A stretch of 64,000 nucleotides of DNA from Siphonodentalium dalli (taxonomy: Eukaryota; Mollusca; Scaphopoda; Gadilida; Siphonodentaliidae). The notes under the pieces are model-generated. The model saw only the letters and a list, made by a program, of their open reading frames with translations, did not search any database and was not told the DNA's origin. Position 1 is the first letter of the stretch; each line of letters opens with the position of its first letter. The stretch lies in contig CP136061.1 of NCBI GenBank assembly GCA_032622095.1, forward strand, positions 189,046,369 to 189,110,368, written 5' to 3'. A program made the position numbers and the translations under genes. Positions 1 to 64,000 of the stretch are shown here, piece by piece.

Positions 1-248
1 TCTTGTTTACTTATCTCTCAGGGCTCGATTTAATTGGATTCGCCTCCGCCCAGCGGTGCACTTGTTTAAAAAAATATTTTGATGTATTGAATTAATCTTG
101 CAATGCAAGTATTCAATGTGGTCTTTTCCTAAAATGTATACTGATGTTGATTATATTATGCCCTTAATAAATAGGTAAAAAGTCAGCAAACTAGGAAAAT
201 TTATTTATTTTTAAGACAAATTGTTTTCTAAAACATTATTCTTTACAG

Positions 249-306
249 GTCAGGTTCGAGTCAAGAGAGGCAAGCTATTCCTCTGATGGATTATGTGCTT
301 AATGTG
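249..306 (+). CDS. HUWE1: HUWE1 exon 1 of window
   Basis: A 58-bp internal exon following a pyrimidine-rich ttctttacag acceptor and ending GTG|gtaaga. The first base completes a codon from an upstream exon outside the window. It encodes 19 residues ending MDYVLNV, which in vertebrate HUWE1 directly precedes MKFVEAIL, the start of the next exon. An alternative AG five bases downstream (253) would shift the frame and is disfavoured. Confidence 0.85.
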
Positions 307-3300
307 GTAAGAACTATTTCTGATTTGATTAATAAAAGACTCTTGCACAATATTTTCTGAAGTTCAACTGATTATTTATCTTGGGAGCAGAGCATATTGT
401 GCTTGATTTGGGAGCTATTGTTATATTGTGACATGGAATTACGAGTTACATAACTTTCTAAATGAGAAGCTGAAACTGTTGTTGATTGCTATCAGTAGCA
501 TTGTTTTGTTCTCCTGCTAATCTGTGAGGTAAGTAGGTATAAAGCAATGCAATATTAATTCAGCCATCTAGAGGTAAACCAGACTCTCTGGTGTTAGTCC
601 TGGCTATCTTATTGGCAACATGTTTATTTTGTTTGAAAAATATTTACAAAGAGATATGTATGTGGCAAATTTAATCCAATTGCTATTACCTAAGTGTTCT
701 GTTTCAAAAGAAATTCTATATATATCATATTAAAATACTGGACAGTATATTGTACAGCTATTTTTTAAATGTTCCTAAATATATATTGCCTAAATCAATG
801 CAGTTCTAAAGATTCACCTTATTCACACTGTTTAAACGTGAACATGTGTGCTGGCACGTGTGGTTCCAAAGTAAACGTGCTTGTAGTTCAATTATGAAAA
901 TGAACTTCTTCATTCATAGAATATCCTATTTTGTTGTTGTTGGTGCAACATTTCGCAAAAGTTTGACCACAAGCTGCTTACACTTTTGACTATTTGCAAA
1001 CGGATGCTACTCCAGAACTATGACCTTTACCGATGGGTTTGATATAATTTAGGAATTGGACCCAATAGGACTGAGATTCCCCGGAATCGTCCTTGTAGTT
1101 GCCACAGTGATTTCGCTTATGGAAAAGGCATGGGGAATCTATATTCGCATAGTAGCACTTTATACCCATAGCTGATAGCACCACATATGCCTAATGTTTA
1201 TTCTGTCGATGTTCACATAAAATATAATGCTCAATCGTAGTATAAAGGGTTGGTACCTCAGCCTCATAATTGGCTTCGGCAATGCCGAAGCCATTTGCTG
1301 AAGCAAACTATGTCATTGTAAAGGGTTGCTGTAGCAGATTGCCGAAGCGAAACAATCTGAATTAAAAGGGCTGGTACCTACTAACACAATTAGGTGAATT
1401 ATCAGCAAGTTCCAGATGGTAATTGATCAATGACTGGTCAGCAGGTGTTTGTTGTGATCACACATACCCACTCCACTGGCATGAGTTGCTTACTTAGTAA
1501 ATGGATACAAGGATAAAACCATTGTTTAATTGGTTTAGTAATGGTTCTTCTGACTAAGGTTGATTAGATAGGGTAGGGGTGTGTATGTGAATATTAAAGT
1601 TTAGAAAATAATTAATCCAACTGGTGCCATTTTTTCCAACTAGCCCGGCAAACCGGAAACAAATGTTTTTTTGGCCTCACCTCAATAAGAATGACAGAAA
1701 ATAAAAGAAATACAAATAAAAAGCCGCCTTCACTTTCAAATTTAAAACGGATACCTCTTTGAATGGCCTGATGTAAATGTAATAAATAATACAGTATGCA
1801 ATGAGGATATAATGTCAATGACACAAGTGATTTCATACATATACGCTATACTGAGCATACTATATTGACTTAAGGTGTAGATGTATTATCTTTCAAATTA
1901 AAGACCCTTCAATTGACCATTTTAGAACAATATTTTTTCGCTATTCGGGTTGAGGTGAGACATACCCAGTACCGGTAGGTAAAGTATAGAAAAAAATATG
2001 CTGCAATAATAGTCCTTGTTGGCATCCACTGATTGTCCGCTGTGTCAATTTTGTTTATGGCCCCGTGTTTCATCCAGATTTTCACATATTTAATGACTTG
2101 TTCGATTTGTATTTGTTATTGATACATTCCGCTGACAGGATTACTACATAATTTCTACAAGTTATGCCCAAGAATTGGTTGAAAGGCACTAGAATGCTAA
2201 TAATGGGTAAAGTTGACCTACCTGCAGCCTGCTACAAAAGTTGGTACACCCTATTTTTCTGCTATAGCGAAAAAACTCCTATTTTCACACAATCTCAAAA
2301 CACTGATAGACCATGAGCCGGTTAGGCCGTCTGTATCTTGAGAGCAGAGCATCTTGTTCCCTGTATACTGGATTAACTGCTGTGTGTCTAATTTGGGAGC
2401 TATTCTTATATTGTGATGTGGAATTAAAACTAAAATAACTTTATGTAAGAGGCTGAAAACTGTTGATTGCTAGCTATAGCATTGTATTTGTTCTCCTGCT
2501 AATCAGTTAGATGAGTAGGTATAAAGCAATGCAATATTAATTCAGCCATCTAAAGGTAAACCAGACTCTCTGGCGTTAGTCCTGGCTATCTTATTGGCAA
2601 CATGTTTAGTTTGTTTGAAAAATATTTACAAAGAAATTTGTATGTGACAATTTTAATGCAATTGCTCATAAGCCGGTTTCAAAATAAATTCTATAAAAAT
2701 CATAATAAAATACTGGAAAGTATATTGTACAGCTATTCAATGTTCCTTTAAATGTATATTGCCTATATCAATGCAGTTCAAAAGATTCACCTTATTGGTG
2801 CATCTTTGAGTCCAGCTGAGCTAATGCTAGAGATGGGCGGTATTGACATTTCAATCTCGGTATCGGTAAATTTTCGTCGATTTACCTCGGTATCGGTATG
2901 GTAATCGGTATTGCTATTAAATTATAAGACTGGAGCAGATATTCCCGGGTAAATTGTTGTAATTCAAGTTTATAGCTGAACAATATACGTGTATACAGGT
3001 ATATGACCACGGTCCACGGATTTACTACATTCGTGACAATAGCTAAATTAGGCAACAAAATGTCCTACGCAATTAAGTAATATTCACACATTTCTTTGAT
3101 GATTTACACGCATGTCATCGCACTGATTTGAAAAGAATAAGAGCATGACTACAATATTTTTTCATGTCAATTTGATTTCCGTAACATTTCAATGAGTGAA
3201 TAAAATTGTGATTAGTAATCTGTACACACAATTCACAAATTTATGAAAGTTTGCGCAATGTCATGAAAATCGGCAAACGATGGCAATTTCCGAACTGCAG

Positions 3301-6300
3301 ATGTCTAAACCCGCGGGTGGTTCATAATCTCCTCCTTGTAGCGTAATTTATACCATCCATGTATATAAGCGTCCCTCTTATTTATAGCAGGCAAATTACC
3401 GGTAGCACATGGTGCCCAAATGTTAATTTAAAGTTATCACGCGACCTTTTTTTTGGGTCAAATATAGGCACATATGTATAATATACGGTAAGTATATGTT
3501 TAATTTATAGTAGGGTAAAAACATATTTGTACCGACATATATGTGCACAACTTTCCGAGAAGATGTGCTATTTGCAACTGACAAGATCAGTATCTGCAAT
3601 GCGAAAAATCAAATCGTTATTGCATCACCATCTAATTATAAAGTGACATGTGGGGGTTTCAATTGGTGTGCACGGGGACCCCACATAACACATGCTTCGA
3701 TCCAACTTGGTACACGGATTAAAGACTTGTGGCCTGTACCGAGTTACCCACGCATTTTTCAGTTTGCACGGATACCGAAATTACACAACGATCCAGCTAT
3801 GAGTAGTCAAACATGATGTTAGTTACATTGTCATTAAAATGTCGTAAAGATCAGAGATGCCGTCTGGCAGCTGTGCCCTTTATGTAACAACGTTGCAATA
3901 GACTAATACACGTTGTATCGACTTGTTACACCGAGTTGTCATAATTATCTGATTCCCGTTGCTTATATACGGTGACAAGGCACACACGTACGCTGGCAAC
4001 ACATGAATAATTTCATTTCCGAAGATACAGTATTTTTAGTTTTGATTCGGTACGGTAAATCGGTATTACACTGATACCGATACCACACGGTAAATACCGA
4101 GTACCGCCCATCTCTAGCTAATGCCATGGTTGGGCATCAATTCATAACTTGGTTTGTAATTTCTTCGACGAAACCTGCATTCATTTGATACATAAGAATA
4201 TGGGCCATCTTCATTTTTTTCTCCGACTCCTTACTAGTATACCTGCAAGCAACATCTCTTGCTGGGTTGATTTTCGAAATCTCACCTGTTATTATTTATG
4301 TTTGATTTGTTTTAAAGTGACACACTGTTGATTAAGATGGCCTCAGTGTGATTGTCACTTGGAACTGCTATTTTCACCAATATTTAACACCAATGATCAG
4401 TGTGTCCTTGAGGTGACCTCCATATGTGATTGGCAATTTTTTCCTTACCGCAATAAGAATATGACAAAATAAAAATGCTATATTTTTTTGTGGAAAAAAA
4501 TGAAAACGGATACCTCTTTGAATGGCCTGATGTAAATGTAATAAATAATACAGTATGCAATGAGGATATAATGTCAATGACACAACAAGTGATTTCATAC
4601 ATATACGCTATACTGAGCATACTATATTGACTGTAGATGTATTATCTTTAAAATCCAGCAGGGTTACCAATAGTACAGTACAGTCCATGTATGTTGAAGA
4701 ATATGACTGACTTGATTTTTATCGTTTTCATGAAAACTCACCGACAAATATGGTAGCTCAATATTGAAGTCTTACCAGTTGCTGACTGACAGCTTCAAGT
4801 GTTCCACGTTTGCATGTTTTAAATTACTGGCACAATTGCGCTATATTCTTGGCAATCTGTATGGTCAATGTAACTCATGTTTCAGTAACCCTTTCGTTAC
4901 TAAATGTTTTCTTCTATAGTTGTAAAAATACATTGGAATACTCTATTATTGATTTAGGAAATATAAGCAGACAGTTAAAAAAAGATAATTGAACTATTGA
5001 AGGATTCATATTCATTGGTGTGAAATGTCTGAATATTTCCTAAGGGAACTACTCTTCAATGAGTATTTAGTAAAGGGTTAATTCCCAGGTATGCCATGGA
5101 ATTGTATGTACTCATTATGCCATACTTCTTTCAGATGAAATTTGTTGAGGCGATTTTGAGTAACAATTCTACAGACGATCATTGTCGAGAGTTTGTAACT
5201 CAGAAGGGTCTTCTGCCACTCATGGGAATATTTGGATTACCAAACTTGCCGATTGATTTCCCAGCATCTCCGGCATGCCAAGCTGTGTCTAGTGTTTGCA
5301 AAGCTATTCTAGTAAGTGTTTGTCTTAGCACCAAATTGGAACTGGACAGCGGACATAGCTATTTTGCAGTTCACAATAATATTGAATTGATTTCTTATAA
5401 TCAGGTTGAATACCTCCTTCCATGGCCCAATGTAAATGTATTAGATACAGTATGCAATGAGGATACAATGTCAATGACACAATGTGTGATTTCATACATA
5501 TACGCTATACTGAGCATACTGCATTTACTATGTTTTAGATATTTTAACTCTCAGATCCAGTTCCAAGGGCTTTTGCTCAGTCAACCTGTCCTCTGTTGAT
5601 AGAACTTATTAATGTTATAGATTATGCCAATGATTTGATCAAACTGTTTGTCACATTAAATTAAGTGCTAATTGAAGTTTCATTGCCTGCATGACAGTTG
5701 GAAAATGCTAAATTAAAGTTCTTTAGTAATTTACTTAAAATTTTAAGTCAATTTATCTACTAAAATAAGAATTGGATAGGTAGCTGATTAGATCATATTA
5801 CTCACTGATCAATAAAAAGGAACAAATTATATGAAATTTTATTCAGAAATTTGTTAATCATGTTCGGATATAAATAAAAACAAATAACTCCTCACACACA
5901 TGATATACCAACAATGTGGACATTATCTAAACATCATGAAGGTCCTGAAGCCAGGTCTATTGCATAAATATGAAGTCTTGAAAACATTTCAGTTATTGAT
6001 AGATCTTGTGCATATTTCAATACAAGACTGATAGACATTCTTTCACGATACAAAAGTTTTATTTCTAAAATTGATATTGGTGGGATATCTAAGCAATAAA
6101 CTAAGTACATATATATTATTCAATGTTGAGAAAGTATGCTATGAGGATTCCATGCCAATGACACAATGAGTGATTTCATACATATACGCTATACTGAGCA
6201 TACTGTTCGACTAAATTTTAAACAATCAAGTCCTGAAAACATATCAGTTGTTGATAGATCTTGTGCATATTTCAATACAAGACTGATAGACATTCTTTCA

Positions 6301-9300
6301 CGATACAAAAGTTTTATTTCTAAAATTGATACTGGTGGGATATCTAAGCAATAAACTAAGTACATATAAATTATTCAATGTTGAGAAGTGTGCTATGAGG
6401 ATTCCATGCCAATGACACAATGAGTGATTTCATACATATACGCTATACTGAGCATACTGTTTGACAAAATTTTAAACAATCTGTTTATAAAAGAAAAAAC
6501 TGATCAAATCCATACTCATTGCCTTGATAATTTATCGATAGTTTGTAGCAATACTGTTATTTCACTTAGAATATCCAACTTTCAGACATTATCTAGAGAA
6601 CCTCAAGTGCTAAAGCAAGGTCTCTTGCACTTGAATGAAGTGCTGCAAAATTTGGAAACGCTTCACAAACCTTTGGAGTCTCCTGGAGGATCTGTGTTGC
6701 TGCACGAACTTGCGATGTCTGCTCAGCCTGATGCTACTTTAAATCCACAAGCGACACCACTGCTGCACTCGCTGTCATCAGTACATGCTTACATCATGAT
6801 GTTCGTTCATGTCTGTCGCATGGGCCAGGTAAATATCATGTTCTGTGAACAGATCTGTTAATAGATTTAAGCAATGAATGTAGATTGCATTTATTTTTCA
6901 TGTTAACACTTTCCAAACATCATTCCACAAATTTGGCAAGTTATCTTAATACCTGCATTCAGCAATTGCGTTCTTTAATGCAATGATGATTTTGACAAGC
7001 ATATGTCTGAAAAACACTTGCTGACTAATAATCTCTGAGCATGCAATTTTACCTTGTAGAATGCTAACAGGAGGTTCAGTAATATTTGATCACTCAAATT
7101 CAGCATTCAACATGCTAAACAATCTAGCAGGAACTTCATTCATTGTTTGTTTAATAAATTACTAGATATGTCTATTATGCATAGAAATAAAAAATTATGT
7201 ATAATATGGTCCTTTTTGTTGGAACTTGCACTCAATTTTCATTTCCTGATGATAACTTTAGTAACTCTGAACTGAATGGAATGAAATATGGTATGTGAGT
7301 TTACTAGCCCAAAATACAGGTAAAGTTCAAATTTAGGTTTCGCCCTCCAAATTTCACCCGAGTTATGGCCCTTTGTTGGAATTACCAACGATGCTGTTGT
7401 TAAATCTGTATTGTAATAGTCTGGTGTCAATCATGGAAAAAGTACTTCAAATGGGAGATAGATCTCAAATTAAAATTGGAAGATTTTTAGCAATGACCTT
7501 TCACTATCTATTTTTTCAGAGCGATATCAGAACAATATCTGTTAGTCATTGGGGCTCGGAGTTGGGTCTACAGGTGCTGTCAAGTCTGAGCCGTTTATAT
7601 ACATCTCTTGTCTGGGAGAGTACAGTTCTACTTGCATTGTGCAGTGATTCCATACTACCTTCAGATTGTGAGTTTGGCAAAAGCGATATGGAAAAGTTGA
7701 TATCCAAAGAAGCAAAATCTGAAAAAGATGCTCAATCAGATGATAGTGGCAGCAGCCTGGTAAGAGCAAGTAATGAAATGGGTAGCAATGGTGTCAGTGC
7801 TGCCATGGAATCCCTGACAACATCGGAGTCATCTGACTCGCCGATGGAAGTCTGTGTAGCTGTGACTGAGAAAGACAAGAAGCTGAAAATATCCCCAGCT
7901 TTTCAAGCTCAGATTAAGCAACTCAAACCTTTGCTATCGGTGTCGTCGAGACTCTGTCGGGCTCTTTCTGAATTATATAGCCTGCTTGTAAAGCTTAGTG
8001 TGGGCAGTCCAGTCAGGCAGAGGCGGAGCCACCAGGTGCCCAACACACCTACTACACCAACACCAACTGCACAAGCTGTGGCTAAAGCTTTAACAAATTT
8101 GTTAACACATGCTCTATCATGGGAACCACCACCTTATTCTCCTGTTCCGAAACTAAGGTGAGACATATCTCCTCCCTAACTCACCTGACTCATATGGTCC
8201 TTAGCTGCTAGAGCAGGTCTAGTGGAACTTTGCAGGCAATGAGGAAATCAAAGCAATGATGAAGAATGATTACCAACATATACGCTATACTGAGCCTGCA
8301 CTGCCATCTCATCTTCTTGTCTACTTGGAAATTTATTTATTATTTGTTTATTAAAATCAGCATATACTTTTGTAATTAGTACAGTGCCTTTTCAAATCAG
8401 CAAGAATTTTGTTTTTGGTATTTGTACTGACCAGTATGCACATGTACATAACTGTAATGCGATATTCAATGTGAGATGTGATATGATCAGCCTCGTGACA
8501 ATTTATGTTCCAGGTTGACCTTCTTGATATGTTCAGTCGGTTTCACATCTCAAATGCTCTTTGATGAGAAGAAATATCCATATCATTTAATGCTGCAGAA
8601 GTTTGTCACATCTGGGGGACAAGAAGCTTTCTTCAAGTAAGTGAATTTTCCCACACGAAAAACTTTTGGCAGGGGATATAGGATTGGGGTCTGTCCATCT
8701 CGAAAAGTTGTCCGGTGGTTATTTCGAACAATTTTGAATGAATTTAAAAGATTTTTGGTATGATTTCACAAGGGGAATATCTGAAACTAGTTTGAAAACT
8801 AGGCCCAACCGGAAATCTTCACCAGTGTTGCAGATTTTGATTGTAATTTTTTGATATTTAGCACCTGCTAAAATTTGTTCGGGGTCATTTCGAACAATTA
8901 TCTTTTTATGTGTACCCATACCATGTATGGTACACATAATGCCGACATCCGGATCAACCATCCGTCGTTCGTCCGTCCGTCTGTCCGTCTGTCCGTCTGT
9001 CCGTCTGTCCGTAGACGCTTGCTTTCCGATTCAATTACTTGAATATTTTTTATCGGATCGTGTTAAAATTTTATGTGCATGTTTATGATAACACACTCCT
9101 CACCTGTATAGTTTTTGGTATCGATCAGTTGATCGGTTTAGAAATTATTAACACTTTGCATCCGCACATAGGCATGAGCCATCCGATGCTGTAACCAAAG
9201 TACTTTTTGTCCGATTGTTTTCATATTTGATATGTAGGTTTATAATGACACACCCCTCACCTGTATAGTTTTTGGTATCGATCGGTTGATCGGTTTGGAA

Positions 9301-12300
9301 AAAATTAACCCTGCACACAAATGCTATCTGATGCATCTAAGTCAAACAATTTTCTTCTGATATGCCTCATATTTCTTACCTAGGTTTTTCTTAGCACGTT
9401 CTTTATCTGTATGGTTTTTGGTATCGTTTAGTTAACCCTTTCTGCTCTTGTTTTTAAATAGACTTAATCCAAGCTGTGTTAACTTAAATATTTTTCTTCT
9501 GATCAGCACCAAATTTGGTACATATGGTCCTCACCCCAAAATACAGATCAGGTTCAAATTTGAGTTTGATCTGGTATATTTTAACAGAGTTATGGCCATT
9601 TAAAATTCAAGTAGCTTATAATCTAATTAATGCCTGCAGGCTGTCAGCTTAGCAGAGGAGATCTTATTACACAGCCAGTGTCTTATTGGAAATGAGTTTC
9701 TCTTTAGCTTCACATTAGATAAATACCATGGCTCACAGAGTGTTTAGGGGTTCTCCTTAGCCAATGCTAGTTGGAGACAGACAAATAACACTAAGTGAAT
9801 AATTGAGCTCATCTCTGGAGAAGCTTGTCACAGCATCTGGGCTGTGTGCAGTGTTTGTTTATTTAAGTCTCACATTCCTATAATCTGATCTCAAGCCTCA
9901 CTCTACTGCATAAATAAAATGAATATGACAGTGATGGCCAGAGGTCTGCTGTCTATATAGTCTTCATGACATTAGGGACTGGCTTGTTGTGTGGGTTTTG
10001 CTAAATCCAATGACATGCTTTTTATAGACTTTTTTGTGTTTATCAGTTCATTAGTTTGGATAAGATTAACCCTATTCTATCTGATTTCATAACTCAAATA
10101 TTTCCATTTATTTTATTTATAGTTCTTGGCATAGTTTATGATAACACACCCCTAACCTGCATATTGAGAGTCATATGGTTGATTTGCTTAAAAATATTAA
10201 CATCTCCACCAATCCTGTTGACACAATGTGATACTAGTAACTAGATATACTTTACATGATCACTATATATAATTGCATCCATGTTGATGCATTCTTCACT
10301 TGTTTAGATTTTGGGATCGATTGGTTTGATAAAATTAACCATAAATTATATTTCCGCTGTTACATAAATTACATCTTTCCAATGTTCAGCTTAGAAGAAA
10401 ATTAACCCTACCCATTCCAATCCATGGCCATACAGTATGCTATCCAATGTAATGAATCTTATTTTCAATCTGACCAATCTCATACTAGTACATATACCTC
10501 TAGCTATCTAAAAATTCAGCATTCAAATATTTTATATCCAATCATTATCAATAATTTTATATCCAAGTCTATACATCCCTCACTTTTACAGTGGTTCATG
10601 TATTGATTTTTTAAATGGGAAATATTAACCCTTTTCTCCCATCTAAATGATCCCATGAATTTTTAATATGCAACTAACAAAAAACATAATAAAAACAGCT
10701 ATGGTGCATCTTTCTGACTATGGATTTAGCTTAATTAGCTTTATCACTCTATAAGACATATCTGGTTGAAATTGATTGCCATATCCATGTTCCTATTGTG
10801 CATATGTGAGCAAGGTGCCCAGTAAGTCTGATTCCACTTGTGACCTCAATAGTAAGGTGTGAATTGTTGATTTTTTTGCACTCATGAAAAGGTTGGTGTA
10901 AGAATCTATTAAAATAGCTAATCAGTATCGCCAAGGTATGGGTTAAACATCTGCCGATCGTGATCGGCCTCTCGTTGTTATACAATATTGAAACAATTTG
11001 GGGCCTACGTGCATGACATGTATTAATGTTCCACAGAGTGTATAAATTCATGAGTGTAAATATTTTAGTATGCTACATTAAATTTTTTCCAAACGTTTTT
11101 GTTTACATTTGAAAATTACTCCAATTGTTTCAGATCTTTCGAGTGGGCACTGTCAATGGGTGGCAAGGTTTCCCTGAGTGAAGGTTTAGAGAACGTTGAT
11201 TTGCCAAGTGAGTAAGAAAACATTACCTAAATTGGGTAAAATAATCTCTGATTCTCATGTGTTTCAAAAAGAAATTGAAATTTGTGCGCTGTAACATGAA
11301 TTTACAGGGGTGCATTGTTTGTCAATGTTGCCATGCTAATAAATATTGTGGTTGAGTGAAACCTTAAACTATTGTTTATACCCATGTAATGATGATTTTG
11401 ACAAGCATATGTCTGAAATTTTTTGCTGATTAACAGTCTCTGAGCATGGGATTTTAATTAAGAATTCAGTTACTAAACAGTCTCAGTGAGGAGCATCTTT
11501 ATGTTTTCTTTAACTCTTTTGAAGCCATGCAGCATTTACAGACCAGGGACCAGGCTTGAGGGTGACTTGGGAGACATCTTCTCCCTCAAATGTGCCTCTT
11601 CTCCCTATTTTTGTCCCAGAGAAAAGTGACCTCTCTCATACCAGTATGCATTTTAAAAGTATATTTACTGACTATAATTCTGTTCTTACTCACTATAATG
11701 GTTTTAGAAATGGGCTCTTGTGTTCCATAATATTTATTGGATCACAGAAAGGTGATGTTAGGGTGTAAATTACACTTGAGCAATTATGACTTCTCCCTTA
11801 CAACAGTCCAATTCTCCCTAATAACCAAACAGGGAGAAGTTACTTCTCCCAATTTGAAACCTCTGAGCTGCTCCCTGATAGAACCCCCAGTTCTAAGCAT
11901 TCCCCCCCTCAGAGTCAAGATATTGTGTTATTTCTGAAAACAAACAGCCGAATAAAGAGTAATGGCTCAATCAAATGAATTCTAAGCTTAGTTGAAATGG
12001 TATGATTTCAATTATCCACTCCAGATATATTGCTTTCTAGTATTGGGAGTTATCTTAAACCCTCCCACAAAATTGCTTCGAATCCTGTTTGTTCTATTAT
12101 AGTAAATACTACTCAAATGTACATTAAAACTCAAATAAATTTGACAACAACAGAACTTACACTAAGTATAAATACTTGGCACATTATTATGGCTCTGGCT
12201 ATACATTTACTGACTGACCTCAAAGAATATAATGACCGTAATCCCATATCGGCAAAATATTTGGTCTGCTTATAACGGGTCCATCGATAGACAATAGACA

Positions 12301-15300
12301 ATAAACAACCTGGTCCGCATGTCTTCACAAAGTTGCACATCCTGGACCAGGGACACCTTCCAATTTCGCAAATATGCATGATTGGTGTTGTAGGGGTAAT
12401 TCACATTAATTTATAATTGCGAATTTGGCATAATTTTTTTTTTTTTTTTAAATACCTCTGATAGTATTGTATTATGTAGAGAAATGAGAATATATATGTT
12501 GGGCAACAAAAACATAAAAAAAGCTAAATATTGAAATCAGAATTTATGTGATTATTTTAATTTTAATTTGCTCTATGCTCACTGATGATATTAATGTTCT
12601 GTTTCATTGTAGCTGGAACTGGTGAATACCTTGATGCCTGGCTCTTGTTACTGGAGAAGATGGTGAACCCTAAAACAGTGATAGAATCTCCACATACATT
12701 GCCAGCCAAATCAACTCAAGCTGGATTCCAGCCTTTTGATGCTGCTAAATATATTGTCAGCACTCAACGGGTTTGTAGTAATTCTCTTACTTCAATTACA
12801 AATCATCAAAAATAATTTGACAGATAAGCAAGCCATGAGGATTACGATAGAATGATGTATTGTGATTACATTACATATACGCTATATACTGAGCTTGCTA
12901 TGCAATGAACTCTACCGTGCATTGAATTTTGGTTCACCTAGGGGATCAAAATAGGTCAATAAACATGCTATTAAATACTTTTGAGCTCAACTTTACTTTG
13001 TGAAGTTTGATCTATTGCCATGGCTTGGTATCCGTCATCCATGTGTGTGTGCATGATTCGTCAACAATTTCCTTTAGCACGGGCTACAGGCTGTACCTTT
13101 GGTCGGATCATTATAAAATAGCTGTTGACATTGACGAATAATTTTTGGGTTATTTGGAGAAAAAAAACATGACTGCCAGTGGCCATCTTGGATTTCAAAA
13201 TTCAATCAGGTCCTACTGTTCCTCTGATCATCATGAAATTTGTCTTGGGGATGTTAATATTGACATGTTGATGGGAATGAGTAATTTTGGGGTCATTCCG
13301 CATTGGCACTTTCATTATAAATACTCATATATAAGGCCACACAAAGTTGATTATCTGTTTCGTTTACACTTATTTCATACCGGGCAGGCAGGTTTTTATA
13401 CGCCTGTTTTGAACAAAACATATGTTATTGGTCTGTCCGTCCGTTCGCATTTGATATGCCCGTTTAAAAAAAAACATATGTTATTGGTCCGTCCATTAGC
13501 TTATTGATATGGCACCTCTGATAATTGTTCATTGAAATAATCAGCATAATAAATAAGACAGCACCATATTTTGTTTAAATCAGTCTAAAATCGAGAACAT
13601 GCGAAAAGCAGATACTCAGAGCTATATAAGATATGAGATGTGATGAGGGTGCACAATAACAGAGAATGTCACATTGTGCTGGCTAAGTTGATTATAAAGT
13701 TATTAATGAGATGGCAGTGTTAACAAAATATGCTTGGAGTGACAGCTCTGTTGATTGATATCCTAGAGCTCTCAGCCTGGTAGAGAGTTTCTATATAAAT
13801 GATCTATGGCTTATGATAACAAACTAGATCCCTAGGCCAAGTGTGAATCGGACATTTAGGCCATTAAAAATCAAACTCAGGAAAATTTGATATGGGAAAC
13901 TGAGATGAATTGAGTCATGTTTGGTGTGGATGCTCCCCAGGTGACTGGGATTCAGTTCTGTTCAAAAAGTGACATAGCTATCATAGCTAGGTACGCAACT
14001 CTTTCCATCCATAGTAATTCTTAAAACATCTTAAGAACCATTGGGGCTATTTAGCTTATATTTGGTATGGAGGGTCCTTGGGCGACAGGGATACAGATTT
14101 GTTCAAATTGTGTCATTAATGTTTTTTTTGTTTTGTTTTGTTTTAAATGAAAATAAAAAATTTAATTTAAAATTTAAATTTGGAAAAACTAAACACGTTA
14201 TAACATCCGCTAGGGTACATGGACTTATCCCACCAAATTTAGTTGAAATCTGTCCCGTGGTCTGGTAGAAAAATCACGAAGACAGATTGTTACTCTTGCC
14301 AATTGGAAGTGTCAAAGTAAGTACATCTACCCCTGTTACAGATATTGTTCTTTCTCATTGCTAATGCCATAATATTTGAGAAGTCATCTCTTTTACTAAC
14401 AATATAAAGCTTGTTTGCCTGCCATTCTTTCTAATGTCTCCTGTGATAAACAAATTAACAGATAATGTTTATTTGTGTCATTCATTTCAATTAAAATTAG
14501 ATTAATCCCCATGTGCTGTGTTCTATGCAGGTCTGCAGGCAAGTGTTACAATATTATGTTTATATAGGCTATTAACTTCTTTTCATCTGTGATAATGATG
14601 TGTCTTGTTTATTATGCTGATGATTTCAATGAACAATTATCAGAGGTGCCATATTGATAACCCTTCCCATAATTTTGTAACTTATTTTGAGGAAAATGAA
14701 CTCACTTTAACTTCTATTACCGTACTGACCTGCATTTAGGCCCAGGGGGCCTTTGTTTTATTTGAGCTCAAAAATCCAAGTGGGCTTAAACTCGGATATG
14801 GCCCTTTGCAGACCAAAAATCCTAAGAAATCGGGACATTAAAACTTATGAAAGCCGATCTAACGCCGATTATTTGGGAAATATACCCGGCTTCCAGATTA
14901 AGTAAAGGTAAGTATTTATAAGTTACTTTGAGAAAGTAATTTTTCAATTAAATGTGAATATTAAAATATTATAATAACACTTTTAAGTCTTGTAGTTTTA
15001 TTGCCCAAAATTCCCATGTTAAAATGACACTATTATGTAAGCGGCATTGTGGGTTATGGGTAAATCCCTTATCTTATAGTCTATAAGACGTCTATAGTTT
15101 ATATCAATGTTCAGACTTAATCCGATTAGGAAAACAATAAACCCAACGCTTTATTCGTGATCAATTGTCCACATAGAGGATGTTACAATAGCGACTAATT
15201 GCATGTTTAACAAAGGCCAGTGAGTGTAATTTTGTAACAGTACTGACAAAAGGCTTGTATTTCTGCTAAAACGTATAAAAAAAACCACCATTCTGAACTC

Positions 15301-18300
15301 CTCGACCTGTGACCTCTGGGTGTGATGGAATCTGACGAGGTTTGTCGAATGAAAAAAGCACGTGTTTGAATATTTAGTGTTATTGCTACTGAATTGTTTA
15401 TACTGTAAAACGTGAACAAAATGCAGTTTGATGTCGATAACCTTTATTTTGGTTTCGAGTGAATAACGTTGACGTAGTTTGGAAGACAAGTTCCCCCTTC
15501 TGTTCCATTATTTTACCCACTGTGTGTTTACATAACCAAGAAGCCAGTTCTTTGTGTTTGGTCACATGCAGGAACATACCTACAGTACGTTGTCACTGAA
15601 CACGAAAAATATGTTTTTACAATACTGTAGTTGAACAGGTGCGCTTTGATTAAAGTATTGCACGCGCATAGCCGCACATGGTTTTTAAAGCTTGTTTGTT
15701 TGTTAACCTTTTATTTCCCCCGGGAAGTATAATTGAATAAACAAATGAGAATTTAAGATTCACTTTATTTTATTTCATTTAATATTATCACTTTTCGTGG
15801 CATTCTCGCCGTCACCGATCGTTTGCGAATATGCTTCCCGTTATATTGGAATTATTTATTTGGGGAGTATCATTAGCAAATACTTACTTACCACTGCTGA
15901 AATTGACCAAAATTTGGGGTGGGCCTAAACACGAATATACCCCTGTGCATGGAATTTGGCCAAAAGATATGGGTGGGCTTAAACACGGGCATGGGCTTTG
16001 AACCGGGTCAGTACGGTACATACAACATGTACCATTTGAAATTACTAGATCAATGGATCTCATAGATTGGGACTTACATTTGGTTCAAATAGGGGCAGAG
16101 ATAAGAGATTTAACACCCGCATCCACCCTGTCTATGCTATGAATTCATGTTTGGTACTTGTATATAGATCCCTATATTAAGAGCGGTAATATCAGTAAGG
16201 TTTTGAAAAATTTCCAACAATTGGGGATCTTGAAGTACCAGTTGTAATTTAGTTTGTTCCTGTTGGGAGGTAATGGGTAATAATCTATTGGGGAGGGGAA
16301 GAGGGGTGTGCACTTAGAAATTTCAAGGTGGACACCCCCATATCCTCTCAAACCATTCAAAGAAGACCCTCTACTGTGTCCCTGTTTAGAACTACTTATT
16401 TTAAAGTCAATTGACGACAATTGTAGTCTTCAGAGTCCCAGTCTTTACAGTCTGGTGAGCAACCCTACAGTCATTGACTGTCTTGTTAATTAGGTAATAG
16501 TTCTTTATAAATTAAGCTTTATGTTCACACTTAAGTGTTTATTTTCTTGCAGACTGCCTTCAATGCTGTGATGAATTTATGGAACAAGAAGCCTCTCAAG
16601 ACATATGGCAGCAGAATGTCTGAATCCATATTGGCTATTCTTTGTCATATCATTCGTGGAGAGCTTATTAATAAGGTATGAAGTATCCTTGTACTGGCAA
16701 ATCTAAACAATAATATTAATATAAAGAAAGTCTAAGACCACAATTAAATTTCCCATTTCTCAGACCCACGTGCAAAGTCTCGAAATCCCATGCATGCAAC
16801 CTTTTTATTCGCATTTATCCACTCATGTGTGGAAGTGAGATCGAACAGACCCGTTCCATTTTTAGATTATCAAGTCATTACTGTAATAGGTAATTATGAT
16901 TAAACATGTTAACCGTTTCATGACTGTTTCCTGCACTTTTGTGAAAACCCTGTGCCAATGCATTATCTTATATATGCGAGTCTCCCATAAGGAGCCTTGC
17001 ATATATAAGAGAATACATTGGCCTAGAAATGTTTACCTTGACCTTTAAGCCAGTGCATTATATTAGATATGCAAGGCTTCCCATGGGAAACTCTCATATA
17101 TAAGAATGCACCAGCACAGGGTCAATAATGCTGCACCAGCGAAGAATTGGGACTGAAATTTCAGATAATTGATAAAGTGTGTTTTTGTTCACACTTTTTA
17201 TGTGTACCCATACCATGTATGGTACACATAATGCCGACGTCCGGATCCGTCGTTCGTCTGTCCGTCCGTCCATGTATGGTACACATAATGCCGACGTCCG
17301 GATCAACTATCAGTCGTTCGTCTGTCCGTAGACACTTGCTATCCGATTCGATTAATGGAGTATCTTTTATCGGATCATGTTCAAATTTCATGTGCATGTT
17401 TACAATGACACACCCCTCACCTGTATAGTTTTTTGTTTAGATCGATTGATCGGTTTAGAAATTATTAACACTTTGCATCCACACATGGGCATGTGCTATC
17501 TGATGCAATAACCAAAGTGGTTTTTGTCCAATTCTGTTCATATTTGAAATGTAGGTTTATGATGACACACCCCTCACCTGTATAGTTTTTGGTATCGATC
17601 AGTTGATCGATTTAGAAAATAATTAACCCTGCACACAAATTCTATCTGATGCATCTAAGTCAAACAATTTGCTTATGATCTGCCTCATATTTCTTACCTA
17701 GATCTTTGTTAGCACGTTCTTTATCTGTATGTATGTTGGTATTGTTTTGTTAACCCTTTCCACTCTTGTTTTTAAATAGAATTCATCCAAGCTGTGAAGA
17801 CTTACATATTTTTCATCTGATCAGCATCAAATTTGATACATATGATCCTCACCCCAAAATACAAATCAAGTTCAAATTTGGGTTTGATCTGTTATATTTT
17901 AACAGAGTTATGGCCGTTTATAATTCAAGTAACTGATAATGTAACTAATAGCTGTTGTCTGCCACTGTGGGATTTTAAGAGAAGTTGTCATGCCACAGTG
18001 CCTCTCTTATTAGTTTTATATATTTTAGCTGTACACTAGATGGGTTAGATAGCCTTGGTGCCTGCAGGTGGCTGTCAAGAATATAATTAATGGATGGGTC
18101 TCTATTCTGTTCTGTGCAATATTAAGTTAACCCATATGTTGAAACTGGTTCATTATTAGTTAATGTACACCTATTCCAAAATTACAAATTGGAATAGTCC
18201 ATTGTTTATTTGTTGGGATGTTTTACAGACATTTTTGTTTATAGACATTTTTGTTTACACTCACACTGTAACTTAGAAATAAATTAACCCACCCATTCCA

Positions 18301-21300
18301 TAGTTCCTTCATATGATATCATTGAACATTATTAACCCTCTCTGCACATCATATGGTCTTCTGATGTTTTCCATCTGATCATTCTCCTATTCTATGTCCA
18401 GGTTGATGGTGATCCACTTTTCCCTTGCATATTTAATGATATTCTGCTGTTTACAGACATTGTATCTTTCAAATTATCAGCTTAGAATAAAGTTAACCAT
18501 AGATATACTGTATGAAATCCAATGTTATGACTCTAATATTTTCAATCTGACCATTCTCATATCTCACCTTTATTTATCTAATAATTCTGCTTTAAAATAT
18601 TTTATATCCAACCATTATCAATCACATTTAATATCGAAGTCTATACACCCATCACTTGTATAGATGTTCAAGTATTGATTGGTCTCTAATTCTATTATCT
18701 CATAACTTTTTAATATGAAGCTAACACAACAAAATTATGACTCAGATTCCAATGTAAGAAGTAGATAAATAGAGTTGTTATGTGCTTAATTTCATAACTA
18801 TTATATCTTTAACAGCTATGGTGCATCTGTCTGACTGTGGTTGGGTTATTGAGCTTTATCACTCTATAACACATACATGTATCTGTGTTGGAGTTACCCA
18901 CTTTTCGCTTGCATGGATTTTGCGATTAAAATTAACCCATTCCATAGACACATGATATCCGATAGGCAGATATTAAATTATCTCTTTCACCTTGAACCAG
19001 GTTCAGTAAGGATTTCTATAAGCCACCAATTGACCAATATTCATCATCGGATGAAATATCTTATTTTTAAATTCACTCAATTGCATTTGGGCTGCAGAAT
19101 AATAATGGTGCTGGTATTCTTGAGACTACTTATTGGTCAAATATTTCTCACCAATAACTTTTATAATCCCATCCAGGTTAATCATGACACATAAATTTCT
19201 TCACCTGTATAAATTTTGGTATTGATTGAATGGTTTTGAAAATATTTACCCCATATTTAATAATATTCTGCTGTTTACAGACATTGTATCTTGAAATTTA
19301 ATGCCATATCCATGGTCATATTGTGTTTATGTGAGCAAGTTGCCCAATAAGTCTGATTCCACTTGGGAACTATTAATTAATAGTAAGCTGTGAATTGTTG
19401 AAAGTCTTATACTCATGAAAAAATTGGTATACAGATTTATGAAAATAGCTAATCACTATCGCCAAGGTATGGGTTAAACATCTGCCGATCGTGATCGGCC
19501 TCTCGTTATGGAAATCTTTTCAAGAAATATTGACCCCGGGCAACTGAAATTAGAACTGGAACTAGCTGATGCAGAGTTGGATTGCTTCTGATCCTATATC
19601 ATATATATGTCCCTCTGAAATTAAAATTAAAATATCAAATAGCACGCAATCAAAGCATGTATGCCTTAAAACATTTGTCCTGAGAAACAAGCAGTTTACT
19701 TTACGTAGCCTAATATTATGAGGTCATGTGCTATTTTTAATAGTTTACTCCCTGCAGTGATGATTTTTGACAAGCATATGTCTGAAAATAAATGCTGATC
19801 AATTAATACTCTCTGAGCATGGGATTTAAACAATATTCAGAAATTCAGGAACATATATTTGTCGTTTCATCTAACATGCATTTGGTGTTGTATTATGCAA
19901 ATAAATTATATCCAGTTTGGTCATCTAGGCAGTGCTATTTTAATTTTGCCAATAAACATAAATTGAGCGGAAACACAAGAAAGCATGGGAGATCACTTCA
20001 AGCATTATGGACAAAGCTCTGGAGTTAGATTATAGACATGCGATCTTATAGTAATGGGTGCCATAAATTATGGAGTGCTTGGAATTTGAATCCTGGATCA
20101 GTTCAGATTTATATGTTGATCTGAATGTGATAGGCATTGATTTCATCCTTGGCAAATGAAAAACATGATTAAACCTTGTAAATAAAATGCTTGCTGTTTA
20201 TTTAATAAATCATTGAATATGGTGTTCATCTCATAAGAACATCTCTCAATGTTAACTCTTAAGCTGGTTTGTGTGTGGCATTGTGCTACTTTGTTCCTTT
20301 TCTGTGTTCTCTGTGTGAGAGAACAATAATGAATCGGACTAGATTCATAATACTAATTGAAAAAACTAACACGATTATCTCATCAAAACATCTTGCATGA
20401 CATCTTTGATCATTTGAACTGGCTACTCTTTGCAGGATGTGAAAAAATGTGATGAAGATGCTGCTTCAACATCATCCGCTGGAACTGGTTCCACACCAGC
20501 AACATCGACTGCATCAGCTCCATTGAGCACACCAGTGTCATCATCAGCACTAGCAGCAGCTGTAGTAGCAGCAGAAGCAGCAGCACCACCACCAGCAGGA
20601 CCAATAGCTGCATTGCCAACACCAGTGGAACAGCTTTCAGATACAGAAGCGGAAACAATGGCGAACCTTGATAATCTTCAGCAGGTATGTTTTGTATCGG
20701 TAAGAGTCTGCGTGACTACACCACAAAGCCTTTTTCTCGCCTCCATATTTCTACGGTTTCTATTTCTATTATTTTGTGTGGAAATATGTTGATTAATCTA
20801 CTGAATTTGAATATTGATTTTAATTTTATATTGTCCTGGTGATATAATTTGTTCTATTTCTAATAATTCAATTCTCCATTGGAATAAATAAAAAGCTTGT
20901 TTACTTTGATGCCAAAAAATTTTGTTGTGTTTCACAGGCTTCTCACTGATTTTCAAATGCTTATGCCCATGAATTTTATGTTACTTTTTTTCAGTGATGA
21001 GACATCTACGATTAATGCTTTTAAATGCTTTATATATTTCAGATTTGCTGTTTCTCTTATCAAAATATTACCATTTGTAGGTTTTGACTTTCCCAGATAT
21101 TTTGTTTAATCTTATTGAAAACAAAAATATTCATGAGACATAATATATGTTTGTTTCTGCCCAACCGTATGTATGTGAGGATTACGCTATTCAAATTTTA
21201 AATCTCATTCACAGCTGATTGACATGGGATTTAGCAGGGAAATGTGCATGGATGCCTTGATGAACACAACATCTGTTGAACAAGCAACAGACTACATGCT

Positions 21301-24300
21301 CACTCATCCACCGCCGGCTGTGCAGGTAAATCAATTGAATATGTGCGATAGAAATCAAGGAATACAGTACAGTACTCTCAGTGATGATCAAAGTTTGACA
21401 AGCATATATCTGATACTCAATCTTGTTGATAAATTTATCTGAAGAGAGTTTGGAAACTAGCTTCCTAGATATAAGTACTGTAAAAGTACTTTGAAGGTTT
21501 TTGTGGTTTAATAGAATTGTTGTATTCCACATAAGAACATATGCCACTCGTGACTTTTCACAGGTCTGTTAATTTGAAGTTGCTTACTAGGTCTGATAAA
21601 GGCAAAGAATAGTTCTTAAGGTTGTTTTATGGTATCCAATTCTCTAATATTAATGATTCCTGTTTCAACCTTTTAACTGTTAACAATTTTTACATGTTTT
21701 TGCTCCTCAATCTATGTAGCAATCTTCTTTATAGAGTACTAAGCAGTAACTAAAATAGACCCATTCATAGAATCTGAATATTAAGTATAAAATATCTCAC
21801 ATTGAAACAAACATTTTGTGTTGTTTTAGTCTCTGGGAATGGGAGTGGAGATGGAAATGACTGAAGAAGACCAGATGATGAGGGCGATAGCCATGTCTCT
21901 GGGGGATAATGTAGTTATGTCAACTGATGAGGTATGTTCATCAGTAGGTTGAACAATAACTGAACCAATGACCTACCTATTTAAACAATATAGGGAATGT
22001 GAAACAGGCCTGGACTTTATGAAAATATTTCAAGCCTGTGGAATTTCATTATATATTCTCTCACATTTTTGTAAGCCTACTCCAAGGCTGGGCAGCTAAG
22101 TAGTGCTGAAAAGGTTGACCATTTTTTGTCGCCGGATAGCTGCGAGGTATAATCTGATAATAACGGATATCTGATATTTTCAACCACCCATTTTACACTC
22201 ATACTGTACATAACATATGTATGAAGATATCGGGAATTTGAACTATTAACTAGATAGCAAACTCACTTGATGTTTATGAAGACAAAACTTGTACTAAACG
22301 AACTGATATCGCCAAAATCGTACAGTAATAAGCCATGTAACCCAGTGAACTGAAATATACAACATTTAGCCCAAACAAAAAATATATTTGATTCTCAGGC
22401 AATTGTTTTTTTTAAATTGATGTGGGAGCGAGGGTTTTATTTTTATTTTTTTCTGACCATAGATTGGCATAGTAAGCATTGGTTATTATCCGGTTATTAT
22501 ACCTTCCCAGGTCCAGAAAATGTAGGGAGAACTTTGTAATGGTAATAACTTAATTTAATCTGACATAAAGAATGACAAATTATGACATGTACTACCTGTA
22601 CATAATATAGGGATTACCTAGAATGATATATACATTGATATGATTTTAATATCGGCACTAACATTTTTAACAACACGCAGAACTACATATCTGATTCATA
22701 TAAAAATACGGAAGGTTAATGGAGAATTTTTACAAAAAAGATCTTACAAACTATCATAGAGTCATGATTCACTTATTCCGCTGACTAATTAGACTGTATA
22801 TGTACTGCAATGGATGATGGAAATAAAACTTTTTAAAGATATTTTACTTTTGAAATTTTGATTAGCAAATAACCTCACATTGACATGATTAGATAGTATT
22901 GTTCTAAAATCATATAAAATCCGTACCAGATTGCATAGCTAATATCCAAATGTGGGTAGCAAATGGCATCTGTTAATTTGCTCCCTAGAAATAGTCAAGA
23001 AAATGACATGCACTAAGAAATTTTCCGACTTAATGATAGATTATTACCAAACAAATTTATCTGGGAAGATTATGCATGGCGGGACAGCTGACCATGTGGC
23101 ATCGTTTGAGGTTTTAAAGGGGGTTATGACTGATGTTATACTGGCGCAAAATGTGACATTGTTTCTTAGAAATTCCAGAGTTTACATTGACAAGTTTTGG
23201 TGGGAAAGTTAACCTAATTGTTGGAAGGCTCTGATTATTGTATTGAAATAAAGGATCTCTCCAGACGACCGGTGCATGTTTTTCCCAGATATAGCAACAT
23301 CGAAGATGATGTTGTGCATCTTTTGATGTTGGACCATCAAAGTCGAGCCTGGATATAAGAGGTCGGACACGGTCATTGACCGAGCCAAATACACCTATGA
23401 CTGGCGCCGCCTTATTATCGTCCGTCAGTTTGTCCGGTGCCCATTATCTTCACAAAAAATATATAATTAAGGGGAAAACAACAAGTAGATGTATTATCCG
23501 CGGCAAAGACATTCAATTACAACTACTGTGCACTAAATATCAAATCCCCCCACCAATACAACGCGTTTTACCGAAAACATGTTAATGATCCGTTCCGTAT
23601 ACAGGACCTATAAATGTAATTTTAATGCAACCTCTAACCTAAATTGTCGGCGATTGATGATTGATCGCAAACTGCGAATTATCGCTGCCTTCACGTCCGC
23701 ACTATTTACGACTTTCTATTTTTAGAACGTGAAAAACCCAGAAAAAATGGCTGCCACTGGGGGGGAAAACTCCAACCAAGAAATACACTTCGTCGTGTTT
23801 TTCTCGTTTGACGTAAGATACACGGAGATGTCACAAGTTAAATCAGCACAAGTGTAATATATTCCACAAGTTAAGGGTGTTAGTTGGAGATTTAGCGGAA
23901 GAAATTCCGAAAAAATTCATACCGGGTAGTTTTTAAATCGCCGCGTTTTGAAACGTGCTCGTGTTTACTTGGGGGGAAGCACGGCGTAAGATTTTTTCTG
24001 TGGACTATTTTGCGCTACTATATCGGACAACTTCCGATTAATCTGATCCGATCCGGCCAATTTGAAATTAGCAATGGGCAGTTCAGTGACTTAGCACAGT
24101 ACATAATGTATGCAAAAGTCCCGATCACGTATAGTAATCCTAATTTTCCGATTTGATCGACATTAATAGTTTCAGTAACTTTAGTAAGTAATATAATTAA
24201 GAGTCGTTTTGTTTCACGTTTCCGCGATTCCGTGCTAATAAACAACTTATTGCTGCTATTTATTGATACCAGGTAAATGACAGACACACTTTTCAAATGT

Positions 24301-27300
24301 CAGACGCCGAATCTTTGGTGCCCGTCATTTTGTCAGACACTCAAAAAACAATTATATCCAGGCTTGATCAAAGTGCGACTTTGCAGCTTTCAATTCCAGG
24401 AAGACCTCCGATTTCGCCATAGATAAATACTACCAGATTAATCAGGAATTCTGGATTTCTGTCAAATTTTTTTTCCATTCCTGACTTTTAGCACTATTTT
24501 TTGTCCCCCGACGTTCCGTCGGAGGACTATAGAAATGACCCTCGTCCGTCCGTCCGTCCGTCCGTCCGTGCGTCCGAGATTGGGTACCTTCATGGTGTAA
24601 TCAACTCCTCCTACAGTTTTAAACGTAGAGATTTGAAACTCTGGGATATTGTTCCTAACATGTTGGTGATTTGCAACATCTATATAGCTAATCAAAAATA
24701 TAATATTTTCCATATTTTTGGGGGGGTTTTCGACTTAGAAAATTTGGAACATTTTTGCCTTTTGGATGAGATTGGGTACCTTCATGGTGTAATCAACATG
24801 TTGGTGATTTGCAACATCTATATAGCTAATACAAAAATATCATTTTTTCGTGTTTGCATGCGTTTGTTCATCGGGTTGTTTTGTCCAAGAAATTTTGCGG
24901 TGGTTTGCAACATCTATATACTGTATAACATTATTGCAAATAGTATCCTTCTAACAATTCCAATCATGAAGTTTACCACTCGAGTCGGGGGACATGTGGT
25001 CTGCGACCTTTTATTATTTTAAAAACCCTTTTCCTAAGTTCCTGTTCCTGTTTTGGCAAACAACAAAATAATTTTAATGCCATGTATTTTCTATGAAGTT
25101 TTAAACAATGTTTAAGATAATAGATCTCTAGGTCTTTTGACCCAACAACACTTGAAAAAGACATTAAGAGTAGGTTTTGATGGGTTTGGTTGGAAGAGGA
25201 CGAAAATGGTGATTTTCTGTTGTAATTTTTCTGGAACCTTCAAAATTGTAAGCATTTATACATTGAAATATGGGAGTAATATGAAAACATGCCCCTGAAC
25301 TTAAATCAAGCTATGGGCAAGTCTGTTAGATTAAGAGGCAAATTATAATCATTAAAGTTATCAGTGATGATTAATTTTGACAAGCATATATCTGTAATAC
25401 AGCTTGAAGATAAATTTATCTGAGATACGGCAATGAACTGCCAACCTCCTAAACGTTTGTGTTCTATACAAATGGTTGACAATCTTGAATCGCATACAGA
25501 TATGGAATGAGCACAAATTTAAATATATTTTCTTATACATTAAGACTTGAAATACGCTGCAGGATCCCGAGACCTTATTTTTTGTGAAGAATCCATTCAA
25601 TCATGTATTCTCTGCGGAATTTAAGTTTTTCAGCCAAATAAACATTTATAAAATGAACTGTTCCTAAAATTATGAGAAAATTAATAGCCCCCCCGTTTTA
25701 GCTTTACAGCCAAGGCTCAAAAACTTCAGGCCTGTTTGAAAACATGCCCCTGAATGCAAATGAAGCTATGGGCAAGTCTGTTAGATTAAAAGAGGCAAAC
25801 CGAAACGTAAATTATATAACCTCCCAACACTAATTGTAATCATTAAAGTTATCAGTGATGATTCATTTTGACAAGCATATATCTGAATTATAGCTTGAAG
25901 ATAAATTTATCTGAGATCCGGCAATGCATTGTCAACCTCTTAGTTTGTGTTCAATACAAATGCTCGACAATCTTGAATCATACAGATGGATTGAGCACAA
26001 AATTTTATAAAATGAAATGTTCTTAAAAATATGTGAATAACCATGTGGTCCAAACAAGTTGCATTTTTCATGCAAAAAATTGAGGTTAAATTCTTATAGG
26101 TATGTTAGAAATGTCCTATCCGTTCAGGCTGAGAAGAAAAAGGAATCAAAACCGCCACTCATTACTCAATTATCAGAAGATAAAAAGTTGAGTGATGAGC
26201 CTGAATACATCAGATTTTTCCACTGGTACTGTGTTGTTTGTAGTATTTGCGGTGAACAGGTTGTTGCAGACGATAACCAGTTGTCAACCAGATATCCGAC
26301 TATCCGTTTTAGCACTACAGCCAAGGCTTGAAAATTTCAGGCCTGTTTGAAAACATGCCCATGAATGCAAATGAAGCAATGGGCAAGTCTCTTTATATTA
26401 AAAGAGGCAAATTGTAAATTTTATTGTTGTGCGGTTAACCGAGAAAACAACTCGGTTTCTGTTTTAAAAAATACCGACCGAAATCGACCGATGTGATTCT
26501 GCCCCAACCGACATTACGTTTTTTTTTTGTATGTTTATTTTTCAATTGAATCAACTTTTTAGTTGATACTCTTGTCAAATAATCGGTCTCTCTGATCAAT
26601 TATATATTTGAATGTGTCCATTTCGTCTCAGATATGTGTTGTTATAATATCGTAAGCGTAAAATAAATTGCGTTGCGAAACGAAACTGAAATGAGGAAGC
26701 ATGTCGTTGCAAAAATGAGAATGCGAACGAAAAGAAATGTTTTACCACGTGGGAAATGGTCCAGAAACTTTTGGTTCTGGAACCTACGATCGATCGATGA
26801 GTGGTCACACAGTCAACATGAACTGCATGCAGTAGGTCGTTGACTTTTGTCACCTTTATTGTCAACTGTCTTAGAATAAGTGTGCACTTTATTTGAATTG
26901 ATGACGTGTGCATGACGAAACATTTTGTTCCGTGCGGAAATAAACTCGGTAGTTAGAACTGCAATTTCTGAAACTTCATTCTCCCGGCTAATCGGTCAAT
27001 AAAATTTAACTTTTATCTATAACGTTCAACGAAATATTACGAATTTGAGCCAGCCAATTGCCGTGTAATGTACGTGCACTTATTAGCGTCTTGTTGATCG
27101 CGGCAGTTATTTTTGCGCATAACAGTATCTCTAACCCACAAACTGAGCGGGAACATCAAAAGCGTAATTACGTCATCATTGTCGAGGAACTGGGCACATG
27201 CTACATCGTAACTGATTGATTAACACGGCCTTGTCTTTAAACGATATCGGTATCAATATAAGTCGCACGGGACTTCATCTTGTAAGCATGAAACGTCGCT

Positions 27301-30300
27301 GTATTTGCATTTCACTTTTATGTTTTGATTTTGGTATGGGGGATATATAGTCGGAAAAAGAGTTTATGGTCAGCGTCAAGAAATATGGTCAATCGGGCAC
27401 AACTATTTTGTGTTTGCTTAAACTTGATGTTCAATATGACTTTTATCTCACATTCTCATTAAAGTTCATGATTTAGCAACATAGCAAGCTGTTCCCCAAC
27501 TTATTATGACTCTCTGTAACTGGTAGTGCCTGTTTTGTCCAGTTGTTTTGGACTAATTGCTATATGTTAAGCGATTGCATACTGAAACCGAGGTTTTTTT
27601 ACCCAAAAAAAAAGAAACCGAAACGTAAATTATATAACCTCCCAACACTAATTGTAATCATTAAAGTTGTCGGTGATGATTCATTTTGACAAGCATATAT
27701 CTGAATTACAGCTTGAAGATAAATTTATCTGAGATACGGCAATGCACTGTATTTTCTTATACATTAAGACTTGAAATATGCTTCAGGATCCCAGAACCTT
27801 ATTTTTTATGAAGAATCCATTCAATCATGTTTTCTCAGCTAAATTTAAGTTTTTCAGCAAATAAAATATTTATAAAATGAAATGTTCTTAAAATTATGAG
27901 AAAATGAATAGCCCCGTAATCCAAACAAGTTGCATTTTTTTCATGCAAAAAATTGAGGTTACTCGCGTGTAGGTATGTTAGAATTGTCGTATTCTTTCAG
28001 GCTGAGAAGAAACAAAATAAAACCATAACTTATTACTCAATTATCCGAAGATAAAAAGTTGAGTGATGAGCCTGAATACATAAGATTCTTTCACTGTTAC
28101 CACGTTTGTTTGTAGCACTGTTGTTAACCGGTTGACCATACTTCAACCAGTTGCAGACAATAACCAGTTGTCAACCGGATATCCTGCTATCCGTTTTTGC
28201 ACTACAGCCAAGGCTCAAAAACTTCAGGCCTTTTTGAAAATATGCTCCTGAATGCAAATGAAGCTATGGGCAAGTCTGTTAGATTAAAAGAGGCAAATTG
28301 TAATCATTATAATTATCTGTGATGATTCATTTTGGCAAGCATATATCTGAATTACAGCTTGAAGATAAATTTATCTGAGATACGGCAATGCATTGTCAAC
28401 CTCCTATACGTTTGTGTTCTATACAAATGCTCGACAATCTTGAATCGCCTACAGATATGGAATGAGCACAATTTTAAATATATTTTCTTATACATTAAGA
28501 CTTGAAATATGCTTAAAGATATGGTAAGCGTTGGCAGTGGGTAGTCACATCTGTTAAAACTGCCATAAACAGAAAGAATATTAGAATATTATATTATAGG
28601 TAAATTTTGATCTTATACCAATAATAAGTATCGCGTAAATTGCCTGTTATTGTCATGTGAGTACTATGTGTTATGTAAACAAACAACATGTTATGTAAAC
28701 AAAGAGGATGCGATAAGCAAAACGCTTTACACTGGGAAGACCCCCCCAAGTTAACTTTGGTTAAAAATGACACCAAGTTGTTTACCACATAACGGTATAG
28801 TGTTTGTCTAATCCCTGCCTCTCAAGACTTCAGTGTTGAATGGGTCATCATGAATCCCTCTTCTAAAAAATTGCCTCTGTGTTGAGTGTTTTGCTTATCA
28901 CAAATAAACAAATGCTCAGCTCACACAACGTGTGTTTTGTGGATAATATCGCATTTATACTATCATTATCCTATTCTATTAGTCTATTCTTGAGGAAATT
29001 TGAAATTTTCATAATTTTGTAACTGTTATTTTCTAAATTATAACATGTAACAAAGGCCATTCGTGCCTTTTAGGATCCCGGGACCCATTTTTTTTGTGTG
29101 CAAGAATCCATTAAAGGAGTACAGTAGACTAAATCCGACCATTTATGGACCATCTATTTTTATTCTCAACAGAATATGTGCAACAAACAAATGAATTTGA
29201 GCCATGGATGAGTGCAAAATACAATTGTGCTCTATGAATGGTGCAAACAACATGGTAATTATAATGAAAATGAATTTATGACTGAGAGTCATAAATTAAA
29301 CTAAATGGCCAGATTTAGGGTACAGTACCCTTTTAAATCATTATTTAACATACTTGTGTGTATTCTCTGCTGAATTTAAGTTTTTCAACAAGTAAACATT
29401 TATAAAATGAATTGTTCTTAAAATTATGAGAAAATTATTAGCCATGTGATCCAAACAAGTTGCATTTTTTCATGCAAATTTTTTTTAACTTCATGCATAA
29501 AAATTAGTTAAATGCTGGTAGGTATGTTAGAATTGTCCTATCCTTTCAGGCTGAGAAGAAAAAGGAAACAAAACCACCACTCATTACTCAATTATCAGAA
29601 GATAAAAAGTTGAGCGATGAGCCTTTGGAGAAGTGTGTTCTGGATCGATTCACTGCTGATTTCACTTCAGGTATGTCTCATTTAGGGCATTATCCCTTTC
29701 CCCAATATGCGGATTACCAACATCACTGCCCACAGCAAACACTGATAGGTGATAACGTCACCATCCCAGCCTACGCAACTATTTTACGATGTCAATATAT
29801 TGAAAAGAAATTGGTATTTATGTTACATCATTGATGTTTAACTTCATCTAAATTCATATCCACTGAGTTGTGAATGTCAAATCCCCCACAGTATGGTATG
29901 ATAAATATTTAATTAGGTTTTATATATGATATTTAAAACAAAATAATATAAACAACAAACAATTGGTAAGTTTGTTATCAAAAATGTTTTCATCGTTTGC
30001 AAATCCAACAAAATTGTGTGATTTTTTCAATGCTTTAAGCAAATTCCATGTGGTGTAATCATACATAAATAAGCAATCAAGTAGCATATTAAATCCAGTA
30101 TATTTACATGTGAATGCAGTTACAGATGTCTGCTTTATTAGTCATACAAATCCATATTTCATCACTGATAACAACAGTATGTGTAGGTCTACAAATTGTT
30201 TATTTCTGACCCTGTCTTACAGGCTAAATTTCACCTTGACGACACAACAATCAGCCGATGAGCTTATGACGTAAAATTAATTAAAATCCTTTGTGTCCAT

Positions 30301-33300
30301 TAATACAGCCAAGAAATGTAATTTCTCCCAGTATAATTTTGATAAAGCATACTCAATATAAAATGGCAAGATTATTCTTAAAATGCAGATACAGAAATGT
30401 GATCAATCATATTTTGTAAATGGTGAGCTATGTGGTGGTCATTTTCACCTTGCTGCATATTGACGCATCAATTCAAATAAAACAAAACAACCCCTCAGAA
30501 CCTCATAAACCTAACACAAGTACTTTGAGGTTCACCCAGTGATGATATCGCACATTTCCATTCGTTGATCTTCATCGTAAATTGTCAAGTCATTTTAACA
30601 AGATTGAATGGCTATTTAGCTCGATAAAAATAGTTTCCTTTGCACGGGGCGTCATGTGCCCCGCGAGAATCGGTTCGAAATATGCAGACGACCCAGCGCG
30701 AAATCGCCGTGTCTCGGCGCCCTTCCGGTCACAAATGTCAGGGTCGGCTCCAAACTTGAATTAAACAGCGACAAAGGTGAGTTAATGCAGAATATAACAC
30801 ACAATGCATACTCCACAATGATTACTAGTATCGAATCAGTAGCTTTTATGAAGTATTATGCGATAAGATTTGTTTATTTTACATGTCTACAAAGTCATTA
30901 TTTCCAAGTGCATTTTCAATGAAATATTCCACCGATTTCCACAAGTGATTAACCGCAATTCTGGAAGCTACGCTTGAGTATACTGTTGCTCAATGTTAGA
31001 TACATACATTTCCTAGCTCCCAAACCACAAGTAAGTTTAGTATTATACTTGTATGCCACAAAAAATGAATCTTAAAATGACCCGAAAATGTCACGGTTCC
31101 CTTCCGGTCAACTGTTAGCATTTGGGTTCGCATCGTTTTGACCATGCCCCAGTTCCGAATCTGCACGTATTTAGTTTTCGCATTATTTGACCAGTATTTT
31201 TGTGCTCGTTGGAGACTTATCACGCATATTTTATTTCCATATTTACTAGTAATGACTAGCACCACATATAACACTATTTATACGGCAATATCTTGTTAAA
31301 TGCACCTTGCTATAGGCGACTTCGAAGCACGAACTATTATTTTATTTATAAGGATGTCGTTTTTATGTGTAAACAATAAGTGGGAATACATATACACACC
31401 TGGCATTGATCCGATATGACTCGTGTTACGTACACTTCGCTAAAATCATAATAGGCCTACTGTCTACATTATATAATGTATCGTCTCAAACTTACACAAG
31501 TTTGTTTCTGTTAACTGACCGAATAATGGTTGTTTATGCCTTTTGGTGGCTTCATATACATGTCCAAGCATACACCATGCATATTGCATAGCAGGATTTA
31601 AATTCATTTAACTTGACAAATCTGACACCCAAGTAGTGGTGGACTTTTAGAGATCTTTAAATAGGCCTACGAGCACATATCCGCGTGAAGCACAGATTGT
31701 CCCAGCTCTGATGAATGTTATAAGTGCAAAACAGAAGGCTGTGACCGGTATTTTTTATAACAAGTCGGACCTCATGGCACACGGAAGTGCACATCAAGAG
31801 CCGATAGACAATTACAGATGTGCTACTTGCCAGAAAGAGTTTCGACACAAAAAGAGTATGGTGAAATATTGCAAAAGTTGCAAGGTGCCGAGATTACAAT
31901 GCGTTGATTGTACCGAAACGTTCGCGTCGTCTCAAAACTTGTCAGATCATGCTAACAGCATGCACAAGGGGCGGCTATATGTGTGTTCATGTGGCAAGCA
32001 GTACAAATGGAGGTCGTCATATTCTAGACACAGGCGTTCTGCTGGCCATCTGGTTCATGGCACAAATTGACGACCTCCATTTGTATTGTTTGCCACATAT
32101 GCAAGTGTTATATGTACATTATTGTGCATAGTTTAGTTTTAGTTTTAGTATGAAGTTTTTTTATATATATATGCAGTATTATGCAAGTTTTAGTTTTAGT
32201 ATATGAAGATTCATATAATATAATTATATATGTTTTTATGTTTATGTATAGATATGGTACTTCAGCTGTATGTGGGTATACATACATAATTCATTGAATT
32301 ATGTTTTATTAAAGGTCAGACTAGATGTCTCAATTATTTTAATGATATGTTGCCAGTGTGCAGTGAATACATTAATACCTCCAAATGGTCATTTATATAA
32401 AGTATAATATAAAATCCAGGGCATATGTATAATGTAAGACCAGAACAATTATCTTTTCAGTCAGATTGTTGTCTTGTTTTTCTTAGTGGGCAAGGACAAA
32501 CAAAGCAATCTGCATTATAATAAACATCCATTTATTCATGTAGTGGGTGATCTCCTCTTATAAACTTTCTCATCAATGTGTTAAACAGTAATACAACCAT
32601 AGCTCAATTCAACTAAATACATAGTTCAATTAGTCAGAATGTCTCATTTGTTAGATTAGCCGTAAGTGTGCGGATTTCCTCCACCATTAAAACTGGCAAT
32701 GTCGTGATATGGCCTTAGTGGCTAAAGCGACATAAAACCCCAATCAATCAATCAATCAATCAATCATTTGTTCAAAATAAATATGGATACAATCACACTC
32801 ATCACTACTTAGGCTATATATGTTCCCAGAAATGACGCAGCATTTCCCTAATGATGATCATGCATTATGTGCGTATAGAATAAAGTTCCACGTTTAAATT
32901 GGGAGTCTGTGTTAAATTTGTTCAATACAAATCAGTAATGGTGATCATCTGTATTATCATCAAAATGCTTTTGTATTTGAACCAGAATAGTCTACGTATT
33001 TCAATTTAAAAAGTTAACTGCCTGTATAGTTGTCAAATCGTAGTCCTACATTATGTGTCTGTATAAATATATCCTATAAACACGAATACAAACTGAAGTA
33101 AATGTTAGGACCTCGATTATAATTATATAACCACGTGAATCCGTCCATTTGGAAACAGGAATCCTGCTATGCAATATGCATGGTGTATGCTTGGACATGT
33201 ATATGAAGCCACCAAAAGGCATAAACAACCATTATTCTGTCAGTTAACAGAAACAAACTTGTGTAAGTTTGAGACGATACATTATATAATGTAGACAGTA

Positions 33301-36300
33301 GGCCTATTATGATTTTAGCGACGTGTACGGAACACGAGTCATATCGGATCAATGCCAGGTGTGTATATGTATTCCCACTTATTGTTTACACATAAAAACG
33401 ACATCCTTTTAAAAATAATAATAGTTCGTGCTTCGAAGTCGCCTATAGCAAGGTGCATTTAACAAGATATTGCTGTATAAATAGTGTTATATGTGGTGCT
33501 AGTCATTACTAGTAAATATGGAAATAAAATATGCGTGATAAGTCTCCAACGAGCACGAAAATACTGGTCAAATAATGCGAAAACTAAATACGTGCAGATT
33601 CGGAACTGGGGCATGGTCAAAACGATGCAAACCCAAATGCTAACAGTTGACCGGAAGGGAACCGTGACATTTTCGGGTCATTTTAAGATTCATTTTTTGT
33701 GCATACAAGTATAATACTAAACTTACTTGTGGTTTGGGAGCTAGGAAATGTATGTATCTAACATTGAGCAACAGTATACTCAAGCGTAGCTTCCAGAATT
33801 GCGGTTAATCACTCGTGGAAATTGGTGGAATATTTCATTGAAAATGCACTTGGAAATAATGACTTTGTAGACATGTAAAATAAACAAATCTTATCGCATA
33901 ATACTCCATAAAAGCTACTGATTCGATACTAGTAATCATTGTGGAGTATGCATTGTGTGTTATATTCTGCATTAACTCACCTTTGTCGCTGTTTAATTCA
34001 AGTTTGGAGCCGACCCTGACATTTGTGACCGGAAGGGCGCCGAGACACGTGCGATTTCGCGCTGGGTCGTCTGCAGATTTCGAACCGATTCTCGCGGGGC
34101 ACATGACGCCCCGTGCTTTGTGTATATCTGAGATATCAAACTAAATATAAGCTATCAAGACATCTTTACTAAAAATAAATCGCATTGCGACAGAGGTTGT
34201 ACGTGTTACCTTGACCCTGATGATGCAATTGCGAAAATATATCAGTGAATGGTGTGGTGTGCTGAATAAGCCATTAAAGTTGACTAATATAAATATTATT
34301 TGGCATACACACAACTTGAAATAAGGACATACTAATAGTGTGAAGTTAGTTCGATGAAAATGATAAATATGTCTTGAACAGTATTGATAAAATTGAATTT
34401 GGCACTCAGCTTAAATTAAGATGGATGTGTTTTCATGAGCACCTCTCATGGCTATTCAATAAATTTGAAATAATGCTAAAAATATTTGATATAAATAACT
34501 GAAAAGCTTTTAGATTATATAAACAAAATTGACCATAAACATTTTTCTCATTTCTGCGGGAAGTCCCAGTCAAGTTTGAACTTTGGTCAATCCGACAATT
34601 TCTGATTGAGGGATTTGTGCCCCTTTTTGACTTTGAATTATTTTGTTGGCTAGATGATAACTAAAATATTTCTGTGACAATGTTTAGGAAGATTTTCTCT
34701 GTATCGAAACCTGACTTATTGGCTCTTTTGTGCTTGCAGCTTGTTTGATTTTGTTGGATACGTTGCCAGAATGTGTTTACAGAGTATGTGACCTGCTGTT
34801 GGTTGTCACTCACAGAAATGGAATGGACTGGCAGAAACAAATTCTCAGAACTGTTGTGCAAGAGGTATTACAATGAATATTATATTCTGTTTAAAACTTA
34901 CCTAAAAAAAAACTATCCCTGAAATATATTACATCAAAATCAGAAAGTTGTTTGTAGTACCGGTAAAGAGAATTAACCTCAACATTCTTTCTTCTTAGTA
35001 AAATTTGGATGTTTTAAAAGCAGCATCTTCCCTCAGACTTTCAGCATACAGCCCTAACCATTTTTAACATGTTGACTGCCAACGCTCATTCAATTACATG
35101 CAAAAAGTACGAGATAACTCGTAGTCGGCAGTCAATGTGTTAAAGGAAGACTGTACCTAAATTCAGCCATTTATGAGGCCATCTCCTATACTCAACAGAA
35201 ATTATCCAATAAAAGAATTAATATGAGTCAAGAATGAGAGTTAAATACACTCAGGTTCATAAAGAATCACATATAACAACATGATAATTATAATGAAAAT
35301 GTGTAAAAGGCCTAAGCCATTTACTCATTTTCATTATAATAACCATGTTGTACATCATTCGTTGAGTACATTAGTGTATGTTGAATTCATTCGTGACTCA
35401 AATTCATTCATTTGTTGCATATTTTATTTTAATAGAGCACTGTAGGAGACGGATTATACAGTGGCTGGATTTATGTACAGTCTCCCTTTAACCCTTTTCC
35501 CAACAGCTCATGTAGTTAAACCACTTCATATAGCCAACGTCACCAGGTATGAAGGTAATTACATTAGCCAACAGGAATTTGACGTTATAATATCATTGGG
35601 TGTTTCCCCACACTGGCCACAGGTATATGTGCCATGTGTATCAAAAACTATCATCCAATGTGCAACAACAAACATGCTTTCACTTAAGTGTCATACGATA
35701 ATGGACACAAACCAGTCGACGAACCAAATATGTGCATATAAACAACCGTTTATCCTCATTTTATCACACATGTTAGTCAAAAATGACAATTTATGCAAAT
35801 TTACGGTATGCCTATGCGAGTATGTCCTTTAAGTTTGTTTACCCACGGACTCGTGTCCTGATTGGAAAAAAAATAATTCATGATTTTTGAAAACAAAGCG
35901 TATTATAAATAAAATAATTAAACCAAATGTCTTTATATTTGATGTGCATTAATCATATAAACCATGATTTGACAAAAGTCGTAAAAAGACTTCCGATAAA
36001 AGAGCAAATTATTAGCAATTACGTCACGTTGCTTTGTGAAAGTTTGTAAATTTTCGTGCAAAAACCACATGTTCAAAGGTCACTTTTTGTTGATTCTATG
36101 AATGTTTTCATTGACAACCAATGACATCAATGATTAGAAGTTTGAACTGATTTCATTGGCTCAAGTTTAGGGGTGGAGTTTCCCCATTGATGCTAATTAG
36201 ATGACAGAAAACGAGCGCGAATTGTTCAAAATGGCAGTGGGCTAACTTAGTTAGACGTCGCCAGTAGGTGCTCGAATGTGTCGCTTGGGATATTCTTTGT

Positions 36301-39300
36301 TTTATCGACATTGCGTTGATATAAGTACCCTATTACTTTATACTCGGTAATTATATATGCATACACACAAAGAAGCTTCCCAAGATGAATTTGAGATATC
36401 TGCATGTCAACTGTAAACTCGCCTTTATTTAGAAGCACCCGCATTGGGCTGACTTGATGTCAAACCAGGAGATATTGACTTTTTTTTTATTGATTTCTTT
36501 CTCGATCGATAAGGGTCGATGGTCTTTTGCGCGGTATATTTGAAATCTTGGAACAGATGGATATATAAAAGTAATATCTCATCAATTTATTATACTAAAT
36601 TTGGAGATAATAGATATAAAAAAGTTTTAATTAATTATGTGTTCAGAATCCCGCCGATAGCACAACAACGGCCGCGTCCGTAGTTACATTACATTAATTT
36701 ACAACCGGAAATAATATTATGATGCTCAGACATAACCTGATTTCGCAGAGTAAATTTGTGCAATAAAAGCAGAAAGATCCACTTTGAGTCATCAATTTGG
36801 AATTGCAATGTTTGAGTTCTCAACAACAATTGTGACACTTAATGAATATGTTTCACAACATTTGGTTTGTGGAGAAGTTCACCTACATTAAATATTGAGA
36901 CAAATTTCCTCTTCGTCGAAAATTCGCTACCAGTGAACCACGTGTTTCTGTTTCGTTTGTTTTCATTTTGTCAGCCAATACGAGACTGAGTAAATACTCT
37001 ATGTCAACATTTTGTAATATTGAGGAAGGCAAGGTGGAAATACGTGCCTTCATTATGATGTTAGTCCATTAAAAAAAATATTATAAAAATCTTTTTTTAC
37101 GGGTGAAGTGACAATCATAATGGAACTCGACAGGAAAAACATCCCAATGGCCAGTTCCGCAACTGTCACGCTGAGATTTTGCTTAGCTGTGGTCGATTTA
37201 ATTACGACTGGGAAAAATGTTCATATTGCACTATCTGGAAATATAAAATCCCCACCTAAGAAATAATACATAATCCAATATAAATATAAATTTTCAGGTG
37301 TCATATTTTACATAGATTACCCTCGGGGCTACGCATAACGCAATCAACAAGGAAGCGTCTCTGACAACAACATTCGTTTTCGTCGAAACCACGTGTTTCT
37401 ATTTCGTTTGTTTCAATTTTGTTGGCCAAAACAGTATTCTAAGTAAACATTTTGCAAATCTAAAGCCTAGCAAAGGAAGAAAGGATTTAATATGTGCCCT
37501 TCATGATCTTAACCATCAGCGGAACAAAACACAATCAATGTAAATCGTCATTATAACTCTTTATTCGAGGCTCAAATCCGAGTGTTGAAAATGCAAAAAT
37601 TAAAGACGTCAAAAGACGATATGGACGCTACAACAAAAGACGATACGGATGCTACAACAAAAGACGATACGTTGGAATAAGGGTTAACTAAATACTTGTT
37701 ATTAGACAAATCAATGATTGAGGAAGGATTTTAAATTTATTTTTTTATTTCCGATAACCAGGGATGTGATTATATAATTCTAGCCCCGAGTGCCAAGCTT
37801 AACATGAAGTTTTGAATCCACTTGAAAACAGTTTGTTAAATATTTCAAATTAACCAATGAAAAATTGCTCTGCTATTGTATTGAGTTTCAGTATCGGAAC
37901 ACCTGACCCATTTCTTATTAAAAAAAAAATGTGGGATCAATGAATAAGGATTCCTACTCAAAGGAACCTATTAAAGACAACCAAATGCCACCTATATTGT
38001 GTTAAATATATGTCAGCCATCACCATCAGTTGTGATACCATACTACGGGTATACTTGAACCCCAGTTGGATTGAATGAAACGATACATGAGCATATGTTT
38101 GTACCATTTCCAAATGTATTCCTCTTTTTGAAATAACTATTATCAAGTCCGATATCGGTTTTTAATCAAGTTTTCTTTAAAATGTTTCTCAATTCCCGAT
38201 GCTGTTTGGAGATTATCAAAGGTTCGGCATCTCCCAAGCCTCCTGTTTTAGAAAGAGGCAAAACAACTTAAGTAATGTGGAGATCTCTAGGTGGTTGCAT
38301 TTCCTATTTTCGTTATATGTTTAGCATTTGGTATTAAGCACACCCAATAAATTTTACAAACTCGTTGAAAAATATAGTATCTGCATGTAGTATCATTTAT
38401 TTTTAGCTCAACTTACTTTGTAAGTTTGCGCTATTGCCATGGTTTGGCGTCCGTGTGTGCGTGTAGCCGTGTGTCCGTCAACAATTTCCTTTGGCGCGGG
38501 CTACAGATTGTAGCTTTGGTCGGAATTTTATGAAATTTGTAATGGATGTTAACAATGACATGTAGATGGGAACGAGTCATTTTGGTGTCGTTCGGCCGAA
38601 AAACATGGCCGCCAGCAGCCATCTTGGATTTTACTCTTTGCATGACTAAATCCTTTGGCGTGGGCTACAGGTTGTACCTTTGGTCTGATGTTTATGAAGT
38701 TTGTCATGAATGTTGCCATTGACATGTAAATGGGAACTAGTCATTTTGGGGTCGTTCGGCCAAAAAACATGGCACCAGCAGCCATCTTGGATTTTACTCT
38801 TAGCATGACTAAATCCTTTGGCACTGGTTAGACATTTCAATTAGCACCTTTCCTATTCCTCCATTTTCTGTCAGCCATTAAATTATTCCCCTACCTAAGT
38901 TGAGCTACAGTGTCATTGACACTCATTTTTCTGCTTGTCTACAAATCTATGCTGCGCCTTTAAAATTGGATTAAAACCGGTATCGGACTTTATAATAGAA
39001 AGAAAGATGGACCATTCCGATATATATCTTTAGGTAACAATACACAATTTCCAGCAACTTTAGGCGGGGGTAGTGTAGTTCAAATCTATGCTGAGTCATT
39101 ATCCTTGGTGTAAGCTGAAGCTCGTGGTGTAAAACACTATGCGTATATTTTGTTTATGCCACGATCTTTACAATGCGATGGATAAACACTTTTCCGTTCA
39201 AATTGTATGGAGAAAGTTTAATCCACTCTGCGAAGTTTATGCCACGATCTTTACAATGCGATGGATAAACACTTTTCCGTTCAAATTGTATGGAGAAAGT

Positions 39301-42300
39301 TTAATCCACTCTGCGAAGTTTATGCCACGATCTTTACAATGCGATGGATAAACACTTTTCCGTTCAAATTGTATGGAGAAAGTTTAATCCACTCTGCGAA
39401 GTTTATGCCACGATCTTTACAATGCGATGGATAAACACTTTTCCGTTCAAATTGTATGGAGAAAGTTTAATCCACTCTGCGAAGTTTAATCAACAGTAGG
39501 CATGTTTAATCAACAGGTGTTGTGTTTAATCAACAGGTGTTGATTAAATGTAAAATTTAAACAGATGGCTTTATTTATATAGTAAGATAGGCGATCGTGG
39601 TATAATACACAATTTCCAGCAATTTTAGGCGGGGGTAGTGAGTTCAAATCTATTCGGAGTCATTATCCTTGGTGTAAGCCCCATGAATTATTTTTATATC
39701 GGATCAATGATTGGTGTAAACAACTTTGGTTTACTTTGGTTTGTTCGTATCATTGATCACTGAGTTATGCCCCTTTGTTTGCACATACAAAACATCTGAT
39801 TTTTTTTTACTAAAATTTTCACCGTTTTCAACCCAAAAGCAGACCATTATAGATCGAATGTCAGTTAATAAGCTTCTACCTGATGATAGAACTGAGAAAT
39901 AATTGAAATAGGAAAAACATATCAATTTCAAAAAATTGGCAAACGCAGATGGAAAAATAAAAAATGTCAACTTATCTTATTTTCTTATTTTTCAGACCCC
40001 TATGTACAGCCCTTAATATCGTATACAGCTAGCCTACCTTAGAACTGAATGAGAGTATTTCATTCAGTGATCAAAGAGTTGATTGCAAATTAGTTACATC
40101 ATTGTTTCAGGTTGGGAATTCTCTTGTAATCTATATATTCATTTCTTATGTAAATGTGTTTTGCAGATACAAAATTCTGGTCAAAATTTATTGGAATGTA
40201 TTGCTGCAAAGTCTGATGAGGGTAATGATGACGGCTGTAAGGAACCAGATCCCAGCCAGTTTGCTGTTCGGCTGCATCTTCTCAGTCTTCTATTTGAGGT
40301 AGAGTATGTGAATTATATCAAATTGAACCTGTTAAATTGTATGGTGTGGAATATACAATGTAACCCTTTCTGTACTGAATATTAATTGACAAGTAGGTAT
40401 ACTTTTGTAACTGGATGGGAGAATCCATTTAGTTTAGAATGGGTTAATGGCTTGTTTGCCTCAATTTGTGACCTCAATTTATCTTTTTGAGGCACTATGC
40501 TTATATGGAACTAAATATAGAATTACTAAGCTGTTTCACAAGGACTATTTCAGTTTTTTTGAAAATTTGATCAGCCAAGTTAAACTTGATGCTTTGATGT
40601 AATAAACAGCATTTGTTAGAATCATAATCTGTCAAGATAAAAATGAGGACAATATGGCACAACAAAATGAAGAAATTGACTCGTTTTTATATGCCAGTTT
40701 GAGAAATTGTCGTATTATGTAATCTGTTAAATTATTTTACATGAGTTCCAGCCCTTTTTCGACTTAGAAATTGTTCGATTTCATTAGATTTTGGTTTCTG
40801 ACCGATAACCCCAGTTTGGATTATTTTATATTAACCAAAGTTGTTTGTTTCTGAGTCAAAAATACAGGCCAAGTTCAAATATGGGTTTAGTACAATAATA
40901 TGACATGAGTTACAGCCCTTTTTCGACTTGAGATTTTGTCCAGTTTCCTAAGATTTTTGGATAATTTGATCACAACCAAAGTTTTCATGTGTGTTTCTCA
41001 GCCAAAAATTCAAGCCAAGTTCAAATATTGGTTTCGTCCAATTAGATTTACATGAGTTATGGACCTTTTTCAACTTAATTCACCTGATTTAATAACATTT
41101 TACAAGTAATCTAATGGGCATATTTATTCACGACCTGGCGATGCTCTTGTTAATTCATAATTTAGTCTTAAGACCAATTTTATTAGTCTGTAATGGCACT
41201 ATCAGTAATAATACCTATGCCTATTGTCCTCAAGTTTTTTGGAACTGCAACCTGTCTGCTATAAAAAACATTTCAATAATTTCTGAAGTATTTTATTGGC
41301 ATAGTTAGCCCAATTGGCACTAAAATAGTGAATTTCAATCTGTATATTTGGCCAATTTTATCAGTATTTAATTTGTTTCTTCAGAATTTCTACATAGAAT
41401 TGTGGTTTGAAAAATATGTCTGATTGAAATACTGATCACAGATCCCTTCCATGTATATTTGATTTAATTTTTTTCTAGGATATGATGATGCCATGCGCAG
41501 AAACAGTTGATGACTCCCGTCTCATTGATCTTCTTATCCAAGTATTACACACGGGTCAAGAATATCTTGCTTCTCTTAAAGATCCTCTAACACCGAAGTA
41601 TGTACTCATGAACAAAAAAACTAAATCTAAAGATGTTGAATTAAAATTCACTTATGTCATGGCTTGATGGTGTCATTTCACCTTGCTTAATTTTTTTGGT
41701 GCTAATTTCAAAGGCTCCAAACATACATTCAGGGCTTGAGACGTCTTTTAACCCTTTCTTTACTATACACTTATTGACGAGTAGTTCCATTAGGAAATGT
41801 TCCAATAATAAGTTCCAACACTGAACTTATTATTTGAACATTTCTTCTGCACTTGTTATAACTGTTGTTGGCTTATATTTCCTGAAAAACCTCGTAATGA
41901 ATAATAGACCATTCCAATGTGTATTTTTATAACTGATTAGAGAATCCAGTTAGTAAATAAAGGGCTAAATCAATTTTCATAACTACATTGATAACTCTCA
42001 AGGAAGATCGTGAGAATCGACAGAGAGGCGTTAAACTTTGTTTTATTATCTGAAATTTGTTGAATCTTTGAATGACAACAGGATAAATTTATATGTTCTC
42101 ATGAATTAACAATGATGTAAGGCCTCTATTTTCTTCATATAATGCTAAGTTGGCATGCCTATTATGTCCAGCTGGAGTCATATTATTTTGGTTCAAGTTC
42201 AAAACATTTATTGACATAGCTGATGCTTTTTGGTAGGTGGTTGGCACCATTGCTGCTATTGCTTGATCTGTATGAAAAAGTTTCTGTGATATCCAAGAGG

Positions 42301-45300
42301 AAATCTGCTGCTGAAAAATTGACGGTTTGTATTACAAAATTATTGGTACCTGATTGCATAGCTTTTTGGTTTCGTATCATTGACTTATCTACTGACAGGA
42401 CAAGAAAAGATTTGCACTTACTAGTATTTATAATGATCACAGTGTTGTTTCAGAATACATTTCAATATGTAGTAGACTGGTAATAAATATTTCAATCAAA
42501 CAGAATGTAATGAGATAGATCATATAATATTTGCTGTTTTGGTTTTCTTATGTTTCAAGTTATCTTTATTAATAAGATTTAATATTGGATCATAGTTGTA
42601 CATTATATGAATTGTTTAACAATAAATTATAAACAAAATATTTCAAACCTATTCAAATAATTCTCAGGCAAACTGCCACTCTTGGAAGTGGTTTGATGAC
42701 GGCAGTGGCCGCTGGTGCAAGTACAGTGTCAGCAATAATAAAAGTATAGATGATGCTTACAGAGCTACAGAAAGTAGTGTAAGGTGAGTGCTTTATGGAA
42801 ACTACTCACCATTCATGTTAGTATGGAGTATGAATTAAGAACACTGAACTGTCTCTCATAGAAGATGTCCAACCATAATTATACCCCCTTTAAAAAAAAA
42901 AGGTGGCTATACTGTTTGCACCTGTCCGTCATTGCGTAATTACGTACGTCCGTCCGATGTCTGTTCATGTCATAACTTGAACAGTAGTGCTCGGATCTCA
43001 ATGAAATTAGGTATGGATGTTTACTACTATGAGGATATTAAATAGAGGGTTCCATTGTTTTGTTCTGATTTTTCATTCTAGAGTTATTCATCTTTGTTTA
43101 TCTGGAAATGTTGGCTTTTTGGTCCGTCTGGTGTCTGTTCATGTTGTAACTTCAACAGTTGTGGTGCCGGGATCTCAATGAAATTTGGTATGGATGTTCT
43201 CTACTATGAGGACATTCAATAGAGGGTTCCATTGTTCTGTTCCGCTTTTCCATTCTTGAGTTATTCATCTTTGTTTATCTGGAAATGTTGGCTGTTTGGT
43301 CCATCTAATGTCTGTTCAGGTCATAACTTGGAACAGTAATGCTGTATGGATGTTCACCACTATGAGGACATTTAATGCCCCATTCAACTGTTTTGTTTTG
43401 GTTTTTTGTTCTATAGTTATTTATCTTTGTTTATATGGAAATGCTGGAGGAAACAAACCATAGAAATCACTGTGTACAAAACGTCTACATATATCAACAG
43501 ATCTAATGTTAATCTTGGATTCAAATATGCGATTGATTTGGGCAGATTAACATTACATCTGTTGATACATGTAGAAGGTGGGGGTATTTTTGTCCCCGAC
43601 GTTCTGAAAGAAAAGGGGGACTATAGAAACAGGCTCTGTCCGTTCGTTCATCCATCCGTACGTCCATCCGTCCGTTCGTCCAGGCCTTATCATTCCCCCA
43701 AATTCAAGCCGGTTACCGGTGTCCCCAAATTACGACAAAGTCCCCAAAATAAGAGTTTGTTTTATCGATGTTTTTGACAGACTAAACACATTGTTTTTTT
43801 TCGATTGGAAACGGAAATGGAAATCAAAATCGGAACATTGTAAAACGCGGAATGCGAGTTCTAATTTAATAGTGAATTACCCCCCTTTGAAATTATCACA
43901 CTCTTCTGTCTGGGAAAGATACGAATGTTTCAGCTTGGTTAGCGATGATTTTAGAATCAAAATATTGAAAATAATCATGAGTTATCGAGGGAGGCCTCGA
44001 ACAAGTGGCAAGTCTCGCAATAAAACGAGCGGTACATACTCTTCCAAACGCAAACGAAAAGAGGAAGACAGTCAAACTGCGCCCATAACATCCTTCTTTA
44101 CAAACATTGCCGCTGTCACAATATACATAAGTTAGCACTTAAGTTCACATAATTTTGAACACATTCAACAAGAATTAGATACTAAAATTATATTTATTAA
44201 ATAATTGACTTAATAATATATTAGAATTATGCACAATAATAAAGTCAAAAAGTGTTTTGGGATGATGAGTTTGATATCCAATTCTGTATATGGTACTGTA
44301 TGAAACAATTTTCTGGATGTGACCTTGTATATTGCTCTGAAATGGACTAGAAATGAAAGATTACAGTATAAATTCTTCAATACAATTAGGTTGAAATAGA
44401 TACTTATTAATGTCTGAGAAGCCAGGAAATGGCGTTTCGTGGTCTTGAAATCTAAAATTTTCGCATAGGTCCGGCAGGTTTGATTGGTGTCCCCAAATTA
44501 GACTAATGGAAAGGCCTGGTTCGTCCATCTGTCACACTTTTGAGTACCTTCTTCATCTCAATGGTGTAATCGTCTCCTCCTACAGATTTCATCTCAGAGA
44601 TTTGAAAATTCAGAATATTGTTGCCCATATAGTGAAGATGTGCAACATGTATATAGAGGACAGAAAAAATAGTTATTAACCCTTTTCGACTTAAAAAATT
44701 TCAACATTTAAAAAAATTTCTTTAACAAAGCGGCATTGACTTGCGACATTGTCGGGGGACACTGTCGGCTGATGTGCAACATGTATATAGATGATGGAAA
44801 AATAATTTTTTGACATAGTTATTAACAACCCTTTTCGACTTGAAACATTTCAACATTTTTTTAAATTTATTTAACAAAGCGGCATTGACTTGCCACGTTG
44901 TCGGCTGACTTTTTATTTATCAATAAATATTGAGTTAGAAGTTTGTCTATTTTTCTCATGTTATAAAGTGAAGCAGCTAGCCGGTGCTCTTTATGAATCC
45001 CAACGGGTTCGGAGGACTATTATAATCAGCACGTCCGTCCGTCCGTCCGTCCGAGGTTTCCGGATAACTTTAGTTAGAGTGAACCAAATTAAATTAACTT
45101 TGGTATGTGGGTTTACTGGCAGGAAAGACAGGTCAAGTTCGAATTCTGGTTCCGTCCGCCAATTTTCACTGGAGTTATGCCCCTTTTTTTACTTAGAAAA
45201 CCCCTGAAAGTTGGTTTCCGGATGATAACTTTAGTAGAAATAATCAGATTTAAACCAATGTGTCTTTTCCAGCAAAACACAGGTCAAGTTCGAATTTGGG

Positions 45301-48300
45301 TTCCGCCCGCCTATTTTCACCAGAGTTATGTCCCTTTCTGACTTAGAATTTTTGCCAATTTGAGGTTTCCGGATGATAACTTTAGTAAATGTGTACTGAA
45401 TGAAATTAAATTTGGTATATGTAGGTTTACTAGCACAAAAGACAGATCAAATTCGATTTCGTGTTCCGCCATGCCAATTTTTATGTGCAAACAACGGTCG
45501 TATCAAGCCGACACTTAGAGGCGGACATGAGGTCTACTGACCTTTTATTCAATTTGAGGTCTGCCCATTTTGACTGGAGTAATGGCCATTGTGGACTTAT
45601 AATTTGAAGACTTTTCCTTTATTTTCCCGGATGATATAAACTTTAGTTATAGTTATCCGATTGTTACAAATTTGGTATATGGGTTGCTTCACATGAAAAT
45701 ACAGGTCAAGTTCAAATTTGCGTTTGGTCCACCCATTTTATTAGCCAAGTTTGAGCTATTGCTATGGGTTGCCGATCGTCCATCAATAATTTTCTTTGAC
45801 ACACCCTACAGGCCACACATCCCTTATCCAATTGTCACCAAACTGCATATGTATCCTCAGGGTGACCATTTTTGTAAAGTTTGAGCTATTGCCATGGATT
45901 GGTCCGTCGTCCATCAGTCAACAATTTCGTTTGGTTCTCCTCACAGGTCGCATCTCGCATCCGATCATCACCAAACTTCATAATGAATTTCGGGATGACC
46001 TCTAGATGGGAGCCATCAATTTTTTCTGAAATTTTAAAAAAACATTGTGCAAGCAGCCATCTTGGATTTCCAATTTGTATCCATTGGCACACCCTGCAAC
46101 CTGCAATTATTAGCTCAACTTTACTTTGTAAAGTTTGAGCTATTGCCATGGCTTTGTCGTCCGTGTGTCTGTGTGTGCGTGATTAGTCAACAATACAGGC
46201 TACAGGTCTTACCTTTGGTCGGATCATTAAGAAATTTGTCATAGCTGTTGACATCAACATTTAGACCGGAACGATTCATTTTGGGGTCATTCGAAAAAAA
46301 AACATGGCCGCTGGTGGCCATTTTGGATTTCAAAATTCAATCCATTGGCGCGGGCTATAGGACGTACTGTTCGTCTGATCATCATGAAATTTGTCATGGA
46401 TGTTAACAATGACATGTAGATGGGAACGAGTAATTTTGGGGTCATTTGCCGACAAAACATGGCCGCCAGCAGCCATCTTGGATTTACTCTTTGTATGACT
46501 AAATCCTTTGGCACGGGCTACAGGTCGTACCTTTGGTCGGATCATCATACAATTTGTCATGGATGTTAACAATGACATGTAGATGGGAACGAGTCATTTT
46601 GGGGTCATTTGGCTGAAAAACATGGCCACCAGCAGCCATCTTGGATTTTACTATTTGTATGACTAAATCCTTCAGCAGGGCTACAGGTCCTACCTTTAGT
46701 CTGATCATCATGAAATTTGTCATGGCTGTTGAAATTGGAATGTAGATGGGAACGAGTCATTTTGGGGTCGTTCGGTCAAAAAACATGGCTGCCTGCAGCC
46801 ATCTTGGATTTCAAAATTCAATCCATTAGCACGGGCTACAGGCAGTACTGTTCGTCTTATCATCATGAAATTTGTCATGGATGTTAATATTGACATGTAG
46901 ATAAGAACGAGTAATTTTGGGGTCGTTCGGCCAGAAAACATTGCCGCTGGCAGCCATCTTGGATTTTACTCTTTGCATGACTAAATCCTTTCACACAGGC
47001 TACAGGTCGTACCTTTGATCAGATCATCATGAAATTTGTCTTGGATGTTAACAATGACATGTAGATGGGAACGAGTCATTTTTAGGTCATTCCGCCAAAA
47101 ATCCTGGCCGCCAGCAGCCATCTTGGATTTTACTCTTTACATGACTAAATCCTTTATTACGGGCTACAGGTCGTATCAGTATCTTTAGTCGGATCATCAT
47201 GAAATTTGTCATGGCTGTTGACATTGGGACGTAGATAGGAAACGAGTCATTTTGGGGTCATTTGGCCTTAAAACGTGTCCACTGTCAGCCATCTTGGATT
47301 TTACTCTTTGCATGACTAAATCCTTTGGCATACCCTACAGTCCACTTCCCTCATCCAATCATCTCCAGACTTCATATTAATCTTGATATTGATCTTACAA
47401 ATGGAAGCTATCAAATGATTTTGAATTTTATTGGAAATCATAGCCACCAGCAACCATCTTGGATTTTACTTTTATATATATATATCTCTTCATGTTGATA
47501 AAATAATCTAGTATTACTTGGACATTTCAACTTTCTGCATTCCTAATCGCTCTATTTAGTGTAATACATTAAATTATTCCCTTTCCAAGTTAAGCTACAG
47601 TGTCATTGACACTTTCAGTGGAGAAATGTTTTTAAAATTTACATGCCTGCATGTTTAGGATCACTTCTAGATATGAGCTGTCAATTTTTTGCGATTTTCG
47701 ATGAAAAACATGGCCGCCAGCAGCCATCTTGGATTTTATTCTTTTCATGACTAAATCCTTCGGCATACCCTACAGGCCACATCCCTCATCCGATCATCAC
47801 CAAACTTCATATGGATCTTCGGGGTGACCTCTAGATGGGAGCCTCCTAGTTGACTTTCCTTCTTCTTTACCATTCAATTCATTGCTCACCAACAAATTTA
47901 CTCCTTCCAAAGTTGAGCTAAAGTGATATTGACACTTTAATTTTATTTGGCCTTATTTGTGATTATATTTATTAGTTCTCAAAATAGCAGCCACTATAGA
48001 ATTACATGTAATTCCAAATTGTCGTAGAAGAAAAATGCCAATTTCGAGCGTTGTATTTATTACATCGGCTATTCTCTGAGCCACATTTTGTCTTATTATT
48101 TATTTCTGAATTCCCAAGGCTGCATATTGGATGTAACAAATACAAATTTGTAATACTAATTCATTATTTGTTTTTAGATTCCAAGCAGGAAGGAGAAGAT
48201 ACACTGTTTACTTCAACTCAATGATACAGGTAAGCTTGATAATTATACTGAGATGTGCCAACATTATTGGAGGGCTAAAAGAATTATCTTCATGTATCCA

Positions 48301-51300
48301 TCTGGATTATAGTATCTCCATGGATTAATCACCTCATCCTGCATCTGTCCATCCTTCCATCCACCATCTTTTCCAGAACCAAAAATCCGAATTGAGTCAT
48401 ATCTGGTGTGGAGGGTCCTTGGGGTGATTGGGATTGATATTTGTTCAAATGGGGTCACCAAGTCAAATAGGGGCCCCATAGTAATTCTTAAAATGTCTTC
48501 TCAAGAGCCATGAGGCCTATTCAACTTATAAGTCCGGGAGCTAATAGGGGTACCCTTGCACCCCCCCTGGGACTTGACTTTACCCCACTCATTTTGTTCC
48601 TTAATATGTCCTTCAACTTTTAAGCAAAAAAAAGTGGCTGTATAGACCCCAGACAAAATGGCGTCCATCATGGTGGCCGTTTTTCAGACCAGACCCAAAG
48701 TCGGTTTTATGCAAATTATAGCGGGAAAATCGAGTACAATGTATACAAATGTAAATATTTTCCTGAAGCTAAGACATAATGACACTTTTTTGGGGCAATA
48801 TTGAAACGCAACAATCAAGATGGCCGCCAAAATGGACGCCGGAAGTTGAAAATATGACGTTTTTAGCTCACCTGAGACGAAGTCTCCGGTGGAGCTATTG
48901 TCATCACTCCTCGTCCGTCGTCCGTCCGTCAACAATTCTTTGAACATCTTCTCCTCTGGAACAGTTTGGTGTGGATGTTCCCTAGGTGACTCATTCAGAT
49001 TTGTTCAAATGAGGTTACTGGGTCAAATAGTTGCGAAACCAGGGCCATAACTATTTTTCCATAGTAATTCTTACAACGACCATTGGGCCGATTTAGCTAA
49101 TATTTGGTATGGAGGGTCCTTGGGTGACTGGTGTTCAGATTTGTTCAAATGAGGTCACTGGGTCAATTAGTTGAGAAACCAGGGCCATAACTCATAGTAA
49201 TTCTTAGAATGACTTCTTCTCAAAAAATATTGGGCCGATTTAGCTTATATTTGGTACGGAGGGACCTTGGGTGACTGGGGTTCAGATTTGTTCAAATGGG
49301 GTCACTGGATCAAATAGGGTTAGAGCCAGGGACATAACTCTAAATTTATTTTGCATTTTGACCCTTGATTTTTTTTAGACACATCACAGCTACCCCACCC
49401 CACCCTCCCCCACCCACCTACTGTCCCTGCCACACCATGCTGTACCATACCCAGTCTGGCGTAAACTACATACCCACATATAAAAATAGTGGGTCTGACG
49501 ACCTTTCGTTCAGTTTTCATTTCCCAAACCCGGGATTCCTTGTAATCACCGCCAATCAAAACTTAGCTCCAAGAAATGTGTGCCCCAATAAAAAAACTAG
49601 TAACATGTCACGTGCTCTCGGTGTGGAAATTCCGAAGGTGTGGCTAAATGTTGTTAAAATAGTATCCATGACGTCATGTTATACCGGAAGAGAAATTCAC
49701 AAATCTACAAATAAAGTAGATTGTTGACGAGCGGTCGAAAGTTTAAAATCAAGAATCACCGGAATTTGGATTGCAGGCAACTGTAATTAGGGTACAACTG
49801 GCCAATCTTTGGAGGTAATAATACGGCTGTGTAAGGTCGGGAGGGTTTCGGTGGGGTTGGTGTAGAATTGTGTTGCTCTTCGCTCGTTTTGGCTGCGGTG
49901 GTACTACTGCCGATACTGGGGAACTGATAGATCGTTTTGTTATGTCATTTAACTTTTTTTTAGTTCTGTAGTTGTTTTAGGAGATAGTCCCGACATTCAT
50001 GTATTTTTGATTCGTGGCCGTTGATTTGTGTTATTTTTTGACAACATGGTCGACAAATCGCCTGGCCAATCTAAAAAATAATTCGTTCCGAGTCCAAGAG
50101 ATTCACATAAATTGACATTTTTTATAATTTCACGAAGATCTGTGATAATCTGTCTTAGTTATTGTACATATTATTTTGGATCCCGGAAGCTAGCTGTTCC
50201 CTTTATTGTCAGTAAAACAACCGCCGAACGAAAAGTCACAAACCCTGCAACTATTCATTCCGATTCTTAGAATCGGCTTCACATGGTTGAAGCGGCCATG
50301 ACGGCACTGGCACGTGACCATGTTTACGCCTGTCAATCACAACTATTTTCAGATTTATATTTAGTGCGGTGTGACGTAATTTGGGGGAAGCCCACCACCG
50401 TTCAGAAATGAAAAGTTGATGGGAATGCAATAGACTCAGTATCAGTATGAATCTGAGTGTATGTTTACATAGACTGTACCATACCATATTATCTCTGCCT
50501 AGTTCACCCCATTAAAATCCTTGTTTTGATCACAGCTGTAGGAGTAAGCTGTTTGTCAGGGTTCGTACAGGTCCTTGAAATCCTGGAAAAGTCATGGAAA
50601 ATGAAAATGCATTTTCCAGGCCTGGAAGTCATGGAATAATTGGGGTATTTTTATCTGAGTCCTGGAAAAGTCATTGAAAATCGATTTAAAGTTTAATCAA
50701 CATCCCGATGGTAACATATTTGCCCAACCAAAGATTTCACTACTCGTAAATGACGCTCAGAAATACGCCTCACAAACGCGCACCGTTAGTTGTTCCGTTT
50801 CGGGAGCAATTGGTTGTATTCCGCAATATGTAATTACCGAAATTCCCGGACATGCGCTCAAACACGCGTGTATTTTTGTTTTCTTGACCTTTGTTCTGTG
50901 GTTTCTATTTGTTTATCAGTGCGTAAAAAATCAATATCGTAGCTATCATCGTAGCCTACAGTTATGCCTGGAAAATGTAATTTCAATACGGAATGGATGT
51001 TAATAGGGCAGTACAAAGAGTGGCTTTTACCGGACTCTGACGTACACAAAGCGAGATGTCGTTTGTGTAACTAGTCGATCGACATTTCAAACATGGGGGA
51101 AAGCTGCCTTGAATTCACATTTAGATGTATATATGGGTCAATATCTGAAAACTGTACAATTTGATGTTACTACCATTGGCCCTATAATTACAGAATTGTG
51201 TGCAACGGGAGTAAACCAAATAATATTTTTTCCAGGTGACATATTTATAATGAATTTCAGGCAAAAACCTGGATCAATTTTGAGCTTTTGGATTTTTACA

Positions 51301-54300
51301 GAGCCAACTTGGGGCCATGTCATGAAATTGCTGAATGTTACTTTTCAACATTCAACACTATATAGATCATTTTTTTCCTCAAAATATAAGATAAATTCAA
51401 CATATTCAATCTTATTTGAGTCCATGAAACATGAACATAACAACTATAGCTGGAAGATCGACTTTCTTCTTTCAAATTTAAAATATAGACCACATTGCAC
51501 CTTATACCAATTTTTGTGTCACTCCTGTTACCAAGAGTATAACAAGGCATTACGCTAGGGTGTAGAGTAGCCTTCTTGAGAAACCTGCCACCAGAGAGAA
51601 GTTCATTAAATAGGTAATCCCAACAAAAGTTCAAAAGGCGGTGATTTGAAATCATTTCAGGAGACCGGAGCACATTGCTGAACAAATGAAGAGAGTAGGT
51701 TAATTGTTTGTCACTCCTGTTACCGCAATATCATTTCTTTCCATCATTTCCCATTTATCAGGAATATATGTTTTATATACTATATTGAGTCTTTTGTGCA
51801 AATCATAAGTCATTAGTTATCAAATCCTGGAACATTTTTCGAAATTTTCTATAAACTACCATATATGTCACTCCTGTTACTGTCACTCCTGTTACTTTTT
51901 TGGTAACAGGAGTGACAGTAACAGGAGTGACAGATATGTGCAACAAACAGTTATTGCCACCACCCCTTTTTCTGGCCAGTGTTTGTCCATGTAGATCAAG
52001 AAGATAGGAATTCAATATAAGCCATTTAAAAAAAAAAAACTTATAACAACATTGTAAAAACCAGGTGTGTCACTCCTGTTACCAAAATGTCACTCCTGTT
52101 ACCAATGTCACTCCTGTTACCAGCGCACATTTCCATTTTGCTAAAAAATAATCATCCAAAGAAAACATTTAATATTATAATGGGATTAATACAAAGTGTA
52201 GACACTTATGCATATGTGATAAACTGGGAACAACTCTTGAGTTCATGGCCTACAGAGTAATCAGTTTTGCTCTTTTATGCAAGAAATATGCGAATTCACC
52301 CAGAGTATAGGGATTTTAAACGTATTTACTATGATGAGCTTATTCAAGCTTAATTATTTCCTGGAAGTAACAAAAGGTAATAACAATAAATACATTTTAG
52401 TTGGGTGAAATGGCCGCACTTGGTGTAAGCTGATTGTTGTTTGTTAGTAACAGGAGTGACATGTTTTACTACCTACCTTGAGTGAGTCATGTTGCCATGG
52501 CAATGGGTATAAAATTCCAGCATGCCGAAGCAAATCCTAATTCATGGTAAGTCATCAGGTTCAACATGGAAATGTTTTTTTATGTGAATTTGAACTATGA
52601 ATTTCGAGCAATGCAATCCTCCAAATTGTACAGTTTTCAGATATTCACCCATATATATTCCTGTTATAACAGATTCACTATTAATTTCCACATGTGAACA
52701 ATATAACACCATGGATGCCCACAGCATTTTTAGCTCAACTTTACTTTGTAAAGTTTGAGCTATTGCCATGGCTTTGTCGTCCGTCGTCCGTGTGTGCGTG
52801 TGTGCATGTGCGCGTGTGTACGTAAGGCGTCAACAATAGAGGCTACAGGTCGTACCTTTGTTCGGATCATTATGAAATTTGTCATAGCTGTTGACATCAA
52901 CATTTGTACCGGAACGATTCATTTTGGGGTCATTCGGAAAAAAAACATGGCCGCCAGTGGCCATCTTAGATTTCAAAATTCAATCCATTAGCACGGGCTA
53001 CAGGCCGTACTGTTCGTCTGATCGTCATGAAATTTGTCATGGATGTTAATATTGACATGTAGATGGGAACGAGTAATTTTGGGGTCATTCGGCCAAAAAA
53101 CATGGCCGCCAGCAGCCATCTTCGATTTTACTCTTTGCATGACTAAATTCTTTAGCACGGGCTACAGGTCGTACCTTTAGTCTGATCATCATAAAATTTG
53201 TCATGGATGTTAACAATGACATGTAGATTGGAACGAGTCATTTTGGGGTCATTCGGCCAAAAAACATGGCCGCAGCAGCTGTCTTGGATTTTACTCTTTG
53301 CATGACTAAATCCTCTAGCATGGGCTACAGGTCGTACCTTTAGTCAGATCATCATAAAATTTGTCATGGATGTTAACAATGACATGTAGATGGGAATGAG
53401 TCATTTTTGGGTTATTCGGGCAAAAAACATGGCCGCCAGCAGCCATCTTGGATTTTACTCTTTGTATGACTAAATCCTTTAGCACGGGCTACAGGTTGTA
53501 CCTTTAGTCTGATCATCATAAAATTTGTCATGAATGTTAATAATGACATGTAGATGGGAACGAGTCATTTTGGGGTCATTTGGCCAAAAAACATGGCCGC
53601 CAGCAGCCAACTTGGATTTTACTCTTTGTATGACTAAATCCTTTACCACGGGCTACAGGTCGTACCTTTAGTCTGATTTCGGGGTCATTCGGACAAAAAA
53701 CATGGCCGCCAGTGGCCATCTTGGATTTCAAAATTTAATCCATTAGCACGGGCCACAGGTCGTACCTTTAGTCTGATCGTCATAAAATTTGTCATTGATG
53801 TTAACGATGACATGTAGATGGGAACGACTCATTTTGGGGTCATTCGGCTGAAAACATGGCCGCCAGCAGCCATCTTGGATTTTACTTTTCTCTTCATGTC
53901 TATAAACTAGTATTAGACATTCAACTTTCCACATTCCTAATCGCTCCATTGACTGTAATATATTAAATTATTCCCTTTCCAAGTTGAGCTACAGTGTCAT
54001 TGACACTTTCATTAAAGGATTTATTCGGTCTAGAAACTACAAAACGCAATCGGAAAGCCCTCTCTGTTGTGATTAAAATGATCCAAGTCCCATTCCGATC
54101 GCATAATAAATAACCCGTAAAATAAATAAATAATACCACCACCGGTATTCGGAGATTTCCGTGACTAAACTACGAGTGACGTACTTGTGGGGAGCAAATT
54201 AAAAACACAGATTCGGAGCCGGAGTTTATTATGCAGACTACGGTGACGTAATCGTAAGTCATCCGATACTAAAATGTGGAGTCGTATGTGAGCGTGTGGT

Positions 54301-57300
54301 GTATAGATTACGTTACGCTTTGGCCGTTTATCTGGAATAGAAGACAATAATTATGTGAATAAAGTAATTAATAGCGCCTAGAATGGTTGTTTTTGTAGCC
54401 ATTAATAACATGCCGGCACATGTCTGTTTTGGTAAATAGATGGCAGTAATTAGTGCTTTGATTGTCTCTCGTATTCACTAGGTGATTTGTAATCATTCAG
54501 TGACTATTCATCAGTGTCAGTCGCGAACTTGTTTGCACTCTAAAATGCCACAAAGTGAATAGAAAGAACATTATCTCTCTGGTCATACATATATAAGAAG
54601 CGCCCAAATTTATATAAACACTGGGCTGAATAATGTTAACTCTATTTAGGCGCTTTTGTTTTGTGTTTGTTTGTTGTTTTACTTTCGATATAAATATCCC
54701 GAGTATCTGTCATGATGTCATCTCCACATATTCCAAGATGCCTAGTAGATGTAGTGTGTTTAGTTGTGGGCGGGCTAGCGATCCATTATTTAGTACCTCC
54801 AAAAAGACAACACAGTGCGTAATTTAGAACGCTCTTTATTGTCTACCGTTTTTGGGAGACGGAAGCATGGACGCTCTTTATATTTAATTGTCACAATACC
54901 ACATACAAAATCACCCATGACTTATCGAAATAGAGCACGTTCATAATTGAGAACGCTCTTTATTGTCTACACCGCGACGAAAACATGGACGCTCTTTATT
55001 AGATGCAATCATTGGAGTTTTTCTATGCTAACAATTCAAAAAAATCCTCTCTAGAACGTCAATCAAAACGTAAAATAAAACGAACAACAAACACAAACTG
55101 AAAAACAATGCCAGGCTAGCCTTCAATTAAAAAAAATGTCGTTATGCCAAACTGCAGCCTAACTAAAAATTATTGTAGTTTCAACAGTCTGTTCTGTATT
55201 CGAGTGAATTATTTTGTTTACTCACTTATCGATCTTGACTGGAAGGATTTTAGCAAGCTGTTCACAGTCGTGCACTTCTCCACACAAAATGTTTCGTGTG
55301 AAGAAACAGACAGGAACATTATTATGACGAATATAAGCCATCATGATACATGTACTGGTACAATAACCACCACCTTTTTAATCACACCCCATTTGTATTT
55401 AATTGTACGCATATAGCGCACAACGGGATGACACTAGTGTGTAAACTAGCTTCCGAAATTGGTACCATACAACGAAGAATGAAGTACCGGTATTACGGCG
55501 GTATATGGCCTAACTTGTATTCTTTCAGAAACAGTTAAATTAGTTTCGCACGAAATTCCGCTCGCTCATTGCATTTCTGCATAAATTAATCTTATTTCAA
55601 ACAACTTTTATCGCCTCAAAGTGCATTTTAGCCATCATTATTCGTTATATAATCCAACATTCTAGCAAAGCCAGTTCATAATTCAGCACATTCAAACAGT
55701 TTTATTCCGTAATCGCTATTTATCGTAAAGGCTTAGGTAATTAACCAGCGTAATTTATCAACTCGTTACGCGATTGGCGGAATTTATTTCAAGCTCCACC
55801 CACCGCTGTCATCGGTAAGCGTCGATGCAGATGATCGGTCATGTGACCGCGTTGTGGTCATGTGATCGCACTCACATGACTGACTTCGGATATTTCCGCG
55901 ATTTTTTTAATATAATAATAATAAAAATACTATCTGCTCGATTTTGAATTTTCTTGGCGAAATGGGTCTGTTAGACATTTATTATTAGTATTATGACGAT
56001 AATTTTTTTTTTTTTTTGACAGACTAATTCCTTTAAATATAGTAAGTTCAAACAACTGTCACATTATTCAGTGCATGTAACATTGATATACTGCTACAAT
56101 TGGTCTTATTAGTGAAAGCTCTTGCTATTACTATACATAAAGCTATTCAACCCAGGTTATGGAAAAGTATTGGAATTTATATCTGGAAGTCCGCGAAATG
56201 TTATGGAAATGGGGGTAAAAGTTTTGGAAAAGTCCTTGATTTTTTTTCTCAAAATGGTGTACGAACCCTGGTTTGTGCAGTCGTTAAAACCTAATTATCT
56301 AGTTGTTAACACCTCTCCAAGACACACTGGTAGCTGAGAGTGGTTTCATGAATGGAATTTAATCCCAGAGAATGCACTGGCTCTCAAGGTCATGGGAATT
56401 TTGTTAAGTCAATTTAGTCAGGCATTCAAATAAATCATATATTCTCGCAGGTATGTCCCCACAGTGTGGGGGGGGGGGGAGGGTGGGGGGGGAGGGTGAT
56501 TGACAGATTTGTTCAGTGAAATGTAATTTTTAAGCTCACCTGAGACGAAGCTATAGTCATCACTTCTCATCTGTCACCTGTTCATCTGTCTGTCCGTCAA
56601 TCCATCTGTCAACAATTCTTTTAACATCTTCTCTAGATCATAGGACTGAATGGGTTCATATTTGGTGTGGATGTTCCCTAGGTGACTCACATTCAGATTT
56701 GTTCAAATGAGGTCACTGTCAAATGGTTGTGAAGCCAGGGCCATAACTCTTGCCCTCCATAGTAATTCTTAAAAACGACTTCTCATGTACCATCAGGTTG
56801 AATGGGTTCATATTTGGTATGAAGGGTCCTTTGGTGACTGTAGTTCAGATTTGTTAAAATGGGGTCACCTGGTCAAATAGGGGCCAAGCAAAGGACAGTT
56901 TTCCTCTTAATATGCTTCCTTCACGCGGACCATCAGGTTTTTTTTTACTGATATTTAGTATGAAGGGTTCTTTGGTGTCTGGGATTCAGAACTTATTCAG
57001 ATGGGGTCACCAGGTTAAATAGGGTGGGACCGGGGACATAACTGTATGTCTCTATAGTAATACTTAAAATGTCTTCTCAAGAGAGGTTGAACTATTTAGC
57101 TTACATATAGTATGGAGGATCCTTTAGTGACTGAGATTCAGATTTGTTAACATGAGGTCAACCTGTTAAGAAATGACAGGGCTATGGGGACTTAAGACTT
57201 TTGTGTCTAATAAAATCATTAAAATACAAAATTCATTAAAACATCTACCTTGCAACTACCTGACTGATTAATCTGACATACATATAGTGTTTTTGGGTCC

Positions 57301-60300
57301 ATGGATAATTGGGCTTTAAACATGTCTAAATGGTTTTATAAAAAGGCGCTTGTGAGATTGGAAATTTCCAACAATTGAGAAAGTTTGAGATGTCAGTTGT
57401 GAAATTCCAACCTAAGACTTGGGAGTCTGGAGCCCGGTCGGGAGGGGACATGTTGAGCTGGAGGAGGAAGGGGGGGGGGGGGGGGGGGGGTGGTGATCAG
57501 TAGTCTACAGTTGGTAATTTAAAGGTAGATATTCACTGATATACATACATGAAGCCTCTCTAGCCACATATCCTGTTTAGATCTAATTCTTTTAAAGTGA
57601 TTATGAAAAGTTCTGACTGTTGTGGTCTCCAGAGTCCCAGTCTTATTAGTCTTTGCAGTCTGGTGAGCGACCCCACAGTCTTTGACTGTCTTGTTACAGG
57701 GGGGGGGGGGGGGGCGGAGAATTTTTTTTCCGTGACAATTATTTTTTTTTTCCTTTACCCCTTTTATTGGATTTTTACAAGTTTGTACTGGTTTGTAACA
57801 CTAAGAAACCAATAATATGGAACTGCAGTAACACTAAACACGCTAAGGCCATTGGATGTTGGTTTGTGCCTCTTTGGGACGTGAAAGTATTTTTAATGCA
57901 GCTGAATGGCCCATGCAGTATTCTATGTAATTAACATCAAATAAGGATATTAACTTTAAAGAAATAAATTTAATGCCAAATCTGGTCCAACATGGATATT
58001 AAACACTGATGTATACACTGATGTATAAAGAAAAACACATGTAACATACCTAGACTTATGAGTGGATAACACAATTATCTCATATGTGACAAGAGATAGA
58101 AAATGGTGATAATTCACAATCTCATGTAGTCATGAATGAGTTAATACATGTTTCTACTAAAAGTATAGGTTTGTTTTTTTATTATATGCTTTACTCTCAC
58201 ATGCTATACTTAAACAGTCCAATAGAAATAATGCCTTTTCTGAACTCATACAAGATTCCTGAATTCATACAAGATAAACTGTAAATTTTATAAAATTCCT
58301 AACCAATCCTGACCAATCTGAATCAATTGGAATCAATTGTAACATTGGTGCTCCTGGGTGCTCTAGTGTATTGTTATATGTGCGATAAACATGTTTTAGT
58401 AATGTCTAATGAGTCTGGGTGACACGTAGCATATAATAATTTAACCTATCTGATATAATACAATCACCTATCTGGTGTAAAAAAAAAGAGCAATATCACC
58501 TACCTACATGGTGTATAGACATAATATCTTTATATATTTCCATAACAAAATACAAAAACTAAAAAAGGTCTCTAAAAAGTGCTACCACACACATTTTGGC
58601 ACTAAAACAGTGACTATTAATTATGATTAACCATGCGCGCTGTGTCAGTGACAGGTTACCCACTCAGGAGCTTCTATTCACAATAGCATTAAAGCTGCTT
58701 AATAGGTTTTGTGACGAGAAGGAAATTGAATGCAACCTGGACACAATATAATACAAAGATTAGATCATATTTTGTCGTTGACTACGCGAATGTAGTGGCT
58801 AGTGGGAATGGTGTAGTTCACTCGTCTTCTACTCATGAACTACACCCTTTCCACTTGCCACTACATTCGCGTAGTCAACTCCAAGCATATGTTTACGGTC
58901 TTGCGTGAAAATCACGAAGCCTCCCTCGGATTTTCAAGGGCCGACGGCAGTGCACCGGGACACCACAATAGCTGCGGTGCTTTACGGGAACACATGCTCT
59001 ATTCATATACTAAGCTTTAAAATAAATTGGCTGCAGAGATGTGCTATTTAACAAAAACAAAATCCACTGCAGTCAAGAATATACAGCTAGAGACCTGTCC
59101 TGCTGTTCATTAATAGATTCACTGAATCTCCATGTAGGAGGTTTTGTCCTGATTTTCTTTGTATGTTTGTGTTTTGCGTTCCACAAGGGGGTGGGTGTCA
59201 AAACATGGCTGGAAAAAACTCTATGAAATGGAAAACAAATTGGGGTCGGGGTGGGTGGGTCAAAAAAGTAGCATACGTGTCTGGAAATTTTTTCCGACCC
59301 CCCCCCCCCCTCCCCCCCCCAAAAAAAAGTAGCATACGTGTCTGGAATTTTTTTTCCGAATTTGCACTTGCTAAGTTTCTGAAATGTGCTTTTCCCATTC
59401 ATAGGTTAATGAGGAGACTGGAAACAGAAGACCAATAATGCTCAGTCTGCCTTCACTTGAGGAGAAGCAGCCCACTGCTGAGGATAGTGTTAAGCCTGCT
59501 GAATCGAGTGCTATGTCAAATGGTATGTGCTCTCGCATATTATCAACTCAAAAGAATTCATGACTTGTCAGTAATTGTAATTTTTATTCACAATAAGCTG
59601 ATGTACCAATGAATGAATATTTATTCCCCCATCCCAAAAGATGCGGGGTATACTGGATTTCATGCTTCTGTGGATTCATTAACGTTGTTCATATTTTCTG
59701 TTCAAAAGATATCCCTTTTTATGTTTACCCATACCATGTATGGTAAACATAGTGTCGTTGTCCGGATTGACCACTCGTCGTGCGTCCGTCCGTCTGTCCG
59801 TCCGTCTGTCCGTCCGTCTGTCCGTCCGTAGACACTTTACGTGTAATGCGATAACTCAAACATTTTTTACCTGATCAAAACCAAATTTTGTATATGGGGT
59901 TTTCAGTCCAAAATACAGATCGAGTTCGAATATGGGTTTGATCCGACTTTTTTTTGACAGAGTTATGGCCCTTTTTCGACTTAGAATTCACGCATTCTGC
60001 CATAACTCAAACATTTTTTATCTGATTGGAACCAAATTTGGTATGTGAGTTTCTCGGCCCAAAATACAGATCGAGTTCGAATATGGGTTTGATCCGACTT
60101 TTTATTACGGAGTTATGGCCCTTTTTCGACTTAGAATTCATGAATTCTGCCATAACTCAATTTGTTTTTATCTGATCGGAACCAAATTTGGTATGTGAGT
60201 TTCTCGGCCCAAAATACAGATCGAGTTCGAATATGGGTTTGATCCGACTTTTTATTGCGGAGTTATGGCCCTTTTTCGACTTAGAATTCATGAATTCTGC

Positions 60301-63300
60301 CATAACTCAATTTTTATGTGTACCCATACCATGTATGGTACACATAATGCCGACGTCTGGATCAACCATCCGTCGTTCGTCCGTCCGTCCGTCTGTCCGT
60401 CTGTCCGTAGACACTTGCTATCCGATTCATTTACTCGATTATTTTTTATCGGATCGTGTTCAAATTTTATGTGCATGTTTATGATGACACACTCCTCACC
60501 TGTATAGTTTTTGGTATCGATCGGTTGATCGGTTTAGAAATTATTAACACTTTGCATCCGCACATAGGCATGAGCCATCCGATGCTGTAACCAAAGTACT
60601 TTTTGTCAGATTGTTTTCATATTTGATATGTAGGTTTATAATGACACACCCCTCACCTGTATAGTTTTTGGTATCAATCAGTTGATCGATTTAGAAAATA
60701 ATTAACCCTGCACACAAATTCTATCTGATGCATCTAAGTCAAACAATTTGCTTATGATCTGCCTCATATTTCTTACCTAGGTCTTTGTTAGCACGTTCTT
60801 TATCTGTATGGATTTTGGTATTGTTTTGTTAACCCTTTCCACTCTTGTTTTTAAATAGAATTCATCCAAGCTGTGAAGACTTAAATATTTTTTATCTGAT
60901 CGGCACCAAATTTGATACATATGATCCTCACCCCAAAATACAAATCAAGTTCAAATTTGGGTTTGATCTGATATATTTTAACAGAGTTATGGCCATTTGT
61001 AATTCAAGTAACTGAGAATGTAACTAAATAGCTCTTGTCTGCCAGTGTTGGATTTTAAGAGAAGTTGTCTCACACAGTGCCTCTCTTATTAGTTTTATTT
61101 ATTTTAGCTGTACACTAGATTGAGTTACTGGTAGATAGCCTTGGTGGGTTGTGGGTGGCTGTCAAGAATATAATTAATGGATAGGTCTCTATTCTGTTCT
61201 GTGCAATATTAAGTCCAAGTGGTTAGATGGATACCAAGATAAACAAACAATATTATACTGATGGCTGGTTAATTGTCAAATTTGATAAATGACACGAGGC
61301 TCTTGTTTATCTAATTTTGAAATTTCATTACAGGCTGCCTGATAATTGACCCATGACCTACACAATTGTCTTCTATATTCCATTGATATGCTTAGAAAAT
61401 AATTAACCCTTTCCAAGTTTCCAACGGATTATTGCTATAATGCACATGGGCTCTTCCTCATATGTCTTATCTTGGGTTATCTTCACACTATTAACTTCTA
61501 TGGATTGTGGAATTGATTAATTGATTTTTGAAAAATATATTAACCCTTCAGACAGATTCTTTTGATATTACATTAAAATAATGGCTAATAGCCAATATAA
61601 TTTTTATATGCAATAGGTTACAAGCTGATAAATCTACATTATTGTTTGTATTATGCAGAAACATATTAAATGAACCCTCTTGTTGAATCAGGTTCATTAG
61701 TTAATGAACATTCAATAAGACACCAATTGAATATGCTTACAAATTATATGTGATGCATTATTTTGAAAATCAATATGGCAGATAATATTGCCAGGAACCT
61801 TATTTCCCATCTGTTCATATTGTCATGGTTGACTGAATTTTGGGGACCACAGAGTGCTTAAAAGATTAACAGTGAAGGTTATGTGTTTTAGTCTGCAAGC
61901 TACTTGTAAAATATTGTTATGTCTTGAAACCATTTGATTCAGTGTTACTTTCCTTTAAATTAACTATGGTAATCTTTTCGATTTAGGGATCATTGGGGCC
62001 AGCATCCACACCATATAATGGCTGTATAACATGGCTGTATAACATTCTATAGATAACACTTTTGAATTGTATAAACTACATGCATTTTTGACATGATTGA
62101 TAAATAAATAATAACTGGGAAGAATGGGGGGGGGGGGGGGTCATTAAAGTTCAAATTAAATATGAGATGGAATCCCACATGTTGTTCTAAGCAGTCTGGC
62201 TTGTCAACTAATTATTTCTCTTTAGAAGTGAATGAGATTTGAATAGCTGGTAGTTTTGTTTCCAATGAGCTAACTTCAACTTATAAACATATCCTCAGAA
62301 ATAACTAAACCATTGGATCTCACATAGAGAGGTCCTTGGATGAATAAGGATAGAGTTAATAGATTTAGAACACCCCCCCCCCCCCCACTTCGCAACCACA
62401 AATACTTTAACCCCTTCTTAAGACAAATTATTTGAGCTATTGAATTCAAGATAGTGCTGATATATGGATACCTGTGTTCATATCTTTGATAAATTATCAG
62501 TTATAGCTAATCGCTATCGCCCAGGTATGGGTTAAACATCTGCCGATCGTGATCGGCCTCTCGTTGTTTTTGTTTATCTGAAAATGTTGGATTTCCGTCC
62601 ATCTGCTGTTATATTTCAACCATAGGTTATCGGATCTCGTTAAATTTGGTTTCAAGTGGCATCATGAGAGCTTTCAAAAGAGGGTTAACCCTTTACCCAA
62701 CAAACCGGCCAAAACCGGCCAAATAAAGCTTCAACAGCCTAAAATATCTTCGGTCTGTCTCAATAGAACCATACAAATATGGATATCATTGGAACCGGCT
62801 CCTTGACCACATTGTGATAGTTACAGTTATGCCCTGTGCCAATGCATTCTCTTATATATGCGAGTCGACCATAGGTCGCCTCGCATATATAAGAGAATGC
62901 ATTGGCCTAAAAAAAATCTTTTTTTAACACTTTTTACCATTTTTTCTTACATTCTTTAACAATTTTATAATTTTTAATGTGTTAAGCCAATGCATTCTCT
63001 TATATATGCGAGGCGACCTATGGTCGACTCGCATATATAAGAGAATGCATTGGCACAGGGACCTTCTGTTGGGTAAAGGGTTAATAGATGTTCACATTTT
63101 CCTTTCAAGAGTTATCCCTCTTTCGTTATTTGAAAATGTTGGATTTTCTTCTTTCGTTTGTTAGAATTACTGTGGATGTTTCCTCGCTGACTTACATTTA
63201 GATTTTTTTCAAATGAGGTCACTAGGTCAAATAGTTGTGAAGCCACGACCATAACGCTTTCCCTTCACAGTAATTCTTAAAACGACTTTTTCTCAAGAAA

Positions 63301-63595: not shown

Positions 63596-64000
63596 GTATG
63601 TTGACCAAGAAGTAGCATTTTCACCAAGTTTCTCCAACCCTCAATCAAGGCCAGCTCTAAAGCCAATTATTGCTAAAACCGATATTGCTGCCAAATGATG
63701 CTTGTCTACTCATCAGAAATAAAAAACAAATTTTATGCCTTTTATAAACAAATAATTTACTCAATCCTTTTCTCTCTTTCATTCACAAAAAATCTATTTT
63801 ATCAAAGTTGTGTTTTATAAAAATTGGTGTTGTGGTTTGGAAGAGAAGGTGTTATCTGTACAAATCACCATCTATGTTTTGAAACAGGATTTAATGAATA
63901 GGGGTGCAACGATTAATCGTATAATCGATGAACAGTTGATAATCGATTACCATTTCCATCGTCGATTAATCTGCATTAATTATTTTGACATTAGAAAATG
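63596..64000 (+). other. Start of the next intron
   Basis: After the donor gtatgt at 63596 no further HUWE1 exon is visible up to the window end. AT-rich DNA, then the start of a hAT-type repeat at 63899. Confidence 0.8.
63899..64000. mobile_element. hAT-type MITE, left end (cut by window)
   Basis: taggggtgcaacgattaatc followed by repeated aatcgat/attaatc motifs is a common hAT-type terminal sequence. The preceding ttaatgaa (63891-63898) is the candidate 8-bp target duplication. The right end is outside the window. Confidence 0.65.

Follow-up and report, generated by a model that had tools for sequence, protein, structure and literature searches.

Repeated U27-type and U54-type box C/D units in the introns of a scaphopod HUWE1 gene

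How have the introns of one protein-coding gene come to hold fifteen units that resemble box C/D snoRNAs, and do all of these copies serve as guides? The earlier note on this DNA proposed eight U27-like units within the HUWE1 orthologue, and all eight are found, on the + strand and in HUWE1 introns, in the window, by which we mean the whole 64,000-nucleotide stretch of Siphonodentalium dalli DNA that was analysed. The host gene is the HUWE1 orthologue, as had been said, judging from predicted reading frames that pair up, in order, with PDB chains of human HUWE1 (best E 2.7e-90); no good candidate for an additional small exon emerged when the stretch from exon 11 to exon 12 was searched. All fifteen units (15/15) lie on the sense strand, between predicted HUWE1 exons (Table 1). 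A tRNA scan found no tRNA. Seven copies of a second, U54-type family, duplications that include truncated exons, and a division between older, conserved copies and young, possibly decaying ones did not figure in the earlier note.

Table 1. Predicted HUWE1 exons, box C/D units and exon copies, by position in the window
Feature	Positions	Strand	Intron	Remarks
HUWE1 exon 1 of window	249..306	+		human ~757-776; weak match, -1.3 bits, in order; splice sites
U54a, U54-type box C/D	1796..1861	+	1	RF01277 33.8 bits (cut-off 35); 7-bp terminal stem
U54b	4555..4623	+	1	RF01277 34.0 bits; 164-bp block 93% like U54a
HUWE1 exon 2	5135..5311	+		human HUWE1 match; splice sites
U54c	5452..5520	+	2	RF01277 32.6 bits; 8-bp stem
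Diverged copy of exon 3 start	5920..5989	+		upstream of U54d; 73% over 71 nt, E 3e-4
U54d	6136..6204	+	2	RF01277 27.0 bits; block like U54e's
U54e	6390..6458	+	2	3' splice site 127 nt downstream; RF01277 26.3 bits
HUWE1 exon 3	6586..6828	+		human HUWE1 match; splice sites
U27a, U27-type box C/D	6978..7042	+	3	4-bp stem; RF00086 38.1 bits (cut-off 52); A27 duplex
HUWE1 exon 4	7520..8157	+		human HUWE1 match; splice sites
U54f	8234..8300	+	4	RF01277 49.1 bits vs 35; sole unit above curated Rfam cut-off
HUWE1 exon 5	8514..8636	+		human HUWE1 match; splice sites
HUWE1 exon 6	11134..11207	+		human HUWE1 match; splice sites
U27b	11384..11447	+	6	7-bp stem; RF00086 33.6 bits
HUWE1 exon 7	12613..12770	+		human HUWE1 match; splice sites
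U54g	12829..12897	+	7	RF00331 36.1 bits (cut-off 55); RF01277 28.4 bits
HUWE1 exon 8	16553..16675	+		human HUWE1 match; splice sites
U27c	19752..19820	+	8	3-bp stem; RF00086 35.1 bits
HUWE1 exon 9	20436..20684	+		low-complexity stretch; open frame and splice sites; without PDB match
HUWE1 exon 10, UBA domain	21215..21325	+		human HUWE1 match; splice sites
U27d	21376..21447	+	10	6-bp stem; 50 nt past 5' splice site; RF00086 32.9 bits
HUWE1 exon 11	21830..21931	+		5.4 bits, in order; splice sites
U27e	25359..25427	+	11	D' = CTGT; RF00086 30.7 bits
U27f	25850..25918	+	11	RF00086 30.5 bits; duplicate blocks
Truncated exon 12 copy with its 3' splice site	26128..26202	+		first 75 nt; between U27f and U27g; 95% over 85 nt
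U27g	27668..27736	+	11	RF00086 30.7 bits; duplicate blocks
Second truncated exon 12 copy	28001..28073	+		between U27g and U27h; frameshifted; 88% over 85 nt
U27h	28314..28382	+	11	guide GGCAAGCATAT; RF00086 29.0 bits
HUWE1 exon 12	29550..29670	+		open frame, splice sites, phase only
HUWE1 exon 13	34740..34870	+		human ~1441-1490; 3' end approximate
HUWE1 exon 14, WWE domain	42668..42783	+		human HUWE1 match; splice sites

What identifies the U27-type units? Box C, (A/G)TGATGA, and box D, CTGA, are present in 8/8 as claimed, and the further claim that all share one guide and a D' CTGA holds for seven units in each case: the guide GACAAGCATAT is exact except in U27h (at 28334), where the changed guide retains its pairing with 18S rRNA through G-U, and D' is altered only in U27e (guide at 25379). 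The box C-guide-D' composite occurs eight times on the + strand and not at all on the - strand, nor on either strand of 200 first-order Markov windows. The bare 11-mer guide with up to two mismatches is close to background in the window (37 found, 26.17 expected, 3/100 shuffles giving as many), so that the evidence for the U27-type units is the composite pattern. One might take the units for chance clusters of motifs, or for dispersed repeats in which the 11-mer occurs by accident, given that the bare guide is near background and that some nearby intron DNA (8902-9631) is dispersed repeat. Such an origin is vanishingly improbable, as the composite patterns are absent from the simulated windows, and the full U27 composite has eight matches in the 2.23-Gb genome, all in HUWE1, and none for the reversed control; within the sensitivity of the searches that covered the whole genome, we regard it as refuted.

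The U54-type units are interleaved with the U27-type units in the gene, their composite pattern occurring seven times on the + strand, never on the -, and never in 200 simulated windows. Their terminal stem is at least 7 bp long in 7/7 units, with 49/49 cells of the stem alignment paired (0/500 shuffles as high) and a covariation score likewise reached by 0/500 shuffles; three of seven pairs have changed on both sides (reached by 17/500 shuffles), and in U54f and U54g several positions are rewritten on both arms. The U27-type stem is 3-7 bp per copy, and only 3-4 bp in six units (a, c, e, f, g, h); on alignment A1 its covariation does not exceed that of the control, 101-145 of the 500 shuffles scoring as high. 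In a comparison of folding with shuffles, 4/6 units folded no better than the shuffles.

Where would the guides act? The duplexes were drawn with an 18S sequence that is taken to apply here; a genome search for the 18S of the source animal gave no match, and the targets thus rest on that assumed sequence. With it, the U27-type guides pair at 9/9 positions over +3..+11 in 8/8 units and place A27 at D' +5 in every unit, in agreement with the earlier claim, and the U54-type guides pair at 9/9 over the same span in 6/7 units, with G644 at box D +5; in U54g box D stands two bases further from the guide, so that +5 no longer falls on G644. The U27-type units are thus predicted to aim at A27 through box D', and the U54-type units at G644 through box D. 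SSU Am27 and Gm644 are the sites assigned to U27 and U54 in the available text of PMC3511168. A covariance search with the SNORD27 model, proposed as a check, bore the U27 claim out in placement and not in score: RF00086 is the best Rfam family for 8/8 U27-type units (29.0-38.1 bits, E 0.0047-0.82 in a scan of all 4,227 Rfam families), and no other place in the window is matched by it at E<=10, whereas the gathering score of 52 bits is reached by 0/8. Because the curated threshold is missed, we call the units U27-type and refrain from assigning them to RF00086. The RF01277 gathering score of 35 bits is reached by 1/7 U54-type units, the other six scoring 26.3-34.0.

How did the copies arise? 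Close copies have flanking DNA in common on one or both sides: U54d and U54e lie in adjacent 258-bp blocks that are 96% identical, and duplicate blocks of 279 bp (91%) and 136 bp (96%) hold U27e/U27h and U27f/U27g. The copy of the exon 3 start has a broken frame, with stops in the starting frame, and both truncated copies of exon 12 end at an identical downstream junction. The expansion is intragenic, since neighbouring DNA is common to close copies and the first 75 nt of a downstream exon are included in two of the blocks; the copy expansion suggested earlier is borne out by these shared flanks, duplicate blocks and truncated exons. Five units, U27a, b and d and U54f and g, have no long flanks in common and occupy five different introns. 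A 2.6-kb segmental duplication joining U27b and U27c (collinear blocks 8902-10976 and 17194-19507) was considered and rejected, because 8902-9631 is a dispersed repeat, present there and in at least 39 other places at 96-99%; with the repeat set aside, the specific similarity shrinks to some 90 bp surrounding the two units.

Could the copies instead have spread by retroposition, as snoRNA retroposons? The five scattered units are what such spread would leave, and yet 15/15 units sit in one gene in one orientation, close copies have flanks and even truncated exon starts in common, and no A-tail or target-site duplication was seen by eye in the flanks, so that we consider retroposition very unlikely. 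It also speaks against retroposition that pattern searches of the 2.23-Gb genome found no convincing U27 or U54 copy outside HUWE1; a U27 gene elsewhere had been named as evidence that would count against the U27 claim, and within the sensitivity of the searches there is none that convinces. Several candidates were rejected. A U54-like match on C2 (L014) lacks a terminal stem and aligns to part of model R2, with a score of 13.4 bits. Two bare-guide matches, from a search in which the reversed-pattern control gave four, are L021 (C1), without a box C upstream of the guide, and L028 (C6), with at best a degenerate CCGATGA; they score 16.7 bits (E 0.0032 in 9 kb) and 20.4 bits (E 0.00025 in 9 kb), to be set beside 71.2-87 bits for the window copies, from which the model was built. 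An IMG/VR match (L020) was judged to be chance, no Rfam family reaching gathering score there. A U14 pattern meant as a positive control fell in three places that Rfam does not recognise, and was not used. BLAST-type searches had limited reach, the U27a query recovering 3/8 copies and the U54f query 1/7. The whole-genome search for Rfam families is uninformative, as it gave no match even at the HUWE1 units, nor in control genomes.

Are all copies functional? It may be that most are snoRNA pseudogenes carried along passively by intron duplications, with one or two functional members per family, a proposal that we find somewhat doubtful and yet take seriously. D' is lost in U27e, box D of U54g has moved by two bases, and six of eight U27 stems are short. 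The young pairs show no clear excess of conservation over their flanks: such an excess is absent in U54a/b, U54d/e, U27e/h and U27f/g (p 0.79-1.0), with weak signals for U27e/f (p 0.03) and U27f/h (p 0.07). In the available text of PMC10234308, fewer than one-third of annotated human snoRNAs are expressed, and copies within one host range from silent to abundant. Against wholesale decay, U54a-c and U27a-d keep boxes and guide despite changed spacers and flanks, and the long U54 stems persist, with both arms rewritten at several positions in f and g. The core of U54a differs from that of U54c at 1/66 positions, against 18/76 in the flanks (p 9e-5), and for U54b and U54c the changes are 4/69 and 17/72 (p 0.004). 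Among U27 a, b, c, d and f, 24/24 box and guide columns are invariant against 12/31 other ungapped core columns, a count that is favoured by the copies' having been recognised by these motifs. Some older copies are thus conserved beyond their surroundings, which mostly does not hold for the youngest; in the older copies boxes and guide look kept, seemingly by selection, and redundancy and partial decay may mark the youngest, U27e-h.

We return, then, to the explanation that we hold to be very probably correct, namely that the units are intron-encoded box C/D guides of two ancient families, hosted by HUWE1 and multiplied there in cis. After splicing, exonucleases would trim the debranched intron until they reached the snoRNP, and this would bring fibrillarin to 18S rRNA. 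Copy number would have grown within HUWE1, the close copies by local DNA duplication that at times took in the start of the next exon, and the copies in separate introns would be relatives whose recognisable flanks have been lost. HUWE1 is a long, broadly expressed gene, and the many copies would most likely serve dosage from it. Vertebrate intron-encoded box C/D snoRNAs follow a position rule that puts them some 50 nt before the branch point. Judged by distance to the 3' splice site, the fifteen units here depart from this rule, lying 127-4122 nt from it in 15/15 cases, with U27e-h 1.2-4.1 kb upstream. Expressed human snoRNA units too are mainly further away than the rule would have them (PMC10234308, in the text available). 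A stronger proposal, which we think rather unlikely, is that HUWE1 is the sole genomic source of the two ancient 18S guides, with dosage evolving through repeated duplication. Each duplication would then copy a snoRNA, the end of its intron and the start of the next exon, so that a further snoRNA copy is gained and a dead stub of the exon is left behind, and modification of the ribosome at two sites would be tied to HUWE1 transcription.

Is HUWE1 a new host? The vertebrate host of U27 is SNHG1, and the earlier note proposed that the host had been switched in this lineage, which is one possible reading. HUWE1 could be the older host and SNHG1 the newer, and we see it as nearly an even call that U27 and U54 have long been hosted by HUWE1 in many invertebrates, in which case this lineage did not switch host and is special in copy number alone. 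The five units that have no long flanks in common, each in a different intron, point to long residence. Intronic locations are unstable across eukaryotes in the available portion of PMC3511168, so that the vertebrate location is not necessarily ancestral. No report of U27 or U54 in HUWE1 is among the literature matches listed, and the word HUWE1 is absent from the available text of PMC3511168 and PMC2653536. The present locus extends the list of host genes for two old 18S guides, and bears on the drift of snoRNAs between hosts. It also presents a graded series of snoRNA duplications inside one protein-coding host, from fresh tandem to flank-less copies, which makes the question of whether extra copies are dosage or debris directly testable.

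How does this locus compare with known systems? Both guide families, U27 and U54, are of ancient origin and well known; the locus is remarkable for its host gene and for the copies that have accumulated within it. SNORD27/U27 (RF00086) includes yeast snR74 and plant U27. The U27-type units share with it the box order C-guide-D'-C'-D, D' +5 on 18S A27, a core with stem of about 65-75 nt and an intronic location; they differ in being eight copies in HUWE1 instead of the vertebrate SNHG1, and in RF00086 scores below 52. The U54-type units share with U54/SNORD54 (RF01277, clan CL00008) a box C of ATGAGGA, the guide TATACGCTAT, a box D guide to Gm644 and an intronic location; they differ in number and host, with seven copies in HUWE1, and in a box D that is displaced by 2 nt in one copy. 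The SNORD115/116 arrays in SNHG14 are alike in having many copies of one box C/D family in one host transcript, but their guides are orphans and their host is non-coding, whereas predicted rRNA guides in a protein-coding gene are found here. In chicken, to go by the available text of PMC2653536, the U54 host is RPS20, and intragenic (cis) snoRNA duplication is described, together with chicken's gas5-like host. There, as here, paralogues lie within the introns of a single host; in HUWE1, by contrast, two unrelated guide families are amplified in one protein-coding host, with several copies in a single intron and duplicates that carry truncated exon starts.

The earlier note had assigned the host gene to the HUWE1 orthologue, and in-order matches to human HUWE1 (best E 2.7e-90) bear this out. 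Read-through frames of the window (G000:C1:189046369-189110368, in a genome of 2.23 Gb and 9 contigs) match human HUWE1 PDB chains collinearly along the + strand; the protein searches covered three frames of window 1-43902, within which four other frame searches against PDB gave no HUWE1 match. Fourteen HUWE1 exons were delimited by splice sites read from the sequence. Exon 1 has a weak collinear HUWE1 match (-1.3 bits) and exon 11 one of 5.4 bits; no PDB match was found for exons 9 and 12, which were placed by open frame, splice sites and phase. Intron 12 holds a pair of long inverted arms (30708-34049; 542- and 357-nt blocks, 98% complementary) enclosing an open frame, 31651-32067, with C2H2 zinc-finger matches, a structure that, from its sequence, looks like a mobile element. 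The stretch 8902-9631 is a dispersed repeat found at at least 39 other places at 96-99%, and 17194-17949 is 85% like it. Similar arrays of a unit of about 163 bp, starting GGCTACAGGTCGTACC, lie at 46198-47330 and 52841-53677.

Box C/D units and HUWE1 matches in the window
Feature	Position	Strand	Remark
U54a	1796	+	U54-type box C/D unit
U54b	4555	+	U54-type box C/D unit
U54c	5452	+	U54-type box C/D unit
U54d	6136	+	U54-type box C/D unit
U54e	6390	+	U54-type box C/D unit
U54f	8234	+	RF01277 (Rfam U54/SNORD54) 49.1 bits, above cut-off 35
U54g	12829-12897	+	U54-type; spacing from guide to box D longer by two bases
U27a	6978	+	U27-type box C/D unit
U27b	11384	+	U27-type box C/D unit
U27c	19752	+	U27-type box C/D unit
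U27d	21376	+	U27-type box C/D unit
U27e	25359	+	U27-type box C/D unit
U27f	25850	+	U27-type box C/D unit
U27g	27668	+	U27-type box C/D unit
U27h	28314	+	U27-type box C/D unit
U54 units by intron			intron 1: 2 copies; intron 2: 3; introns 4, 7
U27 units by intron			introns 3, 6, 8, 10; intron 11: 4 copies
Human HUWE1 residues 830-918 + 1126-1173		+	PDB chain match, E 3.8e-42
Human HUWE1 residues 765-833, 903-1128, 1154-1193		+	PDB chain match, E 2.7e-90
Human HUWE1 residues 1193-1259		+	PDB chain match, E 1.9e-11
Human HUWE1 residues 1243-1286 + UBA domain		+	PDB chain match, E 7e-21
Human HUWE1 residues 1441-1512 + WWE domain		+	PDB chain match, E 4.9e-17

All eight U27-like units that the earlier note had placed in this gene were found there, with box C and box D in every one; the guide it described is exact in seven, as is D' CTGA. 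The composite pattern occurs eight times on the + strand, never on the - strand, and in none of 200 simulated windows. The covariance check it had proposed came out in part: the Rfam SNORD27 model RF00086 was placed on all eight units, at 29.0-38.1 bits (E 0.0047-0.82, referred to a scan of all 4,227 Rfam families), but none reached the gathering score of 52. Compared with the generally known 18S sequence, D' +5 is A27 in 8/8 units, as claimed, with +3 to +11 fully paired (9/9) in each; the duplex is unbroken over 13 positions in U27a-c and mismatched at +2 in U27d-h.

Interleaved with these in the same gene, at window positions 1796-12897, are seven U54-type units. Six score 26.3-34.0 bits on RF01277 (cut-off 35). 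By 18S comparison, D +5 falls in 6/7 on the G of AATAGCGTATA, which we take to be the 18S stretch with the U54 target G. In U54g the two extra bases shift +5 two nucleotides 5', onto a U. The U54 target is given as SSU Gm644 (PMC3511168), and U54g, if used, would move methylation from G644 to that U. The U54 terminal stems are paired in 49/49 cells (slid controls, at most 53.1%), and three of the seven pairs are changed on both sides; of 500 shuffles, none reached either the paired fraction or the covariation score, 17 reached the count of both-side changes and 23 that of pair types. An independent scan for box C/D units closed by a terminal stem yielded 11 candidates on the + strand and a single one on the - strand. 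Ten of the 11 are U27 or U54 units; U27c and U27e-h are absent from it because their stems are weak. Six of the 15 units were folded: four were no better than shuffles, and U54g and U27b had z of -1.88 and -2.50.

All 15 units run in the sense direction of the gene. Of the 11 introns from exon 1 to exon 12, 9 hold units, and introns 5 and 9 hold none. For intronic box C/D units of vertebrates, a position some 50 nt upstream of the branch point is described as optimal (PMC8162545, PMC10234308); the units here lie away from it, at 127-4122 nt from the 3' splice site. According to PMC10234308, expressed human units are mostly farther off than the optimum, and a terminal stem often compensates for position. 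Such compensation fits the U54 units (stems of 7-8 bp), U27b (7) and U27d (6), but does not fit U27a (4), U27c (3) or U27e-h (3-4).

How did the copies arise? The earlier note's proposal of copy expansion is supported by duplicate blocks and truncated exon copies within the gene. Self-comparison of window 1-36000 gave adjacent 258-bp blocks for U54d/U54e (96% alike), and blocks of 164 bp for U54a/U54b (93%), 279 bp for U27e/U27h (91%) and 136 bp for U27f/U27g (96%); over the same range, long shared flanks were not found for U27a, b, d, U54f or U54g. In intron 11 the first 75 nt of exon 12, together with the 3' splice site of that exon, occur twice more: one copy, between U27f and U27g, has kept its open frame, and the other, between U27g and U27h, is frameshifted. 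The foreign junction downstream is identical in both, so that a truncated duplicate was probably itself duplicated, an argument that presupposes a real exon 12, which is in phase with exons 11 and 13 and has no homology match. Upstream of U54d the start of exon 3 recurs in a less similar form with a broken frame (73% over 71 nt). Together, the duplicate blocks and partial exon copies point to DNA-level duplication in cis for the copies that share flanks.

Judged by sequence, some older copies are kept. In U27a, b, c, d and f, invariant columns make up 24/24 of box and guide versus 12/31 of the other ungapped core, a count favoured by the copies having been found through those motifs. Differences number 1/66 in core versus 18/76 in flank for U54a-c (p 9e-5) and 4/69 versus 17/72 for U54b-c (p 0.004), p values here and below being single tests. 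Young pairs are not clearly kept: core and flank do not differ in U54a-b, U54d-e, U27e-h or U27f-g (p 0.79-1.0; 5' flank only for U27f-g), and U27e-f and U27f-h gave p 0.03 and 0.07 (3' flank only), the other side not being alignable in these three one-sided cases. U27e-g, U27g-h and the pairs among U27a-c, whose flanks could not be aligned, were left out.

The check for U27 copies elsewhere, which the earlier note had suggested, turned up no convincing one by patterns, which a strongly diverged copy would escape, in a genome sequence with some stretches masked as N. The genome pattern TGATGAN{2,10}RCAAGCATATNNCTG has eight matches, all in the window (reversed control, 0). Bare guide plus D' has eight, six in the window (control, 4); the two outside lack a canonical box C and were rejected as U27. 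The first U54 pattern, which U54g is unable to match, gave six matches in the window and one outside, rejected for want of a terminal stem and scoring 13.4 bits on part of R2, the model of the U54 copies; a second pattern found none elsewhere. In the window plus 20 kb upstream, neither R2 nor R1, its U27 counterpart, found further copies: the next best scored 16.1 bits on R1 versus 71.2-87 for U27 copies, and 18.4 on R2 versus 73.8-98.3 for U54 copies, both models being built from the very copies scored. Single-copy BLAST queries reach nearest relatives only. Three places matching a U14 pattern (L017-L019), on three chromosomes, have TGATGATCA...ATTCGCAGTTTC in common, with L017 and L018, the two read further, similar beyond it; an Rfam search recognised none of the three.

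U27 and U54 are described as old families with known 18S targets, and snoRNAs are argued to drift among broadly expressed hosts (both PMC3511168). HUWE1 was not found as host of either among the literature matches listed, and is as far as these go a new host in the literature, whose role as host may be old or recent in evolution. Duplication of snoRNAs in cis within a host has been described in chicken (PMC2653536), and what we find in HUWE1 is that known guides have expanded locally on a large scale; they are not a new kind of RNA.
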